A stretch of 40,507 bases of DNA from Elusimicrobiota bacterium (GTDB lineage Bacteria > Elusimicrobiota > Elusimicrobia > UBA1565 > UBA9628): contig JACRDS010000009.1 of the NCBI GenBank assembly GCA_016212825.1, forward strand, positions 1 through 40,507, written 5' to 3'. Below, in pieces: positions 1 to 40,507 of this stretch. The notes beneath the pieces were generated by a model. It did no database searches. It was not told the origin of the DNA and saw only the letters and a list, made by a program, of their open reading frames with translations. The position numbers and the translations under genes are program-made. How positions within the stretch are numbered: the first letter of the stretch is position 1; each line of letters opens with the position of its first letter.

Positions 1-786
1 ACGGCGGCGGACTACGAGTACGAGGCTTACAACGGAGCCACCTTCCCGGCCCTCTACGCCATGATGGCCCGGGCCCACATGGAGAAGTACGGCACCACGC
101 GCGAGCAGCTGGCCATGGTGGCGTCCAAGAACCATGACAACGGCCTGCTCAACCCCCGGGCCCAGTTCCGCATGAAGGTGAGCGTAGTTGACGTGCTCAA
201 CTCGGTCAAGGTGGCCGAGCCCCTGAACCTGCTGGACTGCTCGCCCATCACGGACGGGGCCGCGGCCGTGGTGCTGGCGCCCAAAGAGCTGGCTGTCAAG
301 CTCAAGAAGAAGCCCTTGGTCACGGTGGCCGGCGTGGGCCAGGCCACGGACGTGATGGCGCTGGCGCAGCGCGAGGACATCACCCGCCTGGAGGCGGCCG
401 AGCTGGCCGCCTGCCGAGCCTACAAGATGGCGGGCAAGACCCCCAAGGACATCGACTTCGCCGAGGTCCACGACTGCTTCACCATCGCGGAGATCTGCGC
501 GGTGGAGGCCCTGGGCTTCTGCAAGAAGGGCCAGGGCGGCAAGTTCACGGAGCAGGGCCATACCGCCCTCAAAGGCTCCAAGCCCATCAACACCTCGGGG
601 GGCCTCAAGTCCAAGGGGCACCCGGTCGGTGCGACCGGGGTCGCGCAGATCGTGGAGCTCGTCGAGCAGCTGCGCGGCAGCGCCGGCGAGCGCCAGCTCG
701 GCAAGGCCCGCTGCGGCCTGGCCCAGAACATGGGCGGGACCTGCGCGTCGTCGGTGGTGAGCATACTCACCCGGGAGGGAGCGTAA
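1..786 (+). CDS. SCP-x-type thiolase, C-terminal part (5' end outside window)
   Basis: The reading frame is open from base 1, so the true start lies to the left; 261 residues are visible. The protein belongs to the thiolase superfamily, which makes or cleaves the C-C bond of 3-ketoacyl-CoA. Visible motifs are VHDCFTIAE (about nt 460-490) with the catalytic-region histidine, [17 protein letters not shown] (about nt 590-640) with the second active-site histidine, and a C-terminal QNMGG loop. The nucleophilic cysteine must lie in the missing N-terminal half. The DUF35 gene starts 1 nt after the stop, and this pair is a recurrent arrangement in which the DUF35 protein docks to the thiolase. A second paralogue of the same subfamily is at 15699-16943. 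Substrate unknown. Confidence 0.9.
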
Positions 787-787
787 C

Positions 788-1177
788 ATGCAGCCGCAAC
801 AATACTGGAGAGAGATCCCCCAGCGCTACCGCCTGGAAGCCGGCCGCTGCCGCAAGTGCAAGAAGGTGTTCTTCCCGCCGCGGCGCAAGTGCGACGGCTG
901 CGGGGGCGAGGCCTTCGAGACCTTCCGCCTGCCGCTGGAGGGCAAGCTGAGGACCTTCACCGTGGTGCACACCGCGCCGGAGCGCTTCTCCAAGCTGGTG
1001 CCCTACGGGGTGGGCATCGTGGAGCTCTCCAACAAGGTGCGCGTCACGGCCCAGATCGTGGACGCGGACCCGGAGGAGCTCAAGGTCGGCATGCCGGTGC
1101 GCCTGGAGTTCCGCAAGATCCACGACGTGGGCCACGCCGGCGTGATCTGCTACGGCTACAAGGCCGTTCCGGCCTGA
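788..1177 (+). CDS. DUF35 Zn-ribbon/OB-fold protein, thiolase partner
   Basis: 129 residues. The N-terminal helix is followed by a rubredoxin-like zinc ribbon with cysteines at about C21, C24, C35 and C38 (CRKC and CDGC), then a beta-rich OB-fold (about 45-125). This is the usual size and architecture for the family. DUF35 proteins are CoA-binding partners of SCP-x thiolases; in archaeal thiolase/HMG-CoA synthase complexes they shuttle the CoA thioester between active sites. Its ATG lies 1 nt after the thiolase stop, so the two are almost certainly co-translated. The biochemical role is inferred from family and neighbour. No promoter is visible between the genes. Confidence 0.88.
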   Translation: MQPQQYWREIPQRYRLEAGRCRKCKKVFFPPRRKCDGCGGEAFETFRLPLEGKLRTFTVVHTAPERFSKLVPYGVGIVELSNKVRVTAQIVDADPEELKVGMPVRLEFRKIHDVGHAGVICYGYKAVPA

Positions 1178-1183
1178 CGAGCC

Positions 1184-1597
1184 TCAGGTCCGCGCCTTGA
1201 CCGTCCTCTTCGCGCGATAGCGCGGGGAAGGCTCGTGTATCCAGCCGGGCTGCGTCGGCGACTCCAGACCCAGATGCAGGCGCATGGCGTAGTCGGCCCG
1301 GGCCATGACCTCCGGCGGCGCGAATCCTATCGCCTTGCGCAGACGGCTTTTGTCCAGGGTCCGGATCTGGTCTGCCTTGGCCTTGCTGTCCTCCTTGATC
1401 CCGCAGGCAGCGGCGGGCAGGAGAGCCTCGAATGGGAAGATTCTCGCGAGGTTGGAGGTTATCGGGAGCACCGTCACGGTCCGGGCCTGCAGATTATTGT
1501 TATCGTTGGAAACCACCAAGGCCGGACGGGTCTTCCGGATCTCGGAGCCGACGGTCGGGTCCAGGGCGGTCCAATAGATTTCGCCGCGCCGGATCAT
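1184..1597 (-). CDS. mazF: MazF/PemK-family endoribonuclease toxin
   Basis: 137 residues. The N-terminus RRGEIYWTALDP, the GSEIRKTRPALVV stretch (R24 in the RP motif) and PITSN (T47, S48) are the MazF signature: an SH3-like barrel whose Arg and Ser/Thr residues cleave mRNA at short motifs. The start chosen is the ATG at 1597, because the open frame upstream of it only reads the antitoxin gene out of frame. Its ATG overlaps the antitoxin stop by 4 nt (ATGA), the usual coupling that keeps toxin below antitoxin. A basic tail of about 20 residues follows the core. The toxin stop lies only 6 nt from the stop of the convergent DUF35 gene. Cleavage specificity cannot be read from sequence. Confidence 0.9.
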   Translation of the reverse strand: MIRRGEIYWTALDPTVGSEIRKTRPALVVSNDNNNLQARTVTVLPITSNLARIFPFEALLPAAACGIKEDSKAKADQIRTLDKSRLRKAIGFAPPEVMARADYAMRLHLGLESPTQPGWIHEPSPRYRAKRTVKART

Positions 1598-1821
1598 TCG
1601 ATGCCGTCCCCGCTCACGGCGTCCCAGTCCTGGACGAGCTGGACATTCTCGCGGGCGGATTCCCGGTAGGCCTCGGCAAGCAGGGCTTCCCGGCGCCGCG
1701 CCTCGGCGGCGGCAAGCTTCTCTCTGAGTGCTTGCGCGATGAAGGCGCTCTTGTTGGGGATGTCCTTGAGCCGGGCGGCCAAGTCTTTGGGCAGAGTGAT
1801 GTTCATTCTGTGTGTATTCAT
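1594..1821 (-). CDS. Ribbon-helix-helix antitoxin of the MazF toxin
   Basis: 75 residues from the ATG at 1821. The segment MNITLPKDLAARLKDIP is a ribbon-helix-helix DNA-binding strand and helix, and the NKSAFIAQALREKLAAAEARR stretch continues it. The acidic C-terminus (DWDAVSGDGIE) is the likely toxin-neutralising tail. Three starts are possible: GTG at 1827, ATG at 1821 and ATG at 1806. The 1821 start is preferred because GAGG sits 5 nt upstream. The gene precedes and overlaps the toxin by 4 nt. A consensus promoter and inverted repeats sit immediately upstream and over the start codon, so autorepression by the antitoxin/toxin complex is likely (inference). It could be called MazE-like or CopG-like. 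Confidence 0.85.
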   Translation of the reverse strand: MNTHRMNITLPKDLAARLKDIPNKSAFIAQALREKLAAAEARRREALLAEAYRESARENVQLVQDWDAVSGDGIE

Positions 1822-1867
1822 ATACACCTCTAATGTGTATTATAACAGGATCCGCCGGGCCAATCAA
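1812..1867 (-). promoter_or_regulatory. Sigma70-type promoter and inverted-repeat operator of the mazEF-like operon
   Basis: Reading the minus strand, TTGATT (1867-1862) and TATAAT (1844-1839) are separated by exactly 17 nt, which is close to consensus. Downstream are three half-sites of one motif: GTGTAT on the plus strand at 1812-1817, ATACAC at 1822-1827 and GTGTAT at 1835-1840. They form two inverted repeats, with 4-nt and 7-nt spacers, that overlap the -10 region, the ribosome binding site and the antitoxin start codon. This is the expected layout of a ribbon-helix-helix autorepression site. Repressor binding is inference. Confidence 0.72.
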
Positions 1868-1881
1868 GCCCCGTCTTCACC

Positions 1882-2829
1882 TCAGCGCCCCGGAGCCGGG
1901 GCGCGCTTGCGGCGCGCCGCGTGGGCGATGCCGGCGGCGTTGAGCTCCAGGTCGAGCTTGAGGAGCTCCCAGGTCTCGGGGGCGTCGAGGCCCCTCTCCC
2001 GCAGCGCCGCGCGGAAATGCTCGCGCAGGGCGGCTTCGCAGAAGGGGGTCAGCGCCGCGTCGGGCAGGCCCGAGGCCGCGGCGCTCTCCAGCAGCCGCGC
2101 TGAGAAATCCAGGTGCCCCAGCAGTTGCTCCGCGGCCGGGCGCAGGTCCGCGACCTCGCCGAAATGGCTCAGGAAGGCGCGCCGGGCTCCGGTCTTGACC
2201 AGACGTTCCACGCTGGTCCGGGCTTCTTCAGGCTCGTAGCCCGTGGGGCTGGTGGAGGGGAAGATGAAGAGCCCTCTCCCCTGGAGGGCCGGATAAGCCA
2301 GGCCGAAGGAGTCTCCCGTGAACGCCCCTTCCGAGGCCGGGTCCCAGACGCACATGTGGTGGTTGGCATGGCCCCGCGTGTGCAGGAAGGTCAGCTCCCG
2401 GCTGCCCCAGCGCAGGACCTCGCCGTCGGCCATGGCGCGCACGCGGGCCGCGGGCACCGCGCCCACGGAGCCGTAGAGCTCCTCGAAGGCCTGATCCCCG
2501 TAGACCTTGCGGGCGCCGGCCTCCAGGCGCGCGGGGTCGATGATGTGGCCCGCCGCTTTTGGGTGGGCCAGGAGCGTGGCGTTGGGGCAGGCGTCGAGCA
2601 AGGCCTGGCTGCCCGCCGCATGGTCGAGATGGGCGTGCGTCACCACCGCGTAGTCCACCTGCTCCGGGCCCAGGCCTGCGGCCTGGAGGCTCTCCAGCAG
2701 TCTCGGCAGGGCGCGCGCCGTGTTGTTGTCCACGAACAGGGCCCGGCCGCCCTCGACGAGCAGGTAGGAGGCCGCGTAGCCGGGCCGCCCCAGGTAGCGG
2801 CAGTCAATCGCGATGACCGGAGCCGGCAT
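1882..2829 (-). CDS. Metallo-beta-lactamase-fold hydrolase
   Basis: 315 residues. The metal-binding motif THAHLDH gives H65, H67, D69 and H70. Further ligands are the His in GHANHH (about H154), the Asp in FTGDSFG (D173) and a late histidine in LSHFG. This is the full dinuclear-zinc or iron set of glyoxalase II/ETHE1-like hydrolases. The C-terminal 80 residues are helical and basic at the very end. It is the last gene of the minus-strand operon, and its ATG shares one base with the stop of the adenosyltransferase gene (TGATG). A thioesterase or acyl-glutathione-like hydrolase role would suit the acyl-CoA context, but the substrate cannot be read from the sequence. Confidence 0.85.
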   Translation of the reverse strand: MPAPVIAIDCRYLGRPGYAASYLLVEGGRALFVDNNTARALPRLLESLQAAGLGPEQVDYAVVTHAHLDHAAGSQALLDACPNATLLAHPKAAGHIIDPARLEAGARKVYGDQAFEELYGSVGAVPAARVRAMADGEVLRWGSRELTFLHTRGHANHHMCVWDPASEGAFTGDSFGLAYPALQGRGLFIFPSTSPTGYEPEEARTSVERLVKTGARRAFLSHFGEVADLRPAAEQLLGHLDFSARLLESAAASGLPDAALTPFCEAALREHFRAALRERGLDAPETWELLKLDLELNAAGIAHAARRKRAPAPGR

Positions 2830-3329
2830 CAGGGCTTGCGGCGCGACTCCCGATAGGCCAGCATGAAGAACACGGTGGAGAGCCGGTTGAGGTAGGCGTA
2901 GACCGGCGGCCTGAGCTTGCCCGAGCGCAGCAGGGCCGTGCAGGCCGACTCCAGGTCCCGGCAGCGCACCCGGCATTCGTTGTAAGCCGCGGCCAGCGGA
3001 GTGTCGAAGCGCACGAACTTCTTGGGCGGCTCGCCCAAGGAATCCGCGAAGGCCTCGAGCGCGTCCACGTCCGCCCTGGTGACGGGCCAAGGCAGGCAGG
3101 CTTGTCCCGCTCCGGAGAGCTCGCCCGCCGCCTGCCAGAGCTTGCGCTGCACCTCCCTCAGGGCTGCCCAGGCCGAGCCGGCGGCGCCGAGCAGGGCCAG
3201 GTCCACGGCGCTCTGCAGCGAGTCGATCTTGCCGCCCAGCACTATGCGCGGATGGTCCTTGGCCAGCCGCCGTCCGGAGAGGTCGCTGGTGAAGCCCGCG
3301 TCGCCTTTCTTGGTGTAGACCGGCTTCAT
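2829..3329 (-). CDS. PduO-type ATP:cob(I)alamin adenosyltransferase (divergent)
   Basis: 166 residues, usual length is about 170-190. It would transfer the adenosyl group of ATP to cob(I)alamin to make coenzyme B12, which the mutases at 29590 and 35413 need. N-terminal TKKGDAGFT (residues 6-14) is the ATP-binding signature. Near the C-terminus, the CRVRCRDLE segment retains two conserved arginines and the glutamate of the catalytic helix, and YLNRLSTVFFMLAYRE matches the YLNRLSD block. Some positions diverge: the GxxDELNS block reads GGKIDSLQS, the second Arg of the RR pair is Asp, and the Asp after LNRLS is Thr. It overlaps the nitroreductase gene by 4 nt (ATGA) and MBL by 1 nt. Family call firm; full activity less certain. 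Confidence 0.82.
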   Translation of the reverse strand: MKPVYTKKGDAGFTSDLSGRRLAKDHPRIVLGGKIDSLQSAVDLALLGAAGSAWAALREVQRKLWQAAGELSGAGQACLPWPVTRADVDALEAFADSLGEPPKKFVRFDTPLAAAYNECRVRCRDLESACTALLRSGKLRPPVYAYLNRLSTVFFMLAYRESRRKP

Positions 3330-3955
3330 CGAGCGGCGGATAAGGGACCGCCGTCCCTGGAGGGTGGTCGTTCTCCGCTCCCGGAAGGGGCGGCGGGCAG
3401 GGGGAAGGGATTGCCGTGGCGGTCCAAGGACACCAGCTCGGCCAAGGGTTTGCGCTCCACCCGCCGGGGCAGGCGCGCGGGCCAGCCCACGGGGATGAGC
3501 TCCACCACGCTGCGGCCGGCCGGGACCCCCAGGATCTCTCCGGCCTTGGCGAAGTCGAAGTAGCCCGCATGCACGGTCCCCAGCCCCTCGGCGGCCGCGG
3601 CCAAAGCCAGGTGCTCGCAGGCGATGCCCAGGTCGAAGAGCATCCACGCGTCGCCCCGCGCGGTCACGGACTCGCCCTTGTACCAGCCGGAGCGGCCCGC
3701 GATGCCCACCGCGGCTACCAGCACCGGCGCCTCGGCCACGGCCTTGGTCGCGGGGTTGCCCGGCGAGAGGGTCTGCTGGAGCCGGCGCCTGAGCTCCGGG
3801 TCCTGGACCAGGATGAGCTCCCAGGGCTGGACGTTGGCCCAGGAGGGCGCGGCCCGGAAGGCTTCGAGCAGGCGCAGCAGGACCTCGGGGGCGACGGGGT
3901 CGGGCTTGAACTCCCGGATGGACTGCCGGCTGCGCACGGCCTCGTGGAATTCCAT
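3326..3955 (-). CDS. Nitroreductase-family FMN oxidoreductase
   Basis: 209 residues. SRQSIREFKPDPV near the N-terminus is the FMN-phosphate-binding SRRSIRxF motif, and PSWANVQPWELILVQ is the second flavin-binding block. The region AAAAEGLGTVHAGYF and the VVELIPVGWPA segment match the C-terminal flavin-binding half. The last 35 residues are a Pro/Ser/Arg-rich tail. Members reduce nitro groups, quinones or enones, or dehydrogenate substrates, using NAD(P)H. It starts 2 nt after the EtfA-fusion stop and overlaps the adenosyltransferase start by 4 nt, so it is co-transcribed with both. In this context it may be a flavin partner of the fusion protein, or a cobalamin or flavin reductase (inference only). 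Confidence 0.85.
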   Translation of the reverse strand: MEFHEAVRSRQSIREFKPDPVAPEVLLRLLEAFRAAPSWANVQPWELILVQDPELRRRLQQTLSPGNPATKAVAEAPVLVAAVGIAGRSGWYKGESVTARGDAWMLFDLGIACEHLALAAAAEGLGTVHAGYFDFAKAGEILGVPAGRSVVELIPVGWPARLPRRVERKPLAELVSLDRHGNPFPLPAAPSGSGERPPSRDGGPLSAAR

Positions 3956-3957
3956 GG

Positions 3958-6420
3958 TCAGGCCTCCAGGGAGATGTCCGAGACCCCGCCCAGGCGCTTG
4001 GCCATCTCCGTCATCTCCTTGAGCTTGGCCTCGGCGAACACGGAGAGCCGGGCCCCGTCCGGCGAGCCGCCGCCGTGCATGCAGCCCGGCACGCCCGAGC
4101 CGATGGTGAGCCACTCGATGAGGCGGGCGATGCGGGCCCGGGTCTCGGCCGGAGCGTGGGCCTTGAGGTACTTGCGGATGAGGTGCCCGTAGCGCTCGTC
4201 GAGGAAATCCTGGGCCGAGGGCATGCAGCCGGTCTCCGCGATGCCGCCGGCGATCTCCTGGGTCAGGCGCTTGGTCTCGTAGGGCAAGGTGGCCACGTGG
4301 ACCTTGTTGATGTTGGCCAGCAGGGGGTCGGGCAGCCAGGCCCCGGAGGGGTGCCTGCGCCCGAGCACGGCCGCGGCCAGGCCCACGCCGAAGGTGGTCT
4401 CGTTGTTGACCAGCATGCGCACCAGCTTGTCGCGGAACACCTTCTCCTGCAGGCCGTTGGCCCGGGCCATGAGGATGGCCGCGCCCACCATCACGTCGCC
4501 CTGCCCGGCCACGCAGCCGCCGATGGCCGAGCGGTAGGGCAAGGTGAAGCGCGTGACCGCGTCCTCGGCCGCGGCGTACTCGCCGTTGAGGAAGAGGCGC
4601 TCCTTCGGGACGAATACGTCCTGGAAGAAGAGGTAGGCCTGGGTGATGCCGCCGCGGGTCACCGGGTTGTCGAAGCCCGCCTCCTGCTCGCGGGTGTCCG
4701 AGGGCCGGCGCGCCTCCACGATGGTCAGGCCCGCCGCGTCGCGCGGGATGACGAAGCTCACCGCGTAGTCCGCCTCGGAGCGCTTCAGGCGCGTGCCCGG
4801 CATGACGAAGATCTCCTGAGCCGCGGCCACGCCGCAGATCATGACCTTGGCCCCGCGCACCACCACGCCGCCCGGGCGCCGGGCCACGATGCGCAGGTAG
4901 GAGTCCGGGTCGGCCTGGCGGGAGGGGGGGAGCTTGCGGTTCCCTTTTGGGTCGGTGAGCGCCCCGGCCACGGTGATGTCGCGCTCCTGCGCGCCGCGCA
5001 GCCAGCGGTGCAGCCGGCGGTGGTAGTCGGTGCCCTGCGCCTGGTCCACGTCCCAGGTGACGGACCACATGGCGTTGAGGGCCGCGCCGCCCACGCAGCG
5101 GCCGCCGGTGCAGGTGCCGGTCAGGTTGAAGGCCGCCCGCTTCATGCGGCTCAGGGCGAAGACGTCCTCGGGCGACTGCAGCAGGGAGAGGTAGCGCGAG
5201 ACGCGCTTGCCGCTGAGGTGCGAGGTGGTGGTGAAGAGGTCCTGATGCTGCGGGTCGCGGGCCGCCTCGAAGAGCTGGGCGTGTCCCTCCACGGTGCGCT
5301 TGGTCAGCGGGTCCTCGGTCACGTCTGCGATCAGGCGGCCGAACTTATGGATGTTGGGACGCATGCGGCGCAGGCTCTCCTTGTACGCCTCGGAGGTGCG
5401 GCTGAAACCCGCGGGCTTGATCCGGGCGGCCAGGCCCTTGCCGGTCTTGAGCCTCTGGAGCAGGGCCGTGAGCACTTCCCTGAGGTCGCCCACGATGCCG
5501 TAGTCCGCGCTCTGGAAGATGGGGGCCTTGGGGTCGCGGTTGACGGCCACGATGGTCTTGGCGCCGAGTATGCCCACGGTGTGGTGCATCATCCCGGAGA
5601 TGCCCGCCCCGATGTAGAGGCGGGGCTTGATGGAGACGCCGCTGGCGCCGATCATCTGCCGCGGCTTGGCCCAGCCTTCATCCACCGGGGGCCGGGTGGC
5701 GCCCACGGCACCGTCCAAAGCCCGGGACAGGTCCTCGAGCAGGGCCCAGTCCTTGCGCGAGCCCACGCCGTGGCCGCCCGCCACCACCACGGCCGCGCTC
5801 TTGAGAGCGGCCGGGCCGGAGCCCTCCGCCTCGGCGCGGACCGCCAGGGTCCGCACCCCGCGCAGGCCGCGCGGCAAAAAGACCTTCTCGCGCACGGCCT
5901 TGGCGCCCGGCGTCCGGCCGGGGCGCGCGCTGAAGACCCCGGCGGCTACGGTGGCCATCTGCGGCCGCTGGTCCGGGCAGACGATGTTGGCCATGATGTT
6001 TCCGCCGAAGCCGGGCACGGTCTGGATGAGGCTGGAGCCGTCGAACTTCAGGTCCACGCAATGGGCGCTGAGGCCGGTGCCCAGGCGGGCCGCCACGCGG
6101 GCGGCCCGGGAGGAGTCGGCGCGGCCCGCGCCCAGAAGCAGGACCTCGGGCTTGCGCCGGCGGGCCAGCTCGGAGAGGGCGTAGGCCTGCGTCGGCGCGC
6201 CGCCCTGGTCCAGGCGCGGGTCGTCGAGGACGTAGACCGTGGAGGGGCCGTGGTCCAGCAGGGCCCTGGCCGCCTTGCCCGCCGCCGAGCCCAGGACCAC
6301 GGCTTCCAGGACCATGCCGGCGCTCTCCGCCAGCGCCCGGCCCTTGCCCAGCAGCTCCAGACCGACCGGGTCGGGCCGGCCGTCCTCATGGGAGACGAAC
6401 ACCCAGATGGAAGGCTTCAT
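3958..6420 (-). CDS. Fusion: electron-transfer flavoprotein alpha subunit + 4-hydroxybutyryl-CoA dehydratase-like domain
   Basis: One uninterrupted 820-residue frame. Residues 1-330 are a complete EtfA: N-terminal nucleotide-binding-like domain, then the FAD domain with VVVAGGHGVG (211-220), GATRPPVDEGW (240-250), LYIGAGISG (268-276) and VNRDPKAPIFQSADYGIVGDL (293-313). Residues about 337-820 align end to end with the flavin/FeS 4-hydroxybutyryl-CoA dehydratase/vinylacetyl-CoA isomerase family (AbfD). AbfD FeS cysteines C99, C103 and C299 correspond to C437, C442 (CX4C instead of CX3C) and C636. The His ligand H292 is Y629, and catalytic T190, E257, Y296, K300 and E455 are C529, Q594, I633, V637 and G779 (alignment by eye). 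It overlaps etfB by 4 nt. It is probably an ETF-coupled flavoenzyme with a non-canonical reaction, not an ordinary dehydratase. Confidence 0.85.
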   Translation of the reverse strand: MKPSIWVFVSHEDGRPDPVGLELLGKGRALAESAGMVLEAVVLGSAAGKAARALLDHGPSTVYVLDDPRLDQGGAPTQAYALSELARRRKPEVLLLGAGRADSSRAARVAARLGTGLSAHCVDLKFDGSSLIQTVPGFGGNIMANIVCPDQRPQMATVAAGVFSARPGRTPGAKAVREKVFLPRGLRGVRTLAVRAEAEGSGPAALKSAAVVVAGGHGVGSRKDWALLEDLSRALDGAVGATRPPVDEGWAKPRQMIGASGVSIKPRLYIGAGISGMMHHTVGILGAKTIVAVNRDPKAPIFQSADYGIVGDLREVLTALLQRLKTGKGLAARIKPAGFSRTSEAYKESLRRMRPNIHKFGRLIADVTEDPLTKRTVEGHAQLFEAARDPQHQDLFTTTSHLSGKRVSRYLSLLQSPEDVFALSRMKRAAFNLTGTCTGGRCVGGAALNAMWSVTWDVDQAQGTDYHRRLHRWLRGAQERDITVAGALTDPKGNRKLPPSRQADPDSYLRIVARRPGGVVVRGAKVMICGVAAAQEIFVMPGTRLKRSEADYAVSFVIPRDAAGLTIVEARRPSDTREQEAGFDNPVTRGGITQAYLFFQDVFVPKERLFLNGEYAAAEDAVTRFTLPYRSAIGGCVAGQGDVMVGAAILMARANGLQEKVFRDKLVRMLVNNETTFGVGLAAAVLGRRHPSGAWLPDPLLANINKVHVATLPYETKRLTQEIAGGIAETGCMPSAQDFLDERYGHLIRKYLKAHAPAETRARIARLIEWLTIGSGVPGCMHGGGSPDGARLSVFAEAKLKEMTEMAKRLGGVSDISLEA

Positions 6421-7211
6421 GAGAGCACCTTGTCCTTGCGCAACCTTTCCAGCAACTGGGCCGCGGCCTCGTCAGGCGAGCCCTGCAGCATCTCTCCCCT
6501 GCGCTTGACCGGCGGGGTGAATATGTTGAGCATGCGAGTGGGCGAGCCGGCCAGGCCCACGCCGGAGGGAGCCAGCTTGAGGTCGCGGGCCGACCAGGCG
6601 GAGATCTTCTTGGACGCGGCCGCGCGGAGCGAGGCCAGCGGGGTCAGCCGCGGCGCGTTGGCCGACTGGTCCAAGGTGACCAGGGCCGGGAGCTCCGTCT
6701 CGCACACGGCCTGCCTTTCCTCGCGCAGGCAATGGGCATGCAGCTTCTTCCTCTTGATCTCGAGGGAGCGGGCGAAGGTCAGGTCCGGTATGCCGAGGAG
6801 CTCGGCCAACTGGGGGCCCACCTGGCCCGTGCTGCCGTCGGCGCTGTAGCCGCCGCAGAGGATCAGGTCGAAGCGGCCGAGCTTGCGCACGGCCGCGGCC
6901 AGCACGCGCGCCGTGGCCAAGGTGTCGGCGCCGGCGAAGGCGGGGTCCGTGAGCAGGCAGGCCCGGTCGCAGCCCAGGGCCAGGGCCTCCTGGAGCTGCT
7001 CCAAGGCGCCCGGCGCGGCCATGGCCAGCGCGCTGACGCGGCCCTTGTGACGGGCCTTGAGCGCGGCCGCGGCCTCCAGGGCGTTGCGGTCCAGGGGGTT
7101 GATGACGGAAGGCACCTCGTCGCGGCGCAGGAGCATGGTGTCCGGGTCCAGGCGCAGCTTGTCGAAGCGGGAGGGGTCGGGCACGGGCTTGACGCAGACG
7201 ATGATGTGCAT
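6417..7211 (-). CDS. etfB: Electron transfer flavoprotein beta subunit (partner of the EtfA fusion)
   Basis: 264 residues. CVKPVPDP at the N-terminus, NPLDRNALEAAAALK (about 38-52) and GGYSADGSTGQVGPQLAELLGIP are EtfB hallmarks that bind the nucleotide (AMP or a second FAD) and contact EtfA. The C-terminal segment carries the recognition-loop region and the arm that wraps EtfA. The stop overlaps the start of the EtfA fusion by 4 nt, and the acyl-CoA dehydrogenase lies 14 nt upstream. Together they should form an acyl-CoA-dehydrogenase/ETF electron-transfer unit. Whether this ETF bifurcates electrons (second FAD in EtfB) cannot be settled by eye. It differs clearly from the second EtfB at 11815. 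Confidence 0.9.
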   Translation of the reverse strand: MHIIVCVKPVPDPSRFDKLRLDPDTMLLRRDEVPSVINPLDRNALEAAAALKARHKGRVSALAMAAPGALEQLQEALALGCDRACLLTDPAFAGADTLATARVLAAAVRKLGRFDLILCGGYSADGSTGQVGPQLAELLGIPDLTFARSLEIKRKKLHAHCLREERQAVCETELPALVTLDQSANAPRLTPLASLRAAASKKISAWSARDLKLAPSGVGLAGSPTRMLNIFTPPVKRRGEMLQGSPDEAAAQLLERLRKDKVLS

Positions 7212-7225
7212 GGAGGCTCCCTCGG

Positions 7226-8359
7226 TCAGTTGAGCGCGGCGCGCGAGACCACGATCTTGCCCACCTCGGTGGTGCCGCCGGCCGAGATGCAGACCATGGC
7301 GTCGCGGAAGCAGCGCTGCACCGGGTAGTCCAGCATGGTGCCGCAGCCGCCGTGGATCTCCAGGGCCTTGCGGCTGGCGCGCAGGGCGGCCTCGGTGGTG
7401 TAGAGCTTGGCCATGGTCATGTGCGTGGCGCAGTCGCGGCCCCGGTCCTTGAGCCAGGAGGCGCGGTAGCAGACCAGCCGGGCCGTCTCCAGGTCGGTCA
7501 GGATGTCGGCCACGTTCCACTGGATGGCCTGCAGGGCGGCGATGGGCTTGCCGTAGAGAGTGCGGCTCTTGGAGAACTTCACGGCTTCGTCGAATGCCGC
7601 CTCCAGGATGCCCAAGGACACCGCGGCCATGCCCGGCCGGCCCACCTCGCCGATGGTCTTGAGCGCCACCTTCATGCCCTCGCCCTCGTCGGCGACCAGG
7701 GCCGATTCCGGCACGCGGCAGTTCTTGAAGAAGAACTCGCCGGTGTCCGCGCCGAGCAGGCCCATCTTGTGCTCCTCGCGGCCCAAAGAGAAGCCCTGGG
7801 CCCCTTTCTCTATGATGAAGGCGCTCAGGCCCCGCGAGCCCTCGCCGGTCTTGGCGATGATCAGGGGGGCGGCGCAGAGGTGGGCGTTGGTGATGTAGCA
7901 CTTGCTGCCGTTGAGCACGTAGCCGCCCCGGGCGCGCGCGGCCGTGCTGGCCATGCCCACGAGGTCGGACCCGCCCGTGGGCTCGGTCACCGCGCAAGTC
8001 CCCAGGAACTCGCCCCGGCACATCCGCGGCAAAAGCCGCTCCTTCTGGGCCTTGCTGCCCCAGTCGTTGACGGCCGCGGACTGCATGTGGTGCACCTGCA
8101 AAGAGATGCCCACGGCCGCCGAGACCTTGCTGACCTCGGCCACGGCCGCGGTGCGGGCCAGCCAGCCCAGCTCCGAGCCGCCGTAGCGGCGCGGCGTGAC
8201 CAGGCCCAGCAGGCCGACCTCGGCCAGCTGCTTGATGAGGGGCTTTGGGAACTTCCCGGAGCGCTCCATCTCCGGGACCAAAGGCGCCACGACTTGGCGC
8301 GCGAAGTCGCGCGCGGTGCGCTGCACGATCTTGACGGGGTTGGGGAAATCGAAGTCCAT
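7226..8359 (-). CDS. Acyl-CoA dehydrogenase-family flavoprotein lacking the usual catalytic Glu
   Basis: 377 residues, usual length. FAD and substrate-binding blocks are present: GTCAVTEPTGGSD, YVLNGSKCYITNA, KSRTLYGKPIAALQAIQ and the C-terminal KALEIHGGCGTMLDYPVQRCFRDA block. The short-chain enzyme motif YEGTSEI aligns without gaps to AGGTTEV here, placing G361 where the catalytic Glu normally sits. The alternative position on helix G, used by isovaleryl-CoA and long-chain dehydrogenases, also holds Gly (GEVGRPG). The base is therefore not at either standard site. It is the first gene of the minus-strand operon, followed after 14 nt by etfB, so it should pass electrons to the EtfB/EtfA-fusion pair. 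It may act on an unusual acyl-CoA using another acidic residue (inference). Confidence 0.88.
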   Translation of the reverse strand: MDFDFPNPVKIVQRTARDFARQVVAPLVPEMERSGKFPKPLIKQLAEVGLLGLVTPRRYGGSELGWLARTAAVAEVSKVSAAVGISLQVHHMQSAAVNDWGSKAQKERLLPRMCRGEFLGTCAVTEPTGGSDLVGMASTAARARGGYVLNGSKCYITNAHLCAAPLIIAKTGEGSRGLSAFIIEKGAQGFSLGREEHKMGLLGADTGEFFFKNCRVPESALVADEGEGMKVALKTIGEVGRPGMAAVSLGILEAAFDEAVKFSKSRTLYGKPIAALQAIQWNVADILTDLETARLVCYRASWLKDRGRDCATHMTMAKLYTTEAALRASRKALEIHGGCGTMLDYPVQRCFRDAMVCISAGGTTEVGKIVVSRAALN

Positions 8360-8364
8360 GGTGC

Positions 8365-8392
8365 TTCACTCTAATAAAATAATGGCTATAAT
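8365..8392 (+). promoter_or_regulatory. Promoter for the ptb-buk/beta-oxidation operon in a 43-bp divergent spacer
   Basis: TTCACT (8365-8370) and a perfect TATAAT (8387-8392) are spaced 16 nt apart inside an AT-rich spacer between two divergent operons. Initiation would fall near 8399, only a few nucleotides before the ATG at 8403, and no Shine-Dalgarno sequence is visible there, so the message may be nearly leaderless. The same spacer must also drive the minus-strand operon starting at 8359. Confidence 0.5.
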
Positions 8393-8402
8393 ACAAACTG
8401 CC

Positions 8403-10640
8403 ATGTTCCGCATAGAGGAGTCGTTCGTCAAGCACATCCTCTCCCTCCAGAAAGACCGCCCCACCGTCGTGTTCACCGAGCCGGACGACCCCCGCGTGCT
8501 CGAGGCCGTCTGCTATCTGGGGCGCTTCATCAAGCCGGTGCTCCTGGCCTCCGAGGAGTCCGTGCGCGCCTGGGCGGCGCAGAGCCTGTCCCACCTGGAG
8601 CCCACCCGCGTGGAGTTCGCCCTGTCGGAGTGCGCCTTCGTGGACATCCCCCGGCAGGCCGCCCTGGTCGAGGAGTTCGCGGCCGACTGCCTCAAGAACC
8701 GGCGCTGCGGCAGCGCGGCCGCGGACCTGGCGACGGCCAGGTCCGCGGTCTCGGAGCCGGGTCTCTTCGGCGTCTACGCCGCGCACCTGGGCCACGCGGA
8801 CATGGTGGTGGGCGGGGCCCGCCACGGCGCCAAGGACTTCTTCCGGCCCATGCTCGCGGTGCTCTCCAAGCGGGAGGTGGTCTGCGAGGCGGGCTTCTTC
8901 GTCCTGCCCGACGAGCACCCGGAATCGCTCTACCCCCACAACATCGTGGTCTTCGGCGACATCGGCGTCAACGCGACCATGAGCCCGCGCAAGCTGGCGG
9001 ACGTGGCCGTGGGCATCTGCGCGGTGGCGCGCGACCTCATCCCGGAGGAGGTCCTGCCCGAGATCCACGGCGCCATAGTCTCCTACTCGCACCGGGGCTC
9101 CGACGAGGGCCCCTCCCCGGACATGATCCGCCAGGCCATGGCCCTGATCCCCGGCCTGCTGGCCGAGCGCGTGCGCCTGGGCCGGCGCTACGCCGGCATC
9201 CGCATCGCGGGCGAGGTGAAGATCAGCGCGGCCGTCTCGCGGCGCTCCGCCGAGCTCTACGGCGGCGACGGCCTCGGCGGCGGAACCAACGTCATCATCT
9301 GCCCCAACCTGGAGACCGGCAACCTCCTCTACGACCTCTACTCCTCGCGCTACCCCACCGCCAAGAAGTTCCAGGTCATCTTCGGCGTGGGCTTCCGGGG
9401 CGTGGACCTGGCCATCGACTGCAGCCCGGAGGACGTGCGCCTGGCGGTCAAGGCCTCGGTGCTGCGCCTGCACCGCTACGGCCGCTGGACCCGCACCCCC
9501 CAGGACACCTTCTTCCGCCGCCACCGCGTCCTGGCCGTCAACCCGGGCTCCACCTCCACCAAGATCGCGGTCTATGAAGGAGAGGTGGAGACCTTCAGCC
9601 GCGAGCTGCAGCACACCCAGGCGGAACTGGCCCCCTTCGCCGGCCGCCGCATCGCCGAGCAGTACGCCATGCGCAAGGACTCCGTTCTGCGCGCCTTGGG
9701 CGAGGCCAAGCTCGGCCCCGGCGACATGGACGCCTTCTGCGGGCGCGGCGGACTGCTGCGCCCCATCCCGCACGGCACTTACCGGGTGGGCGAGGCCATG
9801 CTCGCCGAGCTGCGCGCGGGCCTGGGCGGGGAGCACGCCTCCAATCTGGGCGGCCTCATCGCCCACGACCTGGCCGCGCCCGCGGGCAAGCCCGCCTTCA
9901 TCGTGGACCCTGTGGTGGTCGACGAGACTCCCCCGCGGGTGAAGGTCACCGGCGTCAAGGCCATCCGCCGGCGAGTGATCAGCCACGCCCTCAACCAGAT
10001 CGCCTCGGCGCGGCGCTACGCGCAGGAGAACGAGACCTTCTACGAGCGCGTCAACGTGGTGGTCTGCCACCTGGGCGGCGGCATCTCCATCGGGGCCCAT
10101 TCCCAGGGCCGCTACATCGACGCCAACAACGGGCTCGACGGCGAGGGGCCCTTCAGCCCGGAGCGCTGCGGCTCTTTGCCCCAGGCGCAGTTCGCGGAGC
10201 TCTGCTTCTCGGGGCGCCTGACCCACGCGGAGGTCAAGAAGCTCATCAAGGGCGCGGGTGGGCTCATCGACCTGCTGGGCACCTCGGACCTGCGCGAGGT
10301 GGAGCGCCGCATCGCCGCCGGCGACGCGGAGGCCGCGGAGGTCTTCGACGCCATGGCCTACCAGATCGCCAAGGCCGCGGCCGCCTTGCTGCCGGCCTTC
10401 GACGGGCAGAAGCTCGACCGCGTCATCCTGACCGGCGGCATGGCGCGCTCCGCCATGCTGGTGGAGCGCCTCGCGGGCTACCTGGTCGGCCTGGGCTGCG
10501 GCGTCACCGTCTACCCCGGAGAGAACGAGATGGCGGCCCTGGCCAAGGGCGCCCTGCGCGTGCTCTACGGCCGGGAAGCCGCGCGCGAGTACACGTCCCC
10601 GGACCGGGCGTCGCTGGCGCCGCGGCCCGCAATCCCTTAG
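8403..10640 (+). CDS. Fused phosphate (iso)butyryltransferase - (iso)butyrate kinase
   Basis: 745 residues in one frame. Residues 1 to about 365 are a phosphate acetyl/butyryltransferase domain (acyl-CoA + Pi to acyl-phosphate): TVVFTEPDDPRVLEAV, ADMVVGGARHGAKDFFRP and the NVIICPNLETGNLLYDL block. Residues about 375-745 are a butyrate kinase (acyl-phosphate + ADP to acid + ATP): VLAVNPGSTSTK, GRGGLLRPIPHGTY, EHASNLGG, FIVDPVVVDE, HALNQIASAR, HLGGGISIGAH, NNGLDGEGPFSPER and the GENEMAALAKGALRVL end. These enzymes are normally separate adjacent genes. The start was chosen at the ATG giving FRIEESFVKHI, where the family homology begins. It leads the beta-oxidation operon, so it would harvest ATP from butyryl- or isobutyryl-CoA. 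Confidence 0.9.
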   Translation: MFRIEESFVKHILSLQKDRPTVVFTEPDDPRVLEAVCYLGRFIKPVLLASEESVRAWAAQSLSHLEPTRVEFALSECAFVDIPRQAALVEEFAADCLKNRRCGSAAADLATARSAVSEPGLFGVYAAHLGHADMVVGGARHGAKDFFRPMLAVLSKREVVCEAGFFVLPDEHPESLYPHNIVVFGDIGVNATMSPRKLADVAVGICAVARDLIPEEVLPEIHGAIVSYSHRGSDEGPSPDMIRQAMALIPGLLAERVRLGRRYAGIRIAGEVKISAAVSRRSAELYGGDGLGGGTNVIICPNLETGNLLYDLYSSRYPTAKKFQVIFGVGFRGVDLAIDCSPEDVRLAVKASVLRLHRYGRWTRTPQDTFFRRHRVLAVNPGSTSTKIAVYEGEVETFSRELQHTQAELAPFAGRRIAEQYAMRKDSVLRALGEAKLGPGDMDAFCGRGGLLRPIPHGTYRVGEAMLAELRAGLGGEHASNLGGLIAHDLAAPAGKPAFIVDPVVVDETPPRVKVTGVKAIRRRVISHALNQIASARRYAQENETFYERVNVVVCHLGGGISIGAHSQGRYIDANNGLDGEGPFSPERCGSLPQAQFAELCFSGRLTHAEVKKLIKGAGGLIDLLGTSDLREVERRIAAGDAEAAEVFDAMAYQIAKAAAALLPAFDGQKLDRVILTGGMARSAMLVERLAGYLVGLGCGVTVYPGENEMAALAKGALRVLYGREAAREYTSPDRASLAPRPAIP

Positions 10641-10663
10641 GATAGCTCATAGGAGGCTCAGGC

Positions 10664-11812
10664 ATGGACTTCGAGTTCACGGAAGAGCAGCGCATGGCCA
10701 TAGACGGGGCGCGCCGCTTCGCGCAGGAGAAGCTGGCTCCGGCGGTGGCCGAGCTCGACGAGAAGGGCGAGGTCAACCTCAAGGCCCTCAAGGAGCTGGG
10801 CGGGCTGGGCTACCTGGGGATGACCGTGGCCGAGGAGGACGGCGGCTCGGCCCTGGGCGCGGTGGCCTACGCCGGCTCCATGATCGAGTTCAGCAAGGTC
10901 GACGCGGGCTGCGCGGTGGCCGTGTCCGTGCAGAACTCCTTGGTCAACGACGCGGTCGCGCACTTCGGCACCCCGGCCCAGAGGAAGAGGTTCCTGCCCA
11001 AGCTCGCCTCCGGCGAGTGGATCGGCTGCTTCTCTTTGACCGAGGCCGGCGCGGGCAGCGACCCGGCTTCCATGCGAACCACGGCCAAGCGCCAGGACGG
11101 CGGGTTCGTACTCAACGGCACCAAGAACTTCACCACCAACGGCGGCATCGCGGACGCCATCATCGTCTTCACGCGCAGCGAGGCGCCGCCCGGCGGGAAA
11201 CCAGGCATCTCGGCCTTTTTGCTCACCAAGGACGCGCCGGGCTTCAAGGTCGGCAAGCACGAGAACAAGATGGGCATCCGCACCTCGAGCACGACCGAGA
11301 TGGTCTTCGAGGACTGCCGGCTCCCGGCCGACGCCCTGCTCGGCGAGGAGGGCAAGGGCCTCAAGGTCGCTTTGGCCACTTTGGACGGCGGCCGCATCGG
11401 CATCGCCTCCCAGGCCGTGGGCATCGCGGAGGGCGCCCTGGAGGAGGCCGTGCGCTACGCCAAGGAACGGGTCCAGTTCGGCAAGCCCATCGCGGAGCTG
11501 GAGGGCCTGCAGTTCATGCTCGCGGACATGGCGACCGAGGTCGAGGTGGCCAAGACCATGCTCTTCCGCGTGGCCTGGATGAAGGACGCGGGCAAGCCGC
11601 GTTTCACCAAGGAGGCGGCCATGCTCAAGCTCTACGCCTCTGAGATGGCGCACCGGGTCTGCCACAAGGCCGTGCAGGTCCACGGCGGCTACGGCTTCAT
11701 GAAGGAGTACAAGGTGGAGCGCCTCTACCGGGACCAGCGCATCACCGAGATCTACGAGGGCACCTCCGAGATCCAGCGCTACGTCATCGCGCGCAGCATC
11801 CTGGGGGCCTAG
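10664..11812 (+). CDS. bcd: Short-chain (butyryl-type) acyl-CoA dehydrogenase
   Basis: 382 residues. All acyl-CoA dehydrogenase blocks are present: GCFSLTEAGAGSD, FVLNGTKNFTTNG, GIRTSSTTEMVFEDC, KERVQFGKPIAELEGLQFMLADM, VQVHGGYGFMKEY and IYEGTSEIQR, with catalytic Glu at E365. It oxidises (or, with reverse flux, forms) butyryl-CoA/crotonyl-CoA using FAD and hands electrons to ETF. AGGAGG lies 8-9 nt before the ATG. The gene is 23 nt after ptb-buk and 2 nt before etfB. This and the crotonase-HADH-thiolase neighbours point to C4 substrates, although exact chain length is inference. It contrasts with the 7226-8359 paralogue, which lacks the catalytic Glu. Confidence 0.92.
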   Translation: MDFEFTEEQRMAIDGARRFAQEKLAPAVAELDEKGEVNLKALKELGGLGYLGMTVAEEDGGSALGAVAYAGSMIEFSKVDAGCAVAVSVQNSLVNDAVAHFGTPAQRKRFLPKLASGEWIGCFSLTEAGAGSDPASMRTTAKRQDGGFVLNGTKNFTTNGGIADAIIVFTRSEAPPGGKPGISAFLLTKDAPGFKVGKHENKMGIRTSSTTEMVFEDCRLPADALLGEEGKGLKVALATLDGGRIGIASQAVGIAEGALEEAVRYAKERVQFGKPIAELEGLQFMLADMATEVEVAKTMLFRVAWMKDAGKPRFTKEAAMLKLYASEMAHRVCHKAVQVHGGYGFMKEYKVERLYRDQRITEIYEGTSEIQRYVIARSILGA

Positions 11813-11814
11813 CC

Positions 11815-12594
11815 ATGGACATCGCGGTCATCCTGAGGCAGGTCCCGGACACCGAGGCCGCGGTCAAGCCTGACCCGGCGCGCCCCGGCGCCATCCTGGA
11901 GGGCGAGATCAAGTTCGTGCTCAACCCGTACGACGAGTACGCGGTGGAAGAGGCCCTGCGCATCACGGAGAAGCTGGGCGGCTCGGCCGTGGGCTTCTGT
12001 GTGGGCCCGGAGCGCTCGGAGACGGCCCTGCGCACGGCGCTGGCCATGGGCCTGGAGCGCGCGGTCTGGGTCTGCGAGCCGGCCGCCTGGCAGGCGGACG
12101 TGGTCACGCAGGCCCGCGTGCTCGCCGCGGCCATCAAGAGCGGGGGCTTCGCCCCTGCCCTGATACTCTGCGGCCGGGAGTTCATCGACACGCAGGAGGA
12201 CGCCATGGCCGCGGCCGTGGCCCAGGCCCTGGACATCCCGCACGTGCTGGGTGCGGCCAAGATCGAGCTTTCCGACGGCAAGGTCGTGGTGAGCCGGGAG
12301 GTGGAGGGCGCGACATTGGAGATCGAGGCCAAATTGCCCGCGGCCGTGTCCTGCTCCAAGGGCCTCAACGAGCCCCGCTATCCGACCCTCATCGCCATCA
12401 AGCGCTCCAAGAACAAGGAGATCAAGAAGGCGGCGTTGGCCGAACTCGGGGTGGACCCCGGCCCGGCCAAGAGCAAGGTGCTGGCGCTCAAGCTGCCGCC
12501 GCCGCGCGCCAAGGGCGTGCGCGCGGAGGGGGAGCCGGCCGCGGTCGCTTCCCAAAGCCTCGAATGGCTCGCCAACACGGCGAAGGTGATATGA
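11815..12594 (+). CDS. etfB: Electron transfer flavoprotein beta subunit
   Basis: 259 residues. ILRQVPDTEA (KQVPDT motif), the FVLNPYDEYAVEEALRI block and ILCGREFIDTQEDAMAAAVAQALDIP are typical EtfB elements. The LNEPRYPTLIAIKRSKNKEI segment is the highly conserved EtfB signature, including the recognition loop that docks to the acyl-CoA dehydrogenase. The gene begins 2 nt after the dehydrogenase stop and is followed immediately by etfA, so the three genes form a stoichiometric unit. It looks like a conventional ETF rather than the unusual one encoded at 6417-7211. Confidence 0.93.
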   Translation: MDIAVILRQVPDTEAAVKPDPARPGAILEGEIKFVLNPYDEYAVEEALRITEKLGGSAVGFCVGPERSETALRTALAMGLERAVWVCEPAAWQADVVTQARVLAAAIKSGGFAPALILCGREFIDTQEDAMAAAVAQALDIPHVLGAAKIELSDGKVVVSREVEGATLEIEAKLPAAVSCSKGLNEPRYPTLIAIKRSKNKEIKKAALAELGVDPGPAKSKVLALKLPPPRAKGVRAEGEPAAVASQSLEWLANTAKVI

Positions 12595-12595
12595 C

Positions 12596-13567
12596 ATGGC
12601 AGGCATCATAGTCTGGATAGAAACGGCCAACGGCGAGGTCCGCAAGGCCAGCCGGGAGGCCGCGGCAGTCGGCCTCAAGCTCGCGGAGAAATTCCAGGTC
12701 CCTCTGGCCGCGGTGGTCTGCGGCGCGGACGCGGCCTCGGCCGCCAAGCTGGGCCGGCTGGGCTTCGCGAAGGTGTTCAGCGCGGATGGAGACGCGCTGC
12801 GCGCGTACTCCAGCGAGGCCTTTTGCGGCGCGGTGGCCGAGGCGGGCAAGCGCCTGGGCGCAGACCTCTACGTCGTGTCCGCCACGGCCCTGGGCCGGGA
12901 CCTCTCCGCCCGCTTGGCTGCCCGGCTGGGCGCGGCGCTGGCCACGGATGTGACCGAGGTCCAGTGGGACAGCCCAGCTTTGACCGTGGTCCGGCCGGTC
13001 TATTCCAGCAAGCTTCTGGCCGTGACCGAGCTCTGCGCCCCGGTCAAGGTGCTGTCCCTGCGTCCCAACGTGTTCCCGGCCGAGGCGGAACGCGAGCAGA
13101 CCGCGGAAGTGGTCGCCATCACCCCGGAGGACCTGCGCATCCGCGCCCAGGTGCTCAAGGCCATCCAGGCCGCGCAGGGCGTCATGGACGTGACCGAGGC
13201 CGAGGTCATCGTGTCCGGCGGCCGCGGCGTGGGCGGGCCGGAGGGCTTCAAGCTTATCGAGGACCTGGCCAAGACCCTGCGCGGCGCCGTGGGCGCCTCG
13301 CGCGCGGCCGTGGACGCCGGCTGGATTCCCTACAAGCATCAGGTGGGGCAGACCGGCAAGGTGGTCTCGCCCGTGCTTTACATCGCCTGCGGCATATCCG
13401 GGGCCATCCAGCACTTCGCGGGCATGGGCTCCTCCAAGTTCATCATCGCCATCAACAAGGACAAGGACGCGCCCATCATGGAGAAGGCGGATTTCGCCAT
13501 GGTCGCGGACCTCTTCAAGGTCGTGCCCATCCTCAAGGAGGAGCTGGCCAAGGCCCTTAAAAAATGA
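12596..13567 (+). CDS. etfA: Electron transfer flavoprotein alpha subunit
   Basis: 323 residues, the normal length for a stand-alone EtfA. The FAD-binding C-terminal domain shows VSGGRGVGGPEGF, GAVGASRAAVDAGW, HQVGQTGKVVSPVLYIACGISGA and IAINKDKDAPIMEKADFAMVADL. The FAD here is the site that receives electrons from the dehydrogenase and passes them on, probably to the membrane FeS protein encoded at 27689. The gene starts 1 nt after etfB and its stop overlaps the crotonase start by 4 nt (ATGA). Comparing it with the first 330 residues of the 3958-6420 protein makes the extra domain in the latter obvious. Confidence 0.94.
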   Translation: MAGIIVWIETANGEVRKASREAAAVGLKLAEKFQVPLAAVVCGADAASAAKLGRLGFAKVFSADGDALRAYSSEAFCGAVAEAGKRLGADLYVVSATALGRDLSARLAARLGAALATDVTEVQWDSPALTVVRPVYSSKLLAVTELCAPVKVLSLRPNVFPAEAEREQTAEVVAITPEDLRIRAQVLKAIQAAQGVMDVTEAEVIVSGGRGVGGPEGFKLIEDLAKTLRGAVGASRAAVDAGWIPYKHQVGQTGKVVSPVLYIACGISGAIQHFAGMGSSKFIIAINKDKDAPIMEKADFAMVADLFKVVPILKEELAKALKK

Positions 13568-14346
13568 ACTACGAGATATTGAAGGTCGAGAAGCAGGACT
13601 CGGTCGCGGTCGTGACCGTCAGCCGCCCCAAGGCCATGAATGCGCTCAACACGCGCTTCTTCCAGGAGCTGGACGCCTTGCTGGCGGAGTTGACCCAGGA
13701 CAGCGGGCTGCGCGCGCTGGTCCTTACCGGCGAGGGCAAGGCCTTCGTGGCCGGCGCCGACATCGCGGAGATGGCGGACAAGGACTCCCGCGCCGGCTCC
13801 GAGTTCTCGCGCGCCGGGCAGCGCACCTTCCGGGCCGTCGAGGAGTTCCCGCTGCCCGTGATCGCCGCGGTCAACGGCTTCTGCCTGGGCGGCGGCTGCG
13901 AACTGGCCATGTCCTGCGACTTCCGCATCGCCAGCACCATGGCCAAGTTCGGCCAGCCGGAGGTGAACCTGGGCCTCACCCCGGGCTACGCCGGGACCCA
14001 GCGCCTGCCGCGGCTCGTCGGCGCGGGCCACGCCCTCTACCTCCTGCTCACCGGCGAGCTGGTCGGCGCGGAGGAGGCCCTGCGCCTGGGACTGGTCCAG
14101 AAGGTGGTGGCCCCCGAAGCTCTCATGCCCGAGGCTTTGGGCCTGGCCAGGAAGATCGCGGCCAAGGGGCCCAAGGCCGTGCGCCTGGTCAAGCGCCTGG
14201 TGCGCAAAGGCCTGCTCGGCTCGTTCGACGCGGGCTGCGCCATGGAATCAGAGGACTTCGGCTCCCTGTTCGGCAACGAGGGGGCCGAGGGCATGAAGGC
14301 TTTCCTGGAGAAGCGCGCGCCGGATTTCAAGGCCGCGGCAAGGTGA
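13564..14346 (+). CDS. Enoyl-CoA hydratase (crotonase family)
   Basis: 260 residues. The oxyanion-hole loops KAFVAGADIAEM and NGFCLGGGCELAMSCD and both catalytic glutamates are present: E113 (CEL) and E133 (GQPEVNLGL), the pair required for syn addition of water to a 2-enoyl-CoA. The PGYAGTQRLPRLVG block is also standard, with Ala replacing the usual second Gly. It probably converts crotonyl-CoA to 3-hydroxybutyryl-CoA in the pathway encoded by this operon. Its ATG overlaps the etfA stop by 4 nt and the next gene starts 3 nt after its stop. Confidence 0.92.
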   Translation: MNYEILKVEKQDSVAVVTVSRPKAMNALNTRFFQELDALLAELTQDSGLRALVLTGEGKAFVAGADIAEMADKDSRAGSEFSRAGQRTFRAVEEFPLPVIAAVNGFCLGGGCELAMSCDFRIASTMAKFGQPEVNLGLTPGYAGTQRLPRLVGAGHALYLLLTGELVGAEEALRLGLVQKVVAPEALMPEALGLARKIAAKGPKAVRLVKRLVRKGLLGSFDAGCAMESEDFGSLFGNEGAEGMKAFLEKRAPDFKAAAR

Positions 14347-14349
14347 GAC

Positions 14350-15702
14350 ATGGACTACGCTGAGAGGCTCGAGAACGCCGCGGTGCTGGGCGCCGCGGGC
14401 AAGATGGGCAGCGGCATCGTGCTGCTGCTGGCCCAAGAGCTGGCGGACCTGGCCCTCAAGCCGGAGAACCGCTCGCGCTGCTACGTGCTGCACGCGGTGG
14501 ACATCTCGGACCGGGCCTTGGCCGGGCTCCTGAAGTACCTGCGCGAGCAGGTGCGCAAGTCGGCGGAGAAGCGCATCGTGGCCCTGCGCCAGACCTACGC
14601 GGACCGGCCCGACCTGGTTGACAACGGCGACATCATCGAGGCCTACGTGGCCGACGCGCTCGCCGTGGTGCGGCCGGCCACGGTGCCGGCCGCCGCAGGG
14701 CAGGCCAACGTGGTCTTCGAGGCCGCCACCGAGGACCTGGAGCTCAAGCTCAAGCTGCTCAAGGCCGTGGCGGCGGAGAACCCCAAGCAGCCCTGGGTCT
14801 TCACCAACACCTCCTCCATCCCGATCTCCGAGCTCGATTCCAAGGCCGGGCTGGGCGGGCGCATCATGGGCTTCCATTTCTACAACCCTCCCGCGGTGCA
14901 GAAGCTCGTCGAGCTCATCCGGGGCAAGACCACCAAGCCGGAGCTGGCCGAGTTCGCCGAAGCCCTGTGCCAGAAGCTGCGCAAGACCGTGGTCCCGTCC
15001 CGGGACGTGGCCGGCTTCATCGGCAACGGGCACTTCATGCGCGACATGCTGCACGGAATCGCCGAGCTCGAAAGGCTCTCGAAAGAGATGCCCTTCGTCC
15101 AGGCCGTCTACTGCGTCAACCGGGTGAGCCAGGACTTCCTGGTCCGGCCCATGGGCATCTTCCAGTTGGTGGACTACGTGGGCCTCGACGTGTGCCAGTG
15201 CATCCTCAAGGTCATGGACCCGCGCCTGCCCGGCCAGGGGCTCAAGAGCGCGCTCCTGGAGCGCATGCTGGGCCTGGGTGCCAAGGGCGGGCAGAACCAC
15301 GACGGCTCGCAGAAGGACGGCTTCCTGCGGTATGAGAAAGGCCGCATGGCCGGGGTCTATGACCCGGAGGCCAAGCGCTACGTGCCGCTGGCGGAACTCC
15401 AGGCCGCCTGCGACGCCAAGCTCGGGCCTCTGCCCGAGCCGGCCTTGGCCTGGAAGACGGCCGCGCGCCTGCCCGACAAGGACAAGGCCCTGGCCGAGTT
15501 CTTCGGCAAGCTCGACAAGATGAGCTCTCTGGGCGCGGAGCTGGCCAAGCGCTACGGCAGCCGCTCGCATGAGATCGGGCTGGGCCTGGTCAAGGATGGG
15601 GTGGCCGCGAGCCCCGAGGACGTCAATAAGGTCCTGCTCACCGGATTCTTCCACGCCTATGGCCCGATCAACGACTACTTCAAGGCGAAGGTATCCCGAT
15701 GA
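14350..15702 (+). CDS. 3-hydroxyacyl-CoA dehydrogenase
   Basis: 450 residues, longer than the 280-residue single-domain butyryl-pathway enzyme. The Rossmann motif is AAVLGAAGKMGSGI (about 10-23). NTSSIPISELDSKAG and GFHFYNPPAVQKLVELI carry the catalytic His (about H176), and DVAGFIGNGHFMRDML starts the C-terminal helical domain. The extra length comes from an insertion after the first Rossmann helix (about 30-48) and an extended C-terminal part ending in LTGFFHAYGPINDYF, which resembles a second 6PGDH-like helical repeat. It oxidises 3-hydroxyacyl-CoA to 3-ketoacyl-CoA with NAD+. It is set between crotonase and thiolase, and its stop overlaps the thiolase start by 4 nt. Confidence 0.9.
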   Translation: MDYAERLENAAVLGAAGKMGSGIVLLLAQELADLALKPENRSRCYVLHAVDISDRALAGLLKYLREQVRKSAEKRIVALRQTYADRPDLVDNGDIIEAYVADALAVVRPATVPAAAGQANVVFEAATEDLELKLKLLKAVAAENPKQPWVFTNTSSIPISELDSKAGLGGRIMGFHFYNPPAVQKLVELIRGKTTKPELAEFAEALCQKLRKTVVPSRDVAGFIGNGHFMRDMLHGIAELERLSKEMPFVQAVYCVNRVSQDFLVRPMGIFQLVDYVGLDVCQCILKVMDPRLPGQGLKSALLERMLGLGAKGGQNHDGSQKDGFLRYEKGRMAGVYDPEAKRYVPLAELQAACDAKLGPLPEPALAWKTAARLPDKDKALAEFFGKLDKMSSLGAELAKRYGSRSHEIGLGLVKDGVAASPEDVNKVLLTGFFHAYGPINDYFKAKVSR

Positions 15703-16943
15703 ACAAGCTGCGGCGGAAGGTTTTCCTGGCGGCGGGCTGCAACACCATCTCCATGGGCTCCGGACGCAAGGAGTTCCATCCCAAGAAGCCGCGCCCCGGG
15801 CTCGAGGATTACGTCAAGGAGGCTGGCCAGGGCACGCTCAAGCTCGTCGGCGGCGCCCGGAACGTGGACGAGGGAGTGATCGGCAACTTCATGGCGGGGC
15901 GCTTCAATCACCAGGGGAACCTGGCCGCCTTGATCCCCATGATCGACCCGGGCCTGCTCTGGAAGCCCTGCACGCGCACGGAGGGGGCCTGCTGCTCGGG
16001 CGCCCTGGCGGTGATGGCCTCCATCAAGTCCGTGCTGTCCGAGACCGCTGAGGTCTCGCTTTGCGTGGGCTTCGAGGTGCAGAACACGGTCAAGGCCATG
16101 TACGGGGCGGACATCCTGTCCACCGCGGGCTGGCGCCAGGAGCGCAAGGCCGGGCACGCCTATTTCTTCCCAGGCAAATTCAGCGACCGGGCCGGGGCCT
16201 ACTACGCCAAGCACGGCCGCGAGCGCACGCGCAAGGCCATGGCGCGCTGGTATCGCAACGCCATCGAGAACGCGCGCCTGTGCCCTACGGCCCAGGAGCA
16301 TCACAACACGACCAAGGACCTGGAGGCTCAGGCCTTGAGCGAACCCAGTCCGAAGAGCTTCGTAGAGCATCTCACCGTCTACGACTGCTCGAAAGTCTCG
16401 GACGGCGCCTCGGCCATCGCGGTCTGCTCGGAGGAGGGCTTGAAGCGCGCGGGCATCGCGAGATCGGATGCCGTGGAGCTCGTGGGTTGGGGGCAGGTCG
16501 AGGCGGACCTGACCCAGCCGCCGCCGGACCTGACGGTTCTGGAGACCACGCGCCGCGCCGCGGCGCAGGCTCTGGAATCGGCGGGCATCAAGGTCTCGGA
16601 CCTGGCCACGGTGGAGACGCACGACTGCTTCACCATCGCGGGCGTCCTGGCCGTCGAGGCCATCGGCCTGGCCAAGCCGGGAGAGGGCCCCGACTTCGTC
16701 TCGGCCGGAGAGACCAGCCGCACGGGCAAGGTGCCTTTCAACACCACGGGCGGGCTCATCGGCTGGGGCCATCCCACGGGCGCCACGGGCGTGCACCAGA
16801 CCGTCACCCTGTGGGAGCAGCTCACGGGCAAGGCGGGCGCCAACCAGATCGAGGTCAGCGACAAGCGGCCCTACGGCCTGTCCATCAACATGGGCGGCGA
16901 CGACAAGACCGTGGTGGCCCTGGTCCTGCGCCAGGCTCGATAG
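15699..16943 (+). CDS. Thiolase (acetyl-CoA acyltransferase, SCP-x type)
   Basis: 414 residues. The nucleophile region reads RTEGACCSGALAV, with C98 at the usual nucleophile position. ETHDCFTIAG and GLIGWGHPTGATG carry the two active-site histidines, and the C-terminus ends in INMGGDDKTVVALVL. It cleaves 3-ketoacyl-CoA with CoA, or condenses two acyl-CoAs in reverse. It is the last gene of the beta-oxidation operon and overlaps the hydroxyacyl-CoA dehydrogenase stop by 4 nt. No DUF35 partner accompanies it here, unlike the thiolase at the left edge. A run of about 130 nt without a gene follows, containing a probable promoter for the next operon. Confidence 0.9.
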   Translation: MNKLRRKVFLAAGCNTISMGSGRKEFHPKKPRPGLEDYVKEAGQGTLKLVGGARNVDEGVIGNFMAGRFNHQGNLAALIPMIDPGLLWKPCTRTEGACCSGALAVMASIKSVLSETAEVSLCVGFEVQNTVKAMYGADILSTAGWRQERKAGHAYFFPGKFSDRAGAYYAKHGRERTRKAMARWYRNAIENARLCPTAQEHHNTTKDLEAQALSEPSPKSFVEHLTVYDCSKVSDGASAIAVCSEEGLKRAGIARSDAVELVGWGQVEADLTQPPPDLTVLETTRRAAAQALESAGIKVSDLATVETHDCFTIAGVLAVEAIGLAKPGEGPDFVSAGETSRTGKVPFNTTGGLIGWGHPTGATGVHQTVTLWEQLTGKAGANQIEVSDKRPYGLSINMGGDDKTVVALVLRQAR

Positions 16944-16984
16944 CGCCCGTCCTGCTGGTCGGGACGCGGTCAGCGGCGCCAGCC

Positions 16985-17013
16985 TTGTCCGCCCTACCAA
17001 AATGTGCTTTTAT
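16985..17013 (+). promoter_or_regulatory. Probable promoter of the pyrimidine-degradation operon
   Basis: TTGTCC (16985-16990) and TTTTAT (17008-17013) are separated by 17 nt in the 127-nt gap before the beta-ureidopropionase gene. Each box matches consensus at four of six positions. It is the only AT-richer stretch in the gap. The leader would be about 50 nt, with GAGAGGGG close to the ATG at 17071. Confidence 0.4.
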
Positions 17014-17070
17014 GAGGTCTCGCCTCCAAATGGGGAGCTAGGGGCTCAAAGACCAAGAGAGGGGTCCAAA

Positions 17071-17943
<873 letters not shown>

Positions 17944-17954
17944 GAGGCTCACAC

Positions 17955-19406
17955 ATGAAGACCGCGGCGCGGGAGAAGTCGTCGGCCGGGAGCGCCCGCC
18001 CCGGCTCCACGGGGGAGACCTTGGTCAGGGGCGGGACCGTGTTCACGGCTGCGGACTCCTTCCCGGCCGACATCCTCATCCGGGGCGAGAAGATCGCGGC
18101 CATAGGCGAGAGGCTGACGCCGGGCGCCGCGGCCGGCGTGGTGGACGCCAAGGGCCTGGAGATCTATCCGGGCGGCGTGGACGTGCACACCCATTTCGAG
18201 CTGCCCTTCATGGGCACGGTGTCCGCGGACGACTTCGAGAGCGGCACCATCGCCGCGGCCTGCGGCGGCACCACCACCATAATCGACTTCGTCATCCCCT
18301 CCAAGGGCGGCAGCCTCCTCGACGCCCTGGCGGCCTGGCGCAAGAAGGCGGAAGGCAAGGCGGTCGTGGACTACGGCTTCCACATGGCTTTGGTGGAGAT
18401 GAACGCAGATGTGGCGGCCGAGTTCCCCAAGCTCATCCGCGCGGGCGTCACCAGCTTCAAGTGCTTCATGGCTTACAAGGGCGCGTTCATGATGGATGAC
18501 GACCAGCTCCTGGAGACCTTGGGCCTGGCCAAGAAGCATGGCGGCCTGGTCTCCGTCCACGCCGAGAACGGGGACATGCTGACCCATCTCATGAAGCATC
18601 TGCTCGCGGCGGGCAAGACCGGCCCCGAATACCACCCCGTCGCCCATCCGGCCGAGGCCGAGGGCGAGGCCGTGCACCGGGCCGTCGCTCTGGCGCAGAT
18701 GGCCCAGGCGCCGCTCTACATCGTGCACCTGAGCTGCCGGGAAGCCCTGGCCGAGGTCAAGGCCGCGCGCTGCCGAGGCCAGCTGGTCCTGGCCGAGACC
18801 TGCCCCCAGTACCTGCTCCTCGACGACGAGCTGTATAGGAAGAACGGCTTTGAAGCCGCCAAGTGGGTGATGTCGCCGCCGCTGCGGGACAAAGCCGGCC
18901 AGGAGCAGCTCTGGCAGGGCCTGCGCGACGGCTTCATCCAGGGCGTGGCCACCGACCACTGTTCCTTCCGGTTCCAGGGCCAGAAGGACATGGGCCAGTC
19001 GGCCTTCACCAAGATCCCCAACGGCATCCCCGCGGTCGGAGACCGCGTGAGCCTCCTCTACACCTACGGCGTGGGCAAGAAGCGCCTGAACCGCAACCAG
19101 TTCGCGGCCGTCATCGCCGCCAACCCGGCCAAGATCTTCGGCCTCTACCCGCAGAAGGGGACTATCGCGGTAGGCTCGGACGCGGACCTCGTGCTCTTCG
19201 ACCCCAAGAAGAAGGGCCGCGTATCCAAGGACAACACCCATCACAACGTGGACTACTCGGCCTTCGAGGGCTTCGCCTTGGAGGGGCTGCCCGTCTTGGT
19301 CATGTCCCGGGGCCGGATCATCGCCAAGGACGACGAGTTCCTGGGCCGCAAAGGCTGCGGGCGCTTCATCAAGAGGAAGGGATTCGACGCGCAGGACTGG
19401 AGCTAG
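17955..19406 (+). CDS. hydA: Dihydropyrimidinase (D-hydantoinase family)
   Basis: 483 residues. The amidohydrolase dinuclear metal site is complete: H78 and H80 (DVHTHFELPF), carboxylated-lysine candidate K169 (SFKCFMAYKG), H202 (VHAENGD), a later His in IVHLSC and the Asp in GVATDHCSF. It opens dihydrouracil or dihydrothymine to the N-carbamoyl beta-amino acid. The first 22 residues are a low-complexity Ser/Ala/Gly extension before the conserved LVRGGTVFTA; no closer in-frame ATG is better placed, and AGGAGG sits correctly before this one. Its position between beta-ureidopropionase and a beta-amino-acid aminotransferase argues for the pyrimidine route rather than hydantoin use. Confidence 0.92.
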   Translation: MKTAAREKSSAGSARPGSTGETLVRGGTVFTAADSFPADILIRGEKIAAIGERLTPGAAAGVVDAKGLEIYPGGVDVHTHFELPFMGTVSADDFESGTIAAACGGTTTIIDFVIPSKGGSLLDALAAWRKKAEGKAVVDYGFHMALVEMNADVAAEFPKLIRAGVTSFKCFMAYKGAFMMDDDQLLETLGLAKKHGGLVSVHAENGDMLTHLMKHLLAAGKTGPEYHPVAHPAEAEGEAVHRAVALAQMAQAPLYIVHLSCREALAEVKAARCRGQLVLAETCPQYLLLDDELYRKNGFEAAKWVMSPPLRDKAGQEQLWQGLRDGFIQGVATDHCSFRFQGQKDMGQSAFTKIPNGIPAVGDRVSLLYTYGVGKKRLNRNQFAAVIAANPAKIFGLYPQKGTIAVGSDADLVLFDPKKKGRVSKDNTHHNVDYSAFEGFALEGLPVLVMSRGRIIAKDDEFLGRKGCGRFIKRKGFDAQDWS

Positions 19407-19409
19407 ACC

Positions 19410-20708
19410 ATGCCAGTGGAAACCACGAAGAACGCGGAAGTGACCAAGAAGTACAAGGAGTTCCTGTATCCCTCGGTCATCACCTACTACCAGGAGCCCT
19501 TGCCCTTGGTCTCAGGCCAGGGCTGCCAGGTGACCGACGCGGAGGGGAGGAAGTACCTGGACTTCTTCGGGGGCATCCTCACTGTATCCATCGGCCACTG
19601 CCACGCAGGTGTCACGGCCAAGGTCATCGCCCAGCTCAAGAAGCTCCAGCATGTCTCCACCCTCTACCCCACGGCTCCCGTCTCGGACCTGGCCGAACGG
19701 CTGGCCGGCATAACCCCCAAGGGCCTGCGCCGGAGCTTCTTCACCAACAGCGGCACCGAGGCCGACGAGACGGCCGTCTTGACCGCCCAACACTACACCG
19801 GGGCGGCCGAGATCATCGCGCTGAGGCACTCCTACAGCGGCCGCTCGGCCATGGCCATGAGCCTGACCGCGCACTCTGCCTGGAGGATCTCCCGCACGCC
19901 CGTGCCCAACATCCGGCACGCGCACGCGCCCTACTGCTACCGCTGCCCCTTCAAGCTGGAGTATCCGGCCTGCGAGCTGGCCTGCGCCAAGGACATCGAG
20001 GAGCTCATCTTGACCGAGACCTGCGGCAAGGTCGCGGCTTTCCTGGCCGAGCCCATCCTGGGCGTGGGCGGCTTCGTGGTCCCGCCCAAGGAGTACTTCC
20101 AGACGGCCGTGGAGATCGTGCGCCGCTACGGCGGGCTCTTCATCGCCGACGAGGTGCAGACGGGCTGGGGCCGCACCGGCTGCAAGTGGTTCGGCATCGA
20201 GCATTTCAACGTGGTCCCGGACATCATGACCTCGGCCAAGGGCATGGCCAACGGCATCCCCATCGGCTGGACCGTGACCACGGACCAGATCGCCGCGGGC
20301 CTCAAGGGCCTGACCATCTCCACCTTCGGAGGCAATCCCGTATCCTGCGCGGCCGCGCACGCGACCATAGACGCCATCCAGGAGGAAGGCCTGCTGGACA
20401 ACGTCGAGAAGACCGGCGCCTATCTGCGCGAGCACCTGCTCGGCCTGCAGAAGGATTTCCCCGGCATCGGCGACGTGCGGGGCATGGGTCTGATGCAGGG
20501 CGTCGAGTTCGTGACGGACCGCAAGACCAAGGCCCCGGACGCCAAGATCGTGGCCCGGCTGTTCGAGGAGACCAAGAAGGAGGGACTGCTCATCGGCAAG
20601 GGCGGGCTCTACGGCAACGTCCTGCGCATCAGCCCGCCCATGTGCGCGACCAAGGGCGACGTGGACGACGCCATCAAGCGCCTGCGCAAGGCGCTGGAAA
20701 AGATCTAG
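19410..20708 (+). CDS. Class III PLP aminotransferase (beta-alanine / 3-aminoisobutyrate type)
   Basis: 432 residues. The fold-type I class III signature is FIADEVQTGWGRTG, with D247 holding the pyridine nitrogen, and the Schiff-base lysine is K277 (TSAKGMANGIPIG). The FTNSGTEADETAV block binds the PLP phosphate. The YCYRCPFKLEYPACELACAKDIEELI stretch resembles the AGXT2 branch, which includes alanine-glyoxylate and (R)-3-amino-2-methylpropionate-pyruvate aminotransferases. It would convert beta-alanine or 3-aminoisobutyrate to malonate or methylmalonate semialdehyde. It starts 3 nt after the dihydropyrimidinase stop and 9 nt before the semialdehyde dehydrogenase. The exact amino acceptor is unknown. 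Confidence 0.9.
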   Translation: MPVETTKNAEVTKKYKEFLYPSVITYYQEPLPLVSGQGCQVTDAEGRKYLDFFGGILTVSIGHCHAGVTAKVIAQLKKLQHVSTLYPTAPVSDLAERLAGITPKGLRRSFFTNSGTEADETAVLTAQHYTGAAEIIALRHSYSGRSAMAMSLTAHSAWRISRTPVPNIRHAHAPYCYRCPFKLEYPACELACAKDIEELILTETCGKVAAFLAEPILGVGGFVVPPKEYFQTAVEIVRRYGGLFIADEVQTGWGRTGCKWFGIEHFNVVPDIMTSAKGMANGIPIGWTVTTDQIAAGLKGLTISTFGGNPVSCAAAHATIDAIQEEGLLDNVEKTGAYLREHLLGLQKDFPGIGDVRGMGLMQGVEFVTDRKTKAPDAKIVARLFEETKKEGLLIGKGGLYGNVLRISPPMCATKGDVDDAIKRLRKALEKI

Positions 20709-20717
20709 GAGGTTACC

Positions 20718-22196
20718 ATGGCCAGCACCACGGCGGTCACGAAATACGGCGACCTGAACAACTTCATCGGCGGCAAGCCCTCGAGCCCGGCCCAGGCGGA
20801 ACGCGCTAAGAGGATCAGTCCGGTCGACGGCAGCGTCCTTTCCACCTTCCCCCTGTCCGGCACCGACGAGCTGGACAAGGCGGTCGCGGCCGCCCAGAAG
20901 GCGTTCCCGGAATGGTCGAGCCGCACCATCAAGGAGCGCGCCCAGGTCTTCTTCAAATACTACGAGCTCCTCTCCAAGAACCTCAAGTCCTGCGCCGAGA
21001 TCATGCACGACGAGATGGGCAAGAACCTCGACGAGGCCATGCAGGAGACGGCCAAGTCCCTGGAACTGACCGAGTTCGCCTGCGCCCTGCCGCAGGTCGC
21101 CACCGGCGACTTCGAGGAGGTCAGCCGCGGAGTCGAGTGCCATGAGGAGCACCTCCCCCTGGGCGTGGTCGCCTCCATCACCCCCTTCAACTTCCCGCAC
21201 ATGGTGCCGCACTGGACCCTCCCCAACGCCATCGTCCTGGGCAACACCATGGTCCTCAAGCCCTCGCGCGAGGCGCCCCGCACCGTGCTGCGCATCGCCG
21301 AGATGCTGCAGGAGGCGGGCCTGCCCGACGGCGTCCTGAACGTCGTCTGCGGCGGCCGCGAGATCGTCACGGCCATCGCCGAGCATCCCGGCATCGAGGC
21401 CGTGTCCTTCGTGGGCTCGACCAAGGTCGCCAAGATGGTCTACCAGAAGACGACGAACCGCGGCAAGCGGTGCCTGGCTTTGGGCAGCGCCAACAACCAC
21501 CTGATCCTCATGCCCGACGCCCACCCGGCCAATTCGGCGGCCAACATCGCCGCCTCCTACCTCGGCTGCGCCGGCCAGCGCTGCATGTCCGCCTGCGTGC
21601 TGGTGGCCGTGGGCGATTGCGAAGAGACCATCGCCAAGATCATCGAGGAATCGAAGAAGTTCGTGCCCGGGGTCAACATGAGCGCCATCGTCAACCCCGA
21701 GGCCAAGGCCTCGATCGCCGGCTTCATCGACCGGGCCGAGAAGGACGGGGCCAAGGTCCTGCTCGACGGCCGCCAGGTCCAGCCGCCCAAAGGCCTGGCC
21801 AAGGGCTGCTACCTCGGCCCGACCATCATCGAGGCCAAGGCTGGCTCGGAGATCGCGGTCGAGGAGAACTTCGGCCCGGTGCTGACCATCGTGCGCGCCC
21901 AGAACCTGACCGAGGCGCTCTCCATCGCCAACTCCTCGCCCTACGGCAACGGCGGCTCGATCTTCACCCAGAGCGGCCGGTCCGCCGAGGTCTTCTGCGA
22001 CAAGATCCAGGCCGGCATGGTCGGCGTCAACGTCGGCGTGCCGGTGCCGCGCGAGCCCTTCTCATTCGGCGGCTGGAAGGATTCGATCGTGGGCGGCGGC
22101 GACATCACGGGCAAGAGCGCGGTGCGCTTCTGGACCAAGGTCAAGAAGATCTCCTGCAAGTGGAACCCGGACCGGCCGCTCCTCTGGCTGGCCTGA
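20718..22196 (+). CDS. mmsA: CoA-acylating (methyl)malonate-semialdehyde dehydrogenase
   Basis: 492 residues. The aldehyde dehydrogenase fold has nucleophile C289 (CAGQRCMSA). ITPFNFPHMVPHWTLPNAI and LGSANNHLILMPDA replace the usual ALDH blocks; the general-base Glu of ordinary ALDHs is absent, as is characteristic of MmsA-type enzymes that use CoA instead of water. It converts malonate semialdehyde to acetyl-CoA, or methylmalonate semialdehyde to propionyl-CoA, with NAD+ and release of CO2. AGGAGG lies 6 nt before the ATG. It is the last gene of the pyrimidine operon, and its propionyl-CoA would feed the carboxylase and mutase genes at 33875-37909. Its stop codon is the first triplet of the direct repeat at 22194. 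Confidence 0.92.
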   Translation: MASTTAVTKYGDLNNFIGGKPSSPAQAERAKRISPVDGSVLSTFPLSGTDELDKAVAAAQKAFPEWSSRTIKERAQVFFKYYELLSKNLKSCAEIMHDEMGKNLDEAMQETAKSLELTEFACALPQVATGDFEEVSRGVECHEEHLPLGVVASITPFNFPHMVPHWTLPNAIVLGNTMVLKPSREAPRTVLRIAEMLQEAGLPDGVLNVVCGGREIVTAIAEHPGIEAVSFVGSTKVAKMVYQKTTNRGKRCLALGSANNHLILMPDAHPANSAANIAASYLGCAGQRCMSACVLVAVGDCEETIAKIIEESKKFVPGVNMSAIVNPEAKASIAGFIDRAEKDGAKVLLDGRQVQPPKGLAKGCYLGPTIIEAKAGSEIAVEENFGPVLTIVRAQNLTEALSIANSSPYGNGGSIFTQSGRSAEVFCDKIQAGMVGVNVGVPVPREPFSFGGWKDSIVGGGDITGKSAVRFWTKVKKISCKWNPDRPLLWLA

Positions 22197-22226
22197 GCCG
22201 GGCTCTCCCCTAAGAGCTTGCGGCCC
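22194..22226. repeat. Direct repeat, left copy, flanking higBA
   Basis: TGAGCCGGGCTCTCCCCT (22194-22211) recurs identically at 23783-23800. After a 1-2 nt difference, GAGCTTGCGGCCC also recurs (22214-22226 versus 23802-23814), and CCTGCCT follows both copies. The left copy begins with the mmsA stop codon and runs up to the higBA promoter. The two copies bracket the toxin-antitoxin pair, suggesting that a piece of the mmsA 3' region was duplicated when the module arrived. Confidence 0.75.
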
Positions 22227-22233
22227 CTGCCTC

Positions 22234-22262
22234 TTGACATAAGCGGGGATTTGGCATATACT
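22234..22262 (+). promoter_or_regulatory. Strong sigma70-type promoter of higBA
   Basis: TTGACA (22234-22239), a perfect -35 box, and TATACT (22257-22262) are separated by exactly 17 nt. This is the best promoter match in the window and stands out against the surrounding GC-rich sequence. Initiation would fall at about 22269, inside the palindrome that follows. Confidence 0.8.
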
Positions 22263-22269
22263 ATCAGCG

Positions 22270-22288
22270 ATTCACCCATAGGGTGAAT
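22270..22288. promoter_or_regulatory. Palindromic operator of higBA
   Basis: Perfect inverted repeat with 8-nt arms ATTCACCC and GGGTGAAT around ATA. It lies 7 nt after the -10 box and so spans the transcription start. Binding by the helix-turn-helix domain of HigA, with autorepression, is the natural inference. Confidence 0.7.
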
Positions 22289-22325
22289 AGGTTTAATATA
22301 TGACGGCCCCAGGACAGGTTCCAAC

Positions 22326-22634
22326 TTGCGCTTCAGATTTCGCTCCACTAAACTTCAACAGCTATACGAAACAGAAGCCGAAGCCCGGCGCTATCCGCTA
22401 GAAGTGGTGGATGGGTTCTTTGAGGCGATGTCCGTCATCAAGGCGGCCGCCGACGAACGCGACCTGTATGCGTTGAAGGGATTCCATTTTGAGAAGCTGA
22501 AAGGAGAGCGAGGCAAGGCTGGAGAAAGGTCGTTGCGGCTGAATAAGCAGTGGCGGCTGATAGTCAAGGTCGAGCAGGACACTCAGGGGAAGCTGATACT
22601 CATCCTGGACATTGAAAAGCACTACAACGAGTGA
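22326..22634 (+). CDS. higB: HigB-like RelE-superfamily mRNA interferase toxin
   Basis: 102 residues. The RelE fold is evident in the ALKGFHFEKLKGERGKAGERSLRLNKQWRLIVKVE stretch: the toxin core beta-sheet carrying the basic residues, with SLRLNKQWRLIV the most conserved strand. The C-terminus LILDIEKHYNE matches the HigB ending (VDYH-like). HigB cleaves translated mRNA in the ribosomal A site. The start is TTG at 22326, preceded by AGGACAGG; the ATG at 22300 is in another frame. Toxin-before-antitoxin order is typical for hig. The higA frame follows directly and may overlap by 4 nt if GTG at 22631 is used. Codon use is visibly less GC-biased than in neighbours, consistent with transfer. Confidence 0.88.
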   Translation: MRFRFRSTKLQQLYETEAEARRYPLEVVDGFFEAMSVIKAAADERDLYALKGFHFEKLKGERGKAGERSLRLNKQWRLIVKVEQDTQGKLILILDIEKHYNE

Positions 22635-22651
22635 CGACCAACGGGGGCAGA

Positions 22652-23746
22652 ATGGCGATGGAGGCGGCAAGAGTCGTGAAGCCGGGGCAGATCCTAGCCC
22701 GAGAGCTGGAGGCGCGCGGCTGGTCTCAGAAGGACCTGGCTGAGATCATGGGCAGGCCTATTCAGGCGGTCAACGAGATCGTCGGCGGCTCCAAGCAGAT
22801 CACCCCCAACACGGCCCACGAGCTGGCCCAGGTGTTCGGGACTTCGCCGGAGTTCTGGATGAATCTCGAAACGAATTACCGGCTGCACCTCGCCCAAAAG
22901 GAGCCAGGCAGCAGCGACATCCCGCGCCGAAGCAGGGTCTACAACCTCGCTCCGGTCAAGGAACTCATCAAGCGCGGCTGGATCAAGACCCCGGATTCCA
23001 TCAATGAGCTGGAAAAGCGCGTTTGCTCTTTCTTGGAGATTGCCTCCCCGGAGGAGGAGCCGGCATTTGAGGTGGCCGTCAGCCGTCGACACTCGGTGGA
23101 GAGAGGCCCTGTCGATGCCGCTCAGATCGCGATGCTCAAACGAGCCGAACATCTGGCGGCAGCGCAGAAAGTCGGGCGGTTCGATCGGAAGAAATTCCGT
23201 GCCGCTATCCCACAGCTGCTGGACTGCGCCAAAGACGCGAAGAGCGCCGCCAGAGTGCCCAAGTTCCTCATGGACCTCGGCGTCCACTTCGTCATCGTGC
23301 CCTCGCTGCCGCAATCATTCCTGGATGGCGCGACATTCAACCCCGCCGGCAATCCGATAGTCGCGCTGTCGCTGCGCTACGACCGGATAGATAATTTCTG
23401 GTTCACGCTGATGCATGAGGTCGCGCATGTGGACGGGGCGCACCGCGGCATATTCATCGACAATGACATCAAGCAGGACGCCAAGGGATCCGAGGAGAAG
23501 GAGGCTGACGCTTCGGCCCAGGATTGGCTGATCGAGGCAACCCGCTATCAAGCCTTTGTGCGGGCGGCGAGGCCGTATTTCTCCAGGCGGAGCATCGTCA
23601 CCTTCGCCCAAGAGATCGGAAGGCACCCGGGGATCGTTTTGGGCCGGCTGCACCATGAGCAGGCGGTGCACTATGCGCATCTTCGGCCCATGCTGGAAAG
23701 GGTGCGGCCCATCCTGGCGGGCTGGGTCGATGTGGCTCATGCGTAG
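22652..23746 (+). CDS. higA: HigA-like antitoxin fused to an ImmA/IrrE-type zinc peptidase domain
   Basis: 364 residues. Residues about 10-85 are an XRE helix-turn-helix of the HigA type (KPGQILARELEARGWSQKDLAEIMG...FGTSPEFWMNLETNYRL). The C-terminal two thirds carries a gluzincin-like site, HEVAH, with zinc ligands H255 and H259 and E256 as catalytic Glu, in the context FWFTLMHEVAHVDGAHRG, followed by EEKEADASAQDWLI with a third-ligand candidate. Minimal HigA proteins are about 100 residues; the long form suggests self-cleavage or cleavage-controlled derepression. The ATG at 22652 has GGGGG upstream; the alternative GTG at 22631 would overlap the toxin stop by 4 nt. It probably represses its own promoter through the palindrome at 22270. 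Confidence 0.85.
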   Translation: MAMEAARVVKPGQILARELEARGWSQKDLAEIMGRPIQAVNEIVGGSKQITPNTAHELAQVFGTSPEFWMNLETNYRLHLAQKEPGSSDIPRRSRVYNLAPVKELIKRGWIKTPDSINELEKRVCSFLEIASPEEEPAFEVAVSRRHSVERGPVDAAQIAMLKRAEHLAAAQKVGRFDRKKFRAAIPQLLDCAKDAKSAARVPKFLMDLGVHFVIVPSLPQSFLDGATFNPAGNPIVALSLRYDRIDNFWFTLMHEVAHVDGAHRGIFIDNDIKQDAKGSEEKEADASAQDWLIEATRYQAFVRAARPYFSRRSIVTFAQEIGRHPGIVLGRLHHEQAVHYAHLRPMLERVRPILAGWVDVAHA

Positions 23747-23782
23747 CGGAGTTCCTCAAGGGCGCTGGCTGTAAGCAGAGCT

Positions 23783-23814
23783 TGAGCCGGGCTCTCCCCT
23801 GGAGCTTGCGGCCC
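23783..23814. repeat. Direct repeat, right copy, flanking higBA
   Basis: Second copy of the 22194-22226 repeat: the first 18 nt are identical, then GGAGCTTGCGGCCC replaces AAGAGCTTGCGGCCC. Here the repeat continues into an intact hairpin (23806-23826) that the left copy lacks. It lies 36 nt after the higA stop and before the convergent DpnI-like gene. Confidence 0.75.
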
Positions 23815-23826
23815 TCTGGGCCGCAA
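23806..23826. terminator. Hairpin between convergent higA and the DpnI-like gene
   Basis: Perfect 9-bp stem, arms TTGCGGCCC and GGGCCGCAA, with a 3-nt loop TCT. There is no T-tract on either side, so it is at best a non-canonical bidirectional terminator. The gap 23747-23860 contains nothing else apart from the repeat copy. Confidence 0.45.
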
Positions 23827-23860
23827 AGCAAGTGATTACAAGGCGAGGCCCTGCCTTTCT

Positions 23861-24634
23861 CTAAATCGACTTCAGGTGATATCGTCCGCCGCCGAGAAAG
23901 GTCACGAATCCGAGATCACGCAAGACCTGTAGTTGCTGTCGGATTTTTGGTCTTACGTGGCGGTTGTTCGGATGCAGAGCAGAAAGCCGGCCTTCAAAGG
24001 TGTAGGCTTCACCGAGACTGAATTCCTCGCTCCCCAACGACCGTAGTGCTGTCAGCAGATCGAGAGTCCAGCCGCGTTCCAGAGACACGACTGTACCCAT
24101 GGCGCGGGTGGCTGCAAAACGATTCCGGACAATCGTTCTAGCGATGGGCGCGCCGGAAGCGATCACGGGAATCCGACCATCTGGAGGTACGTAGCTGAGA
24201 ACAATGTTGCATCCGATCCAGCCAGCCCGTCGCGCGCCTGGGCCAAGTGGCTTTCGCGCTTCGATGGCAGATAGCGATAGGAAATAGCTCGGTATCAAAG
24301 ACAGATCTGAAACGCGGCGGAAATTCCAGTCATAGTGCAGCAAGAATAGGTGGGGGAAATTGTCTCGCTCCAGCGCTCGCCTCATCGCCTCGTAGCCAGC
24401 ATCCATGACTTTCTCACCGAAGGGCTGACGACTTGCCTTTAACTGGAATGCCGCGCTGCAATCCGAACAAATAAAGTCGACAGCCTCCGTATTCTCTGGT
24501 TGTTTGACGACGTGCTCTGAAGGGCAGGCTGGACAATAAAGATTTCCGGCGGCCCATCGTTCTGTCACGACTCGGGCTATCTGCGAGGCGCTCTTATATC
24601 GTGTCTCTTGGAATATGGGGAAATTGATATTCAA
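23861..24634 (-). CDS. DpnI-family methyl-directed restriction endonuclease
   Basis: 257 residues; Streptococcus DpnI is 254 and aligns along its whole length. Zinc-site cysteines are C34, C37, C56 and C59 (YCPAC, ICSDC). The PD-(D/E)XK site falls at D53, Q64 and K66, numerically the same positions as DpnI D53, E64 and K66, but with Gln replacing Glu. The ARRAGWIGCNIVLSYVP core and the C-terminal winged helix (RPKIRQQLQVLRDLGFV), which reads the methylated site, are strongly conserved. DpnI cuts adenine-methylated GATC, so the host should not methylate it. The start overlaps the stop of the small upstream gene by 4 nt (ATGA). Base composition is less GC-rich than in neighbours, which fits acquired defence. 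Confidence 0.92.
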   Translation of the reverse strand: MNINFPIFQETRYKSASQIARVVTERWAAGNLYCPACPSEHVVKQPENTEAVDFICSDCSAAFQLKASRQPFGEKVMDAGYEAMRRALERDNFPHLFLLHYDWNFRRVSDLSLIPSYFLSLSAIEARKPLGPGARRAGWIGCNIVLSYVPPDGRIPVIASGAPIARTIVRNRFAATRAMGTVVSLERGWTLDLLTALRSLGSEEFSLGEAYTFEGRLSALHPNNRHVRPKIRQQLQVLRDLGFVTFLGGGRYHLKSI

Positions 24635-24858
24635 TCGAACCCACTCCCATCGCTGTATTCGCCCAGGACGGGCCCGCGAATCGTCTCGCCATTGTCTAGG
24701 ACCAACACGGCGGAGATTTCGTCATCGTGGTATTGCTCCCAGCGCACATCAACAATCTTTCTTCCGACCAGGCTTCTTTTTGTCTCTGCCAGCCGTTTGT
24801 TGAATTCTTTGCCAGCGACAAAATCCTCTGCGGCACGTGACATGCATAGGCTGCCCAT
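24631..24858 (-). CDS. Small protein translationally coupled to the DpnI-like nuclease
   Basis: 75 residues; I do not recognise the family. The N-terminal half is a probable amphipathic helix (SRAAEDFVAGKEFNKRLAETKRSL) and the C-terminal half is beta-rich (VGRKIVDVRWEQYHDDEISAVLVLDNGETI). AGGGGAG lies 8 nt before the ATG at 24858, and a second in-frame ATG is at 24843. The stop overlaps the nuclease start by 4 nt, so the two are expressed as a unit with this one first. Possible roles are nuclease control, a structural partner, or an unrelated passenger. The 60 nt between this gene and preA contain the inverted pair GGGAA/TTCCC but no clear promoter. Confidence 0.7.
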   Translation of the reverse strand: MGSLCMSRAAEDFVAGKEFNKRLAETKRSLVGRKIVDVRWEQYHDDEISAVLVLDNGETIRGPVLGEYSDGSGFD

Positions 24859-24918
24859 GGCTGATTCTCCCCTTATGGTTTTCCGGGAACGACCGTTTCC
24901 CGCTGCCTCCGCCGACTG

Positions 24919-26172
24919 CTATCTCTTCGAGCGCCCCGCGGCGATGAAGGGCTTCTTGCCCCGGATCTCCTTGTAGGTGATGGCCGGCGGCCCGCTCACC
25001 GGGCAGACGAAGGAGCAGATCATGCAGCTGTAGCAGCGCTGCTCGTCCGGCACCGGGCGCCGCTTGGCGCTGTCCCAGCCCAAGGTCCCGGAACCGGCGT
25101 CCTGGCAGACGATGTAGCACTGCCCGCAGCCCACGCAGCGGTCCAGGTCGTAGGCGGCCGCGCCCTGGCGCGACACGTCGAACTCCCCGACCCCGCACAT
25201 CTGGGGCAGGGCCTTGCCCACCAGCTCGCCGACGCTGCCCAGGCCCTTGGCGGCCAGGAAATCGGAGAGGCCCTCGATCATGTCCTCCACGATGCGGTAG
25301 CCGTAGTGGATGACGCCGGTGGTCATCTGGAGCGTGGAGGCGCCGCAGAGCAGGTACTCGGCGGCGTCGACCCAGGTCTCGATGCCCCCGCAGCCGGAGA
25401 GGGGCAGGCCCAGCTCCTTGTTGCCCGCCAGCTCCGCGATGCAGCGCAGGCCGATGGGCTTGATGCCGGGCCCGGTGAAGCCGCTCAAGGCGCCCTTGCC
25501 GAAGATGTTCGGCCTGGGCACGAAATCATCCAGCCCGACCTCGGTGAGCGCCCGCACGCTGTTGATGGCCGTGATGGCGTCCGCCCCGCCCTTCTTGGCG
25601 TAGAGGGCGGGCTCGCTTATGTCGGCCACGTTGGAGGTCAGCTTGGCCAGTATGGGGACCTTGACCTGTCGGCGCACGAGCTCGGTGAACTGCTGCACCA
25701 GGTGGAAGGACTGCCCCACCTTCATGCCCGCCCCTTCCACGCACATGTGCGGGCAGGAGAAGTTCAGCTCGAGCATGTCGGCCCCGGCGCCTTCGGCGGC
25801 GATGGCCAGCTCCTTCCATTCCGGGGCCGCGAAGCCCATGATGCTGGCGATGACCACGCGGTCGGGCCAGCGCTTCTTGAGGTAGGCGATGTCTGCGAGG
25901 TTGTCCTGGAGCGGCCGGTCCGAGGTCTGCTCCACGTTCTGCAAGCCGGCCAGCCGCGCCGGCCCGTAGTCGTAGCCCTGCATGCGCGGCGAGGGATGGA
26001 CGATCTCCACGTGAGGCGAGCCCAGCGACTTGTACACCACGCCGCCGAAGCCGTGCTCGAAGGCGCGCTCGACCATCTCCGCCGTGTTGGAGACCGGAGA
26101 GGAGGAGAGCAGGAAGGGATTGGGGAACCTCTTGCCGCAGAATTCGATGGAAAGGTCGACTGGCTTGGACAT
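24919..26172 (-). CDS. preA: Dihydropyrimidine dehydrogenase, catalytic FMN/FeS subunit (PreA)
   Basis: 417 residues. An N-terminal FMN-binding TIM barrel (about 1-320) shows LSSSPVSNTAEM, ELNFSCPH, ILAKLTSNVADI and the PreA-typical PLSGCGGIETWVDAAEYLLCGASTLQMTTGVIHYGYRIVEDM. The C-terminus carries two [4Fe-4S] ferredoxin motifs (CVGCGQCYIVC and CYSCMICSFVC). It reduces uracil or thymine to the dihydropyrimidine with electrons from PreT. The ATG has AGGAGG 4 nt upstream and lies 8 nt after the preT stop. The loop that holds a catalytic Cys in mammalian enzyme reads GMKVGQ, a form also seen in E. coli PreA as I recall it. It completes the pathway encoded at 17071-22196, on the opposite strand beyond the higBA/DpnI insertion. 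Confidence 0.93.
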   Translation of the reverse strand: MSKPVDLSIEFCGKRFPNPFLLSSSPVSNTAEMVERAFEHGFGGVVYKSLGSPHVEIVHPSPRMQGYDYGPARLAGLQNVEQTSDRPLQDNLADIAYLKKRWPDRVVIASIMGFAAPEWKELAIAAEGAGADMLELNFSCPHMCVEGAGMKVGQSFHLVQQFTELVRRQVKVPILAKLTSNVADISEPALYAKKGGADAITAINSVRALTEVGLDDFVPRPNIFGKGALSGFTGPGIKPIGLRCIAELAGNKELGLPLSGCGGIETWVDAAEYLLCGASTLQMTTGVIHYGYRIVEDMIEGLSDFLAAKGLGSVGELVGKALPQMCGVGEFDVSRQGAAAYDLDRCVGCGQCYIVCQDAGSGTLGWDSAKRRPVPDEQRCYSCMICSFVCPVSGPPAITYKEIRGKKPFIAAGRSKR

Positions 26173-26180
26173 CGTCCCTC

Positions 26181-27527
26181 CTAGGCCGCCACGGGCCGGA
26201 CCGCCTTGCGGCCGGCCGAGGCTTTCCGGTCCAGATACTCCAGGATGGAGCGGGCCGCGGTCTTGCCGTCCGCCACGGCCCGGACCACCAGGTCCGGCCC
26301 CCGCACGATGTCTCCGCCCGCGAAGACGCCCGGCTGCGAGGTCCGGCAGTCCTTCGCATCGGCCCGTATCAGGCCGCCCTCGGCCGGCTGGTAGCCGATG
26401 GCTTCGATGGCGCAGTCCGCGGACAGGACCCAGCGCGTGCCCTTGACTTCGACTGGCTTCCTCCTGCCGGAGGCGTCCCTGGCGCCCAGCCGAGTCCTGA
26501 CCAGTCCGATCCCCTTGAGATTGCCTTTCGAGTCCGTCACATAGTCGACGGCCTGGTTCAGGAGGATGAAATGCACCCCCTCTTCCTGCGCCAGCGCTCT
26601 TTCGTCCGCTTCGGCCGGCATCTGGGAGTAGCTTCTCCGGTAGAGCAGATACACGTCCGCAGCGCCCGATCTCAGGGCGGACCGCGCGCAGTCCATGGCC
26701 ACCGAGCCCCCGCCGATGACTGCGCAGACCTTGCCCTTGATGCGCCCTCCCGCCTCCCGAGACTTCCCATCGCGCACAGCGGCCAGGAAGTCCAAGGAGG
26801 TGGTCAGTCCCTTGAGGGGCCGCTGCTTAGGCTTGAGGCGGATCGGCTCCCAAAGCCCGATGGCCAAGAAGACGGCCGCATAGCCCTCCCTGAGCAGCTT
26901 CTCCGCCGCGGCGGGGCCCTGGAGCGGCGAGGAACGCTTGATCTTCACGCCGAGCGACTCCACGTCCGCGAGTTCTTTTCTGAGGGCTTCCAAGCTGAGC
27001 CGGAAGGCCGGGACGCCGTAGCGCAGCACCCCGCCGGGCTCGGGCCTGGCCTCGAACACGGTCACCGGAAAGCCCTGCTTGGCCAGCTCGGCCGCGCAGG
27101 ACAGCCCCGCAGGCCCCGCGCCCACCACCGCGACCTTCTCCTGGCGCGCCGCAGGCCTCTCGAAAGCCCGGTCCGTGGAGACCTTCCAGCCCGTCTTCCA
27201 GGAGTGCTCCACCAGGAAACGCTGAATCTTCCCGATGCGGATCGGGCGGTCTATGCCGCAGGCGCTGCATTCTTTTTCGCAGAGCCGCGCGGTCGGACAC
27301 AGCACGGCGCAGGCGCCGGCGAGTATGTTGTTCTGCTTGACGGTCCGCATGGCGCCGGTGAGGTTCCGGAACCGCAGCTTCCTGATGAACGTCCCGGGGT
27401 CCGTCTGTGCGGGACAGCCCTTGGAGCAGGGCGGCTCATGGCACAAGAGGCACCGGCCGGCTTCGGCGAGCGCTTGATCGAGCTCGAAACCGGGCTCCAT
27501 CCTGCTCAGATCCTTGGCATTGTCCAC
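26181..27527 (-). CDS. preT: Dihydropyrimidine dehydrogenase, FAD/NAD(P)H subunit (PreT)
   Basis: 448 residues. The N-terminal helical domain has two cysteine clusters for [4Fe-4S] centres (CLLCHEPPCSKGCP and CAVLCPTARLCEKEC), as in GltD and PreT. FAD binds at VAVVGAGPAGLSCA (about 133-146) and NAD(P)H at VCAVIGGGSVAMDCA (about 270-284); the FAGGDIVRGP block closes the flavin site. It takes hydride from NAD(P)H and passes electrons to PreA. The start is GTG at 27527, with GGGAGG 7 nt upstream; an ATG nine codons later is less well placed. A GltD-like role is possible from domains alone, but the preA neighbour settles the call. Confidence 0.92.
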   Translation of the reverse strand: MDNAKDLSRMEPGFELDQALAEAGRCLLCHEPPCSKGCPAQTDPGTFIRKLRFRNLTGAMRTVKQNNILAGACAVLCPTARLCEKECSACGIDRPIRIGKIQRFLVEHSWKTGWKVSTDRAFERPAARQEKVAVVGAGPAGLSCAAELAKQGFPVTVFEARPEPGGVLRYGVPAFRLSLEALRKELADVESLGVKIKRSSPLQGPAAAEKLLREGYAAVFLAIGLWEPIRLKPKQRPLKGLTTSLDFLAAVRDGKSREAGGRIKGKVCAVIGGGSVAMDCARSALRSGAADVYLLYRRSYSQMPAEADERALAQEEGVHFILLNQAVDYVTDSKGNLKGIGLVRTRLGARDASGRRKPVEVKGTRWVLSADCAIEAIGYQPAEGGLIRADAKDCRTSQPGVFAGGDIVRGPDLVVRAVADGKTAARSILEYLDRKASAGRKAVRPVAA

Positions 27528-27557
27528 GCAGCCCTCCCAGCACCATCGCTTATCTGC

Positions 27558-27587
27558 ATTCTACTAGAATAATCCCTGCCAAACCAA
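27558..27587 (-). promoter_or_regulatory. Probable preTA promoter with palindrome over the -10 box
   Basis: On the minus strand TTGGTT (27587-27582) and TAGAAT (27563-27558) are separated by 18 nt. The -10 box is one arm of a perfect inverted repeat, ATTCTA-C-TAGAAT, at 27558-27570. The region belongs to the 161-nt divergent spacer between preT and the FeS oxidoreductase operon. Confidence 0.45.
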
Positions 27588-27651
27588 GCCTGCTGGAGCA
27601 GCCATGGCCGGCTGACTCGCCTCGGAATAGGAGTCCCCGAACGCCGGAAAA

Positions 27652-27675
27652 TGCTATATTCCATTTCGCGCGAAA
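27652..27675 (+). promoter_or_regulatory. Extended -10 promoter and palindrome ahead of the FeS oxidoreductase/IcmF operon
   Basis: TGCTATATT (27652-27660) is an extended -10 element with only a weak -35. The perfect 12-nt palindrome TTTCGCGCGAAA (27664-27675) sits at the expected transcription start, 14 nt before the ATG, and could be a repressor site. The regulator is not identifiable. Confidence 0.5.
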
Positions 27676-27688
27676 GAGAATATAGGGA

Positions 27689-29593
27689 ATGACTTGGCAT
27701 CCGGCTGACGCAGCGGTCGTAGGCATCGCCCTCCCCATCTCCCTGGCCGTGTTCGGCCGCGCGGTCTTTAGGAAGACCAGGCTCCTCCAGGCCCTCGCCC
27801 CGCCGCCTGACCCGGCCGCCGACCATCCCCGGCGCATCCAGGAGCTCCTGACCATATTCCTGGGCCAGAAGAAGCTCTTCCAGGACTTCGTGCCCGGCTT
27901 CATGCACGCCCTCATCTTCTGGGGCTTCTGCGCCCTGCTCCTGCGCGCGCTGACCCTGTTCGGCATGGCCTTGGGCGGAGGCTTCGAGTTCCACCTCCCG
28001 TTCCTCGGCCCCGACGCCCGGCTGGGACGGGCTTACGACCTGGTCAAGGACGGCGCCAACATCGCGGTCGCGCTCATGATCCTCCTGGCCCTGTTCCGCC
28101 GCTACGTGCTGCGCGTCAAGCGCCTGCGCAACACGGGCGAGGCCCTCTTCGTCCTGCTCATGATCCTCACCCTCATGCTCAGCGACATGCTCTTCTCCGC
28201 TGCCCTGAACGTCCAGGCCCCGGCCGCGGCCGGGCACGCAGCGCTCTGGGTGCACTGCGTGGGCATACTCGTCTTCCTGGCCTACCTGCCCACGGGCAAG
28301 CACATGCACGTGCTCACCTCCGTCTTCAACGTGTACCTGCGGCCTCTGCACCGCAGCGGCAGATTGACCAAGCTCGACCTGGCCGACGAGAAAGTGGACG
28401 TGTTCGGCACGCCCCACATCGACCAGCTCACCTGGAAGGACGGCCTGGACCTCTACACCTGCACCGAGTGCGGCCGCTGCAACGAGGCCTGCCCGGCCAA
28501 CACCGTGGGCAAGAAGCTCGCCCCGCGCGAGATCATCACGGCCGAGAAGGACTGCCTCAAGCGCGAGACCGGCCGCCTCATCAACGGCAAGGACGGCGAG
28601 CCCGAGGAGTTGGTTCCCGCCTCGGTCACCCCCGAGGAGTTCTGGGCCTGCACCACCTGCCAGGCCTGCGAGCAGGCTTGTCCCGTGAGCATCTCCCACG
28701 TGCAGCGCATCAATTCCCTGCGGCGCGGCGAGGTGCTGATGCAGGCCCGCTTCCCGGCCGAGATCAAGCGCGCCTTCAAGGGACTGGAGACCAACTCCAA
28801 CCCCTGGGGCATCGGCGCGGCCAAGCGCGCGGAGTGGGCCAAGGACCTGAATCTGCCGCTGTTCCGGCAGGTTCCCGCGGAGTATCTGCTCTATTTCGGC
28901 TGCGCGTCCAGCCTCGACGACCGGGCCGTCAAGGTCAGCCGCAGCTTGGTCGCTCTTCTGAGGAAAGCCGGCGTGTCCTTCGCCGTGCTCGGCCAGGAGG
29001 AGCTCTGCTGCGGCGAGACCGCGCGCCGTCTCGGCGAGGAGGCTTTGGGCCAGTCCTTGGTGGAGCAGAACGTGGCTTTGCTCAACGGGCTCAAGGTCAG
29101 GAAGATCCTCACTCCCTGCCCGCACTGCTTCAACACCTTCAAGAACGAATACCCCGACTTCGGCGGGAGCTTCGAGGTCGTCCACCACACCCAACTGCTG
29201 CAGGACCTGGTCCGGCAGGGACGGCTCAAGCCCAAGGCGGGGGCCGATACGCGCGTCGCCATCCACGATTCCTGCTATCTGGGCCGCGCCAACGGCGTCT
29301 ACGAGCCGGCCCGCGAGCTTCTGGCAGCCGTGGGCGGCGTGCAGACCGTGGAGCCGGAGCGCAACCGCGAGGCCGGCTTCTGCTGCGGCGCGGGCGGGGG
29401 GCTGTTCTGGGTCGAAGAGAAGGGCCCGCGCGTCAACCACGAGCGGGTGCGCCAGTTCCATTCCACCAAGCCCGACCTCATCGCCACCTCCTGCCCCTAT
29501 TGCCTGAGCATGCTCGACACCGGGGTCAAGGACCAGAAGCTGGAGAACCTCTCGGTCAAAGACCTGGCCGAGATCCTGGAGCCCGCATCATGA
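27689..29593 (+). CDS. Membrane FeS oxidoreductase, ETF:menaquinone oxidoreductase type
   Basis: 634 residues. The N-terminal 240 residues form a NarI-like membrane domain with about five hydrophobic helices and histidines suited to heme ligation ([28 protein letters not shown]). Next comes a soluble ferredoxin domain with [12 protein letters not shown] and [12 protein letters not shown]. Then two CCG domains of the heterodisulfide-reductase kind follow, with [44 protein letters not shown] and SCPYCLSM. This architecture matches the FeS oxidoreductases that carry electrons from ETF to menaquinone in anaerobic fatty-acid oxidisers. It heads the operon and overlaps icmF by 4 nt. It is the likely exit for electrons from the two ETFs; the partner assignment is inference. 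Confidence 0.85.
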
Positions 29594-32500
29594 GCCCGAA
29601 GACCGCGGCCGCGCCGCGCCCCGAGGCCGAGCCCATCAGCACCAAGCGGCGCGTGCGCGTGGTGACCGCCACCGCGCTCTTCGACGGGCACGACGCGGCC
29701 ATCAACATCATGCGCCGCATACTCCAGGCCACCGGGGCGGAGGTCATCCATCTCGGCCACAACCGCTCCGCGCGCGAGGTGGCCGACTGCGCCGTCCAGG
29801 AGGACGCGGCGGCCGTGGCCGTGACCTCCTACCAGGGCGGCCACATGGAGTTCTTCAAGTACCTCGTGGACCTGCTCGAGGAGCGGGGCTGCGGCCACAT
29901 CAAGGTCTTCGGCGGCGGCGGCGGGGTCATCCTGCCCAGGGAGATGAAGGCCCTGCATGCCTACGGCGTGGCCCGAATCTACTCCCCGGACGACGGCCGG
30001 GCCATGGGACTGCAGGGCATGATCAACGACCTGCTCAAGGCGAGCGATACGCCGGCCCGCAGGGACAAGGCGATCCCCCTTGAGCGCATCGCCAAGCGCG
30101 ACCCCGCGGTATTGGCCCGGCTCATCTCGGCGGTCGAGGACGGCCGGGCCCCGGCCCTGGCGCCCCGCGCCAAGCCCGCCCCGGTGCTGGGCGTAACCGG
30201 AACCGGAGGCTCGGGCAAGTCCTCCCTCATCGACGAGCTTCTGCGCCGCTTCCTGGCCGACTTCCCGGAGCGCACCGTGGCCATCGTCTCCGTGGACCCC
30301 ACCAAGCGCAAGACCGGCGGGGCCCTGCTGGGCGACCGCATCCGCATGAACGCCATAGACTCGCCCCGCGTATACATGCGCTCCATGGCCACGCGGGACC
30401 AGTCCTCGGGCCTGCCCGCCTGCATCGACGGGGTGCTGGCGGTGCTGCAGGCGGCCGGCTTCGACCTCATCGTGCTGGAGACCCCGGGCATCGGGCAGTC
30501 CGACACCGCGGTGGTGGACCACAGCGACGTCTCCCTCTACGTCATGACCCCGGAGTTCGGCGCCCCTACCCAGCTCGAGAAGATCGGCATGATCGACTAC
30601 GCCGACTTCGTGGCCATCAACAAGTCCGACAAGCGCGGCGCCGACGACGCCCTGCGCGACGTCAAGAAGCAGTGGGCCTACAGCCGCCGCAAGGGATCCG
30701 GCGCGGCGGCCGAGGCCCCGGTCTTCTGCACGCGGGCCTCTCAGTTCGCGGACCACGGCGTGGACCAGCTCTACCGGTCTTTGCTGGCGCGGCTGGCCGA
30801 GAAGGGCGGCTGGGGGCTCGAGGCCACCGGGGCCTCCACGGAGGAGGCCAAAGACCACGTACCCATCATTCCCACCGGGCGCGCGCGCTACCTGGCGGAG
30901 ATCAGCCAGGCCGTGCGGGACTACAACGCCTGGGCGCAAGGCCAGGCTGACGCGGCCCAAAAGGCGCAGTCTCTGCGCCAGGCGGCGGAGTCTCTGCCCG
31001 AAGACGAGCGCGTCGAAGCGGCGGCCCGGTCCGCGGAAGAAGCCGTGGAGCCCGCCAACCGCAAGGCCCTGGAGGATTGGAGGAAGAAGGCCGCATGCTA
31101 CCGGGGCGAGGAGTTCGTCTTCGAGGTCCGCGGCAAGCCCGTGCGGGTCAAGACCGGGGAAGCCACCTTGTCGGGCCTGCGCATCCCCAAGATCGCCCTG
31201 CCGCGCTTCTCGGGCCGCGGCGACCTGCTGCGCTGGCTGCTCCGGGAGAACCTGCCCGGCGAGTTCCCCTACGCGGCCGGGGTCTTCCCGTTCAAGCGCG
31301 AAGGCGAGGAGCCCACGCGCATGTTCGCGGGCGAGGGCGGCCCCGAGCGCACCAACCGCCGCTTCCACTACCTGTCCCGGGGCATGCCGGCCAAGCGCCT
31401 CTCCACGGCCTTCGACGCCGTGACCCTCTACGGCTCCGACCCGGACGCCCGGCCCGACATCTACGGCAAGATCGGAAATTCCGGGGTGTCGGTGGCCTGC
31501 CTCGACGACGCCAAGCGCCTCTACTCCGGCTTCGACCTGGCCGACCCGCGTACCTCGGTCTCCATGACCATCAACGGCCCGGCCCCGGTCATGACCGCCT
31601 ACTTCATGAACGCGGCCGTGGACCAGCAGTGCGAGCTGCTCCTGCGGCGCGACGGCAAGGAGCGCCAGACCCGGGCCCAGATCGCCGCCTTCTATCGCAA
31701 GCGCGGCCTCAAGGTCCCCGTCTACCAGGGGTCCTTGCCCGAAGGCCATAACGGCCTGGGACTGCTGCTGCTGGGCATGACCGGAGACCTTGTCCTGCCC
31801 GCCGAGGTCTACGCGCGCATCAAGGCCGACACCTTGGGCAAGGTGCGCGGCACGGTGCAGGCCGACATCCTCAAGGAGGACCAGGCCCAGAACACCTGCA
31901 TCTACGCCATCGACTTCGCGCTCAAGCTCATGGGCGACGTGCAGGACTACTTCATCCGCAGCGAGGTGCGCAACTTCTACTCCGTGTCCATCTCCGGCTA
32001 CCACATCGCCGAGGCCGGGGCCAATCCCATCACCCAACTGGCCTTCACCTTGGCCAACGGCTTCACCTACGTGGAGCACTACCTCTCGCGGGGCATGCCC
32101 ATAGACCGCTTCGCTCCCAACCTCTCCTTCTTCTTCTCCAGCGGTATGGACCCGGAGTATTCGGTCATCGGCCGCGTGGCGCGCCTCATCTGGGCCAAGG
32201 CCATGAAGCGGCGCTACGGCGCCAACGGCCAGTCCCAGCGCCTGAAGTACCACTGCCAGACCTCGGGCCGGTCTTTGCACAGCCAGGACATCGAGTTCAA
32301 CGACATCCGCACCACTTTGCAGGCCCTGAGCGCCGTCTACGACAACTGCAACTCCCTGCACACCAACGCCTACGACGAGGCCATCACCACCCCGACCGAG
32401 GAGTCGGTGCGCCGCGCCGTGGCCATCCAGCTCATCATCAACCGCGAGCACGGCCTCAACCGCAACCAGAACCCCCTGCAGGGCTCCTTCATCATCGAGG

Positions 32501-32946
32501 AGCTCACCGACCTCGTCGAGGAGGCGGTGCTCTGCGAGTTCGAGCGCATCAGCGAACGCGGCGGGGTGCTGGGCGCCATGGAGACGGCCTACCAGCGGGG
32601 CAGGATCCAGGAGGAGTCCCTGCGCTATGAGTCCTTGAAGCACAGCGGGCAGCTCCCCATCATGGGCGTCAACACATTCCTTTCTCCCCACGGTTCGCCC
32701 ACCGCCCGGCCCAAGGAGGTCACCCGGGCCGCGCCGGCGGAGATGCGCAGGCAGATAGAGACCTTGCGCGCCCTGCACAAGGCGGCGGCGGACCGCGCCC
32801 CGGCTTTGCTGGCCGAGCTGCGCCGCTGCGCCTTGGGAGAGGAGAACGTGTTCGCCGCGCTCATGGAAGCGGCCAAGGCCTGCTCCTTGGGCCAGATCAC
32901 TGGGACGCTCTTCGAGGCCGGGGGGCAGTACCGCCGCAGCCTGTGA
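29590..32946 (+). CDS. icmF: IcmF: fused isobutyryl-CoA mutase (B12 domain, G-protein chaperone, mutase)
   Basis: 1118 residues. It interconverts isobutyryl-CoA and n-butyryl-CoA with adenosylcobalamin. Residues about 20-150 are the B12-binding domain with FDGHDAAIN (D32, H34). Residues about 195-460 are a MeaI-type GTPase with P-loop GTGGSGKS (204-211). A helical linker precedes the mutase TIM barrel at about 560-1118. Substrate residues decide the call: F579 (MFAGEGG) aligns with methylmalonyl-CoA mutase Y89, and Q767 (AQNTCI) with R207, the Phe/Gln pair of isobutyryl-CoA mutases. The start ATG overlaps the previous stop by 4 nt; the open frame upstream is only the shadow of that gene. Neighbouring butyryl-CoA genes fit its product. 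Confidence 0.94.
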
Positions 32947-33874
32947 GCGACCAAGCGCGGCGTATCAAGCGGGGCGAGGTCCGGGCCGCGGCCCGGCTCA
33001 TGCGGGATCTCGACGACCGCGTCCCCGGGGCGCAGGCCGTACTGCGTGAGCTCTACGCGGCCGCGGGCCGGGCCCATGTGGTGGGCATCACCGGGCCCGC
33101 GGGCTGCGGCAAGTCCACCCTGGCCGACCAGCTGTTGGAAGCCGCCCGCAAGGAAGGCCAGAAGGTCGGCGTCGTCGCGGTGGACCCCACCAGCCACATC
33201 AGCGGCGGGGCCGTGCTGGGCGACCGCGTGCGCATGCAGCGCCACGCCCGCGACCCGAGGGTGTTCATCCGGTCCTTGGCCAGCCGGGGCAGCCTGGGCG
33301 GCCTGTCGCGCTCGGTCTTCGACACCGTCACCGTCCTCGACTCTATGGGCAAGGACCTCATCCTCGTCGAGACCGCGGGCGTGGGGCAGGACGGCGTCAA
33401 GGTGGCTGGCGCGGCTCACACCGTGCTGGTGGTCCTGGCCCCCGGCCTGGGCGACGAGGTCCAGGCCATCAAGGCCGGCGTGCTGGAGATCGGCGATATC
33501 TACGTGGTCAACAAAGGCGACCGGTCAGGCTGCGAGCCCCTGCTCCGGAGCCTGCGCTGGGCGCTGGAAGGCAAGCCCTGCGAAGTAGTCAAGACCTGCG
33601 CCCGCACCGGCGCCGGGGTCGGGCCGCTCTTCAAGCTCATCGCAGAGCACCGGTCCGCCCTGCAGGCCGGAGCAGGCTGGCAGGAGCGGTCTCGCGGCAT
33701 GGCCCGGGCGGCTTTCCTGGAGCGGCTGGAGGCCGGCATGAAGGAGACGCTTTCCGGCAGATTGAGACGCGAGAAGTCCTTGCAGAAACTCCAGGAGGAC
33801 CTGGCCTGCCGGCGCACGGACCCGGACACCGCGGCGCGGCGGGCCCTGCGGGAGCTCATAAAAAGGGGGCAACG

Positions 33875-33878
<4 letters not shown>
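32943..33878 (+). CDS. meaB: MeaB/ArgK-family GTPase chaperone of methylmalonyl-CoA mutase
   Basis: 311 residues. The G3E-family P-loop is [12 protein letters not shown] (G51-T59), followed by [22 protein letters not shown] (switch I region), [16 protein letters not shown] (Walker B/switch II) and VVNKGD (base recognition). A C-terminal helical dimerisation arm is present. MeaB gates adenosylcobalamin loading and rescues inactivated mutase. The start is GTG, overlapping the icmF stop by 4 nt. IcmF already contains its own G-domain, so this stand-alone protein most likely serves the split methylmalonyl-CoA mutase encoded two genes downstream. Confidence 0.92.
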
Positions 33879-35443
<1,565 letters not shown>

Positions 35444-37085
35444 GCGGGCTGCAGGAGTGGGAGCGCGGGCCGCTCAAGGCCTCCTTGGCCAGGCTGCCCG
35501 AGCGCCGCCAGAGCTTCGCCACCAGCTCGGGCCTGGAGCCCAGGCGCCTCTACACGCCGCTGGACCTGGCCGGCCTGGACTACGCCCGCGACCTGGGCTT
35601 CCCGGGCCAGCCGCCTTTCACCCGCGGGGTGCAGCCCACCATGTACCGGGGCCGGTTCTGGACCATGCGCCAGTACGCGGGCTTCGCCACGGCCGCGGAG
35701 ACCAACCGCCGCTACCGCTATCTGCTCAAGCACGGCCAGACCGGCCTGAGCGTGGCCTTCGACCTGCCCACCCAGATCGGCTACGACTCCGACCACGCCC
35801 TGGCCCTGAGCGAGGTGGGCAAGGTGGGAGTGGCCGTGTCCACCTTGGCTGACGCCAAGACCCTCTTCTCGGGGATCCCGCTCGACAGGGTCTCCACCTC
35901 CATGACCATCAACGCCACGGCCGCGGTCCTGCTGGCCATGTACGTGGCCGTGGCCGAGGGCCAGGGCGTGGCGCCCGCGGCCCTGCAGGGCACCATCCAG
36001 AACGACGTGCTCAAGGAGTACGCGGCCCGCGGCACCTACATCTACCCGCCGGCGCAGTCCATACGCCTCACCACGGACCTGTTTTATTTCTGCCGCAAGC
36101 ACCTGCCCCGCTTCAACCCCATCAGCATCAGCGGCTACCACATCCGCGAGGCCGGAGCCACGGCCGTGCAGGAGGTCGCCTTCACGCTGGCCAACGGCAT
36201 CGCCTACGTGGAGGCGGCGCTGGCCGCGGGCCTCGACGTGGACGGCTTCGCCTCCCGACTCTCCTTCTTCTTCAACGCGCACAGCCACCTCGTCGAGGAG
36301 GTGGCCAAGTTCCGGGCCGCGCGCCGGCTCTGGGCCCGCATCATGGCCGAGCGCTTTCGGGCCAAGCGGCCGGAGTCGCTCATGCTGCGCTTCCACGCGC
36401 AGACCGCGGGGAGCATGCTCACTGCGGCGCAGCCGGACAACAACGTGGTCCGGGTCGCCTACCAGGCCCTGGCCGCGGTGCTGGGGGGGGCCCAGTCCCT
36501 GCACACCAACTCGCGCGACGAGGCGCTGTCTTTGCCCACCGAGGAGTCGGCGCGCCTGGCCCTGCGCACCCAGCAGATCCTGGCCTACGAGACGGGGGTC
36601 GCCGACACCGTGGACCCGCTGGGCGGGTCCTACGCGGTCGAGGCGCTCACGGACGAGATCGAGGACCAGGCCCGGGGCTACCTGAAGCGGATCGACGCCA
36701 TGGGCGGGGCGGTCAAGGCCATCGAGGCCGGCTACATGCAGTCCGAGATCGCGCAGAGCGCCTACCGCTGGCAGAAGGAAGTGGAGCGCCGCGAGCGCGT
36801 GGTGGTGGGGGTCAACGAGTTCCAGGTCCCGGAGCCCGCGCCGCGCCGGCTGCTGCGCATCCAGGGCTCGGTGGAGTCGCGGCAGAAGGCCGGTCTCCGG
36901 GCGTTCCGCGCGTCGCGGCCCCAGGGCCGGGCCCGCGGCGCGCTCGACGCCCTCAAGAAGGGGGCGCAGGGCCGGGAGAACCTGGTGCCCCTGATTCTGG
37001 CCGCGGTCAAGGCCCGCGCCACGCTGGGCGAGGTCTCCGACGCCCTGCGCGAGGTCTTCGGGGAGCACAAGGAGAGGTGAGGACC

Positions 37086-37490
37086 ATGCAGCGCAAGATA
37101 CGGGTCTTGATCGCCAAGCCGGGCCTGGACGGACACGACCGGGGCGCCAAGGTGGTGGCGCGCGCCCTGCGCGACGCGGGCATGGAGGTCATCTACACGG
37201 GCATACGGCAGACGCCCGAGGCCATCGCCAGCGCCGCGGTCCAGGAAGGGGTGGACTTCGTGGGTCTCTCCTCCCTCTCCGGGGCGCACAACCATCTCTT
37301 CCCGCGGGTCGTGTCCCTGCTGCGCAAGCTGGGGGCCCGGGAGGTCCAGGTCTTCGGCGGCGGAGTCATCCCCGCGGCCGACGTGCCCAGGCTCAAGAAG
37401 GCCGGGGTCCGGGAGATCTTCCCGCCCGGCACCTCCACCCAGGACATCGTGGGCTGGCTGCTCCGGGCCGCCAGGAAGGCGCGGCCATGA
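37086..37490 (+). CDS. Methylmalonyl-CoA mutase, B12-binding subunit
   Basis: 134 residues. [25 protein letters not shown] carries the DxHxxG motif whose His ligates cobalt in the base-off/His-on state. [14 protein letters not shown] and [22 protein letters not shown] complete the flavodoxin-like fold. It assembles with the 555-residue subunit encoded 5 nt upstream. The ATG at 37086 is preferred, with GAGG about 7 nt upstream, over the GTG at 37077. It overlaps the epimerase gene by 4 nt. Confidence 0.93.
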
Positions 37491-37909
37491 AGCGGCTGGA
37501 CCACATCGCCATCGCGGTGCGCGACCTGGAGGAGTCCTCCCGGTTCTACCGGGAGGTGCTGGGCCTGGCCGGCGCCGGCGAGGAGACGGTGGCGGAGCAG
37601 AAGGTCAAGGTCGCATTCTTCGCCGCGGGCGACACCCGCATAGAACTCCTGCAGCCCACGGCCCCGGATTCCCCGGTCGCCAGGTTCCTGGAGTCCCGCG
37701 GCCCGGGCCTGCACCACATCTGCCTCCAGGTGGACGACCTCGACGCCGAGATGGAGCGCCTGCGCCGCACGGGCGTCGTCTTCACCGCCGAGGCGCCCCG
37801 GCCCGGCAGCCACGGCCTCCGCATCGCCTTCCTCCACCCCAGGTCCTCCGGCGGCGCGCTCATCGAGCTCTGCGAGCGTCCCGCCAAGTTTGATAGGATG
37901 GCGCCGTGA
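37487..37909 (+). CDS. mce: Methylmalonyl-CoA epimerase
   Basis: 140 residues, the normal size. A vicinal-oxygen-chelate fold of two beta-alpha-beta-beta-beta modules is visible: [24 protein letters not shown] and [24 protein letters not shown]. Metal-ligand candidates are H6, the IELLQP region, H76 and E127 (LIELCE). It interconverts (S)- and (R)-methylmalonyl-CoA, the step between carboxylase and mutase. It overlaps its neighbours by 4 nt on both sides, confirming tight operon membership. Confidence 0.92.
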
Positions 37910-38820
37910 TCGACGCCACCACCCTGCCCCTGCCGCGCCTGGTCGAGGTCGGCCCGCTCGACGGGCTGGGCAACGAGTCCGCCGTGGTCCCCACGGAGGC
38001 CAAGGTCGCCTTCATCGACGCCCTCTCCGAGAGCGGCGTGCGCGAGATCCTGGCCGGCGCCTTCGGCGCCAAGCCCCCCGTCCCCCAGCTCGCGGATTCG
38101 GCCGAGGTCTTCGAGAACATGAAGCGCCGGGAAGGGATCAGCTACCTGGCCCTGGTGCGCGACGAGAAGGGCCTGGACCTGGCGCTCGAGGCCGAGGCGG
38201 ACAAGATCGAGGTCGACTGCGCGGCCTCGGAGACCTGCTCCGAGAAGGTTTCCGGCGGCCCCATCGTCCGGGTCCTGGAGGACCTGCGTCCGGTGGTGGC
38301 GCGGGCTCGGGCCGCGAAGCTGCCGGTGCGCGCCGGCGTGGGTACCTGCTTCCACTGCCCCTACGAGGGCCCGGTCCACCCGGATTCCGTGGCCGCGATG
38401 GTGGAGCGCCTGCGCGTCATGGGCGTGACGGAGTTCTCCCTGGCCGACACTTTGGGCCGCGCCTCGCCCCAGGACGTGCGCGCCCTGCTGGAGATCCTGC
38501 TCCGGCGCCTGACCATCAGTCCCGAGCAGATCTTCCTCCACTTCCACGACACCTACGGCATGGCCCTGGCCAACGCCTTGACGGCCTGGACCGAATACCG
38601 CATCTCCGGCTTCGACGCATCCTGCGGCGGGGTGGGGGGCTGCCCCTACGCGCCCGGGGTGGGGGGCAACGCCGCGACCGAGGACCTGGCCTTCGCCTTC
38701 CTGGCCAGCGGGGCGCCCCTGCGCCTGGATTTTCAGAAGCTGCGCGAGGCCGGCCTGGCCTTGAGCAGGCACCTGGGACACGCTTTACCTTCCCATCTAA
38801 GTAAACTAGAATTCAAGTAG
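37906..38820 (+). CDS. HMG-CoA lyase-family protein with a replaced catalytic arginine
   Basis: 304 residues, GTG start overlapping the epimerase stop by 4 nt. The DRE-TIM fold of 3-hydroxy-3-methylglutaryl-CoA lyase is clear: HFHDTYG (H212 and H214 as metal ligands), GGVGGCPYAPGVGGNAATED with flexible-loop Cys C246, and EFSLADTLG. The first motif, normally VGPRDGLQNE, reads VGPLDGLGNE: L18 replaces the arginine (R41 in the human enzyme) that is essential for HMG-CoA cleavage, and Gly replaces the Gln. Metal-binding Asp D19 remains. It may cleave or form a different acyl-CoA, or be inactive. Last gene of the operon, followed by a hairpin. Leucine degradation is not supported by other genes here. 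Confidence 0.85.
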   Translation: MIDATTLPLPRLVEVGPLDGLGNESAVVPTEAKVAFIDALSESGVREILAGAFGAKPPVPQLADSAEVFENMKRREGISYLALVRDEKGLDLALEAEADKIEVDCAASETCSEKVSGGPIVRVLEDLRPVVARARAAKLPVRAGVGTCFHCPYEGPVHPDSVAAMVERLRVMGVTEFSLADTLGRASPQDVRALLEILLRRLTISPEQIFLHFHDTYGMALANALTAWTEYRISGFDASCGGVGGCPYAPGVGGNAATEDLAFAFLASGAPLRLDFQKLREAGLALSRHLGHALPSHLSKLEFK

Positions 38821-38843
38821 TCACCGTTTACAGTCAAAGGCCG

Positions 38844-38871
38844 CGCCCGCCCCGCTGAACCGGGACGGGCG
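38844..38871. terminator. GC-rich hairpin after the mutase operon
   Basis: Stem of 11 positions (CGCCCGCCCCG against CGGGACGGGCG) with one C-A mismatch and a 6-nt loop, 23 nt after the lyase stop. No T-tract follows, so intrinsic termination would be non-canonical. The flanking sequence up to the tRNA holds no clear promoter. Confidence 0.5.
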
Positions 38872-38892
38872 TCGTGAACGGAAACGATTTGC

Positions 38893-38964
38893 GCGCCCGT
38901 AGTGAAATGGATATCACGACAGCCTCCGAAGCTGTAAGTGCAGGTTCGATTCCTGCCGGGCGCA
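38893..38964 (+). tRNA. tRNA-Arg (anticodon CCG)
   Basis: Complete cloverleaf: acceptor GCGCCCG/CGGGCGC with discriminator A, D-arm GTG/CAC, anticodon stem ACAGC/GCTGT with loop CTCCGAA giving anticodon CCG, and T-arm GCAGG/CCTGC with loop TTCGATT. It decodes CGG, a common codon in GC-rich genes. The 3' CCA is not encoded. It sits alone between the lyase gene and the SUMF1-domain gene. Confidence 0.93.
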
Positions 38965-38992
38965 GGCTCTTCCCTTAGCAGGGATTCCCCAG

Positions 38993-40099
38993 ATGAGCGA
39001 TTCTCCCTCCAAGCTTTGCCGGTATTGCGGAACCGAGGTCAAGCCCGGGACCCCAAAATGCCCCATGTGCTGGGAGCCCATCGGCTGGCGCTGGTGGACG
39101 CGCATCCTGCGCCGGGGCATCACCTGGGGCCTGCTCATCTCCGCGCTCACGGTCGGGGGCGTCTGGATGCGGGGCTTCATGAACAAAGGCGTGGAAGCCT
39201 ATCACGAGATGGACGAGGTGAAGGCCGCCCTGGAGGGGGCCCTGGGCGCCTGCAAGGACCGCCCGTGCGCCCCCGAAGTCCAGCAGGCCAAGGCGCTCGT
39301 CGACCAGGCCTCCGAGCAGACCCGCAACGGCAAGCACGAAGCGGCTCTCGCGAACCTCAAGGCGGCGCGGGCCCTCCTGCTGGCCAAGCGGCCCGATGTG
39401 GCCACGCCCCCGGCGCCGGCCCAGGGGGACGCCTCCGGGGCGGCGGCCGCCGGCCTGGTCGCCATCGCTCCGGGAGAGTTCATGATGGGCTCCTTCGGCA
39501 ACAGCGCGGACGAGCAGCCGGCTCACGCCGTGTCTTTGGGCGGCTATGCTATCATGCCGCGCGAGGTCACCGTGGAGGAGTACCAGCGCTACGGCCAGGA
39601 AGTCCGTCAGAGTTGCCCGGAGCAGCCGGCCGGCAGCGGTCCCAAGCATCCCGTGGTCTTCATCACCTGGCACGAGGCCAAGGCCTACTGCGAGCATTAC
39701 GGGCTGCGCCTGCCTACGGAGGCGGAATGGGAGAGGGCGGCCCGCTGCGGCAGCGTCAGGGACTTCCCCGGGGACGGGACGCCCGCCGGCCTGGACCGCG
39801 TTGCCTGGCACCGGGGCGACTCGCAGGGGACGGCGCACCCCGCGGGAGCCAAGGCTGCCTCGGCCTGCTTCCTCTACGACATGTCCGGCAACGCGGCCGA
39901 GTGGGTGAGCGACTGGTACGCCCCGGATTACTACCTGGAGGGCGTTGCGCAGAACCCGACCGGCCCGGCGCAGGGCGACGACAGGGTGGTCCGCGGCGGT
40001 GCCTTCGACAGCCCGGCGGAGTCCCTGCGGCTGAGCTTCCGTGACCGGTTCAGCCCGGACAGCGGACGCGGGAACATCGGCTTCCGCTGCGCCCGGTAG
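38993..40099 (+). CDS. Membrane-anchored SUMF1/FGE-domain protein with N-terminal zinc ribbon
   Basis: 368 residues. A zinc ribbon (CRYCG and CPMC, about residues 9-26) is followed by one transmembrane helix (about 43-60), an alanine-rich helical spacer (about 70-135) and a formylglycine-generating-enzyme-sulfatase fold (about 150-368): FMMGSFGNSADEQPAHAV, REVTVEEYQRYG, LRLPTEAEWERAAR, DMSGNAAEWVSDWY, VVRGGAF and NIGFRCAR. The active-site cysteine pair of true FGE, found after RGGS, is absent (the segment reads FDSPAESLRLSFRDR), so sulfatase maturation is unlikely. It is more probably a binding or structural C-type-lectin-like domain facing the periplasm or outside. It follows the tRNA by 28 nt and converges with a small secreted protein gene. 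Confidence 0.85.
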   Translation: MSDSPSKLCRYCGTEVKPGTPKCPMCWEPIGWRWWTRILRRGITWGLLISALTVGGVWMRGFMNKGVEAYHEMDEVKAALEGALGACKDRPCAPEVQQAKALVDQASEQTRNGKHEAALANLKAARALLLAKRPDVATPPAPAQGDASGAAAAGLVAIAPGEFMMGSFGNSADEQPAHAVSLGGYAIMPREVTVEEYQRYGQEVRQSCPEQPAGSGPKHPVVFITWHEAKAYCEHYGLRLPTEAEWERAARCGSVRDFPGDGTPAGLDRVAWHRGDSQGTAHPAGAKAASACFLYDMSGNAAEWVSDWYAPDYYLEGVAQNPTGPAQGDDRVVRGGAFDSPAESLRLSFRDRFSPDSGRGNIGFRCAR

Positions 40100-40115
40100 G
40101 CCTTCGGCCTACTGG
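40093..40115. terminator. Hairpin covering both convergent stop codons
   Basis: Arms GTAGGCC and GGCCTAC around TTC form a perfect 7-bp stem (40096-40112), extended to 10 pairs by one wobble and two GC pairs. The TAG of the SUMF1 gene and the TAG of the opposite-strand gene lie within the two arms. It lacks a T-tract; a bidirectional terminator is plausible. Confidence 0.45.
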
Positions 40116-40444
40116 ATGTCGAGCTTGAAGCAGATGCGCATGCTTCCCCACGAGAGGGGGGAGACCCGGCCCATGAACATCCCGGCCAGCCGGGTGAGCC
40201 GCAGCAGGGCGGCCGGCCTCGCCGCCCCTTCCTTCTGGAAGACCCGCACCGGCAGGGCCTGAGCCGCCGGCTCGAGCACGGCGGCGGGGGCGGGGGACGC
40301 GATGACATCGGCCCTCCGGCGGGGCCAGGAGAAGGCGTCGCTGGCCTGAGGCTCGCCGAGGCAGTCCTGCGCCGCGGCGGGGTGCGCGGCCAGGGCCAGG
40401 AGGCCCAGCAGGAGCGTCAACCACAGGTGTCGTGCGGGAGGCAT
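40109..40444 (-). CDS. Small secreted protein, function unknown
   Basis: 111 residues. The N-terminus is a clear Sec signal peptide: a basic start, a hydrophobic LTLLLGLLALAA core and an AAA-Q cleavage region near residue 25. The mature part of about 86 residues has one cysteine near its N-terminus (QDCLGEP) and another near the end (RICFKLDIQ), which could pair, and a short beta-like segment (ALPVRVFQKEG). I recognise no family. The signal peptide and convergence through a shared hairpin with the neighbouring gene support it as real; the ribosome binding site is weak. It might be a periplasmic or surface component. Confidence 0.6.
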   Translation of the reverse strand: MPPARHLWLTLLLGLLALAAHPAAAQDCLGEPQASDAFSWPRRRADVIASPAPAAVLEPAAQALPVRVFQKEGAARPAALLRLTRLAGMFMGRVSPLSWGSMRICFKLDIQ

Positions 40445-40507
40445 CTCGGCGCTACCTGAGGGTAAGGCTAACAGGCCGATGTTGCGGCCGTATTGCGGCC
40501 TAGCGGC
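40445..40507. other. Right edge, non-coding as far as visible
   Basis: 63 nt upstream of the small secreted protein gene. It contains two copies of TTGCGGCC 10-11 nt apart and no clear promoter. The region is cut by the window edge. Confidence 0.4.

Follow-up and report, generated by a model that had tools for sequence, protein, structure and literature searches.

Which reaction is carried out by a gene cluster in which the alpha subunit of an electron-transfer flavoprotein (EtfA) continues, within one polypeptide, into a relative of the dehydratase AbfD, and in which both this relative and the neighbouring acyl-CoA dehydrogenase-fold protein (ACD) lack standard catalytic residues? AbfD is 4-hydroxybutyryl-CoA dehydratase, and the enzymes of its family accomplish a difficult radical elimination by means of FAD and a [4Fe-4S] cluster that has His as a ligand. 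The cluster lies in a stretch of 40,507 nucleotides from an Elusimicrobiota bacterium (contig JACRDS010000009.1; the whole stretch is here called the window), and our analysis indicates a rare conserved gene set whose products probably convert a CoA-bound acid in an electron-coupled step that has not been described.

Gene content and organization

In agreement with the original prediction, all six open reading frames are present on the minus strand, with junctions of 14, -4, 2, -4 and -1 nt in the order from ACD to MBL (Table 1); judged by this spacing alone (-4 to 14 nt), they would form one transcription unit. Pfam assigns Acyl-CoA_dh N/M/1 to ACD and ETF to EtfB, and it finds ETF (residues 5-177), ETF_alpha (206-284), HpaB_N and HpaB on the single chain of the fusion. 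In comparison with a genome of the same genus, dN/dS is 0.17-0.50 for all six genes. The reading frame of the fusion is uninterrupted, and because the gene recurs at full length with an identical junction in six further Elusimicrobia genomes, the fusion is not an assembly error. Full-length fusions are also encoded at loci L043 and L048. A literature search, which missed most subscription journals, found no published description of this fusion.

Table 1. Positions in the window of the six genes, the two parts of the fusion and the divergent intergenic region
Feature	Position	Strand	Length	Assignment
ACD	7226..8359	(-)	377 aa	acyl-CoA dehydrogenase-fold flavoprotein; Pfam, AF2, motifs
EtfB	6417..7211	(-)	264 aa	electron-transfer flavoprotein beta subunit; nearest to bifurcating EtfBs (CarD, Bcd-EtfB)
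Fusion gene, whole	3958..6420	(-)	820 aa	EtfA + AbfD-like
Fusion residues 1-325	5446..6420	(-)		EtfA including C-terminal shuttle domain, predicted alpha-FAD site
Fusion residues 341-820	3961..5400	(-)		AbfD-like domain; Pfam HpaB_N/HpaB, 1u8v match, variant-clade motifs, tree
Nitroreductase-family flavoprotein	3326..3955	(-)	209 aa	Pfam Nitroreductase
PduO-type cobalamin adenosyltransferase	2829..3329	(-)	166 aa	Pfam Cob_adeno_trans; passenger
MBL-fold hydrolase	1882..2829	(-)	315 aa	Pfam Lactamase_B; passenger
Intergenic region, ACD gene / divergent Ptb-Buk fusion gene	8360..8402		43 nt	likely shared promoter region

A conserved four-gene unit with two passengers

Among 147 sampled relatives, the core of ACD, EtfB, fusion and nitroreductase occurs in seven genomes, always complete, and these carriers belong to three families within one Elusimicrobia order. 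ACD and the fusion are found in the identical set of seven genomes, with the gene order kept. Nitroreductase orthologs (66-91%; nearest structure 4dn2) directly follow the fusion gene in each of the seven Elusimicrobia genomes, and in Acidobacteria MAGs the ACD-EtfB-fusion set occurs without an adjacent nitroreductase (L043, L046 and L047); the same three-gene core is also present at L048. Comparison thus delimits a conserved unit, ACD-EtfB-(EtfA+AbfD-like fusion)-nitroreductase, from two local passengers, which adjoin the core solely in the window's genus. The acyl-CoA pathway with ETF-coupled redox chemistry and altered catalytic residues that had been predicted is supported by conservation in relatives as far as these four genes are concerned, with dehydrogenase and nitroreductase accompanying the fusion in 7/7 Elusimicrobia genomes; MBL and the adenosyltransferase are not supported as pathway members.

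The adenosyltransferase is the sole PF01923 gene found in the window's genome, it is likewise single in 10/10 genomes tested, and every tested genome that lacks it at the core encodes it elsewhere. That this gene connects the operon with a dedicated B12 mutase is therefore rejected, and of the two readings initially offered for this gene, the one that regarded it as simply carried along is the better; most likely, the enzyme serves the methylmalonyl-CoA mutase that is encoded in the window. The MBL gene has one other relative among the 147 genomes, on a different contig, and among proteins of known structure its sequence best matches, in every case weakly, enzymes of the B3 beta-lactamase type and the group of PqsE-type thioesterases. 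As no genus other than that of the window has MBL beside the core, a pathway thioesterase, and with it the predicted thioester hydrolysis, has no comparative support.

The operon had also been described as separate from the ordinary beta-oxidation operon that diverges from it. This is doubtful, since the two start codons are only 43 nt apart and since in 4/7 genomes a butyrate-type or acyl-CoA gene diverges head-to-head from the core, which suggests shared control. In the window, this gene is a butyrate-type acyl-phosphate/kinase gene (Ptb-Buk fusion), and head-to-head arrangements are also found at L033, L037 and L035 (there with ACD2).

The ETF subunits and the acyl-CoA dehydrogenase-fold protein

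The three-part set of ACD, EtfB and EtfA is shared with Bcd-EtfAB and CarCDE, and both ETF subunits are nearest to these systems: EtfB matches CarD with 1.4e-56 versus 2.6e-17 for human ETF-beta, and the EtfA part of the fusion matches CarE with 4e-61 versus 4.9e-31 for human ETF-alpha. The flavin-binding motif of EtfB is mostly retained (GADTLAT, DGSTGQVGP), with Ser in place of the Asp of the bifurcating DGDTAQ. By sequence, EtfAB is nearest to the bifurcating (group 2) ETFs, and by this similarity it may itself bifurcate, although the Ser speaks against it. Apart from DGST for DGDT in EtfB, the set in the window differs from Bcd-EtfAB and CarCDE in the flavoenzyme-family domain at the C-terminus of EtfA and in the missing J-K loop Glu of ACD.

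ACD possesses the N-terminal, middle and C-terminal ACAD domains as well as the fold, and its AF2 model (pLDDT 87.3) best matches A. fermentans Bcd (4l1f; Z 50.7, rmsd 2.0, 372 aligned). The J-K loop Glu of SCAD and MCAD is replaced by Gly (ISAGGTTE versus IYEGTSE) in the distinct subfamily to which this dedicated ACD belongs, and HHM, KCxITNxH and AGGT are subfamily-specific motifs. The J-K loop Glu is also replaced in LCAD and isovaleryl-CoA dehydrogenase (IVD), which demonstrate that the catalytic Glu can relocate while the reaction remains unchanged (PMC11153573). In ACD, Glu238 is located in TIxExGR, with a one-residue insertion, and it lies near the J-K loop Glu site. However, compared to the catalytic Glu on helix G of the LCAD/IVD type it is shifted, being three residues before the conserved Arg and not one, and it is absent in the ACD relatives L141, L142 and L144, which weakens the case for a relocated catalytic base.

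The AbfD-like half of the fusion

The homology spans the whole AbfD chain (fusion residues 342-813 versus 4-489 of 1u8v, 1.1e-96 in phmmer), and AbfD and vinylacetyl-CoA delta-isomerase (6vjr, 3.8e-91) are the nearest characterised relatives, with the HpaB-type fold family common to the full domain. Compared to AbfD, the fusion has Tyr for His292 (Y629), Gly for Glu455 (Gly779), Cys for Thr190 and for Ser456, Ile for Tyr296 and Val for Lys300, and the first two cluster cysteines are spaced C-x4-C instead of C99-x3-C103. His292 as well as the AbfD active-site residues Glu455, Tyr296 and Lys300 are replaced throughout the clade, and the counterparts of Cys99, Cys103 and Cys299 are kept. All fusions and free-standing variants that are complete at the ligand positions deviate from the AbfD set Cys99-x3-Cys103/His292/Cys299 and have C-x4-C, Tyr and the retained Cys299. 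By sequence, the domain has gained cysteines in the active-site region and lost the ligand His and the acid/base Glu, and C437, C442, C636 and C780, plus C529, are candidate cluster ligands in the fusion. The absence of standard catalytic residues that had been noticed in the dehydrogenase and the fusion is thereby confirmed for both.

In the tree, the variant clade has a support of 100/100 and a long stem. Of 47 aligned homologues, 21 have His292 and no Cys456, 24 have the Tyr/Cys combination and two have neither, and His292 and Cys456 never occur together; this contrast is essentially one evolutionary event and not independent statistical evidence. The fused forms make up a monophyletic clade in the tree, and this clade has been retained. 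The AF2 model of the whole fusion, calculated with 15 sequences, has a mean pLDDT of 57.5, with the dehydratase half mostly below 50. No separate AbfD homologue was found in 294 sampled Elusimicrobiota genomes, and as the fusion is also devoid of the AbfD residues, a GABA/4-hydroxybutyrate fermentation by an ordinary AbfD is rejected.

Free-standing variants and the origin of the fusion

The remaining members of the variant clade are free-standing proteins from Syntrophia. At the Syntrophia locus L116, ACD, EtfB, EtfA and the variant HBD are encoded by separate consecutive genes in the same order as in the fusion operon, with a gap of 1 nt between EtfA and HBD, and so, from gene order, the fusion is seen to have joined partners of a pre-existing module. 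At L091, L110-L113 and L120, also from Syntrophia, the free-standing variant adjoins genes for a CoA-transferase, other ACD/EtfBA and FixCX-like proteins. Among 155 Syntrophia genomes, the ACD module occurs in 12 and the variant HBD in 12, both together only in G322 and G428, so that the variant HBD is missing from most Syntrophia carrying the ACD module. This overlap is near chance expectation, and a tight coupling in Syntrophia is therefore rejected; L116 is thereby the single unfused case.

A possible mechanism and its alternatives

With a probability of roughly 0.45, we propose that the core encodes an anaerobic ETF-coupled acyl-CoA complex, in which the variant domain is a redox enzyme or relay that trades electrons with the EtfA flavin. 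The AbfD-derived domain would still bind FAD and a [4Fe-4S] cluster, the ligation of which would now probably be all-Cys (C437, C442, C636 and either C780 or C529), whereas the AbfD-type water elimination would be lost. Working as redox enzyme or relay on an acyl-CoA, it would exchange electrons over a short range with alpha-FAD, whose shuttle domain is the C-terminal segment of EtfA in solved complexes (PMC9232219). ACD would constitute the other redox end of the complex, and beta-FAD in EtfB would couple to NAD(H), possibly also to ferredoxin. The nitroreductase is probably an auxiliary flavin oxidoreductase, and the adenosyltransferase and MBL would stay outside the complex. A more far-reaching version, which we consider rather unlikely, is a new type of flavin-based complex with an all-Cys AbfD-derived domain on the EtfA shuttle, in which the ETF drives or harvests a one-electron (radical) acyl-CoA reaction. 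If true, a redox-neutral radical dehydratase scaffold would have become an ETF-linked oxidoreductase. A non-standard acyl-CoA step near CoA-transferases is also catalyzed by the ACD-superfamily flavoenzyme BbuA (gamma-butyrobetainyl-CoA TMA-lyase; about 10% identity to AbfD), but by its description this is a single enzyme with no ETF and no fusion (PMC8364193).

What alternatives exist for such an electron-trading domain? The AbfD-like half could be a redox-neutral lyase or isomerase with a different acyl-CoA and different acid/base residues, and the fusion would then channel the unsaturated product to ACD, much as AbfD feeds crotonyl-CoA to butyryl-CoA dehydrogenase/EtfAB in 4-hydroxybutyrate fermentation. 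The nearest characterised relatives, the butyrate-type gene head-to-head in the window, and the clustering of free-standing variants with CoA-transferases and ACD/Etf genes, which fits an enzyme acting on a CoA-activated carboxylate, make this a serious contender, albeit an unlikely one, as His292, Glu455, Tyr296 and Lys300 are replaced clade-wide, as a non-redox step has no obvious gain from being joined to an electron-shuttle domain, and as PF13336 (CoA-transferase domain) was not found in 2/7 fusion genomes. The loss of the known catalytic residues together with the conservation of cysteines would also agree with a non-catalytic electron relay or docking module, with the chemistry being left to ACD alone. 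EtfAs fused to Fe-S domains that serve as redox relays are known, and CarE and LctC, with their ferredoxin domain, resemble the fusion in having an extra, potentially Fe-S-carrying domain on EtfA; but the known domains are N-terminal and close to beta-FAD (PMC9232219), whereas the extra domain of the window is C-terminal, beside the alpha-FAD shuttle, and comes from an acyl-CoA enzyme and not from a ferredoxin. Moreover, the whole domain is strongly conserved (76-93% between the window and the other Elusimicrobia fusions, about 50-59% to the free-standing forms), and the CoA-transferases beside free-standing variants suggest an enzyme, which renders a non-catalytic module improbable.

It could finally be that the cluster is an ordinary acyl-CoA dehydrogenase/ETF set that underwent neutral drift and an accidental fusion, with no special chemistry. 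Every part comes from common families, and with a Glu that is movable in LCAD and IVD (PMC11153573) and Glu238 near the site, even the altered ACD might be explained. However, Glu238 is missing in the three ACD relatives, identical replacements are found in free-standing and fused forms from several phyla, the three core genes have dN/dS values of 0.21-0.26 against the same-genus genome, and the fused clade has been retained. Conservation has already largely refuted this explanation, which we regard as very improbable.

Implications

The variant clade represents a natural experiment, in which the His and the acid/base residues have been replaced and cysteines gained, with some members joined to an ETF and free-standing forms available for contrast, and it bears on whether the AbfD scaffold can perform net redox chemistry. 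The proposed complex would add a fusion architecture to the ETF complexes, and its presence would mean that uncultured members of Elusimicrobia, Acidobacteria and Syntrophia probably have an acyl-CoA step that is still unmapped.

Conserved core and distribution of the operon

ORF, spacing and family checks bear out the six minus-strand genes of the original prediction with their junctions and families, and all six are under constraint (dN/dS 0.17-0.50 versus a same-genus genome). The six-gene reading, however, needs trimming to a core of four genes, which is reduced to three across phyla, as the adenosyltransferase and MBL genes adjoin the core in only two (G000, the window's own, and G002, same genus) of the seven fusion genomes. 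The window is a complete MAG contig (G000:C41), and the fusion is a single uninterrupted frame of 820 residues, for which no description was found in the largely open-access literature searched.

Features of the window
Feature	Position	Strand	Remark
PemK/MazF-family toxin-like domain	1184-1867	-	Pfam PemK_toxin 2.2e-29
MBL hydrolase	1882-2829	-	
Adenosyltransferase	2829-3329	-	
Nitroreductase	3326-3955	-	
Fusion	3958-6420	-	
Fusion, EtfA part	residues 1-325		
Fusion, linker			~15 residues, between EtfA and HpaB/AbfD-type part
Fusion, HpaB/AbfD-type domain	residues 341-820		
EtfB	6417-7211	-	
Acyl-CoA dehydrogenase-fold protein (ACD)	7226-8359	-	
Phosphate butyryl/acetyltransferase-like domain + butyrate kinase (Ptb-Buk)	8403-10640	+	one 745-aa ORF
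N-carbamoylputrescine amidase/nitrilase-like, dihydropyrimidinase, class-III aminotransferase, CoA-acylating malonate/methylmalonate-semialdehyde dehydrogenase, PreA-type dihydropyrimidine dehydrogenase	17002-22196; 24919-27527	+; -	looks like reductive pyrimidine breakdown
MeaB, methylmalonyl-CoA decarboxylase-alpha-like carboxyltransferase, split methylmalonyl-CoA mutase, epimerase	32943-37909	+	

Seven of 147 relatives carry the full fusion (G000, G002, G016, G022, G046, G051, G054); they span three families of a single order, and the distinctive ACD and a close nitroreductase ortholog (66-91%) are found in exactly these seven. Conservation in related genomes had been set as the test of the gene set, and ACD-EtfB-fusion-nitroreductase is intact, in this order, in 7/7; named relatives that share the operon are Elusimicrobia MAGs sampled from groundwater, lake and similar sources. 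A scan of named genomes also detected the fusion in Acidobacteria MAGs (L042, L043, L046, L047) and in locus L048, where, if the contig extends far enough, ACD and EtfB lie upstream and no nitroreductase lies downstream. The L038/L045 fusion (Elusimicrobia GWA2_69_24) groups with these in the dehydratase tree (97/98) and its ACD with Elusimicrobia in the ACD tree, which reflects either transfer or a conflict in signal between the two genes.

Only 43 nt separate the start of the ACD gene from the Ptb-Buk gene, which runs in the opposite direction. In G002 and G016, too, a counterpart of Ptb-Buk (72-89%) faces the ACD gene head-to-head, and L033, L037 and L035 repeat such a layout with a gene of butyrate or acyl-CoA type; the operon is therefore probably co-regulated with the neighboring short-chain acyl-CoA operon. 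For the B12 gene, two options had been suggested, that it is carried along or that it links the operon to the mutases. The former fits better, since it is the sole PF01923 match in 10/10 genomes tested, whatever its location; methylmalonyl-CoA mutase, encoded in the window, is the obvious adenosylcobalamin consumer.

Altered active sites

The closest solved relatives of the dehydratase half are 4-hydroxybutyryl-CoA dehydratase (AbfD) and vinylacetyl-CoA isomerase. In AbfD, His292 is a cluster ligand and Glu455 a catalytic residue. Of 47 aligned homologues, 21 combine His292 with C-x3-C, whereas in the window's clade (support 100/100) every member with these sites complete shows Tyr292, C-x4-C, Gly455 and Cys456 and, with a single exception, Cys190 as well; these counts reflect one evolutionary change rather than many independent ones. 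The predicted loss of standard catalytic residues thus holds for the fusion (His292 to Tyr, Glu455 to Gly) and is common to its clade, within which the fusions group together as a single subclade (97/97). A short 448-456 loop does not account for the loss of Glu455, as the canonical L067, L070 and L072 are equally short and keep it. Because the three AbfD cluster cysteines persist while the histidine is lost and a cysteine is gained beside the active-site glutamate position, the alignment suggests a ligand swap from His to Cys. Two family outliers also lack His292 (L080, C-x4-C with Gln292; L086, Val292 with the first Cys missing), and the Syntrophaceae-type genomes G322 and G325 each hold a large expansion of about ten AbfD-family matches.

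The operon dehydrogenase likewise lacks its standard catalytic residue, with Gly for Glu throughout the core ACD subfamily. In LCAD and IVD, the equivalent base can be located on helix G (PMC11153573), and Glu238, near that site, is present in all fusion-linked ACDs, though not in all ACD relatives. The HHM and KCFITNxH-type motifs are kept subfamily-wide, with nearly no exceptions outside the divergent L145 (7328-8464, minus strand; 42%), which has an altered J-K loop (PSAGTSD) and adjoins two EtfBA pairs and FixCX-like genes. For the confident ACD model (pLDDT 87.3), the top structural match is butyryl-CoA dehydrogenase from the bifurcating system of A. fermentans (Z 50.7, rmsd 2.0, 372 aligned), with several other ACADs less than 1 Z unit behind. 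The nearest relatives of EtfA and EtfB are bifurcating ETFs, CarE/CarD among them, and human-type ETF is distant; most of the EtfB flavin motif is retained, with DGST replacing DGDT.

The unfused counterpart

A free-standing variant of the dehydratase half occurs in 12/155 genomes of one Syntrophia-type class. At L116 (G428), separate genes follow the order TetR-like, ACD, EtfB, EtfA, variant dehydratase, with 52% (ACD) and 59% (dehydratase) identity to the window and one base between the last two; the related G430 has TetR-ACD-EtfB-EtfA with the dehydratase missing. In other Syntrophia clusters (L091, L110-L113, L120), the variant follows a CoA-transferase, beside different ACD/EtfBA and FixCX-like genes. 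Judged from these neighborhoods, the probable substrate of the free-standing form is a carboxylate-derived acyl-CoA, handled in pathways linked to ETF, and the fusion probably united parts that already worked as partners. This argument is limited, however, since ACD module and variant dehydratase (12 genomes each) share only 2 of the 155, not above chance. At L115 (8838-10292, minus strand), the variant lies among a CoA-transferase, cystathionine-type and cysteine-synthase-type PLP enzymes and an apparent ABC transporter, which hints at a possible sulfur amino-acid-derived substrate.

Proposed mechanism

Solved complexes show the EtfA C-terminal segment as part of the shuttle domain bearing alpha-FAD, and where other EtfAs are fused to Fe-S domains, these serve as relays (PMC9232219). 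An extra domain at this C-terminus would therefore be tethered to the shuttle flavin, and this tethering, together with the loss of the elimination residues, favors a redox role of the AbfD-like domain. The variant flavo-Fe-S domain and alpha-FAD would exchange acyl-CoA-linked electrons, with ACD and beta-FAD as the remaining partners; cofactors, cluster ligation, electron path and bifurcation are what we infer here, whereas the parts with their order and conservation, the altered residues and the unfused counterpart are seen directly in the sequences. The gene set itself is real and its core conserved, and it consists of known enzyme kinds in varied form, including a new fusion.

Follow-up and report, generated by a model that had tools for sequence, protein, structure and literature searches.

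An 820-residue single-chain fusion of EtfA with an AbfD/HpaB-like domain in Elusimicrobiota

The fusion gene and its surroundings

The DNA analysed here is a stretch of 40,507 nucleotides from an Elusimicrobiota bacterium (GenBank assembly GCA_016212825.1, contig JACRDS010000009.1), hereafter the window. Its minus strand carries a tight run of genes encoding an acyl-CoA dehydrogenase-like protein (ACAD1; 7226-8359), a bifurcating-type EtfB (etfB1; 6417-7211), a fusion of EtfA with an AbfD/HpaB-like domain (3958-6420), a nitroreductase-family protein (3326-3955), a PduO-type cob(I)alamin adenosyltransferase (2829-3329) and, as the final gene, a metallo-beta-lactamase-fold protein (1882-2829). 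The order ACAD1-etfB-fusion is identical in every genome found to carry the fusion, and the nitroreductase gene follows the fusion in every Elusimicrobiota carrier; the last two genes of the run are also present in genome G002, which has the nearest relative of the window copy. Across carriers, the conserved neighbourhood is limited to ACAD1-etfB-fusion(-nitroreductase).

The fusion frame runs from 6420 to 3958 and comprises 820 codons with zero internal stops. Pfam places ETF at residues 5-177, ETF_alpha at 206-284, HpaB_N at 342-611 and HpaB at 620-810, all far above cut-off. Residues 3-328 align to solved ETFs and residues 342-813 to AbfD (4-hydroxybutyryl-CoA dehydratase; 1u8v), which indicates that both domains are whole and separated by a linker of about 15 residues. 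We thus distinguish an EtfA part (residues 1-325; 5446-6420), a linker (residues 326-341; 5398-5445) and an AbfD/HpaB-like domain (residues 342-820; 3961-5397). The original prediction of a complete EtfA and a complete AbfD-family domain in one 820-residue frame, overlapped upstream by etfB, is borne out by the open frame, the Pfam matches and the PDB alignments, the overlap between etfB1 and the start of the fusion being 4 nt (ATGA).

Other features of the window include a plus-strand chain at 8385-10640 in which a phosphate butyryltransferase-like domain (PTA_PTB, residues 21-318) and an acetate/butyrate kinase-like domain (acetate kinase, residues 549-697) are joined according to Pfam; this Ptb-Buk chain also occurs in the carriers G002 and G016. 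The genes at 17002-27527, encoding a carbon-nitrogen hydrolase, an amidohydrolase, a class III aminotransferase, an aldehyde dehydrogenase and a two-gene dihydropyrimidine dehydrogenase, look like a pathway of reductive pyrimidine degradation. At 27689-29593 (plus strand), a membrane-linked CCG/[4Fe-4S] protein (CCG and Fer4 by Pfam) is encoded, presumably similar to the EtfD/EMO type of ETF:quinone oxidoreductase. Genes for an IcmF-like fused acyl-CoA mutase, which has a MeaB domain within its chain, for a free-standing MeaB, for a carboxyltransferase and for a further methylmalonyl-CoA mutase subunit adjoin each other at 29590-37080. Finally, the minus-strand frame at 1184-1867 contains a segment (MIRRGEIYWTALDPTVGSEIRKTRPALVVSND) that, judged by eye, looks like MazF/PemK.

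Carriers, unfused relatives and selection

Nine genomes were found to carry the fusion, with identities of 60-89% across carriers: seven Elusimicrobiota, one unplaced bacterium and one MAG labelled Acidobacteria. Eight copies are full length and one is split. Besides the window copy, full-length fusions are present in the Elusimicrobiota genomes G002, G044, G022, G036, G016 and G041 (71-89% identity to the window copy) and in 'bacterium Zod_Metabat.886' (65%). In the MAG Acidobacteria WY2.bin142 the gene is divided over two contigs, with 60% identity over the EtfA side and 75% over the rest. The source genome of the window is a draft of 186 contigs, in which an assembly or sequencing error joining two genes, or hiding a stop and start between EtfA and the second domain, could be suspected; an uninterrupted fusion in seven more genomes of varied kinship, plus one cut by a contig end, leaves this explanation with a negligible probability, and we rejected it on the strength of these independent genomes. 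The occurrence of the fusion in further genomes, which had been left as a check on the original prediction, is likewise established by these carriers. As that prediction had supposed, the fusion does not appear to be a described enzyme: no description was found in the open-access papers searched, a collection that mostly excludes subscription journals and whose silence is not proof that the enzyme is undescribed.

Among 341 Elusimicrobiota genomes, the AbfD-like domain occurs in seven and is fused in all seven. The distribution is patchy, as G004, a genome of the same genus as the window and 99% complete, is without the domain, which fits either loss or horizontal transfer. A scan of viral contigs with the AbfD-like domain alignment returned zero relatives; plasmid records yielded AbfD/VAI/HpaB-type relatives of at most 38% identity, with the fusion in none of the matches listed (VAI denotes vinylacetyl-CoA delta-isomerase).

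Within the searched phyla, where unfused relatives were sampled, one close relative of the C-terminal domain stands alone. This protein (L041, also L069, at 7806-9284 of a contig with 41% GC in genome G413) shares 53-55% identity with the fused domains and has the same CX4C, Tyr, MICG and TGC features; its C780 region is masked, and three short stretches are given as N. No ETF or ACAD1 gene adjoins it, and no ACAD1 ortholog was found in the G413 genome (best match at most 35%). As a copy exists unfused and with no ETF gene beside it, a covalent ETF is apparently dispensable for the working of the domain.

Both halves of the fusion are under purifying selection, as indicated by low dN/dS values between the window copy and that of G002: 0.26 overall, 0.32 for EtfA and 0.20 for the AbfD-like half. 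The linker tolerates change, with a dN/dS of about 0.55 over its 16 codons. Conservation is strongest in the AbfD-like half, at 74-93% identity versus 66-89% for the whole chain.

Residue changes in the AbfD-like domain, the ETF and ACAD1

The C-terminal domain was compared with AbfD in 1u8v numbering taken from the alignment, in which C99, C103, H292, C299 and E455 land at their literature positions. We take T190, E257, Y296, K300 and E455 of AbfD to be catalytic or flavin-related and C99, C103, H292 and C299 to be its cluster ligands. Three cluster cysteines are retained: C437 and C442, in the motif CTGGRC (5095-5112), correspond to C99 and C103 with CX4C spacing instead of CX3C, and C636 (4513-4515) corresponds to C299. 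The histidine ligand H292 is replaced by Y629 (4534-4536) and T190 by C529 (4834-4836). These two replacements, together with E257 to Gln, Y296 to Ile and K300 to Val, are found in all full-length fusions, in which E455 is also gone with a four-residue deletion before CMHGGGSP. Two further cysteines stand out, C732 (4225-4227) within a two-residue insertion (ETGC) and C780 (4081-4083) adjoining the lost E455 position; together with C437, C442, C529 and C636 they are invariant in 8/8 full-length fusions, and C780 is a candidate fourth cluster ligand. The TDxKG motif is retained. The AbfD-like domain probably still binds FAD and an Fe-S cluster with cysteine ligands. AlphaFold models of the whole fusion and of the domain alone had mean pLDDT values of 48.9 (8 rows) and 36.6 (7 rows), respectively, too low for interpretation.

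A maximum-likelihood tree groups the fused domains and the unfused L041 into one clade with support of 100/100, outside the clade of AbfD and VAI (99/98), to be read with the caution that L038 forms a long branch beside the fused-domain clade. The more distant clades L038, L053 and L059 retain CX3C and the histidine, so that the state of the fused clade is probably derived. The C-terminal domain is therefore not AbfD; its clade is separate and lies next to those of AbfD and vinylacetyl-CoA isomerase. In this respect the original prediction, which had taken the second domain for an active enzyme of the 4-hydroxybutyryl-CoA dehydratase type, is not supported, given the separate clade and the replacement of the known AbfD catalytic residues in all full-length fusions. 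A related proposal is that the domain still acts as 4-hydroxybutyryl-CoA dehydratase or vinylacetyl-CoA isomerase, with an ETF whose only task is to adjust or restore the oxidation state of the domain's flavin. An overall identity of 36-41% to AbfD/VAI-type proteins, with 1u8v as the best PDB match, and the retained TDxKG and cluster cysteines would fit this; the replacements, the loss of E455, the CX4C spacing and the separate clade make it quite improbable, and the assignment as a true AbfD was rejected on these grounds.

The Pfam name of the domain could also point to an oxygen-using flavin monooxygenase of the HpaB type in which the ETF replaces the reductase. Oxygen may indeed be present, as COX1-family (haem-copper oxidase) genes were found in 5/10 genomes, namely the window genome and four other carriers. 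However, the domain groups with AbfD and VAI, far from the HpaB-like rows of the tree, and those rows lack the cluster cysteines kept here. No COX1-family gene was found in four of the nine carriers or in G413, all of them draft genomes, and the distribution hence does not require an oxygen-dependent role. We regard a monooxygenase as very unlikely.

For both the EtfA part and EtfB, the top five PDB matches are bifurcating ETFs, the nearest solved relatives of the EtfA part being CarE, 4kpu, 7koe, LctC and 5ol2. In Ldh-EtfAB, cryo-EM and mutagenesis have revealed that R205 of the EtfA subunit LctC is in contact with N5 of the b-FAD, the bifurcating flavin, and that R205A abolishes bifurcation (PMC9232219). 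Counting along the LctC alignment row, the arginine of QIRPAFGGN lies opposite V135 of the fusion (QTVPGFGGN; codon at 6016-6018). Valine occupies this position in 9/9 fusions, and arginine in the five solved bifurcating ETFs and in 14/14 comparison EtfAs (13 from relative genomes and the second EtfA of the window). In all fusions, His stands at the position of LctC D189; near the alpha-FAD, GASG replaces G[QL][ST]G and H replaces the Q of QH, with R243 and H280 kept. By the motifs of the same study (PMC9232219), EtfB mostly retains the b-FAD motif DGDTAQVGP, as DGSTGQVGP in the window or in similar form, and SPT is kept. In the RxFxG motif of the NAD site, the window has Pro instead of the Arg (PAFAG), G002 has Ala and G342 has Ile; Lys or Arg is found in the other carriers.

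It could be argued from these similarities that the complex bifurcates, splitting electrons of NADH between ACAD1 and the AbfD-like domain as low-potential acceptor, since both ETF halves are nearest to bifurcating ETFs and EtfB retains most of its b-FAD motif plus SPT. The valine in place of the arginine needed for bifurcation, in all nine fusions, and the changed NAD-site residue in the window genus and G342 leave such a scheme a small chance. We consider the ETF of the fusion to be derived from the bifurcating type and unlikely to bifurcate by the known mechanism; this reading extends the mutant phenotype of a single study to the Val position, and other, unrecognised changes could offset the loss of the arginine.

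The third partner is also unusual. Orthologs of ACAD1 (73-89% identity) occur in exactly the seven fusion genomes among the 341 Elusimicrobiota, in which the next-best acyl-CoA dehydrogenase reaches 41% and has the ordinary Glu of IYEGTSE; in the carriers G341 and G342, ACAD1 is present with 65-66%. As the three genes form one operon, their co-occurrence shows co-inheritance and not physical contact. All ACAD1 proteins lack the JK-loop Glu (SAGGTTE for IYEGTSE in the window) and have a one-residue insertion with an extra invariant Glu at TIxExGR (TIxExGRPG in the window). In isovaleryl-CoA dehydrogenase the catalytic Glu is relocated to helix G, and the Glu of TIxExGR may likewise be a relocated catalytic base of ACAD1. 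Most dehydrogenases of this kind conserve the JK-loop Glu, the exceptions being the long-chain, isovaleryl- and benzylmalonyl-CoA dehydrogenases (PMC11659651). With the usual catalytic Glu absent, the dehydrogenase activity of ACAD1 is uncertain.

A proposed electron circuit and its relation to known systems

ETFs are carriers that normally dock and then leave. AbfD-type enzymes, a classic example of radical catalysis that is redox-neutral overall, normally need no electron carrier. The AbfD-like domain belongs with ACAD1 to a single fold superfamily, both being flavoenzymes of the acyl-CoA type. We propose, with a probability of about 0.5, that the EtfA::AbfD-like chain assembles with EtfB and ACAD1 into a single redox complex in which the ETF shuttle links the dehydrogenase to a tethered FAD/[Fe-S] acyl-CoA enzyme of net-redox chemistry. 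The EtfAB shuttle domain bearing the alpha-FAD would be covalently tied to the AbfD-like domain by the linker of about 15 residues and could dock on ACAD1 via EtfB. If, as is probable, the b-FAD can no longer act as a bifurcation site, electrons would most simply follow the circuit ACAD1 <-> alpha-FAD <-> AbfD-like cofactors. The AbfD-like domain would no longer perform the redox-neutral dehydration/isomerisation of AbfD; it would draw on the ETF for electrons to reduce a CoA thioester (or, running backwards, oxidise one), or would be the exit through which electrons leave the complex. With three cysteines retained and the acid/base set lost, net-redox conversion of a CoA thioester, or a role as terminal electron outlet, is the most likely function. 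In this regard, the original suggestion that the ETF flavin brings net electron exchange to the reaction is supported as the most economical reading; it did not extend to the ACAD1 partner, the missing bifurcation Arg of the EtfA half or the unfused relative.

The geometry of the fusion is in line with this circuit. The shuttle domain holding the alpha-FAD is formed by the C-terminal segment of EtfA (PMC9232219), and a domain fused C-terminally thus sits beside the alpha-FAD. In CarE and LctC, a ferredoxin domain is fused N-terminally, near the b-FAD. Fe-S domains fused to EtfA are a known theme (PMC9232219), and the C-terminal domain might be an electron-transfer module only, relaying electrons between the ETF and an external carrier without a substrate of its own, as the retained cluster cysteines and the missing acid-base residues would allow. 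The fusion lies, however, on the alpha-FAD side and not on the b-FAD side, an unfused relative without ETF exists, and the conservation of the AbfD-like half (dN/dS 0.20), including long stretches round the former substrate site, exceeds the needs of a relay, for which reasons we think a pure relay rather unlikely.

Going beyond the proposed complex, we suggest tentatively, and at somewhat less than even odds, that these proteins represent a new class of ETF-driven radical/reductive acyl-CoA enzymes of AbfD fold, in which a re-ligated and possibly all-cysteine cluster would serve net-redox reactions at C-O, C-N or C-C bonds of a CoA ester and a dedicated non-bifurcating ETF, together with the unusual ACAD1, would supply the power. 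Genes elsewhere in the window (for IcmF, methylmalonyl-CoA mutase, carboxyltransferase, an HMG-CoA lyase-like protein, thiolases, beta-oxidation and the Ptb-Buk chain) suggest short or branched CoA esters as substrates, although conservation across carriers stops at ACAD1-etfB-fusion(-nitroreductase). That the pairing is covalent and conserved, and that residues have changed in the EtfA part, the AbfD-like domain and ACAD1, suggests that an AbfD fold has been turned into an ETF-fed redox enzyme. If true, the ETF family would gain a new kind of electron outlet and the AbfD/HpaB fold a new kind of reaction, and the three genes are a small and definite set for expression and testing.

Compared with AbfD of Clostridium aminobutyricum (1u8v) and vinylacetyl-CoA delta-isomerase (6vjr), the C-terminal domain shares the fold family, a full-length alignment, the three cluster cysteines and TDxKG, but differs from both in its CX4C spacing, the Tyr in place of the His ligand, the loss of T190, E257, Y296, K300 and E455, three further invariant cysteines, the EtfA tether and its separate clade. 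CarCDE (6fah), Bcd-EtfAB (5ol2) and Ldh-EtfAB (7qh2) resemble the present system in the gene set dehydrogenase-etfB-etfA and provide its nearest EtfA and EtfB sequences; unlike these bifurcating complexes, it has Val for the essential Arg and a partner dehydrogenase without the JK-loop Glu. CarE and LctC are also alike in having an EtfA with an extra cofactor domain, although theirs is an N-terminal ferredoxin whereas that of the fusion is C-terminal, AbfD-like and about 480 residues long. The non-bifurcating acryloyl-CoA reductase AcrCAB of Clostridium propionicum is likewise related, NCBIfam ranking AcrC first for ACAD1, AcrA first for the EtfA part and AcrB second for EtfB, all with scores far below the curated cut-offs; to our knowledge, AcrA is without an AbfD-like domain.

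Follow-up and report, generated by a model that had tools for sequence, protein, structure and literature searches.

The question raised by this locus is what a protein does that resembles 4-hydroxybutyryl-CoA dehydratase (AbfD) across a whole domain but carries, at its N-terminus, a subunit of an electron transfer flavoprotein (ETF). The gene lies at positions 3958-6420 on the minus strand of the window, by which we mean the entire 40,507-nucleotide stretch analysed, from an Elusimicrobiota metagenome-assembled genome (MAG) of 3.56 Mb, and it encodes the 820-residue protein P0001. Residues 1-325 (5446..6420, -) match PF01012 and PF00766, identifying an ETF alpha subunit (EtfA) domain with a GISGMMHH variant of the FAD site; phmmer searches matched this part to CarE (4e-61) and Acidaminococcus fermentans EtfA (2e-57), so that its nearest solved relatives are bifurcating types, electron bifurcation to ferredoxin remaining putative. 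Residues 340-820 (3961..5403, -) exceed the Pfam gathering scores of the HpaB/AbfD superfamily (PF11794, 252.5 bits; PF03241, 145 bits) and matched AbfD of Clostridium aminobutyricum (1U8V, 1e-96) and the Nitrosopumilus maritimus dehydratase (6VJR, 4e-91), with 39.9% and 37.2% identity, respectively; the two dehydratases are 59.5% identical to one another. An earlier, sequence-only reading had described a dehydratase-like domain at 3958-5115, which covers only part of the AbfD-like domain and leaves out the EtfA portion that makes up the first 325 residues of the gene product. We ruled out a chimera or assembly artefact, because the fusion recurs in seven genomes that span five genera and three families (7 of 340 genomes searched), with all seven Elusimicrobiota carriers having the two parts fused.

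An AlphaFold model of the AbfD-like domain, made with 70 family sequences (pLDDT 91.6, pTM 0.90), predicts the AbfD fold over the whole domain, the best solved match being 1U8V (Foldseek E 1.2e-42, TM 0.95) and the next 6VJR. VIA-align against 1U8V gave Z 50.1 and an rmsd of 1.6 Å over 473 residues (range for 1U8V and 6VJR, Z 50-51 and 1.6-1.9 Å), and no family closer than AbfD appeared among those listed. The fused protein was modelled as two confident domains joined by a short, weak linker near residues 328-331, with an uncertain mutual orientation (pTM 0.61).

We mapped the active-site residues by HMMER and MAFFT alignment to 1U8V, comparing both solved dehydratases, and took family counts from 80 aligned members, the best 80 of 122 relatives found in a scan of genome contigs. 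We take C99, C103 and C299 of AbfD to be its cluster cysteines and H292 the fourth cluster ligand, and E257, Y296, K300 and E455 (and T190) to be its catalytic positions. All three cluster cysteines are kept in 80/80 aligned members, as C437 (5110..5112), C442 (5095..5097) and C636 (4513..4515; these and the following residue coordinates are on the minus strand), the first pair being CX4C rather than CX3C through one inserted residue. The His ligand is replaced by Y629 (4534..4536), while E257, Y296 and K300 have become Q594 (4639..4641), I633 (4522..4524) and V637 (4510..4512), each again in 80/80; T190 corresponds to C529 (4834..4836). The swaps run mostly toward apolar residues. Every one of these assignments, including the altered cysteine spacing, had been proposed in the sequence-only reading and was reproduced here; no His or Glu returned at H292, E257 or E455 in any of the aligned family members. 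Its placement of E455 at G779 was mistaken, as E455 falls in a four-residue deletion (AVGYRTESMHG to VPG----CMHG), next to which C780 (4081..4083) pairs with S456 of AbfD. C529 and C780, which had been singled out as two added cysteines, are indeed present, but a third, C732 (4225..4227), had been overlooked; it is invariant (80/80) and lies in the context AETGCMPS, within a two-residue insertion that follows a conserved GG motif.

The accompanying suggestion that the cluster has been re-ligated through C529 and C780 finds no support in that form. C529 is Cys in 72 and Ala in 8 of the 80 aligned members, and C780 is Cys in 77 and Thr in 2 (one sequence being truncated), is Phe in the divergent copy L142, and sits in a loop (777-780) with pLDDT below 50. 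Because neither is strictly conserved, both make poor candidates for the cluster's fourth ligand; Y629 or C732 may fill this role, or the site may be open.

The relatives (best 80 of 122) come from archaea and bacteria alike, among them Thermoplasmatota, Zixibacteria, Bacteroidales, Baldrarchaeota, Synergistaceae, Bacillota, Syntrophaceae and others. Among 282 columns identical in AbfD and the N. maritimus enzyme, 80 are kept in this family and 38 have been swapped to another fixed state; the 80 kept include all three cluster cysteines, and the 38 swapped include five of the six catalytic positions (hypergeometric P = 1.9e-4). Sixty-five positions are both invariant in the family and common to the two dehydratases, and dN/dS of the AbfD-like domain is 0.22-0.34. 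A maximum-likelihood tree placed the family apart from AbfD and other paralogs (100/100 on both sides of the split), with characterized AbfD outside it and the fused Elusimicrobiota proteins forming a single clade (100/100). True AbfD orthologs of the same superfamily keep H292, E257, Y296, K300 and E455, which family members lack, and a Syntrophaceae genome (G353) encodes a true AbfD whose catalytic residues are all in place, beside a family member and several other variants. This genome (L136, L137, L138) has six AbfD-family proteins above the Pfam cut-off, with graded active-site changes, one of which has CX4C and a Gln at the His-ligand position. By these alignments the swapped residues are a family trait and not decay. 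The earlier view of a different chemistry as opposed to a degenerate pseudoenzyme is borne out by the fixation of these residues throughout the family, by purifying selection and by the conservation of the operon.

That operon has the same order in all seven Elusimicrobiota carriers: an acyl-CoA dehydrogenase (ACD), EtfB, the EtfA::AbfD-like fusion and a nitroreductase-family protein. In the window these partners are at 7226..8359, 6417..7211 (EtfB, directly upstream of the fusion gene) and 3326..3955 (the nitroreductase-family protein, directly downstream), all on the minus strand, and the window and its closest relative also have in common a PduO-type cobalamin adenosyltransferase (2829..3329, -) and a metallo-beta-lactamase-fold protein. 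The dehydrogenase-like partner is not a canonical acyl-CoA dehydrogenase at either Glu site: its catalytic Glu is missing (YEGT to SAGGT), and all seven Elusimicrobiota copies have SAGGT, a VGR-type sequence and no Glu at the helix-G site of the isovaleryl-CoA dehydrogenase type. Long-chain and isovaleryl-CoA dehydrogenases use another Glu instead of that of YEGT, and it is this alternative Glu that the Elusimicrobiota partners lack as well. Long-chain and isovaleryl-CoA dehydrogenases themselves have Gly or Ala at the YEGT Glu site (PMC11659651). A search of 334 genomes (E <= 1e-100) found the base-less dehydrogenase in exactly the same seven that carry the fusion gene. The partner dehydrogenases of L059, L060, L073, L084, L085 and L089-L094 likewise have Gly in place of the Glu, and YEGT is kept in those of the archaeal operons and L087; base-less dehydrogenases pair with a GISGxxHH EtfA, and YEGT dehydrogenases with a QIQH EtfA.

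Outside Elusimicrobiota, the AbfD-like domain is encoded as a separate gene. An ACD, EtfB or EtfA gene lies at most 6 kb (<=6 kb) from it in 19 of 39 fully flanked loci; since the other 20 of 39, mostly from Zixibacteria and one Synergistaceae genome, have no ETF gene nearby, ETF is not established as a universal partner. In archaea the operons have a different EtfA together with the canonical YEGT dehydrogenase and an MbcS-like ligase (MbcS acts on isobutyrate and 2-methylbutyrate), and in archaea a gene for DUF6125, a cysteine-rich protein with no described function found in the literature searched, abuts or overlaps the AbfD-like gene (L021, L030, L035, L043 and others). In bacteria, a PaaK-type ligase gene often abuts it, and at L087 it is flanked by genes for a CoA-transferase and an MFS transporter. 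At one archaeal locus (L043:691-9452) the DUF6125 and AbfD-like genes immediately follow HdrABC and [NiFe]-hydrogenase-type genes. The operons of L057, L060 and L073 include a PurT-like transporter (7TAK, E 6e-87); we considered deducing a substrate from the transporters (PurT-like, MFS, CitMHS), which proved too varied among the loci for any conclusion.

A second link leads to B12-dependent carbon-skeleton chemistry. The window encodes, outside the operon of the fusion gene, the fused isobutyryl-CoA mutase/GTPase IcmF (29590..32946, +; 1671.5 bits against a cut-off of 1500), with Phe and Gln at the diagnostic positions; we take Phe and Gln, in place of the Tyr and Arg of methylmalonyl-CoA mutase, to be the signature of isobutyryl-CoA mutase, and the mutases encoded divergently from the archaeal operons have the same pair. 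Thirteen of 334 Elusimicrobiota genomes have an IcmF scoring above the cut-off, and six of the seven carriers are among these 13 (Fisher P = 6e-9, kinship ignored). Counting the Phe/Gln signature or IcmF, an isobutyryl-CoA mutase is present in 7/7 Elusimicrobiota carriers, that of G183 being judged on Gln alone with its other diagnostic position outside the alignment, and a Phe/Gln mutase is present in 18 of the 25 other carrier genomes tested (again ignoring kinship). A few of the carriers tested, from Baldrarchaeota, Bacteroidales and Synergistaceae, had no isobutyryl-CoA mutase.

Several other genes of the window deserve mention. Divergent from the operon, a phosphotransacylase is fused to an acetate/butyrate-kinase-like domain (about 8360-10640, +); it is followed at 10664-16943 (+) by another acyl-CoA dehydrogenase, a canonical one (YEGT), together with an EtfBA of its own, a crotonase, a 3-hydroxyacyl-CoA dehydrogenase and a thiolase-like protein. 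A reductive pyrimidine degradation set (dihydropyrimidine dehydrogenase-like pair, amidohydrolase, aminotransferase and aldehyde dehydrogenase) occupies 17002-27527, and an EtfD/EMO-like protein with CCG cysteine-rich and 4Fe-4S domains, likely an ETF:quinone oxidoreductase, is encoded at 27689-29593 (+).

The three cysteines are kept but the residues the enzyme needed are consistently swapped, and therefore the domain probably has a different, redox job. The reading we favor, to which we give about an even chance, is that the AbfD-like domain serves C4 or branched acyl-CoA metabolism as a redox protein with FAD and a [4Fe-4S] cluster, coupled to ETF, and is no longer a dehydratase. We prefer it because of the retained fold, the fixed swaps, the monophyly of the family, the EtfA fusion, the ETF, ACD and ligase neighbors, the restriction of the base-less ACD to the seven genomes with the fusion (of 334 searched), the co-occurrence of isobutyryl-CoA mutase and the MbcS-like ligase; from these we infer cofactor binding, ETF as the redox partner and the type of substrate. 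The domain would be a neofunctionalized AbfD-fold flavoprotein, probably still with FAD and a [4Fe-4S] cluster, and would serve the anaerobic turnover of short, branched acyl-CoAs of C4 type (the isobutyryl-CoA/butyryl-CoA pool). An acyl-CoA ligase would activate an acid, the B12-dependent isobutyryl-CoA mutase would interconvert carbon skeletons, and electrons would pass between the acyl-CoA dehydrogenase-like protein, EtfAB and the FAD/[4Fe-4S] domain, a hand-over that the gene fusion may hard-wire between EtfA and the AbfD-like domain in Elusimicrobiota. More tentatively, we speculate that there is an undescribed redox system, common to archaea and bacteria and wrongly annotated as the marker of the 4-hydroxybutyrate CO2-fixation cycles, in which an AbfD-fold FAD/[4Fe-4S] protein with a re-ligated or open cluster site works with ETF and the base-less ACD on isobutyryl- or butyryl-type CoA esters, possibly by bifurcation or confurcation.

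The ligases that abut the AbfD-like gene, and the CoA-transferase and MFS transporter beside it at L087, would also suit an acyl-CoA lyase or isomerase that retains AbfD-like ketyl-radical chemistry on another substrate, with Y629, Q594 and C529 as acid/base residues and the ETF and dehydrogenase acting before or after it; the several, differently altered AbfD paralogs of the Syntrophaceae genome fit it as well. We regard this as a doubtful but serious contender: the polar acid/base positions now all hold Q, Y, I or V or are deleted, and the pocket seems apolar, C529 is not strictly conserved, and a redox-neutral lyase would gain nothing from fusion to EtfA. That same fusion, the loss of acid/base residues and the DUF6125-domain gene pair behind HdrABC and [NiFe]-hydrogenase-type genes are instead what a pure electron conduit would predict, an ETF oxidoreductase that has no substrate itself and passes ETF electrons via FAD/[4Fe-4S] to ferredoxin, Hdr or hydrogenase. 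We consider this unlikely, as the genome of the window also has the EtfD/EMO-like ETF:quinone oxidoreductase, the adjoining ligases favor a substrate, and the whole AbfD scaffold is strongly constrained, seemingly beyond a conduit's needs. That other residues have taken over and the protein is still a genuine 4-hydroxybutyryl-CoA dehydratase is very improbable despite the fold, the 37-40% identity and the three Cys ligands, given that H292, E257, Y296, K300 and E455 are missing from all relatives and that the window holds neither another HpaB/AbfD-family protein nor adjacent 4-hydroxybutyrate genes. Least credible of all is a structural or regulatory remnant without catalytic activity, which would account for the loss of the parent's catalytic residues but not for new residues invariant across archaea and bacteria, the low dN/dS or the conserved operon.

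The ETF-coupled redox reading, if true, would bring a new step, or a new route for electrons, into the anaerobic metabolism of branched-chain fatty acids. It also bears on annotation. To detect the hydroxypropionate/hydroxybutyrate and dicarboxylate/hydroxybutyrate cycles of CO2 fixation, AbfD is used as the key marker; this family scores as AbfD by Pfam and by identity, yet lacks every tested catalytic side chain, and in many carrier genomes the family member is the only HpaB_N protein found, making it easily misread as evidence of CO2 fixation. A 'candidate 4-hydroxybutyryl-CoA dehydratase' of the MAG SG8-52-3 was used in support of a proposed cycle in Thermoprofundales (PMC6461988). In the copy of SG8-52-3 that we searched, the sole HpaB_N protein, L028, belongs to this family and lacks every catalytic residue tested; the published marker is most likely a family member too, and we infer that it is the same gene.

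Among known systems, the gene sets of syntrophic isobutyrate oxidation, a process relying on isobutyryl-CoA mutase together with cob(I)alamin adenosyltransferase and MeaB, share with ours the logic of mutase, adenosyltransferase, ETF and acyl-CoA dehydrogenase, although the passages that describe them (PMC5017805) mention no AbfD-like protein. With the HpaB-type two-component flavin monooxygenases (2YYJ and relatives) the domain shares the Pfam HpaB_N/HpaB matches and the fold (Z 39), but it scores far below the NCBIfam cut-offs (113.5 against 480.2 bits for the equivalog of 4-hydroxyphenylacetate 3-monooxygenase, HpaB), and the FeS cysteines are a feature of the AbfD branch. Residues 1-325 resemble EtfA of the ACD/ETF complexes (CarE, 6FAH; A. 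fermentans, 4KPU; AcrA-type; E to 4e-61) and differ from it in the C-terminal AbfD-like fusion and in HH for QH at the GISG motif. With AbfD itself (1U8V, 6VJR) the domain has in common the full-domain fold, the three cluster cysteines and the 65 shared invariant positions, whereas it departs from AbfD in having CX4C for CX3C, in the replacement or deletion of the His ligand, E257, Y296, K300, T190 and E455, and in the extra invariant C732 and the linkage to ETF that mark the family, extended in Elusimicrobiota to fusion with EtfA.
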